Assembly: GCA_004369045.1 (NCBI GenBank)
Contig: ML213512.1
Location: 614,085-678,084, forward strand
Length of the DNA: 64,000 nt
Reading direction: 5' to 3'
Origin: Heliocybe sulcata
Taxonomy: Eukaryota; Basidiomycota; Agaricomycetes; Gloeophyllales; Gloeophyllaceae
The notes below the pieces were generated by a model that did not search any database, was not told where the DNA came from, and was given only the letters and a program-made list of their open reading frames with translations. The position numbers and the translations under genes were made by a program. Positions 1 to 64,000 of the stretch are shown here, in pieces; within the stretch, counting starts at the first letter, position 1, and every line of letters begins with the position of its first letter.

Positions 1-289
1 CGTCAAAAAGCACCTGCTACTCAGCACTCTAGCTGTAAAACCCAGCATGCTGCAACTATAACCGTGTTAGTACTGCGGCTCACTGCTCGTGGGGATCCTG
101 GTAGAGGAGCATAGGAAGTACTATTTCCCTTCGCTGAAGCCACACAAAGAGAGGACTTTGCTGCGGGCAGGTCATAAGGAATATTAATGGACTGCATATG
201 TTTTCAGAGTCCAGGTGTATGCTTGTCGGACAGGTAAGGAAAGAATTCATATGTGCGGTAGTAGCGTACTGGTCCTGATACATGGTCAG

Positions 290-577
290 ATTTGCAGTCG
301 TCTACTCGGGATGCTATCAGCCTTGTCCGCGCCCCACCCCTGAGTGACATATCATAATGTCCCTACTGCGCTTGACGAGGATGTTGTAAAAAAAGTGATC
401 AGGGGCTGCAGCAGGCGAAGGAGGGCACAAGACATCTTCGGAGATGAGCACAAACAATCGATACATCGAGAAAGAAATGCATGTGAGACTACAGCGTGAC
501 GCGTAAATAGCGAAGAAACAGTCGCGCAGACAAATCGCGCTCAACAGGGGAATTCGAGTGAAGCCGTTGACATAGGT
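290..577 (-). repeat. Segmental duplication, copy 1 (downstream of eIF4G paralog A)
   Basis: This stretch just 3' of paralog A is visibly related to 2940..3340. Both contain a block reading like 'tgtccctactgc' followed by 'cttgacg', and then a 'cagcaggcgaagg' block in the same order and orientation. Similarity is patchy (roughly two thirds by eye). No gene is supported here. I read it as the 3' flank of an ancestral paralog that was duplicated together with its terminal exon. Bases 1..289 hold nothing I can name. Confidence 0.6.
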
Positions 578-2691
578 TTAGTTGTTGGTGTTCGTCCTTC
601 TCTTGTTTATGGCACGAGCCCAATCGCTATCAGGCTCGGCTGCCGCCATGGCTATCATCGTCCTCGCTAACATGACCTTGAAATCATTCTCCTCGCCATT
701 ATGCTTGGCACGGCCAGCAGTCTGAAGCATGCTAGTAGACGCCGACCCTGAGATGGTTGAACTTCCCGGCCTGGGCTTGCCTGCACGCGCATTCACGGAG
801 GGAACGATAGGCCTGAGTGTTGTCGTCGGCTGCTTGCTGATCTCGCCAAAGTTGGAGAGGTCACCAGCTTTAGCAAGATGAGCAGCAGTCCAGTCGTCAG
901 CCTGTGGCTGGTCCTGTCGGTCTTGTCCGCGTCGCGAGCCGCCGTGCGACATGGTATCCATTCTTTGGGAAGATTCGCGCTCGTTCATAGCCTGCTCCAT
1001 CGCAGCCTGAAAGCACGGGTTAAGCTATAGAATAACACCAGCACACATGAGCTTACCTCTTGGTGGATCTCAGCGATTGTCTTCGGAGCCGCCATCGCGT
1101 TACGGGGTATCCAATTGCGGTGGCGCAATTCAACGACATCCTGGCAAGGCAGATCAGGAACGTCGAGACCGTCGAGAATAAAGACAACATACTTGTAACA
1201 TGAACTGCAGACGAGGAGGAACTTTCGGGTTCTTTGCCAGCTCCTTCATACGAGCGAAGTAGATATCCATATATTGCTTCGCCCGCGGTGTGTCGAAAAT
1301 CTGACCGATCGTCGTGAGCAGCTGGCACAAGCTTTCGATTTCCTCCTCCTCGGGGTTGTCGACATTGCTCAGCAGCTTCTTGATACACTCGTGCATGATA
1401 CGCTCCGTCAGCATCTGTAGCTTGAACAACTCGCCAATGAACTTGACGAGACCAAGACCCTGCCGCTTGGCCTTCGCCGCAGCATAGTACTCCTCGGAGT
1501 ACAACTCAGCCTCCTCCTCCTCCTTGCCTTCATTTGCTGCGGCGAGGGCGGCATCAGCAGAAGCCTTGCCCTTTGCAGCAGCAGCGGTACTCTCCTTCGC
1601 AGCCCAACCACGCTCGAAGTCTTCCTGACACCGGTTGAGGAGGTACTTCCTGAACAGCTGCCCACCCGTGATGGGTTTGCCTTCCGTGTTCCGAATACCC
1701 TCGTCTTGCACATCGGGACTGATCTGCTCCATCATCTTCCGACACAGTCGCGCATACATCTCCGACCAAGCAGCCTCGTCAGTGGCTTTCTCAAAGACCA
1801 ACCGAATGACTTGGATGAGGGTCCGGCCATCCTTCTCCTTCTTAGACTTGTTCGCCCAGCCAATGATCTGGTCAGAAATGGACTCGAACCGCTCCATCGT
1901 GAGCTTGTTGAGCAGGCCACAGACCTTACGGTCCACGACCTCGGGCGAGTCGTCATTAACAGGCTTTCGTGCTGAGCTCTGTGGTACGCAGCGGTTCGCC
2001 GACGCCTGATGAGGCGCAACAGGCTCCAGTGGAGGACCCATAGGTGCACGTGGGTTCCCGGGCGTCTTCTGTATTGTAACAGGAGAGGATGTCGGTACAA
2101 TCTCGCTGGGGACAATTGTAAAAGCACGTACGAAGGGTTGTGGCATCTCCCCACTAAGCCAAAGCTCACTCAGGAGCTTCTGAACATCACAATGCGTGTA
2201 CAATTTGGGTGATGCGATTGGCCTTGTCTTCGAGAGGGCCGCGGGAGGTATTGTAGGAGAAAGAGAAAGCGATGTGTAGTGCTTGGTAGGGAACTGCGCA
2301 AGATTTACGACCGGGCCCGAACTCGAAGTGGGAGTCTTTGGCGCAATTGAACACGGCTGGACATATGTCCCATTGCTCTCTTCCGATACAACGGGACCAG
2401 AGAGAACCTGAACGTTGTTCTGTGGTGAGTTATCAGCAGTAGAGTGCGTATGACCCTCTACAGCGGGCTCAGCAACTTTGCGTTGGGGGAAACGCGTTCT
2501 CAAGATCAGAGTCTGCAAGAATATGCTGAGTAGGATTTCAACAAATGGATTAGCGTAGATACCGCTGGTTCCGTCGCACCCGAATTTTTTGCCGTAATTG
2601 CGACTTCAATAACAACGTCACCGTCCTGCCATTGCGTCTGGGTGCGGACGACGTCGTCCCCATGCAAAATCTGATACTGGATGGGGGGCAT
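578..2691 (-). CDS. eIF4G paralog A: MIF4G-only, novel N-terminus, no MA3 domain
   Basis: Five exons on the - strand: 2563..2691, 2132..2512, 1193..2068, 1057..1140, 578..1006 (632 aa). All introns are 50-63 nt with GT..AG ends and the phases agree. The ATG at 2691 is the only good start, because the second exon opens directly after an acceptor and has no early Met. Residues 1-43 resemble nothing I know. A short motif, YTHCDVQKLL, follows near the end of exon 2. An intact MIF4G domain (about 215-490) begins near VDRKV and is almost identical to that of the full eIF4G at 10161..15023, with the same 84-nt exon. The eIF4E-binding YxxxxL motif and the MA3 domain are absent; the protein ends in a different tail (MIAMAAAEPD). 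MIF4G domains bind eIF4A and RNA, so an eIF4A-binding modulator of translation is an inference. The 63-nt intron 2069..2131 is frame-neutral and could be retained. Confidence 0.7.
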
Positions 2692-2939
2692 ATCCAGATA
2701 CAAAACCGTCAAGTATGATAAGGTACGAACTATTCCACGCAGATTACGCAAGGAACCTCGTGAACGTGAAGTGCGAGGCAGAGTTCGAAGAGGAGGAACT
2801 TGGCGAAGTGCGATGATCTAACCGAGATAAACCGCAGCAGATCAATGTACTGTATGACCACGTGCCTCGCCTAAGTGATTTATTCAATGAAAAGCAAAAA
2901 AAAACCAAAATATTATATTCTGACACTTTGTCCTGCATC
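2692..2939. other. Upstream region of paralog A
   Basis: This is a short intergenic gap between paralog A and the duplicated flank of paralog B. It contains a run of T (A on the + strand near 2898..2906) and a short 'gctgagc' tandem at 2943..2962. It should hold the paralog A promoter. I see no further gene. Confidence 0.4.
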
Positions 2940-3346
2940 TGAAGCTGAGCGCTGAGCGCTGAAGCTCAAAGAATAGGGTCGTAGCTAATTGTACAGCCGT
3001 CGGGGCAGAGTGTCGGTAGAACTTCACGACAGCGTACTCGTCTACCTAGGATGACTTCGCTTGAGATTAGACTGTCCCTACTGCCCTTGACGGAGATAAT
3101 GCCGAGAAAGTCATCAGATACAGCAGCAGGCGAAGGCGGGCTCAAGAGGTATTCGGACATAGGATGATTCACGCGATGGGATGAGAAAACGGACACATTA
3201 AGCAAGAAACGAATGGGAAGCTGCGACGTGAATATCGAGGTCACTGCCATGCAAACAGTCGATCTGAGCAAGAGGATCCAACTGAAGCTGCGACATGGAT
3301 AAACATGAAGCGTTGCATTCAGCTCTTGCTGCCCGTCCATCTCTTG
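2940..3346 (-). repeat. Segmental duplication, copy 2
   Basis: This is the partner of 290..577. The 'tgtccctactgc' and 'cagcaggcgaagg' blocks lie in the same order and in the same position relative to an A-type terminal exon (3347..3637). It shows that the duplicated unit extended past the stop codon into non-coding flank. Confidence 0.6.
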
Positions 3347-3637
3347 TTATGCGACGCGCCAATCGTTGTCAGGCTCAGCTGCGGCCATGGCCAAGATCAT
3401 TCGTGCTGCTAAGAGCCTGCGCTCGCTTTCCTCGTCATTAGGCTCGGCAGTGTCAGCATTCTAAAACATGCTACTGGAGGCCAATCCTGGGATAACTGGA
3501 CTGCCCGACCTCTGATCGCCCGCACGTGCATTTGCGGAGGAAGCGCTAGGCGTGAAGGTCATTGTTGACTGCTCGCTGATCCTGCCAAAGTTGGAGAGAT
3601 CACCACCTTTGGCAGGACGAGCAGCAGTCCAGCCGTA
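3347..3637 (-). pseudogene. Fragment of an A-type eIF4G terminal exon
   Basis: Read on the - strand, this fragment starts at a YGWTAARPAK-like segment and runs for 97 codons to TAA, parallel to the last exon of paralog A (578..1006). It shares the unusual tail, MILAMAAAEPD here against MIAMAAAEPD in A. One in-frame TAG lies at 3461..3463, where A reads a Gln codon. No upstream exon is attached directly: the fragment begins 7 nt after the stop of paralog B. It is either a dead remnant of the 3' end that B had before recombination, or an alternative last exon. A TAG acceptor-like sequence sits at its edge, so the second option is not excluded. Confidence 0.6.
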
Positions 3638-3643
3638 CGTAAC

Positions 3644-6591
3644 CTACAAATCAAGTGGGGTTGACAACATGGAGATGAGCTTATCCTTGTCCATCGACTT
3701 GTCAACAATGCGATCACGCCGCTCCAGATCCTTGTCCAAGCCAGCGCCTTTCATCATGATAACAAATAGCTGGGGCGCCTTGGGTACATCGACAGCAATA
3801 TCGTCGATGAACTCGGCAGTGTCCATGAAACCCTCCTCAAAAGCAGCCGATGAGCACAGGCCCTTCTCAGCAGCCCGAAGGAAGAAGCGAGCGACGAGCT
3901 CGGCGTCGGCAGCCTTTGACTCGATAGCCTTGGTAAGCAAAGAGTCGACAAGACGGAACCGATGCCCCTGAGGCAGCTTGGTAAAGTATTCCTCGGCTTC
4001 GTCCAGATCGCGGATAGCGAAGAACTCCTTCGAGTCCTCCGCGATCCTCCGCTTGGCCTCTTCCTCGGACATGGTAGGTTTATATCCTGCGCAAGAAGCA
4101 GAAGGCATCTCCCCCTTCGACTCTTCATCTGCCAAATGCCTCGACTGAGGCAGCAGCTGAATTTTGCTCCCCTCGGTTGGTTGAGGGGGAGGGCCTGCCT
4201 GCAGCCAGTTAACGCTAGGCTTCCGACTTCGTGGCCCACTGGGCTTAACCGCTTCAGGAGCATTAAGCATAGCGGAAATGTTGCCAGACGTCGACCATGA
4301 AATCGCCGGCTCGGACATCCTCGGTGACTGCATGCTGATCTTGCCAAAGTTCGTCAGGTCCCCAGCCTTGGCAGGACGAGCAGCAGTCCATCCGTAAGCC
4401 CGTTGCTGGTCCTGTCGGTCTTGTCCGCGTGGTGAGCCGCCGCGCGACATGGTGTTCATTCGTTGGGCAGATTCACGCTCCTTCATAGCCTGCTCCTTCA
4501 CGGCCTGGAAACGGGGGTTAAGTTATGGCATAACACCAGCACGCATGAGCTTACCCGTTGATGGATCTCAGCGATCGTCTTGAGAGTCGCCATCGCGTTA
4601 CGGGGTATCCAATTGCGGTGACGCAATTCAATGATATCCTGGCAATGCAGATTAGGAACGTCGAGACCGTGGAGAGCAAACACCACATACTTGTAACATG
4701 AACTGCAGACGAGGAGGAACTTTCGGGCTCTTTGTCAGCTCCTTCATACGAGCGAAGTAGTTATCCATATATTGCTTCGCCCGCGGTGTGTCGAAAATCT
4801 GACCGATCGTCGTGAGCAGCTGGCACAAGCTCTCGATTTCCTCTTCCTCGGGATTATCGACGTAGCTCAGCAGCTTCTTGATACACTCGTGCATGATACG
4901 CTCCGTCAGCATCTGCAGCTTGAACAGCTCGCCAATGAACTTGACGAGACCAAGACCCTGCCGCTTCGCCTTCGCCGCAGCATAGTACTCCTCGAAGTAC
5001 AGCTCGGCCTTGCGCTCGGCACCGGCACTCTTTTCAACCGCCGAACCACGCTCGAAGTCTTCCTGACACCGGTTGAGGAGGTACTTCCTGAACAGCTGGC
5101 CACCTGTGATGGGTCTGCCTTCCGCGTTCCGAATACCCTCGTCCTGCACATCGGGGCTGATCTGCTCCATCATCTTCCGACACAATCGCGCATAGATCTC
5201 CGACCAAGCAGCCTCATCAGTAGCCTGCTCAAAAACCAACCGAATGACCTGGATGAGGGTCCGGCCATCCTTCTCCTTCTCAGACTTATTCGCCCAGCCA
5301 ATGATCTGGTCAGAAATGGACTCGAACCGCTCCATTGTGAGCTTGTTGAGCAAGCCCCGGACCTTACGATCCACGACCTCGGGAGAATCGTCATTAACAG
5401 GCTTGCGTGCTGAGCTCTGCGGTACCCAGCGGTTCGCCGATGCCTGGAGAGGTGCAACAGGCTCCAGTGGAGGACCCATGAGGCCACCTGGCGGCTGGTG
5501 CTGGAAGGACATCTGACCAGGACCGCCATTCTTGTCTCCCGGGCGCTTATTGCCCCGATGACTGCGTGTTCGTCCAGAGCCAGACGCGCCTGGGCCGCCT
5601 TGACTGGGTGTGCGGGATATCGCAGGAGGACGGCCACCAAACGCAGATGCACCACCCGGGCCGCTGGGGCCAGGGCGAGCACCACTTGCCATGGCAAACC
5701 GCTCCTCGCTGGACAGTTTACTCGTGGGTGTTGCGAACTGTCCCATAGCGAAGCCACCTGGCTTGCCGAAAGACGAGATACCAAGACCAACGGAGGCCTG
5801 GCGGGAGAGAGCGGGAGGTGTAGACATCGCCGCCCCGCGGTTGCCACGTTGAGAGCCACCCTGGGACATGTAGTGCTCGCTAGCAGGCTCGATACCCATC
5901 GCGTCCAAGGGCGGAAGGCGGTCGGGCTTCTCCTTGCAAATCGGCATGAACTGCAGGAGGAAATTGCGGTCATATCTACCAAAATTCGTCAGAACCTACT
6001 TCTACAACACGCGACAAGTTGAGTACGCACACGAACTTGCCGTCCCTCGCGTTCACATTGAGCTCGGGTTTGGGCCTCTGTATGCCTTCAGGATAGCTAA
6101 TACTATTCAAGTCAACAATGCTGCGCGCGGCAGCAACCGTAAGTGAGAAGGGCTGGGAAATATTGGTTTGTCGAGTGCTGGAAAGATCAAGAGGTCCAGG
6201 GCGGTGTTTCTGCTGAGAAGGAACAGCGGTGTCGATCAGTAGGAGTTCTTTGTCCTTTGAGTCCTGCTCCTCGCTATTCTTATCCTTGGTCGCAACAGGT
6301 GCCAGCTCCTTCACCTCCATTTCAGGCTCGGCAGGCTTCTCCTCCGCAACCCTGGCCTTACGATTCGCGGATGCCTGAAGAGAAGGAAGGAGGTGCAGCG
6401 CAACATCCATACGGGCATCTGAGGGAGAGGCCATCTTCTGCACAGTAACAAAAGCGACAATCAGTAAGTACCATTTGCTTGCAGCCCACAGTAATAATAC
6501 GCACGAAGGGCTGCGGCGTCTCGCCAGTCAGTGAAAGCTCATCCAGGAGTTTCTGGACCTCATGGTTCGTGTAAGCTTTTCGTTCTGTCAT
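3644..6591 (-). CDS. eIF4G paralog B: short form with eIF4E site, MIF4G and MA3
   Basis: Five exons: 6505..6591, 6031..6437, 4691..5975, 4555..4638, 3644..4504 (907 aa). Introns are 67, 55, 52 and 50 nt. The last three match intron positions in the full gene at 10161..15023, and the first matches paralog A. The ATG at 6591 is followed by a KAYTNHEVQKLL motif. That motif resembles KPFSKFDVKQLF in the full protein, but the roughly 700 residues that follow it there, including the charged coiled coil, are missing. The eIF4E-binding motif YDRNFLL lies near residue 166. MIF4G spans about 364-595 with a shortened internal linker, and MA3 about 770-907. The donor of intron 2 (gtgcgt) is weaker than its counterpart. 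No frameshift or stop is seen, so it may encode a working short eIF4G. Its end differs from the full gene by a few residues. Confidence 0.75.
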
Positions 6592-7147
6592 ATTGCTTGG
6601 CTCTGTGAGCTGGTGAAGTGGATCCAGCAGAACGAGGATGAAGCGTGGAGAGAGGGCGCTTATCTGGCTTGCATCAGATGAAGGGCGCCCCGTGTTTGCA
6701 TTCCTAATCCAGTCAATGCGCAGTGAATGAATACTTGACTAGTCCCCACGCTTCAGAGAACATGTATCAGGTTCATATTTAGTCCTCGAATCATGACAAT
6801 TACTAACTGCACCTCGTCTTTCATGTACGGTATCGCACCGAGTGTTATTAGAGTGGAATAACTCGAATATAGCTCGGAAAACCACGCATAACTTCATGGC
6901 CCTATAACAGAACATATTCATGAGAACAATAAGCGTTGAGAAGTCATTTTGATGATTCTTTCTCTGGTTTGAAGCGTTTAGAAGATGCTGCTCCGAGCGT
7001 GTCGTATAGGACCATTCACATTCACCTACAGGTTCAAACTCCGCGGCAGTCCGCTTCCCTAAACCGGTGCCACGTTGAACGCGCCTCAATCTGCCTCAAT
7101 AAATTCGAGTCCGTTTCCACCTCTCTTCTTCCTTAGGCCTTCCGGCC
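6592..7147. other. Divergent promoter region (paralog B / dynactin p25)
   Basis: This 556-bp head-to-head spacer lies between paralog B (- strand) and the dynactin p25 gene (+ strand). No coding segment is supported. A pyrimidine-rich stretch precedes the p25 ATG. Confidence 0.4.
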
Positions 7148-7888
7148 ATGGAGGCGCCCATCTATTACTCCAAGTCAGAGTTCATCGAAACCGTAAGAAA
7201 TACCTTTTACAATCCCGCGTGCTGGCAGCCTGACAGCGCAGCAGGACACAGGGAACAAGGTCTCGCGTCGTGCCACGATCGCAGGTCCGCAGAACATCAT
7301 CCTAGGCGGAAAGACCGTCATCGCAACCGGCGCAATCATCCGTGGCGATTTGAGGCGGACGGGACCTGGCCATGCGGTCGTGATTTCTCTGGGGAGGTAT
7401 TGTTTGATCGGGGAGGGGTGTGTGATGAGGTAGGTGGCGTGTAGTGAAAATTGTTTGAGCGCGTTTATGCATAGCAGATGGATGGAAAAGGCCGCCTTAC
7501 AAGACATACCGGGGTAACTTCAACTACTATCCTATGAAACTTGGTGATCACGTCCATATTGGCGCGAACTCGGTCGTGGAGGCGGCTACTATTGGGAATC
7601 ATGTTGAGATTGGGAAGAACTGTGTTATTGTTGGTATTCCCTCCGCTCTGTCTGCTTGGCATAGTAGTTGACGTTGCGAGCGCGTAGGGGAAGTTCACGA
7701 TCATAAAGGACTGCGCGAAGATTGCGGACAACACGATCATTCCGCCGAATACCGTTATCCCTGCGCTGTCCCTCTTTGCCGGCTCGCCTGGGCGTTATGT
7801 CGAAGACTTACCGGAGTCGACGATGGAGGTCGTCGAATCGCGGACAAAGTCGTATTATAGACGCTTTATGCCCTTTGAAGGACGATGA
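7148..7888 (+). CDS. DCTN5: Dynactin subunit p25 (subunit 5)
   Basis: Four exons: 7148..7192, 7245..7429, 7491..7629, 7688..7888 (189 aa, the usual length for the family). Introns are 52, 61 and 58 nt. The product follows DCTN5 along its length: YYSKSEFIET at the N-terminus, GNKVSRRATI, QNIILGGKTVI, an IIRGDL step, then GDHVHIGANS and GKNCVIG hexapeptide-repeat turns of a left-handed beta-helix. p25 belongs to the pointed-end complex of dynactin, which links the dynein motor to cargo such as early endosomes and nuclei. The start has no competitor upstream. There is no sign of damage. Confidence 0.9.
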
Positions 7889-10160
7889 TCCTCCGCACTC
7901 CTGTATCAAGATCGTCCCAGATACCCGCAAGCTTAAGATACAGGATTGATGACATAGGGTGTGGTTCCTCAGTTGCGAAATCGTTTCGTCTGAGCTGACA
8001 CATCTTTCAGATGGGATGCGTATCCTCTACGTGTCAGCGCTAATTGTACTTTTACATGTCTCATGGAATATGCTTGTAACACGATGAACTCTGTATACAA
8101 CCAGGTGCGTGAGTAGGAACCGTATCTGAGACGGGACATCTGTCTGATGTATCTACTCAAGCTTGGTCATGCGCGACCTGTTCTGCAAAGATTGCCTGCT
8201 CTGAGGATCTGTCCGAGTCTAACTTCATGATGTCCAGCGTGGTAACGATGTGAGTCTTCTTACCGACCACATATCTCGGTGATGAAAATACATCGCTGCG
8301 TTCTTTCGGAGTTTTCTTTGACGATAGCGAATAACCCATGTCTTCTGAGCATTCATCTTCCCATCCTTCCTTCATGAGATTCTAACTTCGTCCTCTTATC
8401 TAGTCTTCTCTCTGTCGCTCGCATCATCCAAGGAGATATCCAGCCATGTGAGTGTCGGCTTGCTCGCGTGCTTCCCAGTCGTGCGAGTGCCATATGATGC
8501 ATAATATCCCATTATTAACCAGACTCTGATCCCTGAGATGAGTCGTGATCACCACCCTCTGACTTGGAGTGGTTTTCTTCCTTCTCCGTCTCCTCGTTTC
8601 GTTCGGGCACTGACCTTCACTTCTAGGCTGCTTAAGCACTACTACCAACTTAAATTTTGATGCCGGTTGATATCCCAGTATTGATGGTGAGAGTCTACGT
8701 GCATGTTCATGATGCCATCGTGCTATGTTTTCGAGATGATAACCTTTCAACGGCGCACATACGCACCTCCACGGAGATGTCATGGTGACTTTGTTGTTTA
8801 TGTACCATCAAATTCTGAACTTTTCCTCAGAGTTCTGGTCTTCCTTCGCTGCATGAGCTGACCTGGACTTCCACTTTTGTTAGATGACGGGTTAATTCGG
8901 CCTGTTCGGAGGTGACTATTGGATGCTGTTGGTACGTCTCATAATGGAAGCTGTTGAGAACAATGTTTTGATTTTCCAAACCAGTCTTGGCGAGGTTTTT
9001 GTCCTGCAGATTACCGATATCGCTGGATATACTTCGTTTGTACGGGCTGATGGGTGCCCTGTACCACCCTCGGGTACTTGTCAGCGTTAGACCTTAGAAT
9101 GTATCGAGCCGGACACTTTAGTCAAATCCAAGTGACCTGGATGGCTGGCTCGATACGCTCTAAGGTACCCGGTTCCGCGGCCGTCCTCTGAGTGTCGGTC
9201 TCAGGACGCACATTCCCCGGAGATATTTTTGCTCGTATCGCCGTTATCGCCTCTGATGCGACGGCTTCTGAAGGTATGGTTTTGGAAGAAGAGGGTGCTG
9301 AAGCGTTTGCCCAGGTGATCTCCGGATTTGGCGTTACAAGACGATGACATCGTGTGGGACCCTGGGAACCTTGGGCACGGCAACGGTGTTGCGCCGGTGT
9401 TCAGTCGGTAGTAAGTTCGGGGCCGCGGATTGCTGTGAACTGACTCGAGAGCATCGCCTCCTGACATGGCAGCAATGCCGGAGGGAATGCGCGTACACAT
9501 AGGGCTAGTTTGCGGGAGCGTCGGTACTTGGTTTTGTTCCTCCTGTGGCGGACGTGCTGTCACGTCCCTAGACGGATGCTGGTATGGGAGTGGCTGGTTA
9601 ATAGCGCTTATGTGAATGCCCCCGTGTTTCGCATTTTAATTTCATGGAGAGTGATTCTGCCTGCTGCCTGTTGCCCACCTCGATGCGTGTTGCCATAAGT
9701 AGAACTGAATTACTGTTACATGCGTACTGAGCATGGTAGCCTCGCGATTTCATGACAATGGTCGCGACCCGAGGTATCTGGGGCAGACGAACACCATTAT
9801 TTGATCTGGGCCATTATATTGCCGGCCGGGGCTGGGGGTGACCCGGGTCTTCCTGGTGACGCCGAATGTTTTACAGGCGTCGCACGGAGCCGGGCATACA
9901 TCTTTCGTCCTTACTCGTAGGACAGGATTGAGCGGACCGCTATACTCAGCGTCCGACCCTCTTTTCCCGCCAACTTCCACTTGCGACTGTTTGTTCGCCT
10001 GCTGGCAGGTCATATTTACGACCGACCCACACGCGCGACGTACTCCCTGATATCTGACAAATCACCGCAAAATCCAAAATTCGTACGTCGTCGCAGTCGA
10101 AGAGCGCGCGCGCGACACTCACGCTTTTCTCCCGAATTTTTGCCATTTTTTGAGCCCAGG
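7889..10160. other. Gene-poor spacer
   Basis: About 2.3 kb without a supported gene. Open frames are short, lack family motifs and have no consistent splice pairs. It contains the hairpin repeat at 9091..9166. The last 150 bp should hold the promoter and 5' UTR of the full eIF4G gene. Confidence 0.4.
9091..9166. repeat. Imperfect inverted repeat (hairpin)
   Basis: Left arm 9091..9110 and right arm 9147..9166 pair over 20 bp with two mismatches (core 'gtatcgagcc'). The 36-nt loop has its own small stem (atcca/tggat). It could be a remnant of a miniature transposon, or a structured element; no target-site duplication is obvious. Confidence 0.5.
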
Positions 10161-13100
10161 ATGAGCAAGGTTTCCTCTAGTTCACAATCGAAGATTCCTT
10201 CCCAGCTTCCGTCAAAGTCAGCTTGGGCACGGGGACCCCCTCAGAGCACTTCCTCAGCTTCCTCGCCCCGCACTCAGTCGCCTGCTCCAACCAGCGCGAC
10301 CCCGCCAGCCACTGCGACACATTCTAGACGTCCTAGTGCTCTTACTGGTCAGGGTGTCTCGATAAAGGATGGCGTATCTGTACCTAGGAGCAATGCCGGG
10401 CATGTCAAGCAGGGTGAGTACGATGCAGTTTATTGAAGTAGGGCGTTGATTGTTAATCCTGCACCAGCATCGTCCGTTACGTTTGGTTCGATAGATGACG
10501 CGTCTTCGGCGCCCATATCCTCTTCCCCAGCCAGCATACCGGCTATAAAGGCCGAAACCGTAAAATCGTTCGGGACTGTACCCGCGTCACCGTCGCCGAC
10601 GTCCGTAAATGGCAAGCAGCCCGTAGGATCTGTACGAGGAGCCAACGGATCATCTAATGGCACATCAACCTCATCCACAAGCGAGGCTAAGAAGCCATTC
10701 AGCAAGTTTGACGTCAAACAGCTCTTCCAGAATCCAAGCTCGAGCTCTCCTACACCTTCTGTATCATCACCACTGCCATCGTCCTCTCCATCCGTTCGAC
10801 CATCGGCATTGCCCCCTCAGCACACTCCGCCTGCCTCGCAGCTGGGCAACGGCCCGTATACCCCCTTTACACCTAGCGCGCAATTTAGAACACCTACGAC
10901 TCCTGCTAATGGACCTGCCGGACCTGGCCAGCCTCCGCGTTCCCCGGTGTCTTTCAGACCGATGGCGAATGGCGCAGGCGGCGCTGGCGCTCGGCCGTCG
11001 ACGGGTCCCACACCTCCTGCGGGTCCGCCCCAGGGCATGCCCGCTGCTATGCCTAGTCCGCGCATGACACCCCACCCTCACCCTGCGACACCGGCGGGGT
11101 TGCCGCCTGGTACACCCGTTGGTTGGCAGCCGTATGCATACGTGAGTCCACGCTATTCGAATTGGTTGCAATACTAGACTGACGTCTTCTCCAGTCCTAC
11201 TATGTACCTGGTCTTCCTGCGGAACACTACATGCAGCCGCACTCGCCATACGGCCAATGGATGCCTCCGCAAGGCTTCCAACCTCCTCCGCAACATCCCC
11301 AAGCTCATATGCCCCATGTTCCGCCTGGTCCGCCAGGACCTCCTCACTCCGGTATGCCTATGTCCCCACGAAATCCTCCGCCACCGTTACAGGGACCCGG
11401 AACGCCCACGCCTTCACATGCTGTCCCTGCCCAACATCAACACGTGCCCTCGAGTACTGCAAGTACCATCTCCTCTCCTCCCTCCACTCCCTCTACCCTT
11501 GGCCCAGCCGGGCCTACCGGCAACGCCCGCTTAAACTCCGGGGCCAGTGCATTCGTTCCTCGGCAGTCAAAGATCGTCATCAAGAGTATTGATGGCCAGG
11601 AAGTCGACTTGCGTGCATTGGGAAAGACGCCATCGCAGTCTGGTGCACCGGTTGCCCCACCTTCACCTGCTCCTAGCCCTGCTCGGCGGTCCACCATCCG
11701 TATGGAGACGGAGGAGGCGAAGAACAAGCGGCTAGCGGAGGAGAAGGAGAAGGAGCGAAAGAAGGAGGAAGAGGAGGAGCGGAAGAGGAAGGAGATCGAG
11801 GAGAAGGAAAGGAAGGAGCGCCAGGAGGTGGAAAAGAAGAAGAGGGAGGAAGAGGAGCGCGTGCAGCGGGAGCAGGACGAGAGGAAGCGGAAGGAGGAGG
11901 AGGAGGTGAGGAGGAAGGAGGAGGAAGATAAGGAGAGGATGCGGAAGGAGGAGGAGGAGAAGGAGAGGGTTAGGAAAGAGGAGGAGGAGAAGGTGAGAGT
12001 TGAGGAGGAGAGGAAGAAGAAGGAAGAGGAGGAAAAGCAGGTTAAAAGGGAAGAAGAGCAGAAGAAACGGAAGGAGGAGGAAGAACAGCGGATGCGTGAA
12101 GAGGAGGAGAAGCGGAAGGAGGAGGAGGAGGCGGAGGCCGCCAAGGCCAAGGCCGAGACACCGGCCCCGCCACCTGAGGAGAAGCCTGCCGAGCCTGAGA
12201 TGGAGGAAGGCGAGGTGAAGGAGGAGGCACCTGCTGCGGCTGAGGAAGAGAAGAAGGACGAGGAGCAGAAGCCAAAGGACAAGGGACCCTTGCGGATCGA
12301 TACCGCTATTCCTTCTCCGGAGCAGAAACGCCGCCCTGGGCCTCTTGATCTTTCTAGCACTCGCCAGACCAATATTTCCCAGCCCCTCCCCTCCGCGCTT
12401 GCTACTGCGCGCATTATTGATGACTTGGGGAGTGTCACCTATCCTCAAGGTATCCAGAGCCCGAGGCCGGAACTTAATGCGAATGCGAAGAACGGCAAGT
12501 TCAGGTGAGTCTGAGATATGTCGCGTGGTCCTGGGACGTCCACAGATGATCTTTTGTAGATATGACCGCGATTTCTTGCTCCAGTTCATGTCAATCTGCA
12601 AGGAGAAGCCCGACCACCTTCCACCCTTGGACGCCATCGGTATCGAGCCTGCTAGCGACCACTACATGTCTCGTGGTGGCTCGCAACGTGGCAGTCGCTC
12701 AGCAGCGATGTCTACACCTCCCGCTCTCTCCCGCCAGGCCTCCGTTGGTCTTGGTATCTCGTCTTTCGGCAAGCCGGGTGGCTTCGCTATGGGACAGTTC
12801 GCAACACCCACGAGTAAACTGTCCAGCGAGGAGCGGTTTGCCATGGCAAGTGGTGCTCGCCCTGGCCCCAGCGGCCCGGGTGCATCTGCGTTTGGTGGCC
12901 GCCCCCCTGCGATGTCCCGCACACCCAGTCAAGGCGGCCCAGGTGCGTCTGGCTCTGGACGAACACGCAGTCATCGGGGTAATAAGCGCCCCGGAGACAA
13001 GAATGGCGGTCCTGGTCAGATGTCCTTCCAGCACCAGCCGCCAGGTGGCCTCATGGGTCCTCCACTGGAGCCTGTTGCACCTCTCCAGGCATCGGCGAAC

Positions 13101-15023
13101 CGCTGGGTACCGCAGAGCTCAGCACGCAAGCCTGTTAATGACGATTCTCCCGAGGTCGTGGACCGTAAGGTCCGGGGCTTGCTCAACAAGCTCACAATGG
13201 AGCGGTTCGAGTCCATTTCTGACCAGATCATTGGCTGGGCGAACAAGTCTGAGAAGGAGAAGGATGGCCGGACCCTCATCCAAGTCATTCGGTTGGTCTT
13301 TGAGAAGGCCACTGATGAGGCTGCCTGGTCGGAGATGTATGCGCGGCTGTGTCGGAAGATGATGGAGCAGATCAGTCCCGATGTGCAGGACGAAGGTATT
13401 CGGAACGCGGAAGGCAAACCCATCACGGGTGGGCAGCTGTTCAGGAAGTACCTCCTCAACCGGTGTCAGGAAGACTTCGAGCGTGGTTGGGCTGCGAAGG
13501 AGAGTACCGCTGCTGCTGCAAAGGGCAAGGCTTCTGCTGATGCCGCCCTCGCCGCAGCAAATGAAGGCAAGGAGGAGGAGGAGGCTGAGTTGTACTCCGA
13601 GGAGTACTATGCTGCAGCGAAGGCCAAGCGGCAGGGTCTTGGTCTCGTCAAGTTCATTGGCGAGTTGTTCAAGCTGCAGATGCTGACGGAGCGTATCATG
13701 CACGAGTGTATCAAGAAGCTGCTGAGCAATGTCGATAACCCCGAGGAGGAGGAAATCGAAAGCTTGTGCCAGCTGCTCACGACGATCGGTCAGATCCTCG
13801 ACACACCGCGGGCGAAGCAATATATGGATATCTACTTCGCTCGTATGAAGGAGCTGGCAAAGAACCAGAAGGTTTCTTCTCGTATGCAGTTCATGTTACA
13901 GGTATGTGGTGTTTGCTCTCCACGGTCACGACTTTGCTGATTTGCATTGCCAGGATGTCATTGAATTGCGTCACCGCAACTGGATACCCCGTAACGCGAT
14001 GGCGGCTCCGAAGACGATCGCTGAGATCCATCAACAGGTAAGCTCATAGGTGTTGGTGTTGTTCCATAGCATAACCCGTGCTTTCAGGCTGCGAAGGAGC
14101 AGGCTATGAACGAGCGCGAGTCTGCCCAAAGGATGAACACCATGTCGCGCGGCGGCTCACGACGCGGACAAGACCGACAGGACCAGCAACAGGGTGACGG
14201 ATGGACTGCTGCTCGTCCTGCCAAGGCTGGCGATCTGTCGAACTTTGGCAAGATCAGCAAGCAGTCACCGATGACGTTCGGGCCGAGTGGTATCTTCGCA
14301 AGCAAGAAGGAGATCAAGGAGAGCAAGCGCGACTCGACGATTTCGCGGTCGACGTCTGGCAACATGTTCGCTATGCTCAATAATGCTGAAGCGGCTGAGG
14401 CGGCGGCTAAGCCCAGTAGGCCTCCAAGTCGGAAGCCCAGCGTTGACTTGTCGCAGGCAGGCACTCCCTCTGAGCCATCCCAGCGGAGGAAGATTCAGCT
14501 GCTACCTCGGTCGAAGCCTCTGGAAGATGAAGAGTCGAAGCCAGAGACGCCTTCTGCTTCTCGCGCTGGATCTGACGATGGGGAGGAGGCTGATGGCGAG
14601 CCTACCATGTCCGAGGAAGAGGCCAAGCGGAGGATCGCAGAGGACTCGAAGGAGTTCTTCGCTATCCGTGATCTGGACGAAGCCGAGGAGTACTTTACCA
14701 AGCTGCCTCAGGGACATCGGTTCCGTCTTGTCGACTCTTTGCTTACAAAGGCTATCGAGTCAAAGGTTACCGACGCCGAGCTCGTCGCTGGCCTCTTCCG
14801 TCGCGCTGCCGAGAAGGATCTGTGCTCACCGGCTGCTTTTGAGGAGGGTTTCATGGGTACTGCCGAGTTCATCGACGATATTGCTGTCGATGCACCCAAG
14901 GCGCCCGAGCTGTTTGCTATCATGATGAAAGGCGCTGGTTTGGACAAGGACCAGGAGCGGCGTGATCGCATCGTTGACAAGTCGATGGACAAGGACAAAC
15001 TCATTTCCATGTTATCATCATAG
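10161..15023 (+). CDS. eIF4G: Translation initiation factor eIF4G, full length
   Basis: Six exons: 10161..10413, 10468..11141, 11195..12504, 12560..13901, 13954..14037, 14088..15023 (1532 aa). Introns are 50-55 nt and all phases agree. This is the scaffold that links the cap-binding eIF4E, the helicase eIF4A, eIF3 and poly(A)-binding protein on mRNA. The N-terminal 450 residues are rich in Ser, Pro, Ala and Gly. A KPFSKFDVKQLF motif lies near residue 180. A very charged Lys/Glu/Arg coiled-coil segment spans about 480-635. The eIF4E-binding motif YDRDFLL begins at residue 747, MIF4G spans about 944-1221 and MA3 about 1395-1530. The ATG at 10161 is the first in frame; no upstream ATG extends it. 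The coiled-coil region is a purine-rich tract (about 11705..12170) that creates long meaningless frames on the other strand. Its C-terminal exons are the source or sister of the two - strand paralogs. Confidence 0.93.
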
Positions 15024-15221
15024 TAGATACTGTTCATACTGTATATTAGCGTATATTTTATTCGGTTCGCTCTCTGTTGCATTTCCTCACTGCGTCTTTT
15101 CTGTACCTGCACTGGCTTTTCTGTTTGTTTCAATATTATTCTTGGCTCGAGGTCGAGCACGTCCACGCACTGTCCAACCTCCAATGATATTTAATCGCGA
15201 TCGATAGGCATCGCCCTGAAC

Positions 15222-15281
15222 CCTGCAAAGTGTACCGTCAGAATATGTGCGCCTGCAAAGCGTACCGTCAGAATATGTGCT
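15222..15281. repeat. 30-bp tandem duplication
   Basis: Two adjacent 30-bp units (15222..15251 and 15252..15281), each containing 'gtaccgtcagaatatgtgc', differ at two positions. They lie about 200 bp past the stop of the full eIF4G gene. Confidence 0.8.
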
Positions 15282-15549
15282 CCTCCAGCATCTTGTGCTG
15301 GCGTTCTCAGAGATCCACGACATGACGCGTGATGCTCCGCGACTAGAGCGGTTTGACATAGCCGCAGCAATGGCATGTGCGTAAATCTCTGCTGCGCCAT
15401 CCAGTATATGCCTTATGGGTCGAGACTGACTGCGAAAGGTAGAGATGGGAGGGGCGAACGCCCGAATGAGGCAGCCATGAGGGAACTTGCAGTCTCCAAC
15501 GACGAGGAGGACCGAAACCTGTGTTAGACGGGTAAGGAACACGAAGTAC

Positions 15550-15639
15550 GGGCACGTCGTCGAGCATATACGAGTACGAGCATATACGAGTACGGAAACT
15601 CCACATTCCGTGCTAGTATATGCTCGACGTTATGTGCCC
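15550..15639. repeat. Long palindromic hairpin with internal tandem repeat
   Basis: Outer arms gggcac (15550..15555) and gtgccc (15634..15639) enclose arms built on 'gtcgagcatata' and its complement 'tatatgctcgac'. The left side also carries a second tandem copy of 'gagcatatacgagtac'. The structure lies about 180 bp upstream of the MFS transporter start. It may be a mobile-element footprint or a cruciform; its function is unknown. Confidence 0.65.
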
Positions 15640-15820
15640 GATACGCCAGCAGGAACCGCCAGATGGAATTTCAAATTCTCGGTGGTTAGTATGCCCGCTC
15701 CGGCCAATCGAGTCTCTTTAGTGTAGAAGCTATGCATCTGCTGTGCTGACGCCCAAGTCGGTTTAAGTATCAGATGCACCTCGCACCTTATCTCATTCTT
15801 CTCCTGGACGCTTGCGCACC

Positions 15821-18041
15821 ATGACCCTAGGATGCTTTGGGGGCACGAGCAAGTCGGGTCAAAATGGCCAAGGAACAAGCCTTGCCACCAAGATCTCCCT
15901 AATGATCGCATTATGCATTCCAGTCATTTTGGAAACACTGGATTATACTGGTAAGCACTACCTTAGGCCTGAGATGGAAGGGAAGACCACTCACAATTAA
16001 TTGACCTTAAAGTTGTCGCTACGGCACAACCTCACATTGCAGTATGTGTATATGCGATAGGGAAAAAATCGCGAAGATTGACGTTTATCGCTCCAGTCTA
16101 TCTTTCATTCACTAAATCTGCAAAGGTAAGCGAATCTTGAGACCCCAATGCGACCCCGACTCACAAATGTCACTTAGTTATATCGGAACCGCCTATCTCC
16201 TCTCATCCACCGTATTCATCCCATTCTTCGGGTCACTAGCAGACATATATGGACGCCATCCCACCTTGCAACTTTCGCTCCTGTTCTTCATGATCGGCAG
16301 TGCTCTGAGCACAGGCGCCCACGACATGCCCACCATGCTTGCAGGGCGAGGGATCGCCGGCATAGGCGCAGCGGGTTTGACTGCTGTGAGCCCATGTTTG
16401 ATGCCTATTGCGTCCAGCACTCTGACCCCAGATGCGGACCACAGGTGGTCCGAATTATCCTTGCCGACTCGAGGTCACTGGACGACAACAACTGGCAGAC
16501 GACCATGCTCATGATCTTGTACACCATCGGGTACTGCGTCGGTCCAGTTATCGGCGGTGCGCTCGTTTCAGTCTCGTTCCGCTGGATATTTGCTATCAAG
16601 TGCGTTCACGACCGTGCCGTGTACCGAAACTCGTCAATCGCTAACTGAGATCCAGTCTGCCAGCATGTACGGCCGCGGCCATCCTGTGTTTCTTCATCCT
16701 TCCGAGAATAGCGCAGAAGGGCAAAGCCCCCGAGCGCCTGCCAGTCAAGTTCGGCCAGAAAGAGTCGTGGTTTGATAAACTGCTCCGCATCGACTGGGTC
16801 GGTGCTGTGCTCTTCATGGGGGGCGGCATCCTCCTCCTGCTCGCACTCAACTGGGGATCCACTGAAGCCTGGCGATCGGCCAAGGTCATTGTTTCGTTCG
16901 TCGTCGGAGGCATCCTGTTCATCGCCTTTGGGAGTTACGAGGTGATGCTCGTGCACTACCGCGATTCTCCGGTACCTCCGCCGTTACGGATGCTCTGGGC
17001 GGACCCGCTGGTCCCTATGAATGTGTTCTTGTCGTACGACGCGTGCGCAGTACTGTACTCGAACTTCGTCCAGGGGATGGTCATGATGGTCATGTTCTAC
17101 TTTGTTGCTATCTTCATGGTCATCGTGGAGGGCGTGTCGGCCACCAAAGCGGGCGTGCAGCTGATATACTTCGCACCGGGGATGGTGAGTTGTTCTCCTA
17201 CCCGAAATGAGTCAGGGCTGAAACACCACACCAGGGTGCCGGGTCTTTCCTGTCCATGCAGATCATCAGGATCACTCGCCAGCCTCGCCGGGCAGTCCAA
17301 CTTGGAAGCCTGGTCATGGTAGTTGGCCTTGGCTTCGTATCCATGGGTGTCGACCAGAACAAGCGCGCGCTCGTCGACGGGTGAGGCGTGCCCGCATCTC
17401 AACCGATGTCTGTGTCTAATCGCAATGTAGCTTCATGGTCATGACAGGCGCCGGCGTTGGCCTCTCCGTGGCCTCTTCCATCCTGCAGGTCCGCTTTACG
17501 CAGTCTGAGGCGAAGCAGGCACGCGTCACTGCGCTCACGCTTTTCGTCCGTACCAGCTCGCTCCCAGCTCTCTGCTTCAGCCGCTGATGATATCTCGCAG
17601 ATGCGCTCCTTCGGCGGCACCGTCGGCCTCGCGCAGTGTGGCGCCGTCATGAACGCCAAAGTCTCGGCACACATCGTCTCAGCAGTCAGGTCTGGGGCCC
17701 TCAGCGCGACCGGCATCGGTGCATTGGGGTCGGGCACCTGGAGCTCGGGCAGTCTCGGTTCATTGCAGACCATTGACGCGCTGCCAGGGGCTGTGCAGGA
17801 TGTCGTCCATACAGCATTCACGATCGGGACAAGATACAGCTTCATTTCGTTGGTACCCTGGGCCGGGTTAGCGTTCATCACGTCGATGTTTTTGGGACGG
17901 ATTCCGGCCACGGATGAGAAAAGTAACAAGGTTGATGTGGAGGAGAGCAGTGGTGGGAAAGTGAAGCCAGATGGAGACAGCACGAATGCTCTTGAGATGC
18001 AGGAAGTGAGGAGATCTTCTGTCGAGGGTCGACGAACCTAG
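15821..18041 (+). CDS. Major facilitator superfamily multidrug-type transporter
   Basis: Nine exons: 15821..15950, 16013..16041, 16097..16125, 16178..16385, 16445..16599, 16656..17184, 17235..17380, 17431..17545, 17601..18041 (593 aa). Two 29-nt exons are fixed by phase and by the family pattern LDYTVVATAQPHIAS..SYIGTAYLL. Motif A of the superfamily is present as GSLADIYGRHPTLQL. The length and many hydrophobic spans suggest the 14-helix drug:H+ antiporter type, with the conserved FRSFGGT-like block seen here as MRSFGGTVGLAQC. The predicted place is the plasma membrane, with proton-driven export of small molecules. The substrate cannot be told. The C-terminal tail is hydrophilic. The gene is convergent with PPM1, with only about 180 bp between stops. 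Confidence 0.88.
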
Positions 18042-18223
18042 ATACCTGGTTGTGAGACTGGCTATCGTAAACTCCAGGGTTATATGGTATAGTCATGGCA
18101 CGATATTTGTGATACCCGCATAAAGTCGTATTCATACATTGCACTTCGAAAACACTCTTCTCAGTGACCTCTTACAACCATATGTAAGGTGCGAGATATG
18201 CACCTGACGTAGCGATGCAAGCT

Positions 18224-19466
18224 TCATTCATCTTCACGTAGTGAGTTGCCTGGGTTCCTTTTCTGTTTCAAGCCCCATTCTGTCCAGGGCGCCTTCAGGG
18301 AGTTACTGCTCTCAACCAACCGGACGCCCCATGTAATCGCGTAGTGACCGAGGACAAGCTCCAGTTCTTCAATTTCATCCAGCATCTCCAACGTAGATAT
18401 CCTATACAAACATGTCAGTGAATCCTTGAGGGTCAAAACGTGAATAACCGCACCTCTCCGCTTCCGAAGAGCTGATGTATGTTCTTCGGATGTCACGCAA
18501 AGTCAGCGCGTGTGCCATCGTGAAGCCGTGTTGGAGGAACCGGTTAGGGAGAGACGCAACGTCGGGGTAGGGTACAGCACCAGGCAAAGAGACTCCACGA
18601 GCCTTCAGGTTTTCATGCATGACGCGGCCAAAGGAGTCGGATAGACCGAACATCTCGTAGACTATCCCGCCCAAGGGACCCGTGCCGTGAGAGAAGTACT
18701 CAACGAACCACTGAATGAGGGAGAACGAGGCTTCGGGTGACATGTATACCAGTACGCATTCCCACAGGAGAAGGGTTGGCAGGTTGGGTGAGAGAAGAGA
18801 GGAGTCTGACGCCGCAAGTGCGGGACCAAGAGTCGCGGCCGGAGGGAGACGCAGATCAGCAGGGATAAGGTGATAGATAGGCGAATGAAGAGCAATTCCG
18901 CCGCTCTCTTCAGTCCGTACGCGCAGATTTATTAGCACAAAAGACATCACCAAGGAAAGCGTACTCACCCAGCTTGATGTCTTCCGATTGTCCAAGTATT
19001 CCACATAAATCCTTGCTCTTCTTGATAGCCATGGCCTTCTTCGTCGTCACTTCTGCGAAGTCGACCTCTATATAAGCCGCTAGACGTCCCTTTCTGGGAC
19101 CGGTCTTTACTACAACTCATTGGCATCAATCCAATAGTGTACGAGAATTGAAATCCTGCTAACCTCGATTCTCCAGAACCTAGTGTCACTACCGGCGCCC
19201 ATACTAACTATCTGGGCCTTCTTTCCCTCCTGCTCTGCCAGGTCTAACCATCCACCGACTAATTCGTCGATGCCTTCAGAACGAACATATGTGCCCACAT
19301 TGATCAGTGGCGGGCGTGCCTGCAAATGGGCACGAGGTACGAATGCCTTCACAAAGGAGTCTGGTAAGTAGCCTTTCTGCACAGAGGAAAGCCTAGCGCC
19401 TGCAGCATCTGTGTCTGTTTGGCGAATAGCAGAGTCGGCATCTCGGGCATTGGACTGTGGCAGCAT
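18224..19466 (-). CDS. PPM1: Leucine carboxyl methyltransferase 1 (PP2A methyltransferase)
   Basis: Four exons: 19164..19466, 18969..19104, 18454..18907, 18224..18401 (356 aa, near the normal family length). Introns are 59, 61 and 52 nt. The enzyme transfers a methyl group from S-adenosylmethionine to the C-terminal leucine of PP2A-type catalytic subunits, which controls assembly with regulatory subunits. Motifs in order: KGYLPDSFVKAF, RPPLINVGTYVR, the SAM-binding GAGSDTR (residues 90-96), YIEVDFAEVTTKKAMAI, and a LPTLLLWECVLVYMSPE block. The ATG at 19466 is used because the frame above it offers only non-ATG codons. The acceptor of exon 2 has an alternative 15 nt downstream. Confidence 0.88.
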
Positions 19467-19841
19467 GGTGGTTGCGACTAAGATGTGGCGCAGGGTCACC
19501 GCGCTAGCCGCATGGTTTCTACCGCAGACAAGGCCAAATGTACTACGACAATGACACTCTTTACTGTATCGCGTCGTGTCATATTTCTGTACAAATTAGC
19601 ATAAAGGTTCGAGCTGAACCAGGGTTACTACAGCCATACTTATTGGTGTCACCGCACAGTGGCGGCCCAGGCTCAAGCCTGATACAATGGAATAATGAAC
19701 TCATCGGCAAAAATGAGATATTCAGCGCGCCAGAAAGTAACTACCAGTGGCTTGTTACTGCTCGGAGTATAGCGGGTTTGCTAAAAACATGTGCGTATTC
19801 GCCTGATTCCATATCCTTGGTTTAAGCACCTTTCTGCAGAG

Positions 19842-21293
19842 CTATACATTGAGACTCACCGCTAGGCCATCTTGCCACCAACTCTCGCGACACTCCGCCT
19901 CGGTTCGCACGGAACGTGTTCTGGAAATATAAACATCGTGTGTATGGCAAGCCAACTCTTCAATTGTCTTCTGAGACTCTGATACATCGTCGACGTAGGC
20001 GGTTACGGACCGTAAAGTCGGTACATCGTCGGATTCGGCCCTTGCCTGTGCAATGGTTATCAAGTCCTCGACCGGAAAATTGACGGCCAGATGTTTCAGT
20101 TTTGGATAGGGCCAGCCCTCTGCATTGGAAAAAGAACTTGGTTCCTCCTGCATAAATTGGGAGGGTACCAGGAGAGTCTTGACGTCGTGAGGGTGGCCGG
20201 TGATAATCAATGTCTCGAGGGCTTTGAATAGAGCTAGCGTAACGTGGAGCTGGTAAGGTGGGGTCTCCCATACCGAGTCCTCGTAAGGATTCTCTGGATC
20301 TTGAGCGCGAAGCAGATCCACCTTAAGCAAACGTACATCTCCCCAGGAAGGCACCCTGAACCCAAGCGCAGCAAATAATGCCATGAGTTGCACCCATATG
20401 TGGTAGCGTTGAGGTGAATGCCAAAAACACATGGAAAAAGATTGCAGACTTGGTACAAGCAGACCTAAGCAGAGAGTCATCGTGACGGTAGGGTCTTCGA
20501 AGCTGATGGACAGATCGGATAGGCAAGGTAGAGATGCACAGCCGTTTACCCTTGACTCCCAGGTAGAATCAAAGCCAAGAGCTGTGCATGAGAAGCTTTC
20601 TAGCTGCTGCATGTCGTTGAACATATCGACTACTTGGTGGCACTCTTCTGCAGATATAGACACGCTGAGACGGCGCACGCGAGAGTATATCTGGGGATTA
20701 GCTCCACGGATGGCCCAGGGTATATTGACATGGCGCAGAATGACATCGTCAGAGCTCAAGACATTAAACCACGTCTCATCCCCCAGGATATTCTCTTCTG
20801 GTATCGGTGAGCCGACGAGAGCAGGCCAGTGAATATGAAGATCCTGAACGTAGGGAAGAGCGGATCGGCACAGTGAAAGGAAGTTGTGGAAGACTTCTTC
20901 CGTACAGCAGCCAAGACTGACACGGAGCGTCCTCCATCTGTGACGTTCTGACACGGCAAGTCCGACGGCGTTCGCCAAAGACATGGCTGGTTGGTGGGCG
21001 TGTTCTGGTCCTGATTCGGAGTGGAACTGAAGGAGCAAGACAAGACCCGCATTGCCGGACCGCTGAAGATGTCTAGTGATTCGAGACGGTGTCCAACGGA
21101 AGTCGATGGAGGACCAGAGGCAGCAATTAGAGTCAGTTAGGGTTCTCCACTTGCGGCAGACGAGCTCGCAAGTCTCCAGGAAATCCGCATCTTCACTCTT
21201 GCAAACAGAGAACACCAGGCTGAGAAGCTCCTCAGGTAGACGATTTACGGCGACAGCAGGAACAGTAACTCCTTCTTCTGCCGATCCTGCCAT
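19842..21293 (-). CDS. F-box protein
   Basis: One long open exon (483 aa) from a clear ATG. An F-box lies at residues about 17-62 (NRLPEELLSLVFSV, then CRKWRTLTDSNCCLW), followed by a poorly conserved leucine-rich region. F-box proteins are the substrate receptors of SCF ubiquitin ligases; this one is of the large, fast-diverging Agaricomycete type and its target is unknown. The last codons run through a perfect donor (gcg|gtgagt) only 18 nt before the stop, so the gene may continue in a downstream exon that I could not place. Confidence 0.75.
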   Translation of the reverse strand: MAGSAEEGVTVPAVAVNRLPEELLSLVFSVCKSEDADFLETCELVCRKWRTLTDSNCCLWSSIDFRWTPSRITRHLQRSGNAGLVLLLQFHSESGPEHAHQPAMSLANAVGLAVSERHRWRTLRVSLGCCTEEVFHNFLSLCRSALPYVQDLHIHWPALVGSPIPEENILGDETWFNVLSSDDVILRHVNIPWAIRGANPQIYSRVRRLSVSISAEECHQVVDMFNDMQQLESFSCTALGFDSTWESRVNGCASLPCLSDLSISFEDPTVTMTLCLGLLVPSLQSFSMCFWHSPQRYHIWVQLMALFAALGFRVPSWGDVRLLKVDLLRAQDPENPYEDSVWETPPYQLHVTLALFKALETLIITGHPHDVKTLLVPSQFMQEEPSSFSNAEGWPYPKLKHLAVNFPVEDLITIAQARAESDDVPTLRSVTAYVDDVSESQKTIEELACHTHDVYISRTRSVRTEAECRESWWQDGLAVSLNV

Positions 21294-22049
21294 TGTTTGC
21301 CTGCCTGCAAGAGATGGACGTTCCCGACGAGCACCGTAGGTACAGTCACCGGAGAGGGATCCAAGGGATCTACCCGCCTATGGGATACCAGATATTGTAA
21401 CAAAATTCCGCTTGACGATGTTTTAATGCCAGATACCTATAGTGTGATTAATGCCCGCAATATAGTTGCCAAACGTCACTTGTCGAAGTCTTCACATTAC
21501 TTACCGATCCAGCTAAACACTAGCACTCATTTCTGCGTTACTAGCCAGTTTGAGGAATACATTCACGAGACGTTACAGTGGACTGTTGAAGATACCAGCA
21601 AGAGCGACCCAGGAACTTTTGGGCTAAGGGTCAACGTTCAACGCGGGAGTTGCCGGCGGTGCGTTTCCAGAACAGTGCCCGCGTCTCGAAAATATGGTGT
21701 ATGGAGTATGACATTTGTACGTAGTTTATGCTGTTTACAAGGATTCCGAAGATAGGCCACAGGGCATATACAGTACTGAAGCGTTACCAAGCTAGGTCCC
21801 AGGCGGTCTACCACGAACTCCAGTCGAATGCAAGACGGTGAAACATGTCTTCTCGAGAACATGAGTTACCCAAGAAGTAAGGTATAAACGTAATCCACGA
21901 ATAGTCCGACTGCGTCACAAAAATAAAGATAAGAACGTCATGGACGGTCGTGCTAGAAGACCAGGGTATTCTCTACGAAAGAGGGCTCGTCAATGCTTCA
22001 GGCAAATTGAAACGGTGGCGCAACTGACCACATAGGATAAAGGGTATCA
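21294..22049. other. Spacer without supported gene
   Basis: About 750 bp between two - strand genes. Only short frames without motifs are present. It should contain the promoter of the F-box gene near 21294..21450. Confidence 0.3.
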
Positions 22050-22643
22050 TCATGCGGCACGGGCTGAAATAAGAGCACTCTCGACGGGATCTCTGGAAAG
22101 CAATCCGAGAAGAACCGCTTCCCGTAAGACGGCCTCGACCCAGTCCTGCCCATTCCAATCCGTACTGGCTGGAGACGTAGGCGTACGGGAGGCAATAACC
22201 TCCAGTTGGTGCCTCGCAGTCAAATTGATGACGCCGAGCGCCAGCTCCCTAGAGCTCCACCTATCTTCTTCGCTCACGAACTTCGTCAACGGCCCATAAT
22301 TGACAAAGATCTTCTTCCCCTGGTCAGCGACGACGTGGAGAATCCGGTTCGCTCGGATTTTGCTGTCTTGGTAGGGCACGTCCCAGAAGATGGCCCAGTG
22401 CCTAGAACGAGACTGGAGGGAATGCGTGTGCGAGACGCGGAGGCACACTTGGAGGGGCACGTCGGGGTCGGGGGCACGCCAGCTCATGTCGATTGGCGGT
22501 GGCATGCGGTCTGGACGGCCTAAGCTGTCCATACGAGTAACGGGAATGGCGCTAGGCGCGATGCTGCTCTGTGGATGCCAAATTCCATGAGTAAGTTGGC
22601 CAGACTGTGGAGAAATTCGACTCACAGGACACGACAGCGCCAT
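22050..22643 (-). CDS. Hypothetical protein with HWAIFW-type core
   Basis: Probable exons 22626..22643 and 22050..22568 (178 aa), separated by a frame-neutral 57-nt intron (gtgagt..cacag). The ATG at 22643 is the first true start. I cannot assign a named family. Visible features are a core reading RHWAIFW followed by ILHVVADQG, and a C-terminal DWNGQDWVEAVLREAVLLG segment. This HW..F / HVV / DWV spacing recalls small uncharacterised fungal proteins. There is no signal peptide or membrane span. A second intron of 36 nt is conceivable but too short to accept. Confidence 0.5.
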   Translation of the reverse strand: MALSCPVSRISPQSGQLTHGIWHPQSSIAPSAIPVTRMDSLGRPDRMPPPIDMSWRAPDPDVPLQVCLRVSHTHSLQSRSRHWAIFWDVPYQDSKIRANRILHVVADQGKKIFVNYGPLTKFVSEEDRWSSRELALGVINLTARHQLEVIASRTPTSPASTDWNGQDWVEAVLREAVLLGLLSRDPVESALISARAA

Positions 22644-23679
22644 TGTAGAAGGTATAGTGGGGGCGCGGGATATCGTAGCGTCGGGCACTCGCTTTGTTCA
22701 CTCTCGGAGCACTGCACTTTAGAGTGCGTTAGGCGTCGAGTCACATAGGAATAGACAATGGGCGGCCAGGACGAACAAAGACGCTTAAAAGGGGATGTGA
22801 GTCATTCATGCTTGAAAGAAGCGGTTTAGAGCGCCTGCGTGCACGGGCAGATGATGAGAGATCTACACGTTTTCAGTGCCCTCGATGCGGAGCCAAATGA
22901 ACAGCATATATAAGGGCGGGGAGGCGTTGGATTCATGTTACTGACATGCGCGCGTCATAAGGCATCGCAGAGCTGAATCGCCGGTGTTCATCCTGAAACC
23001 ACGTAATAGAAACTTGACTGCAAGCCGGAGACATAGCGTTTGTTGGCGCCAAGATCAACGTTTTCCTATGCTGGAGAAGATGAAAACACCGGAGTTACGC
23101 CATCACTGACGAAGAACCACCTTAATGGTTATGGGTACGGGCGCACCGGGGATTTGTTGTCTGACTTGTGAAGGTTTCCGGGGAGGAAAGATGAAATAGG
23201 ATAACAACATCGGATTTTTCGAAGAGCCCTCAAGCTTCGCGAAGACCGTTGTGAAGCGCTGGCTCCTGCTACGAGCAGATAGTCTGCGTTCATTTTGTCA
23301 CCCAGTGTGGCACGTTGGGAACGTGCGCTGCAAATAAGAGGATAACCTCCCGTGCAGTTGGTTCTGGATGCATACCGTCATACATTAATGCAGCGCCGTG
23401 CTGTCGTTTCCTGCGCATGATCCGAGACCTAACTTTCAGCAGGTACGTTGAGCGATTACGTCAACAGGGCACGATATGCGCAGACGTGACGGATGTTGTA
23501 GCATCTGATTCTGGCGGCTCGGTACATGGTAAAACAAATACATTAGAACAAACGCCGAGGGACTTCTTCGGAATGGAGAGCGACATGCTTACACCGATCA
23601 CAAAGGAAGTGGCGTTCTCTACCCTTCACTGTACACCAACTCAAACCCGATCCTGCGGACTAGGGAGAAGGCTCGAAAC
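22644..23679. other. Spacer; possible TATA element
   Basis: About 1 kb without a supported gene. A 'tatataagggcgg' sequence lies near 22907..22919. The single open frame on the + strand (23315..23683) has no recognisable feature and runs into the 3' end of HUB1. Confidence 0.3.
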
Positions 23680-24166
23680 CTAGTACATCTCCAAGCTCAT
23701 CCCGTCGTGAATCTCGTAGTCCGCAAGGGTTATATGATCCTTGTAGATTGTATACCTGTGGAGGAAAAGGGAGAGTAAGATATCGATTCGCCATAACGAG
23801 CGTTCAAAGAGATGGGAGGCTGATAGGCTACCATATCTGATGGCAAAAGCGCCGGAGGCGATAGAGATCGGATAGTCCTGGGAGTACAATGGAGAAGCAC
23901 ACACCATTTCTTTAACTGGATCTTTGACGAGTCCGTCCCCGTTTGCGCAGCGATCAGTTTCTTCAAATCTCCGACGGTGTCATCTGGGCTACATTTGACA
24001 CGCACTGATATCCGCAAGATCAGCTTAGGAAGGATACGGTGAATGTCTGGTCTTTCACGAACCTTTGCGGCCCAAACGGTCATTCGCGATTACCTAGAGA
24101 GGCAGGCGTCACTACATGCAAGCTACAAGCACCACGGTATCCCGGTCTCACCTCAATCAAAGCCAT
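23680..24166 (-). CDS. HUB1: Ubiquitin-like modifier Hub1 / UBL5
   Basis: Four exons: 24152..24166, 24063..24093, 23905..24004, 23680..23755 (73 aa, exactly the family length). The first exon is only 15 nt (MALIE); phase and the conserved IEV.NDRLGRKVRVKC block fix it. The rest reads [31 protein letters not shown] and [15 protein letters not shown], essentially diagnostic of UBL5. Hub1 binds spliceosome proteins such as Snu66 non-covalently and tunes 5' splice-site choice. It ends in a Tyr rather than the di-Gly needed for conjugation, as usual for the family. The intron before the last exon is long for this window (149 nt). Confidence 0.93.
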
Positions 24167-24696
24167 TGGTTCACAGAGTAGAAAAAGTACAAGCAAACGG
24201 GACGGAAGGAGATGGAAAGCAGCAGAGCACTGCTTTGGTGCTTCGACTCAAGCGTCGGCTCCGTGTCCGAGTCTATTTGACCTTATTTACGGTACAAATA
24301 TTCTGCGCCACATCAGTCCCACCGCAAGAAACCCGGAATAATGCTCATAACCAAAGTAATATGCTGACTACCGTACGTGTGCAACACTCTTATTGACTTG
24401 CCCCGTTCAGCACACAGCATTCGTCGTTTTCCGAAGGTGTTGGCACACTCAGTGAGGGGGAGGGCACCGAGGTAAGGAGAACACGCGTTGCTCTAACGAT
24501 ACACCCGCGCAACAAAAAAACGAGGCGACATGTTTGCGAGAAGGGAGTTTGGGTTCAGGGGTATAATGTAGCGTGAAGGAAGTGAACGTGAGAGTCGTAA
24601 GATCGTAAAGTTCCACCAAAAAGCTGATTTCGGGACTTGCGAATGTCAAGCATCCCGGAACCTGAACAACTACCAAAACTCCACACAAAAAGCTCC
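24167..24696. other. Spacer between HUB1 and the PalI-like gene
   Basis: About 530 bp, holding the HUB1 promoter and the 3' flank of the PalI-like gene. No gene is supported. Confidence 0.3.
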
Positions 24697-25535
24697 TTAA
24701 TATCTGCGATTGGCTTTCCTATGCATAAGGTTTAGTATCGTACCAATACGAAGTGGGAGTAACTTACAATTGTCCGTCGTCCGCAGGGCGCACGCCACAG
24801 CAATAACACACTCTGGCGCTTAAGGCAATAACCCCTGCCCACGTTAGCACCATACCCGCGAGGACCATCCACACCGCATTGCCGAACGTGATGCTGAAGT
24901 TCCCAATGGTGATACCCTTCACCACATTCATCGCCACAATCACCAGGGCCAAGTCAATGGCGAAGACTAGACTGCTCAAGAGCGCAGTGATAATGGCTAT
25001 GACGAGCGAGAGCGTTGACATAACATGCGACTCGAGGAACAGGGACGTGGACGCGACAACGAGGGAGAGGCCGGCGACGACTGGATGGAGGACAAGGATG
25101 ACCGTAAGAGTCTCGGTGATTGCGTTAACAATATCGGGGTAGCCAGTTAAAAGCAGTATATCCTGCCCGAGCGTCGTGCTGTTGTCGACGCGGTAGCCTA
25201 ACTGCGGTCCCACGCAGTCCCCGGGGTTGGTAAACCATGTCGGGGGATTTAGAACGCTGCGTTCATTCCGCGTTACCATCTGCACATTTCTCCGCTGAGT
25301 GCTAGGCTACTTACCTGGTCGCGCAGAACCCCCACACGCCGAACTGCAGTTCCGTGGCTACATTCGTTGCTGGCTGATCTGCCCGAGGCTCGGCGTGTAA
25401 AGTCAGCAGATAGATGGTCTTGATGATCGGGAGTGAAAGAGCGACCAGGAGGAATAGGAGGAAGGCAACAAAGAAAAGGCCGTGGATGAAGAGCGACAGG
25501 GTACGGTGGTGCCTCAGTGGGACGAGGAGGGCCAT
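24697..25535 (-). CDS. SUR7/PalI-family four-span membrane protein
   Basis: Three exons: 25315..25535, 24768..25256, 24697..24718 (243 aa). Introns are 58 and 49 nt. The last coding exon is only 22 nt; it is supported by a perfect gtaagt donor and a tactaaac branch-like site. The first hydrophobic span lies at about 14-42, and the extracellular signature GVWGFC at residues 66-71 matches the claudin-like motif of the family. Three more spans lie in the second exon, followed by a short basic tail. Relatives sit in plasma-membrane domains (eisosomes) or act in ambient-pH sensing (PalI/Rim9); which role applies here is not decidable. Without the last intron the protein would stop three codons into the intron. 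Confidence 0.8.
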
Positions 25536-26164
25536 GGTGGTGGTCCGACGGGAAGCGCGACGACCTCTAGAGTCTAAGAATACGGTATATGTCGCCAGAA
25601 GCGAGAAGTAATTAGAGCTTTCCCAGCGCTTGGACTCGCACCACCTCGCGAGACTTCCCTATTCTTGGTCGACCACGTTCGCAGCGCAAGAAACTGTTCC
25701 GAGTATATGTCGACTTTGCCAAGACGGCATCAGAATAAGCAGCGCGACGACCGACTTCGAGAACGCCCTACGCATAATCAAGGACAGTCTCCGGTGGACC
25801 AAGAACACGCACGACCGGAAGTCAAGCAGAGCATTCTATACGGAGGATCGCGAGGACAAGCGTTCAGACTGCGGGCAGTAAAATGAGGACAGGGAGAAGG
25901 AGGAAGAGCAAGGTACTGGACTTTATGCATATGCCGCACAATCGAATGTAGGCTACTTCTCGCCGTATGGGAGCCTCTGCGAGTGCGTGGTCCGCCTACG
26001 GTCCAGTGGACCGGCGGCGTGGACCGTCCGATGCAGAGCTTGGCTCGACACTTGCACTTCAGTGAATGCATTCCATTGGCACTAGTCGGCTACAGTATTG
26101 CTATAGGAATAAATCTACATCTCCTTCAAGAATTCTAGCAATACGATACTCGAGCTCGGGCGCA
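25536..26164. other. Divergent promoter region
   Basis: About 630 bp between the PalI-like gene (- strand) and PTRHD1 (+ strand). Only short frames without motifs are present. Confidence 0.3.
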
Positions 26165-26830
26165 ATGTCAGCTGCGACTACCTCCAATGAGACCAGCAAG
26201 AATTCGCAGAAGGCTCCAGAGCAACCGCTCGTCATGCAAATCGTGGTAAGGCGGGACTTGCTTGATGTGCGTTGTTTACTTCAGATCAAGTCTGTCAAAG
26301 CTCAGAGCCGCTCATGAAGAGTTTCTTGTTTGTAGGCAGAGGGGTGGGGTTTCGGGCCTTTGATGGCGCAGGTAGCGCACGCAACAGCTGCTGTCAACAG
26401 ATCCTGCATTACATTGTGGAACTATACTCAACTTGGGCATTCCAGGCGCTGCATGAAACCCGAGACCGTCCAGAGACGATTGAGTACCTTGGCAATCTGA
26501 CAGAGATGCGCAAGGTAGGTCAACCGCCGAATCCGTCGACGTATCTTACTATTCTGTTATTTATATTGTCCAGGCAGTTCTCCAGGTAAACAAGCGATGC
26601 AGACGGTGCACGCCATCTCTCTAATTTTTGTTTTTGAGTAGACAGCCAACGAAGACTCGTTAAAGAAGCTCGCGAACCTGCTAAGCTCCTCGACACCACC
26701 TATACCACACCACCTCTGGATAGAGCAACCAGAGAACATCCCCACATGTCTTGCTCTGGCGCCGAACCACAGAGAGTCGGCCATCAAGAAGGCACTGGAT
26801 AAGAGTGGCGCTCGATTATGGAAGGGCTGA
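26165..26830 (+). CDS. PTRHD1: PTRHD1-type peptidyl-tRNA hydrolase-fold protein
   Basis: Five exons: 26165..26266, 26336..26392, 26446..26514, 26574..26585, 26642..26830 (142 aa; the human protein is about 140). Exon 4 is a 12-nt micro-exon (AVLQ). The product parallels PTRHD1: VVRRDLL, GPLMAQVAHATAA, LHETRDRPETIEYL, LTEMRKAVL and WIEQPENIPTCLAL. The family has the PTH2 fold. Its hydrolase activity on peptidyl-tRNA is uncertain in animals, so the biochemical role here is open. The donor after exon 2 (gtcaac) is non-ideal, but gives the right length across the conserved helix. Confidence 0.85.
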
Positions 26831-27266
26831 GATCTGCGCATTTTTTGTGGAGGGAGCTATGACCGTGATCTTCGGAACAGATCTTTGTGGGTGAATGGAA
26901 CACTTGGTGCGAAATTCTGTCTCACGTTTCCGAGCTTTTTGTAGAGTACCCGTGAACCCTCGGTCAGAATGCAACGAATCTTCTGCTCTCATAGGAATCT
27001 TCCAGGAAGATCTGGTGGTATACTGTGGCTTGGATCATTTCCGTGACCTAGTGGCCTCTCGCTCTTTACTATGTGCTTTGACAAACAAAGAGTCCACATA
27101 CCGAAAGGTGCAACACCACTATTGTGGCGTAACGACCGATCACGTGACAGCGCTTTGGCCTTCACTGCTATGCGCTTTGGCCAGTGCCACAAAAGCTGTG
27201 GTGTCCTACCACATATAAAGAACATCTGTTGAAGCATGCCACTTCCATTTTCACCGTGCGCTAAGG
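26831..27266. other. Spacer
   Basis: About 440 bp between two + strand genes. It contains 'cacatataaag' about 50 bp before the next ATG, a plausible TATA-type element. Nothing else is supported. Confidence 0.3.
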
Positions 27267-28603
27267 ATGCTGAACAAGAAATTGGAGCTAGCCCGGGGAG
27301 TCTCGACGGACGTCCCTCTCGACACAGATATTCTCCTGGAAAGGATCGGGAATCACCTCGGTCGAAAAGTGAAGAGCATGAAACCACATGGAGAAGGTGT
27401 GTTTATCACTTGCAGCTCGAAGCTCTACTGATGAATATCACCACATTGCAGGCCGGCATCACAAGGTATATCATACTATATAACGCCTAATGACATCTGG
27501 TTCCAATCTTATTTATCTCCCAAGACCCTCGTTGTACAGCTGGACGACAGAAGCCAAAGACTCATACGCATTCACTGCCCCGCATCCAGGCAATTCGGAT
27601 CGGGCATAACGCCCAAATCCAAGATGCGCTCGGAAGTAAGTGGTACCTTCTGTTGACGCATCACCTGCGGCTCACGCTTCCATGATAGATTGCTACCATC
27701 AAGTACGTGCGGAAATATACAATGGTACCAGTTCCCGATGTATTAGCGTATGACGCGGACGAGGACGGTGCAGTCGGTGGCGAGTGGATGATCATGGAAT
27801 TCGTTCGTTTTCTGCTTCTCTGCATGCTGTAGAGAACTAAAAGGCGGTGCTAGGTAGACGGTGTACCTCTTGATGAGGTATGGCGGGGCATGTCCAACAG
27901 AAACCGTTACCAGGTGGCACTATCCATCGCAGGTTGCCTAGCACGGCTTATCGAGCTCCGGTTCTCACACATCGGGAGCTTGTACGAAGACGAAGGCGGC
28001 TTCCGCGTGGGCGCTATGACCTTCCTGCCGTCCAAAAACGTATTCCACACCGGAGCTCCAGTTGAAACGCAATGCGGCCCTTTCGATTCGCCAAAGGACT
28101 GGCTTCTGGCCACGGCGAGGCGGCGACTCGAGTTCACGTCGAAGAGGGAACTCACCCAGGCTCAGCGGGCTCGCATGAACCAAGTGATATCCGACCTGCT
28201 ATCTGATCCAGCACTCAAGCTTTGCGGCTCAAGTCGTATGTCTGCTATCGCTCTCGAGCACGTCGATCTTGGCCCTAGCAACATTCTAGTCGATCCGGCG
28301 AATCCTGACCGTGTGTTGGCCATCATTGACTGGGAGGGCGCTAGGACTGTTCCTCTGTGGGCCATCCAACCGCATCCTTTCGGGCATCTGAACAAGGAAG
28401 AGGTATCCCCCAAGCAGAAGTGTGCTCTGCAGCATATTATCCGCCATGCTATCGCATCTCAGGTGCCTCAGTGGCTGTTCGCTACTGGTGATGAAGGTCG
28501 CAGTTTCCGAGTTTTGCTGCAGATGGCGAGAAAGGGCACTGCACCATTTGATGAGGAAGACTTCGAGTCCAGAGATCAAATTCTCCGGGGACTTAAGGTG
28601 TAA
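27267..28603 (+). CDS. Aminoglycoside phosphotransferase (APH)-fold kinase-like protein
   Basis: Five exons: 27267..27396, 27452..27465, 27525..27635, 27689..27802, 27854..28603 (372 aa). Exon 2 is a 14-nt micro-exon. The family pattern is clear: IATIKYVRKYTMVPVPDVLAYD in the N-lobe, GGEWMIMEFVDGVPL at the hinge, HVDLGPSNIL as the catalytic loop around residue 259, and IIDWEGA as the metal-binding step. Fungal genomes carry many such genes. Relatives phosphorylate small hydroxyl compounds, and the substrate here is unknown. The N-terminal lobe lacks an obvious Gly-rich loop and the lysine region is weak, so activity should not be assumed. Confidence 0.8.
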
Positions 28604-29227
28604 AGCAGGATCCTGTTGTATGTAGTCGTGTCAGCCTATCTCGAACGGGAAAGATCCTCATAAGGCGGCTTGTTAGGTCCTGCGAGCATAATCTTGTTGT
28701 TAAGGTCGAGCATATGGGCTCGAAGAACCCTGAGAACGATTATATCACGAGGCGCGGTTGCGCACTTTGTCCTCGTCCTCGGCCGCCAGTCCGACGGTGC
28801 CTGAAATTCACAAGCAGCGGTAACGCAAGGGATCTCTTTACCCCGCGCGCTTCAGGCACATAGATATCTTCGCGGAACCGTGCGTCGTACAATATATTAC
28901 CGTGTGTTGATGCTGCTGCTGTTGAAGCTTGATTCCTGAAGCCTGCAACGCGGACGGGTCTACCGGCCCGGCATTGCCAAGATAACTGTATGTGCAGTCG
29001 GCGGACATCAAAAGGCCAGCTGAGAGAACACCATGCGTGCTTCAGCGCACATGTGGTCAATAGGACCATGGTGACATTCCAAGTAACTATAGCGAGACCG
29101 AACCATGGCTTGTTGCCCGCCGCTACACTGTACTCCGACAGGCCCGTAGACTGCTCTTATAAAATGCATAATGTATTCCGAGCTTGGTTCACAAGGTTCT
29201 CATATTCTCCACCCCCTGCGCGCCATC
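28604..29227. other. Spacer upstream of the arabinanase
   Basis: About 620 bp without a supported gene. It carries the arabinanase promoter, including the TATA box at 29158..29164. Confidence 0.35.
29158..29164 (+). promoter_or_regulatory. TATA box of the arabinanase gene
   Basis: A consensus TATAAAA lies 64 bp before the ATG at 29228, a normal distance for an inducible secreted-enzyme gene in fungi. Confidence 0.6.
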
Positions 29228-30422
29228 ATGAAGCTCCGAGTTCTCGCGTCTCTGTTCGCTTTATGCGTCGCGTTTGTTGGCGCCACTCCTAACCCTATCT
29301 CCGGCAGCGGTAAGCTATCCTTCTTCGCATCGGCTTTCATACTGTCTAACAATATACTGTGTAGACAATATTTCCGTTCGGGATCCCGCCATCTGGTATA
29401 ACCCTGACACCAGGAAGTACTATGTTTTCAGTACCGATGATGGTATCAAGATATTCACCGCAACAGCTTTGACGGGGTGAGCTCTACATACTAGCATTGT
29501 TCACAAGCTAGATCTGAGCCGTACCTCCTAGGCCATGGACCCGTTCCGGATCTGTCCTGCCCAACGGCTCAAGCATCAACTTGTCGAGCAACCAGGGCCT
29601 GTGGGCACCCGATGTCAACTACATCCAGGGTCTCTACACCGTCTACTATTCCGTCTCCATCATCGGGAGCCAGAACTCTGCCATCGGTGTCGCAACCAGC
29701 CCCTCCATGGAGCCCGGCACATGGACAGATCTCGGCCAGGTAATACGGTCGTCACCAAGCGACGTCTTCAACGCCAGTACGTGTTATTGTCTCCATGGCT
29801 CACCGCACGTCTTTGACAAGTCCTGGCAGTCGACCCGAACATCATCGACGACAACGGCCTCAAGCTCTCCTTCGGCTCGTACTGGCAGGGCATGTACCAG
29901 ATCGGCTTGTGGCCCGGCGTGAAAGACCAGGCATCAGTGAGTGCCCTCCGCCCACACCTCTAACTTGCCTTCCTTACAATCAAGCCACAGGCTCTCCCGG
30001 GAACCCACCTTGCTGGTGGCAACGGCCGCGCCGCCGAGGGCGGCTTCGTCTACAAGCCCGCCAGCTCCCAATACTTCTTCATGTTCTTCTCCGCCGGCAT
30101 CACGCCCCTCGCGGGCTCCACCTCCCGCCCCGCCGCTGGCCAAGAGTACAAGGTCCTCGTCGGGCGCGGCGCGAGCGCCATGGGGCCTTTCTACGGCCAG
30201 CTGGGCAACCAGCTCACTCAGGACAACACAGGCACCCTCGTCCTCGGCTCGCATGACAACATCTATGCACCCGGTGGTCAGAGCATATTCCGGGACCCCG
30301 TCAGTGGCAGGGATGTCATTGTCTACCACTATGTTCGCAACAGTGATCCAAATGGCAGTCCCAGCTACCTTGGCATCAACTATCTCGACTTCTCTTCTGG
30401 ATGGCCCGTTGTTGTTAGCTAG
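29228..30422 (+). CDS. Secreted GH43 arabinan endo-1,5-alpha-L-arabinosidase
   Basis: Five exons: 29228..29309, 29365..29476, 29532..29776, 29830..29936, 29991..30422 (325 aa). Introns are 53-55 nt. A signal peptide covers about residues 1-19 ([14 protein letters not shown]). The five-blade beta-propeller residues are in place: Asp34 in SVRDPAIW (general base), Asp92 in LWAPDV (pKa modulator) and Glu198 in AAEGGFVY (general acid). Late motifs include [10 protein letters not shown] and DVIVYHY. The enzyme cuts alpha-1,5-arabinan side chains of pectin outside the cell. The gene stands alone, with no neighbouring carbohydrate-active gene. The assignment to arabinanase rather than another GH43 specificity is by overall pattern. 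Confidence 0.87.
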
Positions 30423-30576
30423 ATGGGCGATGTCTGTCGTATGTCACCGGTGTAGATCAGCAGCATGTACTTCGGCGACAATGTCTTCACTTCTCGGGTT
30501 TTAGGATGCTTCATTTCTGTGTTTCTGTAATGAAATCAATCTACGTGGATCATGATCGATACTGGCGCTCGCCTAC

Positions 30577-30624
30577 TTACCGGACGCTCCACAACGCCTC
30601 TTACCGAACGCTCCACAACGCCTC
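30577..30624. repeat. 24-bp tandem duplication
   Basis: Two adjacent 24-bp units (30577..30600 and 30601..30624), each containing 'acgctccacaacgcctc', differ by one base. They lie in the gap between the arabinanase and HSP70 genes, which otherwise holds no supported gene (30423..30975). Confidence 0.8.
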
Positions 30625-30975
30625 GTCGAAGATCGACCAATCGGTGCCCACAGGTATACCACACATTTCTATTATGCACTTGCATTATGAATTCTACTCC
30701 TTTCTGGATACATTGCTGCGATGCTGAGAGACAGGACTATAACACAATATACAAAGACCAAAACAACTATAAAAGCGTGCTGAGCGGGGAGGCAGAGTGA
30801 GTAAATGCGTCGTGAAAAGCAGATCATAACTAAGACAGTACGTGGTGTATGCGCTAAATACTACTTTTGGACGACTCTAAAATGCAGATGCGACGATACG
30901 GGCGGCATTATGGAGGCGAGGAAGGGCGGGTAGGACGTGCAAGGGGAAAGAGAACAGGAGGGACCAAGTTGGAAC

Positions 30976-33232
30976 TTAGTCCTTCTTCTCCTCCTTGTTC
31001 TCCGAAGATTGTGACGCTGTCTCCTCCTGGTTCCGCTTCTCGTACACCTTCTGGAAGAGCCCAAGCGACGCCTGCTGCGTCTCGCCAATCTTCGTCTTCA
31101 CCTGCTCAGCCGTGACAGAGGCGTCACCAGCCTGGCCCTTGATAGCGAGCTCACGGAGCTCAGCAATGTGCTTCTCGACCTTCTCCTTCTCCGAGGCATC
31201 GAGCTGGTCCTTGAACTCGTTCATGGCTGCAAGCAACATGCATAAGCATCAACGACGCCTACGGTAGATAACTCGGAAACGTACCCTTCTCAGTGTCGGC
31301 GCAGATAGAGTCCGCCTTGTTCGACTCCTCAATCAGGTCCCTGCGGGCCTTGTCCTGCTCCGCATACTGCTCCGCGTCCGCAACCATCTTCTCGATATCC
31401 TTGTCGTTCAAACCGGACGAGCTGGCAATCGTCATCGACTGGTCCTTGTTTGTCGCCTTGTCCTTCGCCGTGACATGGACGATACCATCAGCATCGATGT
31501 CGAACGTGATCTCGATCTGGGGGACACCCTTCGGCGCCGGGGGGATGCCAACAAGGTTGAACGAGCCAAGAAGCTTGTTGTCCCGGACAAGCTCACGTTC
31601 ACCCTGGAACACCTTCACCTCGATTGCGGTCTGCCCGTCCGCAGCCGTCGAGAACGTCTGCGACTTCTTCGTCGGGATCGTAGTGTTACGCGTGATGAGC
31701 TTCGTCATGATACCACCAAGCGTCTCGATACCGAGCGACAGGGGCGTGACATCGAGCAGGAGAATGTCCGTGACGTTGCCAGCCAAAACCCCACCCTGGA
31801 TGGAGGCACCGATGGCAACAGCCTCATCGGGGTTGACACCCTTGTTGGGCTCGCGGCCGAAGACGCTCTTGACAGTATCGACGACGCGCGGCATACGGGT
31901 CATACCACCAACCAAAATAACCTCGTTGATCTCGCTCGCCTTCACACCGGCGTCTGTCAGTGCCTTCTTGCAAGGGTCGATCGTCCGCTGAACGAGGGGA
32001 GCGACCAGGGACTCGAACTGCGACCGCATGAGCTTGTGGTTGATGTGCTTCGGTCCAGTAGCATCGGCCGTGATGAACGGCAGGTTGATGTCCGTCTGAG
32101 ACGTTGACGAGAGCTCGATCTTGGCCTTCTCCGCTGCCTCACGGATACGCTGGATAGCCATGCGATCCTGGCTCAGGTCCGTGCCAGTCTCCTTCTTGAA
32201 CTCCTGAAGGATGTAGTTCACGAGGACAGAGTCGAAATCTTCACCACCCAAGTGAGTGTCACCGTTCGTCGACTTGACCTCGAAAACACCCTTCTGCATC
32301 TCGAGTATGGAGATATCGAAGGTACCGCCGCCCAGATCGTACACAGCAATAACTGAAGAATCTGTCTTTTCCAGACCGTATGCGAGTGCAGCGGCCGTGG
32401 GCTCGTTGATCACACGTAGAACATCGAGACCAGCAATAGTACCGGCGTCCTTCGTCGCTTGCCGCTGAGCGTCGTTGAAGTACGCAGGAACCGTTATGAC
32501 AGCATGGCTACAGAAAGATGATCAGCATCGAGTTACACAGGTCCCGTTTGCATTACTCACCTGACTTTCTTGTTGAGATACTGCTCCGCCGTCTCCTTCA
32601 TCTTGACCAAAACCATCGACGACAGTTGCTCGGGCGACTACAAACACGTCAGCACAATCTTCCTCTTTTAAACATTCCAGGACTTACGTATGTCTGCTTC
32701 TGCCCGCCATCCTCAACCTCAACAGCAGGCCGCCCATCCGACTTGGACACGATCTTGAACGGCCAGTGCTCCATATCCGTCTGCACCTCCGGGTCCTTGA
32801 ACTGACGACCGATCAGCCGCTTAAAGGCGTATACCGTATTGGCAGAGTTGACGATCGCCTGTCGCTTTGCGGGAAGCCCGACTAAGCGCTCCCCGTGCTT
32901 CGTAAATGCGACAACCGACGGCGTCGTCCGTGCACCCTCGGCGTTCTCAATCACACGCGAACTCTTTCCCTCCATGACGGAGACACACGAGTTCGTCGTA
33001 CCCAAGTCAATACCAACGACAGGGCCTGGCAGGAGAATAAGTTAAGAGTGTCTCAATCCAGATTCAGCTTACGCACCTTGAACTTTCGAGTTCATATTCC
33101 GCGCAATCATGGACCGCGGAATGCCCTATTACAATTGTCAGAACAAAAGAAGAGCGCGTCCACAGCGTTACCCACCGAGTAGTTGCCCGCGCGGGGCACA
33201 AAGGCGCGCACAGAACGGAAGGCGGAGAACAT
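30976..33232 (-). CDS. SSC1: Mitochondrial Hsp70 (Ssc1 type)
   Basis: Six exons: 33176..33232, 33077..33125, 32688..33025, 32561..32637, 31285..32507, 30976..31226 (664 aa). Introns are 50-58 nt. A basic, hydroxylated N-terminus ([10 protein letters not shown]) serves as the import signal. ATPase-domain motifs are [23 protein letters not shown] and [12 protein letters not shown], followed by a substrate-binding domain with [13 protein letters not shown] and a helical lid. The mitochondrial subtype is shown by [19 protein letters not shown] and by the lack of EEVD or HDEL endings. It drives protein import through TIM23 and folding in the matrix. The first two exons are short and encode mainly the targeting sequence. 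A heat-shock element lies about 95 bp upstream of the ATG. Confidence 0.95.
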
Positions 33233-33325
33233 GATAGATGAGAGAGAAGACGAGAGTTGCTCTGAAGACTCGCGCGTCCGAAATTTTGAAGTGTAAGCGT
33301 AAGCGTGGGACTTCCTTGTGCCGAT

Positions 33326-33338
33326 TTCCGGAAGCTTC
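33326..33338 (-). promoter_or_regulatory. Heat-shock element upstream of mitochondrial HSP70
   Basis: A perfect three-unit TTCnnGAAnnTTC (ttccggaagcttc) lies 94-106 bp above the HSP70 start. A further TTC at 33312..33314 is slightly out of register. This is the binding site of trimeric Hsf1 and fits heat induction of the neighbouring gene. Confidence 0.7.
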
Positions 33339-34677
33339 CAGTGCAGCCGGTCACGGCCGACTCCGGGGGAATTGTTACAGCGATGCACCGCGTAGCTTGC
33401 GCTTCGTAGCTGAACAGACTCTGACTACTTGGCACTTATTGCGAACACTAGTACTCAGTACTCAGTACTCAACGTTGATGGAGGACCTGTCTCCCATGAC
33501 CTGGCCCAGTTGAGGTAGAGGGTGTACTATTCTCTTGACTAACTTAGAGGAAAGCGGAACTGCAGATAACATTCACCCAAGTAAATGTCATCCGATTTCG
33601 AGTGGTGCATATATATAAACCCAGTCAGTTCCGTGAACATCCGCAACGAAACTGTGCCGCCACTGCAGGAGCCAGGAGCCGGCTGCGCGAGGAGCAATAA
33701 TCGGTGACTCACGCGCACAAGGGAGGCGGGAAGGAGTGATGGCATATCAGCGAAAGACTCTGTTTCTCATAAGCTTTGACAGCGCAGAACTGTGAGGTAA
33801 TATGTGCGTGTATTATGAATGACCACGGCACGCAGAAGGAAAGTGCAGAAGCAATACGAAGTCGCGTGAGAAACCGTAACAGGAAGGGAAACTCTAAAGC
33901 CATATTTATACAAAGCCACGTGTACTTGCCTGTTTTTACCTCCGCTAACTTTTGCTTGTGCTACGTGAGTCTAGCTCGGTCGTTCAGTGGAAGGACGAAA
34001 CGGTGGCATGAGCAAAAAGTCATGGTTCACTCTCTTTGACAACATTCTGCGGAGTGGATATATAAAGTCGATAACGCAGCTGGCATCAGGGTTCAGACAC
34101 AAGCTTGCAGTCATCATTCACAGACCGGACACCCCTGCACAATTGACCCGGAGTACGCTAGACATATCGCCATTGGCCACGGATTTTCAGAAGCCAGCAT
34201 CGTTGCCCTAAACGTGGCTCTTTACGCGTGACGTCACGCGTACCACTACGCGTTATGTTTCGGTGGCTGATGTTCTAATTCCACATGTGCCGAGACGGAT
34301 TTCTGGAAGATTGTGATCGTTTCTTATAATGATGATTTACGATATTATGTTGTACGCATTAAGGCGACTGAGGCCATTAAGAATACGGCTACATCTTCTG
34401 GGTGTATGAGAGATAAATACTGAATAAGAATATTGGAGACGAGAGGAGAGAGGAAGAGAAAGACGGAGAAAGAGAGGAAATATGACTCCGAGATTGAGAG
34501 AGATGAGAGAAAAGGAGATGATAGAGATCTAATCCAGTAAGAGATGAGAGAGAGAGACTTCAAGAAAATCCGAGTCCATATGAGAGAGATATTAATCCGC
34601 AATCGAATAAGAAAAGAGAGAAGAGATGGGAAGGCATATAAAGGATCACATATAAAATTCTCGTCCGCAGGTCACCC
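33339..34677. other. Gene-free stretch with purine-rich tract
   Basis: No gene is supported. An 'agtactc' triplet repeat lies at about 33450..33470. From about 34436 to 34632 the + strand is a low-complexity GA-rich tract (many 'gagaga' runs). It lies just past the 3' end of the large membrane-protein gene, so it may fall in its 3' UTR or terminator. Confidence 0.5.
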
Positions 34678-37600
34678 CTAAGGCCGCCAATGCTTCGGGA
34701 GCTCCTTCAGACGACGCGAGGACACTCGAGGAGCATCGCTGTGGTGGTTGCTGCGAACACATGCTGCGTCTTCTCCCGTTGGCTGCGATATCGTCGGCGA
34801 CCGAACACTTCGTGATGCGGCAAAGGCGGCAGTTGGCCTTGTAGGTTGCTTTCTGCCACTGACGTGCTCGGATGTAGGAGGATTGCAAGTGGAGGTCCGA
34901 GTAGAAGAAGGTACCCGAGTGCCTTGTCCACGGGGTGCAGCAGCTGACGAGGATGTATTAGAGATATGGGTCGCAGTCGAAGCTGCCGGACGGGGTCTAG
35001 CGATTTCCTTGCCCTTGCCCTTGAAACGCGTAGTGGCAGAAGGGAGAATGGGTGAAGTCGACTCCGCCGGCCTTCGACAACTGTTGGTAACATCTACCAA
35101 GGGTGAACGAGACAGCGTCGATTCCGCAGTAGCGGACGATCCAAGGCCCGAAGTGGGCGCAGAACTAACAGGAGGGTGTTGGGCGGTGGATCGCGGAGGA
35201 GTAAGTCGAGAAGGCCCGGCCGCAGGAGGCAACTTAGCGATTCGCTTCCCCTTAGGGAGCGGTGGAGCCGAAGGTGGAAGAGATTTAGTGGTATTCGCCC
35301 TGACAGGCGTAGCAGGAAGGTCGGTGACATCCATCATAAGGGTACGGGGCAGCACCGCGTCGAAGACTGCAGGTGACCGAAGAATCGATTTGAGGGTCGC
35401 GACACCAGATCCCGACTTGGTCGACCGCATACTCCTCTTCCATTCGAATGTATAGGTGTCCGTGTCCTTCCTGTGCGGTATTGAGTGCAACTGAGTTAGA
35501 CCAGTCGCCCACCGAACCTGTTTGGAAGACTCCGGTTCAGGACTGGCGTCCTTCCCGTCGTCGTCAAGTGCTGGATCCTCTCGCTCGCTGGCCGCGGAAG
35601 GAGTAAGGATGGCAGGCTGCGAAGGTTCCATGGCCAGGGTCCCGAAGCCAAGGCCTATCGAAGCTCCTCCAGACAATGGAGCATCTGTATCGTCTCCGCC
35701 TCTTTCTCTGACCGGCGAACCCGTGACCTTTATAAAAGCAGCATATGTCCCAGACTGTAAAGCAATATCCGGCGAAACAGGCGCCGCACTGACATTTCCT
35801 GTCCGAGGGTCTCTGAAATTCGAACGACGTTGGACCGGCCGAACGATAGGTGACGGTAGACGCGACGTGAGAGTGGGGAGAGGCGATCCCGAAGAAGTCA
35901 AGCTAGTATGGAGGGCCTTTGGTTTGCCGCAGACAGGTGTCTCCGAAAATGATGAAGAGGAGTCGTCACTGCTCTTCTGCTTCGACCCATCTGCCCCTCG
36001 GCGGTGCCACGCCGAAAAGGGCATGATGGGACTATTGATGCGCCGCAGGGAAGTGGTCGCGGTCTTGATATCGTCGGGCGTGATGCAGAATGTGCTCGGC
36101 GATACAGGAGAACTAGTCCCGCCGTTTAATGGAGTGGCGGACGGACACGGAACAGGCGAAACTGGTTCCCGCCTAAGAAGAGCAGGAAGCACTGAATTCG
36201 TGACCACGAGCGGCGAAGCGTCCGGAAGTGTCGCAGCAGACGGCATGGAGGAGTCTGCGTCTCTATCTCCGCCGGCAAGGTCTTCAAGCGAAGGGATGCT
36301 GGGCAAAGAATCCAAGAACTCCGCAAAGCTGGATCTCCCGCCATCCTTCCAATCCTGAAAAATCTCATTTTCACAATTTGCATCCAAAGATCGATACACA
36401 CAACTCACCATATCATGAATCAATTCAGCTTCAACTATCTTCTCCTCCGTGTCAAGCACGGACGCAAGAGAGTTAATCGCAGTCTAAAACAAACGGACAA
36501 ACATCAGTATAGTTGACGCGTCGAAAGTACCCGCGGACGTACCTTATCATCCAAACCAGACTCCTCAACAACTAACGTATCATTACCCTCCACCACGAAT
36601 GAAGACTCCTCGACTAGGGTCACATCACCCTCCTCGATAACCACACCCATCTCAGCCTGCGCTCCTTTCTCGGCATCGACGACGTTCAGGTGGCAGGCTT
36701 CCTCATCAACTTCCTCCAGGCGACCTCCGAGGTCCACGACATCCTCCAGTGCCTCGCGTCCAATAGTAATGCTGATGTCCTCATGCATAGTAACGGTGGG
36801 CAGTGATGATTTAGATTGTGGCCTGTGTAGTGCGTTGAACAGGGCGCTAGAGGGGGACAGTCGAACAGTGAAGTCGGGTGAGACAAAAGAGGTCGACAGA
36901 GTCTGCGAGTGCGTCGTGGCGGGAGACCCTTCGCATGGCTGCAAAATAAGTATCGCATATCAGCGCGTAAATCCTCACAGACCCAAGAGAATCAACATAC
37001 CACAGGACGGGGATACGCCTCTTCACCCTCCCTCCTCCTAATAATCTCCAAAAGCTGCTCATTCTGCGCCCTCCGACCCGGAGTCCCCCGAGCATGCTTC
37101 TCAAACTGCAATCCAAGGGGATGCCTCTTCCGCTCCTTATCCTGCTCTTCGCCCTTACCGCGAAGATCAACACGAACATCCCGCGGGAAGTACCGACGCC
37201 CATCCCGTCGCCCCAAATGCTCCTCCGTCAGGATCTCCCACGGGATGTATTGTGGTTGCCGGCAGTACACTGCCCAGTCGCCCTGCAAAATGTTCAATGA
37301 GAACGACGTCGAGTACTCGCGATGATGAACACTTACCTCGGTCATAGGTCCATAAATGCGCTCCCCGGTGTTGAGATCGAAAGCGTAGAGGCCAAACAGG
37401 CTCACCCGGAATGAATCAGTATCCGGAATATACGGGCTCTCCAACAGTTGCGAGACTCGCGACATAGGGACTAGTTCAGTACTGGTATCGGCGGAAGAGA
37501 AGTCGGGAACAATGGCGTCGATGGTTGGCTCGTCATGAGAACCACCGGAAACCTCGTTATTGTTGGCGGGTAAAGTAATACTCGCAGCAGGGATGCCTGC

Positions 37601-39174
37601 AATGACAAGGGGGCGATATACTGCGGCAAATAATCAGAAAGAACGCCCTGGAAAGAACTGAGGGACTTACCAACAAGCGCGAGACAACCCTCGTCCTTCT
37701 TCTGGGTAGCAGCCGGAACCTCGGCGATACCGCCATGAACATCGTCAACCGGATGTTTCCAGTCATCTTCCACGTTTTGACTGTCGTACTCGGCCTCTAG
37801 CAGCTCTGGAAGGGATGGGGCACATCCGAGCGTCGTCCATACGAGTCGTGTAGTAATCCAGACCGGACGACGGGGAACAAGAGAGAACGCGTCGAGCAAC
37901 TGAGAGAAGCGGGGCATGAGGTAGACAGAAGGGCTTGAGAATTCCACATCGATCGTCGAAACGATAGTGCTGGCTGCACGCAGACCCCCAATCTTAAGGG
38001 GAGAATATACTTATGACAAAATCAGCACAAAGTCTCCCAGAAAACATATCCTTACTTACCTAAGACAGCCATGCAAGGCTCATATTCTTCGGCAACCTCA
38101 ACCGCGGCCTGCAATTCATCTTCTATGACTCCCATGTCCTCCTCGGCCTTCGACTCTGGCAAAATAATCGGCACTGGAAGGAATTGCGCTTGGTCGTGAG
38201 CGAACCAGGACGGCCGGATGGTCTGGGATGCGAGAGAGAATGCGTCCAACAACTGCGAGATACGCAATATGGGTGCGAGGGCGGTGGGGGCGTCGGGCAC
38301 AGACGTGGTAATATCTGACGACTCGGCGGAGACGCTGTTGCCGTGTGCTGGTACCATGTCGAATATGAGAGGAGTGTACACTTCAAGCGGAGTCAACAAC
38401 AGTATCACTGAGACCTGATAGACTTACAGATGAGGGCAAGACACCTCTCCTCCTGCTTGGTAGCATCCGGAACTTCGACGATACCGCCATAAACATCGTC
38501 TTCGGTACCACTCAATTGATCTTCAACAGCTTCAGTAACGTGCTCGGCCTCGAGGAACTCTGGCACGGCATTCAGCTCTGGGAAGGGTTGAGCATGTTCG
38601 TGTACCAGCCAGAACGGCCGGTACGTCTTCGTAAGGCGATGGGGAGGGATGGGTGACAACGCCTCTGAAAGGTCGATACACTCGAAGGGGCCGTCGTGCG
38701 CGTAGGTAGTACACACGTCTTCGAGTGGTAGATTTGTAGAAGGAATTGGGGTGGGTGCCGAGTTGTTCCTGAGGGCATCGGTGATGTCCTGCTCCACAAC
38801 TATACGCGATTGTGAGCTTGGTGCAGGCAGTACTCAATAAACGAAGAAATACCTTCGGGCTTGACTTCGTTCTCGCCGACCTCCGCGGGTACGAAGGTCT
38901 CCTTCGCCTCGGGTAACGCGTCCTCCTTGGTCCCCTCGGACTCGGACTCGACGTTGGCGTTGCGGGCAGCAACAGGCGCAGGAAGGACAGCCTTGGAGCG
39001 CTGGAGAACCTTCTTCTCATGCCAGCGCAGGGCAAACACACCCAGCGCAGCAGAAACGAACAAGAAGCAGGCGACGACGATCCAAATGAGAACATGCACC
39101 GTCGACGCGAAGGGGGTCGAGGCAGTAGTAGTAGTGGGGCTGGGTGAAGAAGAGGTAGTCGTGGCCGGGGCCAT
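34678..39174 (-). CDS. Large single-pass membrane protein with duplicated symmetric exons
   Basis: Nine exons: 38853..39174, 38428..38799, 38060..38380, 37671..38009, 37337..37620, 37001..37282, 36543..36938, 36409..36483, 34678..36354 (1355 aa). I do not recognise a family. The N-terminus is Thr/Ser-rich (residues 4-20), then one membrane span at about 24-48 is followed by the basic RWHEKKVLQRSK, which places the long C-terminal part in the cytosol. Exons 2, 3 and 4 are each flanked by phase-1 introns and end alike (RCLALI, PCMAVLG, GCLALVG). Exons 3, 4 and 5 open alike (YTPL, YSPL, YRPL). Exons 3-5 also share a SQLLDAF/SQLLESP segment. The last 560 residues are Ser/Pro-rich and probably disordered, with one conserved-looking island (VRWATGLTQLHSIPHRKDTD). 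Two 54-nt introns (37283..37336, 36355..36408) are frame-neutral. Confidence 0.7.
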
Positions 39175-40652
39175 GACTGTGAAAGAGAGAAAAGTATCCG
39201 GATGTCGCGGGAGACGATGTCGCTGCGAGAGACGGATGTGGTTCGAGTTGAAGAGAGAGAGAGAGCGTGACAGTCGCGTACTCACCTTCACGGTTCGAAC
39301 CTTATGTCAGCACGTCGTCGACGTCGACGAGCTGCCCAATGACGGGCGCACGTCCGATCGAGTCGATCGCATCTTGAGCTTGGAACTCACTCTCGTGCTG
39401 CGACGAAGAACTATGGACGCTCTCGACGCCCAGACACACGATATTATCCTCTAGGAAGATGTCGCGGTCGCCCTCCTTCGGTCTTGTACTTCTGGCGCTA
39501 CCACCACAGGATTCTTTTCCATATAGCTCGCCTGCCATGCCAAGCAAAAGCTGGTATCCGCTATATGCGCAGCGGGCATGAAGGTCGTGGCGATCGCTTC
39601 TCTAGGACCCCTTTCCTACTTCACCCATGGTGTGAGCTGAAATTCGTGAACGTCGACTGAAACTCTATCACAGCGAGTCACAAGTCTACCTGTGAGATAT
39701 ACATCAGCAAGCGATGTCCCAGGTGAAGAGTCGATGCTCACTTTCACGTTCTTGACATGGGACGAGCTCCTTTGTGCTCCAGTTCATGCGTACCCAACAG
39801 TTCTCGCCATCACAGTTGGTAATGACATGTTATTGAAGACCCTATCTTTCAAGCTAAATTATTCAACGACGGTGAGACACTCTTATGTAGGGAGAGAGTA
39901 TCGCCTTCAATCGAGGACGAGCTCTGCGGCCAATTAAGTATGTAGCGGAAGCATAAAATCTGCACAGCCACATTACTCTCGGACCGTCTAATGCGCCCGG
40001 CATTAGCCGTGGCGCTGCTTGGCGAGCGCGCTTGCCTCGCGAATCTGGTCCAAACTTTGCAAGTAATCATCTGGACCGTTTGTGCGAAATCATAATTGAC
40101 GGTTAGATCAATCTTATATCAGATACCTTCCTCCTTTACTGCAATTCAGGAGGGCCGCTCTGGAGAACAAATGTCCACAGACGCATCCCTCGCCGCCGTT
40201 GACTCTATACTTTGTACTTTACTTCAGCTTCAATAACTATCCCCGCACCCTCTCAAATTTTCGATGAACAAGGAAACGGCATGCAGAACCCACCACCACC
40301 AAGGCCATCCCAAAATAACCAGCACAGCCACGCACCCCGATCCGTACATCCAGTTGCCTTATCCGCTCCCCTTGTCCTCCTCGCCTTGTACTCTGTTGCC
40401 GCCTCCATTCCCCGGTCGCGCGTCCCTCTGCGTTTATACTCATGTAGTGCATTGTATTCATCTTAGAGTGAACAAGGGAACGAGCACCTGGCTGCGTATA
40501 TAGGGCACCCATGAAATGAGAAGGATCGTCAGTTCGTTGAACGAACATCTCATCGTCTCTGCTCTCGTATTGCTCTCTATCTTTATCTTCCACCATAGCA
40601 TCACCACATCCCTTCTATTAAGCCAGTATATTGCAGCGCCAAACCAAGCACC
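39175..40652. other. Divergent gene-free region
   Basis: About 1.5 kb between the large membrane-protein gene and the small secreted protein. Open frames are short and motif-free. A 'gtatatagg' element lies near 40496..40504, about 150 bp before the next ATG. Confidence 0.35.
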
Positions 40653-41065
40653 ATGATCTGCGCACGCTCTTTCATCCTTTCTCTCTTCCTCGTATGCACT
40701 TTCCACGTCTACGGTCCGTTCTCCTCCCACACCCGCCTTCACAGCAACACATGACTGAATCCTCTGATATTTCAGCGACGCTCGCATCCCCCGCACCCGC
40801 ACCCATCGACGCCGGCCTCGCAAACGTGATCGCCCTAAACAGGAACGTCTCCTCGGGGTGCGGCACATCTGGCGGATGCAAAGGCATAAACCCCAACGCA
40901 ACTGAACTATCGGTGAGCGTCACCCATGTCAAGCCGTAGTTTTCATGCTAACCTCGACTTTGAATTTAGAGCAATTCGACTTCAGGCGCGCTCGCTGCTA
41001 ATTTGGGGCAAGCTGGGGTTGTCGCGGCGGGTGTACTGGGAGGGGTGCTTGCGAGTTTGGTGTAG
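40653..41065 (+). CDS. Small secreted protein, probably GPI-anchored
   Basis: Three exons: 40653..40713, 40776..40912, 40970..41065 (97 aa). Introns are 62 and 57 nt. A signal peptide spans residues 1 to about 22 (FILSLFLVCTFHVY), then a Pro/Ala-rich stretch. A Cys pair follows in SSGCGTSGGCKG, with possible N-glycosylation sites (NVS, NAT, NST). The C-terminus is hydrophobic (AGVVAAGVLGGVLASLV) after a small-residue stretch, the layout of a GPI signal. The mature protein would be under 60 residues. No family is recognised; a cell-wall or surface role is inferred only from the layout. Confidence 0.65.
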
Positions 41066-43924
41066 GATGATTTCTTGTGCTTTAGGGTCTTGGTGTCGGT
41101 CGGGACGGTCACGGACGCGTTTACTTGTGCATAGCCTGTTTTTATCATGCATACCCTGTATAACAATACCTGTCTTCTTCCCCGGGCCTTAGTGGATACT
41201 TGCAAGCAACGCAAACTCGACGAAGCGACTTCATTGCCTTCATACGCATATTCATACATCCTCAAATTGGTTCGTCCTCCACATCAACCCTCCATCCTCC
41301 GCGCATGGTATTTACGAGCACCCGCACGCCTTATCCTCGTTCGCACACTTGCACCCTTGAGAAGATCCTCCACACGAGCACTATCCAAACCACATCCCAT
41401 CAGACCTGTCCGACTCTCTCGACACCCAACGACATACCTTGGAAGAATGCGCCTTATTCACGCACTCCGCGCAGTCGCACTTGCCCTTGGGACACGCACA
41501 CCCCGTCCCTTGAGGCCCACACGCTCTGTACCCCACAATCAGCGCGCAAAATCACGGGGACACGGAAGATAGACGCACCCGCAGCGAGATTCGCATGTAC
41601 AGTCACCGGGCATACTTGTAGTTCGTAGTGGGTAAGAAAGTTGTAGTGAAAGCTTTAGCTTGCGACCTCCTCGGTTTATATACGTCCTAGGGCGTGCAGA
41701 GAGTCGTGCCGGAATCCACAAGTGACGTAGCCTGACGTTGGCCCCCCAGCACTATTCCCTCAGGAGCCCATAGCGAGAGTTGGATATAGCACGGTTAGAC
41801 CAGGGGCGTTGCGCATGCAGTTTGTTAAGCATAGGTAGATTGAAGGTAGGAAGGGAGGCAGGAGTAAGACTAGAGCGTTCAGCAGGAGATCGTCGCGTCG
41901 CATGAGACGGGCGGGCCGGTGTCCCGGGACGTGAGACGGCATAGGAACGGAGGACTGCGCGAGCCGTCTCCGAAGGCTCCCGAAGTTCTCAACTTCAAGT
42001 TCATTATTACACGCCGAGGCTGGAATGATTTCAGACTTTGAGTCCTTGCAGTTGGCAGGGCCCTGGCGTCGTCTGTCGGCTGGAAGGATCGCCCATATTG
42101 TCCGCACGAGCCGCGCGAGGCGGAAAGGAGAGGGAGACCATCGCGTTCTCCGATGAGGACGACGAACGCCTCCATCCTAGACAGTAAGATCTCCCGCTCA
42201 AACAAGCGGAAGTAGTATCTGATACCACAATGACCTGGCCACTGTATTCGGACTTGCTCAGGCTAGACGTCCTCGAAGATTGCGCCGTTCCCGAGGACTC
42301 GCGCGACTAGGTGCGCCTTTGACTCTTGGACTCCCCGACTTGGAGGAAGAACGCCTCAGGAACAATCTTGTCCACGACGTCGCCGGCGCCGGCTCGTTAG
42401 CTCTTGGTCGCTGCGGGAGCAGTCCCACATCCATCGGCAAGGGACCAGAGCACCTGGCTCTCCTCGGGCCTAATACAACCGCCCATGCGCTCGGAGCGCG
42501 GTTCCTAATGCAAGAACCTCCACCTGCATGCGACAGCCCGTAGCTCGACACCCCGGAAGTTGGCAGACAACAAGACCCGGAACGTCTATCGCATCTTTGA
42601 AATGGAGTACCCCTCCAGGAAGGAACGAAGATGCGTACAGATGCCGAATAACACTTGCATCACCCCAGCGCATGCCCCACCGTCCACAAATCCATATGTC
42701 TAGCCTCTGCCACTCGGCACTTTGCCTCCCACATCCCAGCGCTAGCCCGATTTTTCCCCCTCGCCAAAGGTGCATGATTTCTCCGGGGACTCGGCCATGG
42801 AAAAGATAGCCCGCAGCCGAGAGGTGAAGCACGCGAAATCACAGCAAGTGAGCCCGAGTACGCGCGGTCGAGCGGCCAAAGGATATATACTCCGTGTAGC
42901 GAGGACCGTGCCGGACAGGATGGATCTTGATGACTGCGAGGGTACTCGCTCTAATGGAGTCGTTTCGTCTCAGTGGTTGAATTAGCCTGGGACAACATGT
43001 GCTCCTGGCGCATGAAATGGCCTAGCTGCAGCCCCATATTTTGGACCGCGCCAGAAGCAATATTGGAAGTCGTCTGAACGGGTCTTTTCCGGCTGTTTGG
43101 AGGAGCGCTTGTGACTGAGCCACATCGGGGTTTGGGTCGTGGATAATTATCCAACCGGTGTCAATCATCGGATTTCAGCGTCTCTAGGACGCTACGTTGT
43201 CGTCGGTACACACAAGAACCGATTCACGGGCAGTGGAAGCCCAACATTATTCTAGCGGCGTCCAGGAACTCAGCAGCTTCGGAGGTAATTGCCCGGAGTG
43301 TACCATGGCGGTCTGACTCCGCATCTGAGGAGAACGATGGAACTCTGAGATTGTCTCAAACATTTAATCCCTCAGTGTACGCCTCTAGGCAGGTGCCTCG
43401 GACAGGCGGATCTTTGAAGGGATTGGGCATGTTCACTCTGGACGACACCGCGGACGGATTGCCGTCCCTCATTCCAGATCGCTCCGCTCGAGCTCGAGGG
43501 AACACTCGTTGCAATTGCGTATTTGACTCGCGTCGTCTCAAGCAGCACCCAAGTAAAGGTATAACCTCCGTCACGAAACGCAGGATCCATTCGTTCGCCT
43601 GGATCTCTAGACGACCCGGAAATACAATGGAGATCTTAATGTCGTACCTCGGGCAGATTCGACCCTAACCCTTATTGGATCTCCATCAGCTTCACTGTCG
43701 CATCAGCACAAGGTGCCGTTTCAATTAAGCGGTCAACAAGCACTTCTCACTGAAGCCGAAGGCTACCAATGTCCCCAAAGCAGCATATATGCATTTCCCA
43801 AATTATTCCGTATCAAATCCCTCGCAAGTACCAATCTCCCTGCAATCCAGATCCTACAAGCTATTCCTACGCCATCTCAAGACCATACATTCCGCCGTCG
43901 TAAAGACCATACTGATCCGATCGC
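41066..43924. other. Gene-poor region
   Basis: About 2.9 kb in which I see no convincing gene. Frames of about 100 codons near 41200, 42280 and 43351 have no motif, signal peptide or splice pattern. It holds one copy of the promoter-like repeat (42885..42960). The last 250 bp would be the 3' flank of the metallothionein gene. Confidence 0.4.
42885..42960 (+). repeat. Promoter-like dispersed repeat, copy 1
   Basis: A 'ggatatata' TATA-like block is followed by 'gaggaccgtgccggac' and then 'atgactgcgagggtactcg'. The same order recurs at 45128..45195. In both copies an ATG opens a short frame (MTARVL..). It looks like the start region of a small gene that was duplicated and then decayed. No complete product can be built. 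Confidence 0.5.
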
Positions 43925-44216
43925 TTAGCAGGAGCAAGCCTTGTTCTCGCTAGCGCAAGCACAGCCGGAGCCGGAGCCCTTGCAGGCGCACTGGTAACAA
44001 GGCACGGTTCAACGCCGGCGAAAAATGATGCTAGGGAGGCGAACGACGTACGCTCTCGGTGTGAGCCTTGTTGGCGCAGCTGGAGCAGGCGCACTGACCC
44101 TTGGCGCACTTGCAGGACGAGGCGGAGGTGCAGGAGCTGACGACAAAGGGTGAGTGGTGAACGACGGAGGACGAGGGGGCGGCTCACCTGCAGTTGTCAG
44201 AGCAGGAGCAGGCCAT
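43925..44216 (-). CDS. Metallothionein
   Basis: Three tiny exons: 44188..44216, 44052..44136, 43925..43990 (59 aa). Introns are 51 and 61 nt, with exact phases. The protein has 15 cysteines, mostly as C-x-C pairs, at positions 3, 5, 9, 12, 18, 20, 25, 27, 30, 39, 41, 48, 50, 57 and 59. It has no aromatic residues, and Ala, Ser, Gly and Lys fill the rest. This is the composition of fungal copper/zinc/cadmium-binding metallothioneins, which buffer or detoxify metals in the cytosol. The layout suggests two cysteine clusters, 3-30 and 39-59, joined by a short ANKAHTES linker that holds the only His. Each coding exon is too short to show up in a simple open-frame scan. Confidence 0.85.
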
Positions 44217-44292
44217 TGTGAGCTATGATATATGAGAGGGTGTTGGTGAGTGTGTAGACTTGGGTTGTGTGAGGAGTGGACGATCTGAGCCG

Positions 44293-44300
44293 TCTTTTAT
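44293..44300 (-). promoter_or_regulatory. TATA box of the metallothionein gene
   Basis: On the - strand 'ataaaaga' (within cataaaag) lies about 80 bp upstream of the ATG at 44216, the usual spacing for a strongly inducible small gene. Confidence 0.5.
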
Positions 44301-45127
44301 GCGGTTAGGAATAGGAGTTTTTCCCGAATATAGGTGCGTATAGAGGGGGAGCCAGAGAACCCAGGAGTGCGGTACGTGCCGGAGTTCCATGCGACCTAAC
44401 CCCTCTTCCTCGCATCTCGCTCACCAAATCTGACATGACAATTGAACTGCTTCCGGATGTTTTTAGCAGGTTTGATACATTAAAATCGAGCGAGCTTGGG
44501 AATATTTGTGGTTAGGCGGGCGGCGATCCAAAATAATGCTGTGGAGGCACGCGCGCGATCTGAGGCGTCCATACTTGGAGGACAGAGGGGGACGTCAAGC
44601 GAGCAGCTGCCTTGGCGTAGAGTGCTACTCACGGTGAGGCTGCATCTCGACGCATACACGGCCTTGGAAATGTGCGTTCCGACAGTCATGATGCGTCTAG
44701 GGACACACGACGGAGTATGCCCAGACAACCCTCCTCTCGCGTCATGCTGTACTCAATTCGGCGGACGCTGATGGATCTTAAGATGACAGGAAAACTCTGT
44801 GAATCGATCTAGGTTGCTTGTTATCCATCGACACCGAACACACGTACCTGACGGCCTGCTCACCTGAGGCATGAATGGATAACCGAGGCCCCTAGATTTA
44901 GATGCCCCATGATAGAACTAGAACAGGTATGGGACAGCCTTGCCGCTTCTCCCTCCCACGCGCACTGTCAATGCGTCCGACGTAATGAGGCAGAAAATAC
45001 GGGCAAATGGGCGGCGAAAATTGGACTTGTTCCACGGCTTACACAGCGGCTAGGAGGCAGCAAGTCGGCGTCCATAGAGCAGAGAATCCTATGCGGAGAG
45101 AGGAGTTCAGTGGGAGGGCAGCGCGGC

Positions 45128-45195
45128 ATATATATTTCAGTAAACGAGGACCGTACCGGACATCAGCATGACTGCGAGGGTACTCGTTCTATATC
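45128..45195 (+). repeat. Promoter-like dispersed repeat, copy 2
   Basis: 'catatatatttcag' is followed by 'gaggaccgtaccggaca' and 'atgactgcgagggtactcg', matching 42885..42960 with a short deletion. Both copies have the same strand and lie on either side of the metallothionein gene. Confidence 0.5.
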
Positions 45196-45791
45196 CGAAT
45201 CGTGAGCTAATTCATGCGTATCCACCTCCCAGATAACGACCTGCTGACATTAATGCAACTCTACTGGACAGATGAATACGGTGTCTGCGTGCGGTCTTGA
45301 GCTGTCTGGAAGAGGAGATACAGGAGTAGCGAGGACGCATGTGACGGATCTGCTCGGATACATAGAGTCGTCAGGAAATGCTAAAACCAAAGCAGATGAC
45401 TCTACGCAAGAATAGGCTCAACTCTGCGTACGATCGCGTTCTTGGTCAAGGAATGTTTTCTGGTTCACTTGTGCGCAGATATATCCAGGGTTCTTCTAGC
45501 AAGACTGACGACAACCATGCGCACGTTCCGCCCTTCTAAGAGCATGCGCTCCATTGCAGCGTGGAGACTCTTCTTTGCTCTAGATCTGGCATTCGAGTCA
45601 AGCTGGTAATACAAACATACGCGTAGGAGAATGGAACCACGAGCTATCGTCCACCTGGGTATCCTCCCTATCCATTTTCGCGCCCGCGGGACTGTTGAAC
45701 TCGCATTTACCATACGGGATTCAGAGCTCAAAGGTCCTTCTGACGAGCTGATCTGCCAGTGACAGAAGGGAAGCCAACGTATCTTGCAATT

Positions 45792-46622
45792 CTAGTCCAG
45801 TCTCTGGCTCCCCTTCACTGTGAAACCTCCACCGTACCAAACTGTTCCCGCCCGCAGAATGGCGGGACCGTCCAGCGTCCACACCACATCAGTCCGCGGC
45901 CGTACGACCTCTCTATTCAGCATCTCTAGTACGTCCACCCACGCCCGGCCCTTATTCTTTGAAGACAGCGGCTCTGTGAACCGAGCAATGGTGATGTGCG
46001 CAGAGGGCAATGCGTATCGCATGTGGATAGCAAGCTCGGGATCTTCTACAGCAGCGGCTTGATTCAAGAGATCGCGACGGTAGTGGAGGTACGTGTATCC
46101 ATCGTGGGTACTGAGGGAAGGAAGGAACGTGATGGCGATGGCGTTCTCGAAGAAGGATAGCATGGGGGTGTCGAGGAGGACGGGTGCTTTGGGGCCTGCG
46201 CTGAGGGAACGCGCAACGGTTTTGGGTATCTTGTTGACCAGTCTATGGATCGTAACGTTGTCCACGCTATAGAACCACTCCATGGACGTCATGTGCATGC
46301 ACTGCTCGGGCATAAGCCATATCGAGGGCTCGATCTGTCCAAGGTGCTTTTGCACCTCCCGCGCAAGAGCCTTCACCTCCTCAGATGGCCGTTCCCAGAC
46401 GGTGACCGAGTTTCGTGAATCGGCGTCGTCTCCGCGCTTCACGACGTCTGCCAGTATACGGTCCACGACGATGTCTCCTGAGGATAAAAGCGCTGCTTTG
46501 TTTTTCTCCTGGTTGCGATCGCGGTGGTGAGCGTACAGCTCGCGGATGGACTCGGCATCGTTTCCGTGCTCCTTCAAAAGAGTGGAGAAGGGGTTCAGAG
46601 GGTTCTGCTTGTCGGACGGCAT
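45792..46622 (-). CDS. 2H phosphoesterase-superfamily protein (RNA ligase/cyclic phosphodiesterase-like)
   Basis: A single exon (276 aa) from ATG 46622 to TAG. Two H-x-T motifs, HMTS (His110, Thr112) and HITI (His209, Thr211), stand about 100 residues apart, the catalytic signature of the 2H superfamily. Members act on 2',3'-cyclic phosphates or 2'-5' linkages of RNA and nucleotides. The N-terminal 60 residues are charged and helical. Similar intron-poor genes occur in other fungi, but a precise substrate is not known to me. There is no signal peptide or membrane span, so it is likely cytosolic or nuclear. Confidence 0.75.
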   Translation of the reverse strand: MPSDKQNPLNPFSTLLKEHGNDAESIRELYAHHRDRNQEKNKAALLSSGDIVVDRILADVVKRGDDADSRNSVTVWERPSEEVKALAREVQKHLGQIEPSIWLMPEQCMHMTSMEWFYSVDNVTIHRLVNKIPKTVARSLSAGPKAPVLLDTPMLSFFENAIAITFLPSLSTHDGYTYLHYRRDLLNQAAAVEDPELAIHMRYALPSAHITIARFTEPLSSKNKGRAWVDVLEMLNREVVRPRTDVVWTLDGPAILRAGTVWYGGGFTVKGSQRLD

Positions 46623-47582
46623 AGATGTGGAGGTTTAAATTTGATTCGTGCGGGCAGACTTGCACAGGGGATAAATACTCTAGAGGATCTTGTTTCGGAG
46701 AGAAATCATAATTAGAACGCTGTACAGGTTACAGGACTGAGAAACAGCCTTACCCAGTCCCTCTAAGTCCGAGCGAAAAGCGGATGTCGAGACATCACGA
46801 CGGTTGCCGGTAGCAAGCGAGGGCGGTCCGGGAGCTGTGTAAGCACGTGGTGCGATCTACTGAACGCTACGGCTGTTGTCGACCAATCATAACCCTCACT
46901 GAGCGCAGTCCTCTCTCGCTTTATAGCATATCGTAGGCATGACTTCACTACCAAGGCTCACGGAAGAAATGCAAGATGCTATTGGTGGAGAACTGGGGCT
47001 AGTGATGTTGTCGATGCCGGGGGTATCCTCCGCACTTGCCTCCTCAAAATTTTCCGGCAGTCAGGCTTGCGCGTTGATTGTCCGGTGAACCTAACTATGC
47101 GTTACCGGTACCATGCGTGGCTTACGTTGAATTACAGAGCAGATGCGACATGGCTCATCTTGGATCTTACTCTGCAGATACCTCGAGAATGACTTGACTT
47201 TCGCCTTTCTCCGCAAGCGTATCTGTCATTCGTCCCGGTGGCACTTGAGCTGCGAAGATACTCCAAGATGTTACCTTTGTGCTGCCCTCCAGGAGAGCGC
47301 ATTTTTTGTGAAGATGAGTGGGATCTCATATCTTAGGCAGGAGGCGGAGCCCAGACTGAGAGCGTCGTCTACGGGACCTGGGTTTCCTAGGAGCAGCGAA
47401 CCCACAATCCACGCCCGTGTGAACCATGACACCCAGCTGCCCCTCGTGGATGTGGTTCAATCTCCGCCATCCTATGCACGTGCTTTGCTTCTTTGTGGCA
47501 CTCGCCTTTGCCCGGCAGCGCGCCGCATCTTCTTCTTTCACACCGTCATCTAACGCCCTCCGCGCTTCCTTCAACGGACAAT
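46623..47582. other. Divergent promoter region
   Basis: About 960 bp between the 2H gene (- strand) and the F-box gene (+ strand). An in-frame run upstream of 47583 opens at 47426, but it conflicts with the conserved first intron of the F-box gene. No separate gene is supported. Confidence 0.35.
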
Positions 47583-49363
47583 ATGTCTATACTCCATTCT
47601 TCCTCGCTCGGCTCTATGAATGCGTTGCCTGGTTCGCACGTAAAATCAGGCGGAAGGGTGACCAGAAAGTACGTCTCGCAACCTTGCTACTGGTCGTGGC
47701 ACGCTCACATGCTATGTCCAGGCTGAGAGCAGGCTTATTCAACACCTGGACGGAGGAATACTGCGACTCCGGTGCCGAGGAAACGACCCTGATGTCTCTG
47801 CCGGAAAAGGTCTTGGTTTCCATCATCAAGCTAATGGACGAAGCCACCATCCTCTCCTTCGCTTATACATGCCGCTTCATTTACAATATCGCCATTCCGG
47901 AGTACATCGATGTATCCGAGTCTCACGAATTTCCCGGCCAGTTGCGACAATTCAAGAACTGGACCAGCCGGACGTGTCTTTCCCTCAGTTTCAGGCATCC
48001 TGAGCATTACCGATGCATCCCATTGGTGACCCTTTCGCCTGCCATCCAGTCGCTGAGCGATGTATGGTTTCACATTACCCCAACTCGACACGACATGCTC
48101 CACCAAGCAGCCAGATTCTTACAGGCCATGTCGGCGACGGAGAACCTGTGCATTAGCTTTGGCTCCAAATTGCCCGGTCGGCTGCGTCCCGTGGAATGGG
48201 AATGGGACGCCCTCCACACGTGCGGTCTGGTGAAGATTCTTCGAGCACTTGCCAATAAGCGCGTTACCCGGCTTACGCTGCAGGCTCGTGGTTGCACGAC
48301 CGCGGTGGCGCCGGAACATTCGTCGACTTACTTCTTCATGGAGGACGAGCGTTGCTATGAAACTCTAGAAAGCTTGCAAGATGTCTACATCGCGGTCCCC
48401 GCGATGTCCGTTCCATGCTTTCGCCTGTGGATGGTCGAATCTTTGAATGCCAGCCCCCTGAGGTCTCTCACTCTCGAAAGCCGCGGGGTGCCAGAGAGCG
48501 CTTGGACCAAGCTATTCCGTTCACTCCAGCTGCCCAGTCTGCGCCATGTCAAGCTGAACATTGACTCCCTGCGCGCTAGGGCCTTTTCGCAATTCTTGAA
48601 AACCAACCGGTGGGTTCGCAGCCTGAACGTGCAGCAGGATCTGCTGGATGAAGACTCCTTCATGCACTTGCGAGCTCTTTCATACCTCGAGGACCTCACT
48701 TCCACCGCTATCAATGTGTCCCGAGTGTTGAAGAATACGGACGCATTGCCGTGTCTCAGCCAGATCCGCATCGTCTCGCGTGGTTTACGAACCTGTCCAG
48801 ACTTGCTGCATATCGCGGAGTGCATGGCTGCTCTCGCATCCTGGGAAGCCACACGTCCTATCAAGCTTATCCTTGACGTCGATCAGCTAAATCACGACGC
48901 CGAGCCTCCTCAGCCGCCGCTGAGCTGGACTATGGACGAGGAGGGTAACCAGATGGAGAACCCCGAGCTTGCGTACTTTTGGGACGAGCACGCTAATTGT
49001 TGTGCCGGGATAAGTCGGTCAATTGCCCAAGCGCCTTGCTTGCTTGTTCGCACCCTCGAGGTTACGTTGTTCACGGGACTCCGGTTCACCACGTCTCTTT
49101 ATGTGCGTAAATCTCGTTACGCAGCCTGCCATCTTCGCGTTGCTAATTTTCTGCCACAGTATGGTCTGAAACAATGGTTGAGCTGGTGTCCGAGCGTCGA
49201 ACGCCTCTTGCTCTCCTGCTCGACATACACGGAGCAGGACGCACACTCGTTGCTGCGTACACTTTGGAAGGATTTCCCGGCTATTCAGGCGATCGAGATT
49301 TCTAGTGGCTATAGAAGGCAGGTGCATGAAAGGTCCCATGAGACAATGGAAGTGGATGTCTAA
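47583..49363 (+). CDS. F-box protein (paralog of 52916..54502)
   Basis: Three exons: 47583..47668, 47722..49102, 49160..49363 (556 aa). Introns are 53 and 57 nt. The F-box lies at about residues 50-90 (LMSLPEKVLVSIIKLMDEATILSFAYTCRFIYN), followed by a long alpha/beta leucine-rich region. I prefer the spliced start because its - strand paralog has the same first-exon layout and a related first intron. Reading through instead gives a 645-residue frame from 47426. The second intron is frame-neutral, and its paralog has an intron of the same length at the same place. The likely role is substrate choice in an SCF ubiquitin ligase; the target is unknown. Confidence 0.75.
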
Positions 49364-49914
49364 ATAGTCACAAAGGAAGCCTCCCGAGAGCGCATATTTA
49401 CCTTCATCTTTTCATCATTTCTTGTGTACCATACGAATACCTTGCAAGTGTGACTTGAAGTGACAAACCTGTTTGAAGTCGTTGTATTTTGTATCCGTCT
49501 TGAAAGCTCACTCTTACATGCCTCCAGCCACGCCATTTCTCGGACGCGCCTGTGCCCTTGTGTTTCACGTGATCGTGCCCTGCTCATGATCACGAGATGC
49601 CACGCGAAGGGATGGCTTAGAAATATCGGGCTTAGGATCGGGCTTAGCATTATGGACAGAGTAATTGATGTTTGCACAAAGCAGCTACCTTGTCATACGA
49701 AATTCTCGAGGGCCGAAAAAACAACCGGACAGGCCGTCAATAAGTACAGAGTAGTAATAGAACCGTTCTGGCTACGCAGCTATTAGCTAGTGTATAATGA
49801 AAAGTCCGGTGAAGCAATCATTAACATGTGTACAGTACCGTATAAAAGAATATTCAAAGCAGACTTGTCGTGCACATCGTTAGAATAAATAAACAGTCGT
49901 GACACCATCCCACC
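49364..49914. other. Convergent 3' region
   Basis: About 550 bp between two converging genes. It is AT-richer in its right half and holds no supported gene. It should contain both terminators. Confidence 0.3.
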
Positions 49915-50971
49915 TCATGAGAGAGTAATAGCGCTCCCCAGCACGCACACAGCCAAACACGCACTCGAAACGACGCTCACGCTCCTCGGCATCACGCTCC
50001 ACGAGAAACACAGGATCCCCATCAGCGCGAGGACGAAGCCGACCGCGCTCGTCCACAAACACAGCGAATGCACGCGCTCGAGGATCTTGATTGGGGGTTG
50101 GCGGGAGAAGGGCCCGACTTGGACGAGGCGCGGGTCACGGCAGAAGATATCGGGCATCTCAGAAGGTGCGCCAGGAGTTTGCGTGTGGTTGGAAGGGGGC
50201 ATTTGGGGTTGGGAGGCGGACTGGGCGGCTTTTTCGAGGTCGACTGGGGAGGAGGTGACTGTGGTTGGCTGTCCGCCTTCGGCTTTGATTTCCTCCTTCT
50301 TGGCTTCTTTAACTTTGTACCGGACGAGGATGAAGGCGCCCAGGAACGACAGGATAGCTGGAGGTCATCTCAGTTAGATTGATAAACATGGTTTAGGTAG
50401 GGAACGCACCTGCGAAGCTGTGCATGACCAGCGCGCCCATGAGTCCGGAATTCGCAGCCTGCAACGTCCGCGACGCAGGGCCGCTGCCGTTGCTGGGTAT
50501 CGTATTCCCGACGAGCTGGGACTCGACCGAGGCGAAGAACGTCGTCTGTGTCATTTAACAGTCCCGTAAGCACCAGCCTCGCAGTACGATTGAGAGGGCG
50601 CGTACGATAACGCTGATCAGCTGCAGCCTGTCCATCCAGGACTGCACAAGATCTTTCACGGCCTTCTTCCGCGCCTCCCCGTCTGCCTTGTCCTGGTCCT
50701 CCTGCGTGCCTATACGCGAGTCCGCCTTGGCCCATACGATGCAAGAGAATGATCACGTACGCTGACGACTCGGCTGAGCGCTCTCTCTCCGCGGGTGAAG
50801 CTCGCCCTCGTAGTACTGCGGTGCCTCCTCGAAGGAGACGCGCATAGTGGCCCGGTCAGGCGAGTCTTGGTACCTCGTTCCTCTGCGCGACGCCGTTGGG
50901 CTAAAGACTGAGTGACATTCGATTCAGTTAGCAAGGGCAGGACAGAGGTAAAACGTACTTTGTGCAGCCAT
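49915..50971 (-). CDS. Hypothetical multi-span membrane protein
   Basis: Five exons: 50959..50971, 50761..50907, 50606..50709, 50410..50545, 49915..50357 (280 aa). Introns are 51, 51, 60 and 52 nt. Phases fit only this combination, with a 13-nt first exon. No named family. A charged N-terminus carries FEEAPQYYEGELHPR. A helical block (KKAVKDLVQSWMDRLQLISVI, of which the conserved core is SWMDRLQLISVI) leads into TTFFASVESQL. Three hydrophobic spans lie in the second half (ALVMHSFAAILSFLGAFIL, LCLWTSAVGFVLALMGILC, and a final one near the C-terminus). The arrangement is like conserved Agaricomycete membrane proteins of unknown role. Confidence 0.7.
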
Positions 50972-51629
50972 GGAGGGGGTATAGTTGAAGTGCACTTGGT
51001 AGTGCGGGAGTCATTTATAGCCTTTGAGCATCATAGCATAGTGGAGTCTATGTTTAGCGCCTTCGATGGGTACGGATGATTGATGGTTCACACAATTTGG
51101 AATATACTGCATCCGGTAAGCGCCCGCCTAAAGGTGGCTATGTTTCTTTGCTTTTCTGCAACGGGTGTCTCTTGCTGTTATTGTCGTGCTCGCTTTGTCT
51201 GCCGCTGTGCTACTCAGATTTTCAGAGGCATTACTGTGAACTTACCTCCTAATACTGGGTCTGAACGACACCAGGCGCCGCTCTGGCTGTCGATGTAACT
51301 TCGTCTCCGTGTCATGGGTTCTAGCGATCATATGCATGATGCAGCTGGAGCGAACGCCGTTGCCAGGTCTTCCAGCTCCATTACTGGCGGCGATACGGAC
51401 TTGCATGAGCCCGAAGCATGTGCGTGAGTCACTGCAAAGGCCAGGGCACTTCGAGAGAGGCCGACGTACTTGGAACAGCGTCTCATCCTAGCTTCCAGAA
51501 TTCCCTAATAGCCATGGAGGCTATGAGCTTTAACGAAACTTAAGCTAATGTGGCAGTACGTATACAGTGCGAATCACACAAATAACCCCTTTCCTCCAGC
51601 GCCCAGCGCAGAACTGGATGTCATGTTAC
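50972..51629. other. Spacer
   Basis: About 660 bp: the promoter of the membrane-protein gene and the 3' flank of the small protein gene. No coding segment is supported. Confidence 0.3.
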
Positions 51630-52071
51630 TCAAGACATACGCCACCTCTCCGCGATTATCCATGCCTCATTCCTAAACGCGACCACCGCCTCACTGTCTC
51701 CCTCTCGATCTGCCCTCCACGCCCTCTGCTCAAGCTGGCGCGCCAAATCGGTGAAGCCGCGCGAGCACGTGCGGTGCGCGGCGGGGTAGGCGAAGAGGAG
51801 CTCGCGGTGTGTGAAGATGATGTCGAGATATTCGCCGCCTGGTGCAGGCAGCGGTCAGTGTGGTAAAGAAAGACGGGACTGGGGAGGAGGGTGAAGAGTA
51901 CCGGTGGTCTGGCACGCCTCGACCTGGGCTTGGACGGCTTGCAAGAGGCCACAGCCGTATTGCTCTTCGTCGGTGTGCTGCTTTGACTGCGTCGGGACGG
52001 GCTAATCCCAGTCAGTACCTCTCCTACCTGTCCAAGACGTGGACCAGCCTCACCTGCGCCGAGACCGACAT
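51630..52071 (-). CDS. Small hypothetical protein
   Basis: Three exons: 52054..52071, 51902..51986, 51630..51838 (103 aa). Introns are 67 and 63 nt and the phases agree. The frame runs MSVSAQ, then QHTDEEQYGCGLLQAVQAQVEAC, then GGEYLDIIFTHRELLFAYP and a Trp/Arg-rich helical end closing with WIIAERWRMS. No family is recognised. The alternation of charged and hydrophobic residues suggests a compact helical protein. Longer frames on both strands here lack such character. Confidence 0.5.
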
Positions 52072-52915
52072 GTCGACGTCTGTGCTTGGCGTGGGCGGCA
52101 CGTTGAATCTTCGAACGCTGTCTTGCTATCTCGTTGAGGAAACTGGTCACTACAGATTCGGAGTGTAATAAGGAGGATGGAAACCTACCCCGCTCAGGCT
52201 GATCTTGTCAAGCAAATAGCAGAGATCAATATCAATCTAGGCGCATATGAAGCTGGTGAATACGCTGCACAGTCCTCAAAGATTCCCTGCCACCGTACCT
52301 GTGGGTGGTAACTCTGTACAGTTGCCATCGCAAGAGTATGTTATCGTAGATGAGCGCTGGTGGTAGTAGAGACAAGAGTAAGTGCAAAGCCTTGAGCGTT
52401 GGCATTGCGCAGTATATGTACGCATTGTGGGGCACGCCGGTTGTGGCTCGGAGCCTCGAGGCGCGAGTCGATTAGATCCGCGCTGTGACGCGCGCGGGTG
52501 GCACGAGGTTCTGATCTTGCTGTTTAACGTTTAATTATGGCGGCGTCGATGCCTTTGCCAGTTCTTACTCGGTGCTGCACAATAGTGATCCGTCTATTCA
52601 TCATTGTGACCAGTGAATCATGTACGCACAGACTGGGTATCTTTGTGGCACAAAGGACTGGCGGGCGTCATTCGTCTCGTCATCGAAGGAGTGGCATACA
52701 AATCACGTACATAACTGCATAGGTAGGGTAACATACATTGGAATATCATACTACATAAGACGGAAAGATAGATGAATATTACTATACATATTACACAATG
52801 TGTTCTATGAAAAGGATGTAACGGACGTGGAACATTGTCTACAGAGAGGGATAGCATGAATGTCTTGTTATATACGTACAAAAGCCAGCAAGCAGTGATC
52901 CCGAAATTTCTTCCT
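52072..52915. other. Spacer
   Basis: About 840 bp without a supported gene, between the small protein gene and the 3' end of the F-box-family paralog. Confidence 0.3.
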
Positions 52916-54502
52916 CTAAGACGTGGGGTCGCGTCTGATATAATACGGCCTGGCCCCCCAAAGATCATCGACGACATCAATCTGCTGTACAGACGGACAC
53001 TTTGTGTAGACCTCGAACACGAGACGTGTATCTTCCTCCTCGCCAAAGTGTGCTGCTCCGCATTGGAGCACCACTTTTTCGACATTCGGGCACCATTCGA
53101 CCCACTCCGGCAGGGAGTACTGTCATATATGTGTTAGAAAAGACTTGAGCATACATGTAGGATGCAGGATACGCACGAGAGCGGACGTAGTAAAGCGGAG
53201 GTGATCGAACAGCGTTACTTCCAACACGCGAACATTGAGTGCAGGCCACCGATCGTCATTGCAGCTAATATATTTGGAGAACCAGGAGTTTTTATAAGCA
53301 GCACAGCCCTCCTTCCACTCATTAGCGTCGCCACTGGTGGGGTACACCTCGTCGCGAATCCAGCGCTCGCTGACTTCCGTGGGTGTCGCGTCTTTCTGGA
53401 TATCCACGACTTTCAGGGATAGATGGATCGGAGGCCGCGAGGGCCGCGCGGCGAGACTTTCCATGCAGTGCGTGGTGTGTAATAGGTCGGGGCAAGTGCG
53501 TAGACCGTTGGAGACAATGTCAACGCGTTCGATAGAAGCCAGCGCGCCGCTGTTTTTGAGAAACCGGGACATTTTTAATGGCGTCCCCTCGAGCTCCCGA
53601 AGATTGGGAAGAGCGTGGCTTGGGAGGTATAGCAGATCCGGTTCCATGACATCCTGGTAAACTCCCAGGAACTGCAAGGAAGGGTGGTTCACAAGGAAGA
53701 ACAGAAGTGTCGGTGCGTGGAGCGTGTTGACGTCTATAGCGAGGTGACGGAGGTGCGGGACCTGTAACCCAAAGAAAAGCTCGGTCCAAGCGGCGTGTGG
53801 CACGTCCTGCGCTCGGAGCGTGAGCTTCCGGATAGGGCTCGCGTTGAGGGACCCAATAGCCCACATACGAAAGTACGGCACGTCGATAATAGGGACCTGG
53901 ATGGCGAGCTCCTCCAAGGTGTTAAGCGTATCCTCGCACCAGGAAGCATTCATAAACGGATAGTTGGAAAAGTCCGTGGGGACGCCAGAGCTCGTCCACC
54001 ACGGCGCGTCGAGGACGAGGCGCTTGACGACCTTTCCGGACAGGATGTGAACCATCTCCGCTAACTTGTACGTGTGCAATGGCGTCCATTGGATGTTCCG
54101 ACCGCGCGCCGTGTGTACTCGATTCCAATGAATGTCGTCGCCGTGCGGCTCCATCGCGAGACCGAAGTATAGACGCAGTTCCCCTGTCCCGGATATCCTC
54201 TGCATAAGCTCGATCGCGCAGGCCATCCTGTCGTACCCCGTGGGAGTGATGAGGAAGCTGATTTGCTCGTAGTAAAGCGGTATCAGGTAAGGGATGGTGT
54301 TGTATTCCTCGACCTCTAGGAGATGTAGTCGGGGCCACAGCCGCCTCGAGTGGCTTCCCGATGAGCCTGTTGAGCTGGAACAATGTTCTACGTTAGCGTG
54401 CCACCGATGATGCGACCACGGGCAGGAGACGTACCCTTCCCCTTCTCCTCCAGCACTGGCCGACGGCCCATTATGGGAGCAGAGAGCAGTGACGGCAGAC
54501 AT
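52916..54502 (-). CDS. F-box-family paralog lacking the F-box
   Basis: Three exons: 54435..54502, 53177..54374, 52916..53119 (489 aa). Introns are 60 and 57 nt. Large parts align with the F-box protein at 47583..49363: FR.W...SLNASP..LTL, GLRTCPDLLH..CM..LA, and VRVLEVTLF..LRFTTS. The last exon has the same 204-nt length and the last intron the same 57 nt. The segment that holds the F-box in the + strand paralog is missing; after the first intron the protein goes directly to a Ser/Gly linker and the repeat region. Without an F-box it could not bind Skp1, so it may be a decoy or a degenerating copy. The frame is fully open, with no stop or frameshift. Confidence 0.7.
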
Positions 54503-57234
54503 TCTTCGAGCGATGAGGAAGACAAAACAAGACGTAGTAGAAGAGAGAGTTGAGAGCAAGCTTGTATCGTTGTTTTATACAATCCGGGATAGCCTGCCAC
54601 ACGGAAGCGTCTGCCGGGAGATGGCCGAGATCAAGCCACAATCACGCTGCACGTGAGCTTGGCTCTAACCCAGTGCTGCTTATTGGTCCAATCATACCTT
54701 CCCATTGACCGGTCTCTATGGCCACCATGCCACACGCAGTGGCGGTACCATGCCGCAAGTTGCTTGCAGAAGCAGTGCTGCGACAACAAAGGGTAGTGTC
54801 ATCTCGTGCACCTTGCTATGGAAAAACTCAGCGAATACTTCCGCACATCCACAAACAACAGAAGATTTAGAACCCACAGACAGCTTCAGCTGCGTGTCGT
54901 GATGCGACGAAGCGTCCCCAGCGAATTTTTGGTTAAGTAGGGAGGACACACTCACCCTCAGTGCGAGCTCCTTCCGCCCTGTGATAAGTCAGTCGCCGTA
55001 TCGAGTTGTCCGCCCTGCTTGCAATCGCAGATGTCGTCAATGAACCACCACGGACTCAGCGCTCTGATTGGACGCTGCTGACACTAGCGTTCGATACTGC
55101 AAGTCACGTGGTACGTCCGCGTTTTCCCGCTGAGAACACAGTGATATTCTCTGTGAATGTCGACACACAGGTCCACTCTCTCTCAAATATCGAAAGCACA
55201 ATCTGCCATTCCGCCATTTGCAGAGAAGACAATACAGTATCTCGTGAAGATCTCTCCCCGCATACACCCATCTCCAGCCGATACCAGTACCGCGGTGCTT
55301 TTCCCGACTCCCCTCTCGCATGGGTCCAGCACAACCAATACTCAACAGGAGATGTATTCATATACCGCATAAATCGAACGAACACCACAATCGCCATCTC
55401 CCAACACAACTTCATTACGCAACCCTAACCGAGCCAGGCCAACCAGCGCGGACGCATGACGAGCCAATATCGCCCACCACAGCACGCATATACCCTTAAA
55501 CCCTCGACTAATAAAAACCGAAGAGGCGCCATAGCGGGAAAGCACCGAGGTTACCCAGATTAACAGTCATCCACACGAGTGAGGTTCATCATGGGGAACC
55601 TCAGGAACTTCGCCACTGCATTCCACCCGCCACTCCTCCCTAGCGCACGCAAAAGCAGAAGAGCGGCTCTGATGTGACAGAACGCACTCGACATTCGGCG
55701 ATTACAAGGAAGAGCAGCAGGCCAGCCTGCGGCCTACACACCACAGCGGGAAGGTACAGAGATCCACTGATCCACACGGCTCAGATTATTTTCGAACCTC
55801 GGGTGTGTGCCCGCAACCCGGAGAAGAGGCGAAGAAGGGCAGCACCCTAACCTACGCAACAGAGCAGGTCAGCAAGAAGTGATACAAGCCCGCAGGGAGC
55901 ACTTCAGGGTATCAGGATATCCCCTCCGCGTACATGAGCCCCTCAGGTTCCACGCCGCCTTGTCGTCGATGGAAGGCACGGTCACGAAGGACCTACGGAA
56001 TGCTCCCAGACTTTGGAGACTCGTCGCCGTCCACGGTTTAATTGTATCGGTTCTTCCTAACGAGAGTGGCCCGTTCGTAAAGCAAGACTTGCCAGGAAGA
56101 TACGGGAGAGCGTTGCCTCGGGCCTCCACACGCGAGGACCGAGGAGGCGTAGATGGTGATTTTTCAACTTGCCTGTGTACTTGCAACGCCGCGACCCACT
56201 ATGAGGCGCCGCTGGAAAAGCCCCCATCTTCAATCCATCGACTACAGGAGACTGCGAGCGCCCTGGTGCATGAGCAGACGGCGTGTATTCCAGCGTGCGG
56301 GTGAAGCTTGAAGAGCGACTGCTGTGTGGCCGGACGCGAAGAGGGAGGATGGAAGGTGTTCATTTGAGGTGGGTCATCTGTCTTTTAATACGTATAGCAC
56401 GACGGCGCCAGAGTGTAATGGACGTCGACAATATCAAGGTGGACGACGTTGCGCCTGTAGACGGGAAGTTGCGTAGCGAAGGGTCGCGACGACAGCAAAG
56501 TTTTCCGATCAGGACACCATGACGTACATCTTCCAATCATACGTCATCCATGACCGTCAATCCTCCCAGCCTCGCCTGTCCTCCTGGCCACATCGATAAG
56601 CCTGGCAACGCTGAGAGAGCACGCAAGGGGTGGGCGACCGCGGTGGGAGGCGTCTCGAAAATAGCACTGCGGAAACGCCGCATCGAAGGCATGAAAACGG
56701 ACGATCGACAGGGCGTGCCCGGCAAGTCCCGCGTGAAGCATGACAGTGACGACACAGGGTCCGGCGGCCAGATAACGAGCCGGCACCAGCCAATCAGCGG
56801 GCGAGACGGAATCTGTACAACGCCTGAAATTGATGGGCGTTGTTTCGATGGATTGGGCAATGGAGGGATGAGCAGGAGGACCCCGAGGAGGATAATTAGG
56901 AGGATGTTGATAGAGCTATAAGTACTCATCAGAAGTTTCTAGTAGCTTGCGGGTAAGGCACATATAAGTCTGGGTGTTACGCTTCCCTTATCTGCTTGTA
57001 CCTGGCTCGTCTCCAACAGCATAAGTGTCCCTGGTCCCTCCCACTTTTCCACTCCGACGTCCGTTTGTAGACACAGGCCCAGACCCCGGTGTTGTATTTG
57101 AGTAACGAGGAGTGAATGAAATCTATTCTCGCTTGCGCGTTGCTTGTTCTTCGTCGGCCCTTCCCCTCGTTTACAGGCCCTCTTATCCCTTCCCCACCAG
57201 CAGGATCCCCGCCCGGCCTTCCCTCCCAGTCAAC
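54503..57234. other. Gene-poor region
   Basis: About 2.7 kb. Frames of 80-165 codons near 55006, 55807 and 56550 lack motifs and plausible splice partners. I see no gene, RNA or mobile element that I can defend. A short in-frame MDVDNIKVDD segment near 56419 is suggestive but has no continuation. Confidence 0.4.
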
Positions 57235-57942
57235 ATGCGTGCTGCCTCCATCGCCGTTGCTGCTGTAAGTCCACCACGCGAAATCTAGCATACACTAACT
57301 GAACATTTGTGATGGGCAGCTGACCGCCGCCGTCGCCTCGGCAAGGGACATCGTGGTCACCGTCGGCGGCAACACGACCTCCAACGCGAGCCTCGTCTTC
57401 CAGCCCCAGCGCATCACCGCCTACCTCGGCGACACCGTCATCTTCAACTGTACGTCTCCCCTCCTCCCACCCTAACCCACCCTAACCCCTCCTCCCCAGT
57501 CACACAGGGCAACCACACCGCCACCCAAGCCGTCTTCTCCGAGCCCTGCATCCCCGCGCACGACGCCAACATCACCATCAACGGCTTCAACTCGGACTTC
57601 CGCAACGCCGGCAACGGCACCGCCGTCACCATCCTCTCCGTCCCCATCCTCCCCGAGAACGCCAACACCACCATGTGGTTCTACGACTACAACACCTGCG
57701 GCCAGGGCGGCGTCGGCGTCATCAACTCCAACGAGTCCTCCTACGAGACCCTCGAGGGCTTTGAGCGCAACGCCATACGTTTGAATGGCACGGGCGCGCA
57801 TAGTAGCAGCGCGAGCCGCACGGCGACGGGCAGCGCCGCGAGCCACTCGGCGACGCAGTCCAGCAGCTCGAGTGGCGCGGAGCGGCAGGTCGTCGCCGGC
57901 GTGCTGCCCTTGGTCCTCGCTGGACTCGCTCTGGCGCTCTAG
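57235..57942 (+). CDS. GPI-anchored extracellular cupredoxin-like protein
   Basis: Three exons: 57235..57264, 57320..57449, 57500..57942 (200 aa). Introns are 55 and 50 nt. A signal peptide covers residues 1 to about 18. A plastocyanin-like domain follows (DIVVTVGGN, ITAYLGDTVIFNF, GNHTATQAVF, FYDYNTCGQGGVGVIN). After it come a Ser/Thr-rich stalk and a hydrophobic GPI tail (VLPLVLAGLALAL). In the last copper site the usual His before the Cys reads Thr, and the usual Met reads Gly/Val, so normal type-1 copper binding is doubtful; this is common in the fungal serine-rich surface group. Several N-x-S/T sites suggest glycosylation. The likely place is the outer plasma membrane or wall. Confidence 0.82.
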
Positions 57943-58748
57943 CGTCCCTTTCTATATATACCCCCGAGGACACTTTGCTACCTGTCTTACGATCCGTGCT
58001 GGTTTCTCTTCGCGTCCGCGCATCTTTCCTCTTCACACGCGCGTCCTTCTACCTGTCTGTATCCCCCCTCTGTACCCACCCCCCGCTGTTGCCACCCTTA
58101 CCCCTGTTTGTTTAGATAATACTCACGCGCTGTCTTTACCCTAGTTACTAGTTGTCACGCCGCGATCTATACATGCTCGTACGTCGCTTGTCAGGAATGG
58201 ATGAGGTTAGGTTTACGGGACGGCAGGCTTTATGATACTGGATGCACAGGTACAACGGTTCATTGTGCCTGAGAATGTCCTCCCCACCATACTCTCCGCG
58301 CGTCTTGCTGTGTCCCTCCCGATCTTGGACAAAGGTCTGGGACTTGCATACAGTGGCCTTGAAGCTTGAGAGGCTGTGATCTAAGCAGACTCGGGCTTAC
58401 TTCCTCGGCTCTCACAAGGAGGGCGGACTTCCTTCTTCCATGGAGAACAAAGGAGGGAGGGAGGAGAGAAGAATCCACTATGTCGTGACAAACTAGGGCC
58501 CGGACGCTGAGGTGTCGCCGCAGGGAGTGAGTCTGGGGGAATGGAGCGACGGAGCGCAGGCCTCCAGCTGCCGCGAAGTAGTCGACTCTGATCCGTGTCC
58601 GCTCAGAAGAGGGAGACCGCGCCTCTTCCCGGTTTCGGTAGAGTGGTATGCTTTGCGGCGTTTGGAGAGGTGGGCTATCTATACATAACAGCAAAGGAGA
58701 AGTTAGCTTTGGAATGAATAGAGGACGAGGAGCGGGAGGAGGGAGGAG

Positions 58749-58850
58749 TCAGAGAGAAGATAAGTCTCGAGAGACGGGGTCATGCGGGAGCGCCGGGGGC
58801 CTCCCGTCTGGGAGGTGTATGTGATACGGTCTTGTCATCGCAGAAGGGAA
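58749..58850. repeat. Dispersed repeat, copy 1
   Basis: About 100 bp beginning 'cagagagaagataagtctc' and including 'gggcctcccgtctg' and 'cttgtcatcgc' recur in the same order and strand at 61237..61340, at about 80 percent identity by eye. This copy has a perfect 6-bp stem, cctccc/gggagg. It is likely part of an old mobile or regulatory element. Confidence 0.65.
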
Positions 58851-61236
58851 GGGAAAGGAGAAGAGAGAACTTACGTGATGTGCGGGGAGAGCGATGGGGG
58901 TGTGGATTGCGTTGAGGATGGTTGGTTGGTGTGAGGGTGCTGGGGAGATGACAGCTAACGACTAAAAGATAGAAAAGCAATTGCCGGTTTCCTATACGTA
59001 CTTGCATACTGAGAACACCCCCCTATGTTCTTGAGCAAAGCCATTTAGTCCCTGTGTAATCCCGTTGCCCGCCTACTGGATTCGCGGAGGAGACGTCCGC
59101 CAGCAAGGCTAAGTCAGCGAGCGCGATTAAGTGCCTGAGCCGGTATACTCTGGCTCGCGAGCACCGCACGGCATAAGGAGACCCTGCTCCATCTTTTTGT
59201 CGCTAACTGGAGTAGACGGTCAGTAACCGGAGCGACGGGCACATGCGTCTGACGATGCGCGGTACACGCAATCCGCAGACCTTCGCTGCAGATCTTCAAG
59301 CTTTCAAGTCGCGTACTAGTATGCAGGATACAGCGTCGGACGTTGGGGAGGAGAGTGGAATACCGGCAGGAAAACGTTATATCCAGGAGTAGTGAATGGC
59401 AATCAATGACCAGACATGCCCTGAACATTGTTGTATACAGCTCTCGTCGACGAGCAAAATATAGGCGCCGATCTTTTAATATTGATGACTGCAGATGTTT
59501 GTGCATGTTACGACCCCATCGGTGGCGTCTACTCCTCGAAGGTATTACTATCGCAAGCCCACCGTCGAGACCACCCCATGAAGGAGCCATCGTCCCGTCT
59601 GACCCTAGTCTGCAGAAGCTAGAAGCGCCGTGCCCGCACTGCGATCTCGACAACACTCGGGGTATGTATCGTTGTGTCCTCAGCCGGTCCTTGACCCGGC
59701 CAAAAAAGACACTGGGGATTCCTGTAATGCCTGTTCCGTTGTCTCCTCTTCTAAGTGAGAACACCCACGAACACAGGTCTTCTAGCATGGACAAGCTGCG
59801 TACGCGCGAGGCTCCTCCCACCACCAAGCGTGATCGCAGTGCAGACTGGGACTGCGCTACCGGAAAAAGTGATGGAGGATGCGAAACCGCACCCCCTCTA
59901 TCCCCGTCGCCCTATGACGTTTGCGCAGTGTAGATATATTAGAGGAGCTTCATGCTCGCTTTGACGGCAACACTTTCGAAGTGGATCTCATGAGGGACTA
60001 TATCACCTCGCGAGGCGTGACGGCCCGGCAAATTTATCGGGAGGTAGGAAGACTTGGCAGGTGCCTCGACGTGTAGTATTTGCTGACTATGGCGCAATAG
60101 ATCCCTGTTCAACATGCAGGGACGCGCGAGACAGACGTTGCCTTTAGCAAGGATTCCTGAGTTCCATGAGAGGGTTTCAAAAAGGGCTGAGATCGTGGGT
60201 ATCGTCTCTGATACAGACGCGCTGTGCCGGCGCATCTGCAGATTGTGTGCCACTAAGGTCCTGCTGTGTGGTGGATCAGGGAACGACTGAACGGGGACGC
60301 GGGAGAGAATGTTTCGGTGAGGAAGGATTGCTCAGATAGCAGGGAGTGCCAGCGTCAGGCGGACGTAGGTACGTCTTTTGAAGTCACTGATTAGCGAATA
60401 GGGATGAACCTCACGCGATTCTCTCTTGCAGCTATCGCGGAAATTCAAGAGATCTGTCCCTGATCGGCCAAGAAACGGGACTCCGACAGCGCAACGCCCC
60501 AGATGAGCTGAAGGTGTAAGATGCTCTTGAAGATGCGAGAATGGAGTGGCTGAGTACCGAGTCTGAGTCGCCGTAACGTCAGGGTGTTCCTCCTCCAACG
60601 AATCATATTGCCCTGTTATTATGTATAATAGCTGTTGTCCTCGCAGATATATTGAGGAATGCACGTACGCTATCCTGAGTTTTACGTGTTATATAGATCC
60701 ATGCCCGTCGGACTGGACCTAATGGTCTGAGATTCTGGTGGGACGGAGTGCGAGAAGGTTGGATTACTGGAATAATCACAGCCGACGGGGCGACGCCGTA
60801 TACTGAAACTCCACTCTCGAACCGTTCCGCACGCAGTGGTACGTGCGATAAGTGAGCGCTCACGCCCTCGACAGCATAACAACGCACGACGAGTAACCTG
60901 AGCCTACACTGGGTCTGTGGTGAGTTCAGATTAAAACTGGAAAAGTGGTGGGTAGGGGTATGAGCAGATGGTCAGTTACAAGCGGGTGCATATAGAAGAA
61001 GGCTTCAGGGAGAAGGGAGTCGAGCCTCCCCGGACACTATAACCCGCGTGGTGAATATATTAATACGCAATTTTGGTACCGGTATGTTATGCGGCGCACT
61101 GATGAGGGGGCAATGAATGAATGCGACGCGCAGAGACTCGCAACAGGCAAGGTTCGGTAGTCGATGGCTGGGAGATCAGCCTGAAGTAAAGCGAGCAGAG
61201 TCAGCCTCAAATACCATAGTGACCTGGAATTAAGTC

Positions 61237-61340
61237 GGAGAGAAGATAAGTCTCAAGAGACATGATCATCCGGGAGCGCCTAGGGCCTCCCGTCTGTGAG
61301 TTGCATATGATACGTTATTGTCATCGCTGAGAGGAGTGCG
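61237..61340. repeat. Dispersed repeat, copy 2
   Basis: Matches 58749..58850 ('gagagaagataagtctc', 'gggcctcccgtctg', 'attgtcatcgc'). It lies about 400 bp upstream of the F-box gene at 61745. Confidence 0.65.
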
Positions 61341-61744
61341 AGAAGGAAGCAAAAGGCTAGAAAGAGGGTTCACTGGAGGCGAGGAGTGAGAAGTCATACT
61401 TAGCGGTCAAGAACTGGTAAAGGCCAAGTTAACTGCAGTCAGAGTTTCTGATGAGTTTGGAATGAACCCGGCATTATATCGCGAATATCAGGACACATTC
61501 TATTACGCAGCGCAGGAGGCGTAGCTAAGAACATAGAATAAGCGTAAGTCGGCAAGTTTTCGCGGGTTGAACGTTGAACGTTGAATCTTGAAAGGTTTCC
61601 AGAGAGCGCGGTGAGTCCGCCTGAGGTCACAAACGTTACATCGTCACTCGTGCTCGCCACAGCCCACGACCATTGCACCACCTCCCGTCTTACAGTTGGC
61701 GCGAAAACCTAGACAGAGATATGCTATATCCGAGTTCATGGGTG

Positions 61745-63557
61745 ATGCGTGAGTGGCTCGCTGTCGGAATATATGTCCAGATTCCAGCAGGTTTCTGACC
61801 TGTTCCATAGCACCCCGGCGTTTGGGAGATGATGGTGAACTTGCCCAAGTACCTCACGATGTCTGGCTTGAAGTCGTGAATAATCTTCGCCCTTCCGAGA
61901 GCCAGAGCCGAACGGAAGCTACATATGACTTGGCCAACTTGAGCTTAGCCTGCCGATACTTCTGCGCGATCACGCGCCCGCTCCTATTCGAAGAGGTCGT
62001 ATTCACTGGAGCGACTGCCACGAATGACGATGGTTCCTCCAAAGACCATTCAGCATGGTTTAAGGAGATTCGAAAAAATCCAGACAAATCATTAGCTTCC
62101 TTCGTCAAGACGTATCGAATCTCTGGATGGGGTTCTGAATATAAGACCGAGGATGCGTTTCTGTCGCATTTCTGTGCCAAACATTTCGACTCCGTGGTTC
62201 GTCTTCCAAACCTACAGAATCTGTACATTGAGAGGTCCTGGGCATCAGAACGGCTCTTCGACTGCTTTCGTCGCCAAGCCGGCGCCGGATCGCATTTCGC
62301 CAATCTGCGAGCTCTTTACTTTCGTGGCGTGGAAACTCCGATGCTCCAACTCCTCACCGCGATGCAAGGACTGGTGGACCTCCATACCCTCGTTGTGCAA
62401 GGCTCACTCTGTAGTGAAATGGTTATGCCGGAGGGTCTGTCCACACGCCCCCTGCCGTCTTTGCGTCATCTCGAACTTTGTTTTACGGCAGGCGTCTTTG
62501 CGTTCTCATGTCTCGTCACTTCCTGGATAATCCGAGTGGTCTGTCAGCCGTCGCTCAGAGTCTTCAAGACGAACTGCGAGGAGATCGCTCAGGCGCTCTT
62601 AACCTGTGGCCTTGAACTTGCCATCGAAGAGCTCAAAATATCTGTCATGGAAAGGCAGATGCGGCTCCTCCCCAATTTCCTACGCCGGACACCCTCCATC
62701 CACACTCTGACGTTCAGATATGCGTACGTTAGTAGCCAGTCTCTGTTCATTGAACTGGATGATGCCGCTCTACCTAACTTGCGTGCGCTGTGCTGTGATG
62801 GCATGAACATGCTTTCTACTGTGAAAGGCCGACCAGTGTCTCGATACCGGGTAGGCGAATCTGCGCCCAATAACTGGACTGGCTGGAGCGTGGACGTTTT
62901 CCTGGGACTAAAGCAGTCTCGCGCCCCAGTTGAAGAGCTAACGATAACTGCGCCGCTGTATCATGATACACCGTTCGCGGACCATTTCCATGATCTCAAG
63001 TCCGTGACAGTCTTCGGCAGGAGTGCGTCAGAGTGGGTGTCCCCGCTGTACATCGAACCGCGCCGGGACCTACGCGCAAAAGAGGTACGTACAACCCGCT
63101 CTCTTTGCCTGCATGCCATGCTTAGCTGTCTGATCCTTAGACCGTGAAACTGATCAAGAACGAAGTGCTGCTATGGGAGCACTTCCAAGTTGACTGTGTC
63201 GTCGACATGAGCCAGTTCACGGGCGAACAAGCCCCTGGACGGGAGATGGCGCACGATCTGCGCGCACAGCAGGTTATCCTTGCCAATGAGCAGTTCGCTG
63301 CCCAGTTCCCCTGCCTGCTGCGCATGGGGTTCTGCAACGTCGAGTGGAGACGCTCGAGCAATACCCTCAATGGCTGGAAGCCCTATATTACGTCAAGAGA
63401 GGAGGTCCGTAAGGAGCTGATGAAGCTGGCTGCTGATGAGGTGGAGCCCGATGACCATCCTGTCGTTGACGTGGACAGTCTATTCGCCTCCCTGTTTCGG
63501 CCGCGGGACATGACAGCCCGCCTCTCGAAACTTCTTGGACTAGAGAGTTCCGGGTGA
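61745..63557 (+). CDS. F-box protein
   Basis: Exons 61811..63084 and 63141..63557, with a probable 4-nt first exon, 61745..61748, giving 564 aa. The 4-nt exon is an inference: it provides an ATG, a perfect gtgagt donor and the right phase, whereas no ATG exists early in the main frame. The F-box covers about residues 14-57 (LAQVPHDVWLEVVNNL, LACRYFCAITRPLLFEEV). A leucine-rich region follows. The C-terminal exon carries a charged end. It is not visibly close to the other F-box proteins in the window. The SCF substrate is unknown. Confidence 0.75.
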
Positions 63558-64000
63558 TTGTGACCTATGCTTTGACGCGTTTCCTCGTTTAGACTATGGA
63601 CATCGGTCCTGTGATCTATAGCTGCGCCTATTGGCTAGGACGAGCTTGTGACCTACACCTAGCGAGACTCTACTTGAGAGAGTTGGCCATTGCAGGGCAT
63701 GGCATTATTCCTCGAGTCCTGAGAGCATATATATTTTAGTTATAAGTTATTTGTGATAATTTGTGCATAAAGGGCCAATTTCAACATACATGTAGATAAT
63801 CTTTGACGTTCAAGAGAGAATGTGACTGTAGATCTTTTGGGTAGAGTAGATAAATGGCTGTTGGGCCCTAGATTACAAGCCAATGAGGAGGATACATTTC
63901 CTCCAGCTTTATATACTGCTCGGGATATAATAGAATTATATTCTATAATATTTCTCTTCTGGGTGAAACAATTCCATAATTAATTATCAGGATATTGTTG
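63558..64000. other. AT-rich window end
   Basis: The 3' flank of the F-box gene, then AT-rich sequence. A short perfect palindrome (atagaat, spacer tat, attctat) lies near 63929..63945. No gene is seen. Confidence 0.4.

Follow-up and report, generated by a model that had tools for sequence, protein, structure and literature searches.

The window, a stretch of 64,000 nt of Heliocybe sulcata (assembly GCA_004369045.1, contig ML213512.1, positions 614,085-678,084 of the forward strand), contains a cluster of three eIF4G genes. A first-pass annotation had described one full gene, here called F (1532 aa, forward strand), and two relatives with open frames on the opposite strand, A (632 aa) and B (907 aa), and our spliced gene models agree with this description (Table 1). 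All 13 introns of the three genes are of the GT-AG type and are 50-67 nt long; the start codons used for A and B are putative and were chosen in the gene models. Two introns at the end of the MIF4G domain are located at identical positions in F, A and B, and one more is common to F and B, in line with the conserved intron positions described before. The first intron of B matches the second intron of A and has no counterpart in the model of F. In codon usage, A and B are similar to F, and this property separates nothing. Located between B and F is a DCTN5-like gene, which lies outside the eIF4G family.

Table 1. Features of the eIF4G cluster, given in positions of the window
Feature	Position	Strand	Basis and details
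A gene	578..2691	-	5 exons 2691-2563, 2512-2132, 2068-1193, 1140-1057, 1006-578; 632 aa
5' exon common to A and B, A copy: KLYTHCDVQKLLSELWLSGEMPQPF	2132..2206	-	alignment
A TGC (Cys197), Trp in F, B and yeast 2vso_E, in SANRWVP	1988..1990	-	alignment
A MIF4G, aa 217-470, one internal intron	1117..1930	-	Pfam
A-specific C-terminal tail, replaces linker and MA3	578..829	-	gene model and alignment
Decayed A-type tail 3' of the stop of B	3320..3636	-	2 stops and single-base gaps relative to A; 3' flank A-like to ~3030
B gene	3644..6591	-	5 exons 6591-6505, 6437-6031, 5975-4691, 4638-4555, 4504-3644; 907 aa
5' exon common to A and B, B copy: KAYTNHEVQKLLDELSLTGETPQPF	6505..6579	-	alignment
5' junction in B: A-type ends QASANR, then F-like from EEKPAEPEM (F aa 637)	6344..6377	-	alignment
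B eIF4E-binding motif YDRNFLL, aa 166-172	5954..5974	-	pattern YxxxxL-phi, single occurrence in B
B MIF4G, aa 368-601, one internal intron	4615..5368	-	Pfam; acidic loop shortened by 20 codons relative to F and A
B CTC (Leu612) in place of the H1-CT proline (preceding K-x-I) of F and A	4582..4584	-	alignment; motif as in section 3.5 of PMC3352336
B MA3, aa 780-868	3764..4030	-	Pfam
DCTN5-like gene, dynactin subunit 5 (p25)	7148..7888	+	Pfam DCTN5 on two pieces; extent judged by eye
F gene	10161..15023	+	6 exons 10161-10413, 10468-11141, 11195-12504, 12560-13901, 13954-14037, 14088-15023; 1532 aa
F eIF4E-binding motif YDRDFLL, aa 747-753	12561..12581	+	pattern YxxxxL-phi, single occurrence in F
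F MIF4G, aa 948-1201, one internal intron	13164..13977	+	Pfam; yeast 2vso_E, E 2e-56
F MA3, aa 1409-1500	14649..14924	+	Pfam
F-A identical run, 208 bp (conversion tract)	13408..13615	+	0/5000 shuffles as long
F-B identical run, 170 bp (conversion tract)	12993..13162	+	P 0.0002 in exon 4; 0/5000 for the whole alignment

A genome-wide search gave seven matches to MIF4G, three of which are F, A and B. Two adjacent matches on contig C4 go with UPF2, one on C28 goes with CWC22, and the seventh, a weak match, is located on C12, where two nearby frames gave no Pfam family. No eIF4G beyond F, A and B was found among these seven matches. As expected for a fungal gene, no relative was confirmed in the viral and prokaryote genome collections. 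Titles and the beginnings of abstracts revealed no comparable fungal eIF4G cluster, which leaves its absence in print unproven.

In F, the Pfam family eIF_4G1 (PF12152, 5e-20) covers aa 702-764. The YxxxxL-phi rule, which we take to identify the eIF4E-binding motif in F and B, places this motif behind 746 residues in F and behind 165 in B. The MIF4G domain of F (Pfam, 1.4e-52) is of the eIF4G type and not of the UPF2/CWC22 type, as all six of its PDB matches are chains of the eIF4G family (best 2e-56). A PABP site was not located within F.

MIF4G is the only Pfam domain of A above the cut-off; Gal11_ABD1, also seen in B, remained below it. The proposed lack of the eIF4E site and of MA3 in A was borne out: neither a strict nor a relaxed YxxxxL-phi motif nor PF12152 was detected, and the Pfam scan revealed no MA3. 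Over exon 3 of A, the protein is 96% identical to F and 92% identical to B. One deeply conserved position altered in A is the tryptophan of SANRWVP (W579 in yeast), now a cysteine; this residue presumably contacts the N-terminal lobe of eIF4A, and our literature search found no eIF4G paper naming it. Other altered positions of this kind are an SS that became PP in both A and B, and the H1-CT proline that became leucine in B. A structure model of the MIF4G exon of A was too poor to keep (mean pLDDT 57, three near-identical rows). Searches for the N-terminus and the tail of A elsewhere in the genome gave only weak matches beyond contig C10, with best E values of 0.04 and 0.24.

Gene B contains, in this order, PF12152 (eIF_4G1, 2.4e-16), PF02854 (MIF4G, 1.2e-52) and PF02847 (MA3, 5.6e-10). 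B is a hybrid, in which an A-type 5' end is joined to the C-terminal body of F (F aa ~637 to the stop) and followed by a decayed A-type tail. The 5' exon, the intron and 26 codons of B are in the same register as those of A. The 5' exon common to A and B has no significant match in the N-terminus of F; the most similar window, FSKFDVKQLFQ at aa 159 of F, resembles it but does not outscore shuffled sequences (P 0.17, 2000 shuffles), and we do not claim homology. The possibility that this exon encodes an eIF4E-binding motif (YTxxxVQKLL) was also rejected, as the sequence does not fit YxxxxL-phi. The first-pass annotation had presented A and B as shortened copies of F. They are smaller, and B lacks the long N-terminus, but their common 5' exon, the tail of A and the hybrid structure of B are not explained by shortening alone.

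A fourth copy, psi4, is a broken B-like fragment located 10 kb to the left of the window. It has the 3' junction of B and, like B, a 24-nt gap relative to F. In one block of the MA3 region, dN/dS is 1.04 for psi4 and 0.20 for B, and the unique changes are four synonymous and four nonsynonymous in B against one and 13 in psi4 (Fisher P 0.039). The fragment is dead, and it serves as an internal dead control for selection on B.

DNA identity between the copies is high: 93.8% over 1212 nt for F-A, and 88.5% over 1344 nt and 84.7% over 1436 nt for F-B (all E 0.0). The near-identity of the MIF4G domains is partly due to gene conversion. Two identical runs are longer than shuffling would give (Table 1). 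The run test is blind to uneven constraint, but the F-A run spans the acidic loop, where B lost 60 nt. Differences between F and B fall from 35/100 at position 12501 to 0/100 at 12801 and 13001. F-B conversion over 13600-15017 was not supported (no identical run above 62 bp, P 0.17). A near-identical domain is no clock in such copies: dS between F and B reaches 0.43 in the eIF4E-site region, against 0.18 in MIF4G and 0.12 in the linker.

For the MIF4G domain, dN/dS is 0.118 between F and A and 0.214 between F and B, and it is 0.183 for the MA3 domains of F and B. Under a null of a neutrally evolving copy and a fully constrained F, the P value is 0.0006-0.0045 for F-A MIF4G and 0.0002-0.006 for F-B when MIF4G, MA3 and the pre-MIF4G linker are summed, a test that left out the pre-MA3 linker and the eIF4E-site region. 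For F-B, MIF4G alone (P 0.025-0.12) and MA3 alone (P 0.03-0.10) are weak. All eight coding gaps between F and B are multiples of three, and the aligned coding part of F-A is free of gaps. In neutral simulations, the frames of A and B acquired a mean of 3-10 stops, and the probability of no stop was at most 0.03 at a lineage divergence of 0.06-0.15. The changes unique to A are 18 synonymous and six nonsynonymous, but these may include changes of the F lineage that were converted into B, so this polarised test is not clean. Taken together, these data support purifying selection, rather than decay, on the structured domains of both short copies, more clearly for the MIF4G of A than for that of B alone. 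Values in the linker ahead of the MA3 of B (dN/dS 1.06 relative to F) and in its eIF4E-site region (45.7 nonsynonymous and 30.3 synonymous changes, dN/dS 0.35) are compatible with loose constraint.

Both frames are unbroken; the B linker, taken by itself, is at 1.06. The first-pass annotation had named a dN/dS near 1, together with a lack of transcripts from A and B in any condition, as the sign of decay; MIF4G and MA3 do not show such a ratio, and psi4 does. Its suggestion that retained frames indicate function holds as far as the domains are under purifying selection, but the near-identity of MIF4G is in part the work of conversion. The altered conserved residues of A and B could reflect loss as well as specialisation.

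We favour, with a probability of about 60%, the explanation that duplication, module swapping and conversion made a small eIF4G family in which selection preserves A and B at the protein level. The order of events is one that we infer from a single genome. Judging from the anatomy of A, the first step would have been the origin, from eIF4G, of a short A-type gene that had a 5' exon of its own, MIF4G and a tail replacing MA3. This gene would then have been copied in tandem, and the body of one copy would have been replaced by the C-terminal body of F, which would account for the observed hybrid B and its tail relic. A B-like copy would have reached a place ~10 kb to the left, where it is now the dead psi4. 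F and the copies on the other strand also underwent conversion, which evened out parts of their DNA in MIF4G and the linker, and selection would have retained A and B as proteins.

An alternative is that A and B are functionless, decaying duplicates that conversion from F keeps looking intact. Conversion involving F did occur, a dead sister is located nearby, conserved residues are altered, the linker of B has a dN/dS of 1.06, and MIF4G and MA3 of B each reject neutrality only weakly. However, the N-terminus and tail of A and the 5' exon of B are unlike F, so conversion is unable to protect them, and they are nevertheless open, while the equally unprotected A-type tail behind B has gained stops and single-base gaps. 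The bias of F-A MIF4G changes towards synonymous ones and the in-frame F-B gaps also argue against decay, and we consider it improbable. According to another alternative, the B-type gene is ancestral, and two deletions, each between direct repeats, produced A. The repeats QASANR and WTAARPAK each occur twice in B, and the 3' junction and 24-nt gap of psi4 imply that the B-type arrangement existed at least one more time. Yet under this history the B-type ancestor must already have contained two partial duplications, and both deletions must have landed in frame. In addition, the alignment of the first QASANR of B with A keeps register from the intron onwards, and this copy looks like what is left of the beginning of an A-type MIF4G. 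This makes a B-first origin unlikely, and we retain the explanation in which the A-type gene came first.

As to function, the annotation had inferred cap-independent or repressive variants. Most probably, A would work as a MIF4G scaffold or competitor uncoupled from the cap, with a DAP5-like logic, and B as a short cap-binding eIF4G with an eIFiso4G-like logic. Both are candidate eIF4A partners; their MIF4G is full-length in Pfam, and A has lost the SANRWVP tryptophan. The N-terminal arm of yeast eIF4G is the binding region for Pab1 and Pub1. B would still form a cap-bound eIF4E-eIF4A scaffold without the N-terminal 636 residues of F, which correspond to this arm. As A lacks both the canonical eIF4E motif and the SANRWVP tryptophan, it would be expected to engage eIF4A, eIF3 or RNA off the cap, as a weak or competing scaffold.

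One form of this explanation, not exclusive of it, is that A would act as a dominant-negative brake, which titrates eIF4A, eIF3 or 40S without binding the cap and lowers translation when expressed. A keeps MIF4G and lacks the eIF4E motif, MA3 and the SANRWVP tryptophan, and passages in the review PMC9977666 report that DAP5 overexpression cut overall translation in one cell line, presumably by sequestration of eIF3 and eIF4AI. On the other hand, a supporting scaffold would share this anatomy, and a study cited there saw no global change in translation upon DAP5 knock-out; we regard a brake as possible, on a tentative basis. More speculative, and in our judgement a long shot, is a working module-swap system, in which conversion would continually update the MIF4G core of the three linked genes and selection would drive their ends apart, yielding the cap-uncoupled A and the short cap-binding B. 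A part of PMC3352336 describes the Arabidopsis eIF4G mutation cum2, in which a change of a proline in the H1-CT motif inhibits replication of a plant virus; B is changed at the conserved proline of this motif, and so it might translate in a form that a mycovirus cannot use. The hybrid gene, the tail left behind B, the conversion tracts and the dead sister psi4 still record the steps by which the cluster arose, and the set of copies offers a natural experiment on which eIF4G modules can be lost or exchanged with the scaffold still useful.

Short eIF4G forms of animals (DAP5) and plants (eIFiso4G) are thought to retune the choice of mRNAs in translation. F resembles yeast eIF4G in its eIF_4G1 region, its YxxxxL-phi motif and its MIF4G, which matches 2vso_E. 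The two eIF4G genes of S. cerevisiae (TIF4631 and TIF4632) have the same domain architecture and are 51% identical, as stated in part of PMC2817733, whereas the copies described here are short and linked, include a hybrid and have been homogenised in part. MA3, present in F and B, is absent from S. cerevisiae eIF4G according to an excerpt of PMC12063893. A shares with eIF4G2/DAP5/p97 a MIF4G without an eIF4E site; passages in PMC9977666 indicate that DAP5 also lacks the PABP site, has an MA3 and a second C-terminal HEAT domain (W2), and has a MIF4G only 39% identical to that of human eIF4GI, in contrast to the exon 3 identity of A and F. Lacking the C-terminal MA3 and W2, A is not classified as a DAP5 member and is compared with it in mode of action only; the two would be of independent origin. 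PAIP1 has a MIF4G without an eIF4E site together with PABP-binding motifs. A is similar to PAIP1-type proteins in the former respect and differs in the latter, as the Pfam scan detected no PABP-binding motif. Finally, B resembles plant eIFiso4G, as presented in parts of PMC3352336, in having the eIF4E site, MIF4G and MA3 without a long N-terminus. It differs in that SLRPGG and the eIFiso4G-type H1-CT motif PRREExKAKTI are absent and RNAMATLKTIAEIHQRA is present, and in that its 5' exon is of the A type and its origin is that of a hybrid within the cluster. In outline, DAP5-like and eIFiso4G-like architectures are adjacent in one fungus.

The sequence of B can be read directly as that of a hybrid. 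B is one of two short relatives (A and B) of the full eIF4G gene F, and the three genes all fall in the leftmost 15 kb of the window. A and B have in common the 5' exon (YTxxxVQKLLxELxLxGExPQPF, the residue being kept in 17 of 25 codons), the intron that follows, and a further 26 codons that reach QASANR and are in register between the two. From EEKPAEPEM (F aa 637) as far as the stop, B is F-like, including the eIF4E site, linker, MIF4G and MA3. The A-type tail resumes at most about 10 bp from the B stop and runs from 3636 to about 3320; beyond it, the 3' flank of A extends to about 3030. The tail copy contains two stops and single-base gaps relative to A. Of the aligned sites, 90 of 324 in the tail copy and 89 of 254 in the flank differ from A. 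The simplest reading is that the middle of an A-type gene was replaced by F's C-terminal body, which would have generated B. A rival explanation runs the other way, A deriving from B through a pair of deletions between repeats. B's hybrid structure, its tail relic, a broken fourth copy (psi4) and the identical runs between copies come straight from the sequence, whereas the order of events, like the functions, is inferred, and from one genome.

Gene models were made by hand, and their spliced lengths are the same as those reported by the first-pass annotation. All three frames are open, and the 13 introns (50-67 nt) are all GT-AG. The B frame is also open upstream of the chosen ATG (6600-6740, - strand), making a further 5' exon possible. 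The N-terminal arm of F contains a long Lys/Glu/Arg-rich low-complexity stretch with internal repeats (11700-12140, +), absent from A and B.

Features of the eIF4G cluster (window positions unless a contig is named)
Feature	Position	Strand	Description
F	10161-15023	+	6 exons, 1532 aa; eIF_4G1 region with eIF4E motif YDRDFLL, MIF4G, MA3
A	2691-578	-	5 exons, 632 aa; MIF4G only
B	6591-3644	-	5 exons, 907 aa; eIF_4G1 with YDRNFLL, MIF4G, MA3
Dynactin subunit 5 (p25)-like gene	7148-7888	+	Between B and F
psi4	C10:604103-604929 (L027:19-845)	+	5'-truncated eIF4G fragment on the window's contig, just left of the window; sequence match to F

The first 717 bases of psi4 align with F 14023-14948 (612/717 aligned sites match), with gaps of 102, 1, 6, 24 and 76 nt. 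An A-type WTAARPAK segment lies behind its MA3 part, as in B, and 24 nt of F are missing from psi4 and B alike; these shared features indicate that psi4 is a dead relative of B. Besides psi4, the 30 kb left of the window contained a single match, 38 bp long, to the Lys/Glu-rich repeat of F, and a protein search (E up to 0.01) detected no further eIF4G copies in the rest of the window. A whole-genome MIF4G profile scan, which scores best candidates only, gave seven matches, including F, A and B. Two adjoining matches on contig C4 overlap a frame matching UPF2, and one on C28 directly follows a frame matching CWC22. Two frames near a weak match on C12 (36 bits) gave no Pfam family; this match may be NOM1/Sgd1.

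B and the dynactin subunit 5-like gene are divergent, with a short upstream region common to both. Elsewhere in the window, F-box-like frames are located at 19842-21377, 47423-49363, 61753-63147 and 53123-54574; one is above the Pfam cut-off and two are below, while the last has no Pfam match and shares 38% identity with 47423-49363 across 365 aa.

In tests resting on small counts, MIF4G dN/dS was 0.118 for F-A (25.5 synonymous and 11.5 nonsynonymous changes), 0.214 for F-B and 0.167 for A-B. F-B values were 0.183 for MA3, 0.352 for the eIF4E-site region and 1.06 for the linker before MA3. Under a null of full constraint on F and neutral evolution of the copy, P for the F-A MIF4G counts was 0.0006-0.0045. 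For F-B, P was 0.025-0.12 for MIF4G alone, 0.03-0.10 for MA3 alone, and 0.0002-0.006 when these two were summed with the linker preceding MIF4G, excluding the looser parts (eIF4E-site region, stretch just after MIF4G, linker before MA3). The aligned coding part of F-A has no gaps, and the eight F-B coding gaps measure 3, 9, 3, 3, 60, 51, 12 and 24 nt. As a control, one 71-codon MA3-region block gave dN/dS of 1.04 for F-psi4 and 0.20 for F-B, with unique synonymous/nonsynonymous changes numbering 4/4 for B against 1/13 for psi4 (Fisher P 0.039). B's domains, each alone, reject neutrality only weakly, which slightly lowers our confidence in the best overall explanation of the cluster, to about 0.6.

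The first-pass annotation described the MIF4G domains as near-identical; this is indeed seen, with 96% A-F protein identity over A's exon 3, but part of it reflects recent copying, not conservation alone, as indicated by identical runs and dips in difference counts. The longest F-A run is 208 bp (13408-13615; 0/5000 shuffles as long), and the longest F-B run 170 bp (12993-13162; P 0.0002 within exon 4, and 0/5000 shuffles when the entire alignment is used). Counted per 100 bp, F and A show 1, 0 and 2 differences at 13401-13700, compared with 9, 1 and 6 in the left flank (13101-13400) and 3, 5, 14 and 10 in the right (13701-14100). F-B differences fall from 25 and 35 at 12401-12600 (eIF4E site and intron) and 13 at 12601 to 3, 0, 6, 0 and 1 at 12701-13200; F-B dS drops from 0.43 in the eIF4E-site region to 0.12 in the linker. 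Polarised MIF4G changes (synonymous/nonsynonymous) were 18/6 A-unique, 22/21 B-unique and 8/5 for F versus A=B, and, as F and B exchanged DNA, some of the A-unique changes may in fact have arisen in F.

B retains MA3, the eIF4E motif and a MIF4G in which the SANRWVP Trp is intact, and would have all the parts of a cap-bound scaffold, but it lacks the N-terminal 636 residues of F. Yeast eIF4G uses its N-terminal arm to bind Pab1 and Pub1 (PMC3169606). B's acidic loop is shorter by 20 codons, and its H1-CT proline is changed to Leu. In Arabidopsis eIF4G, mutation of a proline of this motif (cum2) inhibits the replication of a plant virus (PMC3352336); from its place before K-x-I, the residue changed in B is probably that same proline. 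A and B both carry PP in place of SS in the KVSSR stretch. The eIF4E family comprises three loci in the genome (C14, C8 and C1; L018-L022), so the various eIF4G forms may differ in their eIF4E partners.

A has no eIF4E motif and no MA3. Where yeast and F have Trp in SANRWVP, it has Cys; the yeast residue would be W579, which contacts the N-terminal lobe of eIF4A. Given these three features, A would be expected to interact weakly with its partners and apart from the cap; a structure model of its MIF4G exon was poor. A may either help special mRNAs or brake translation, both being compatible with its sequence. The animal protein nearest A in plan is DAP5. According to PMC9977666, binding of eIF4A by DAP5 is about tenfold weaker than by eIF4GI; overexpressing DAP5 reduced translation in one cell line, while mouse stem cells in which it was knocked out showed no change in global translation.
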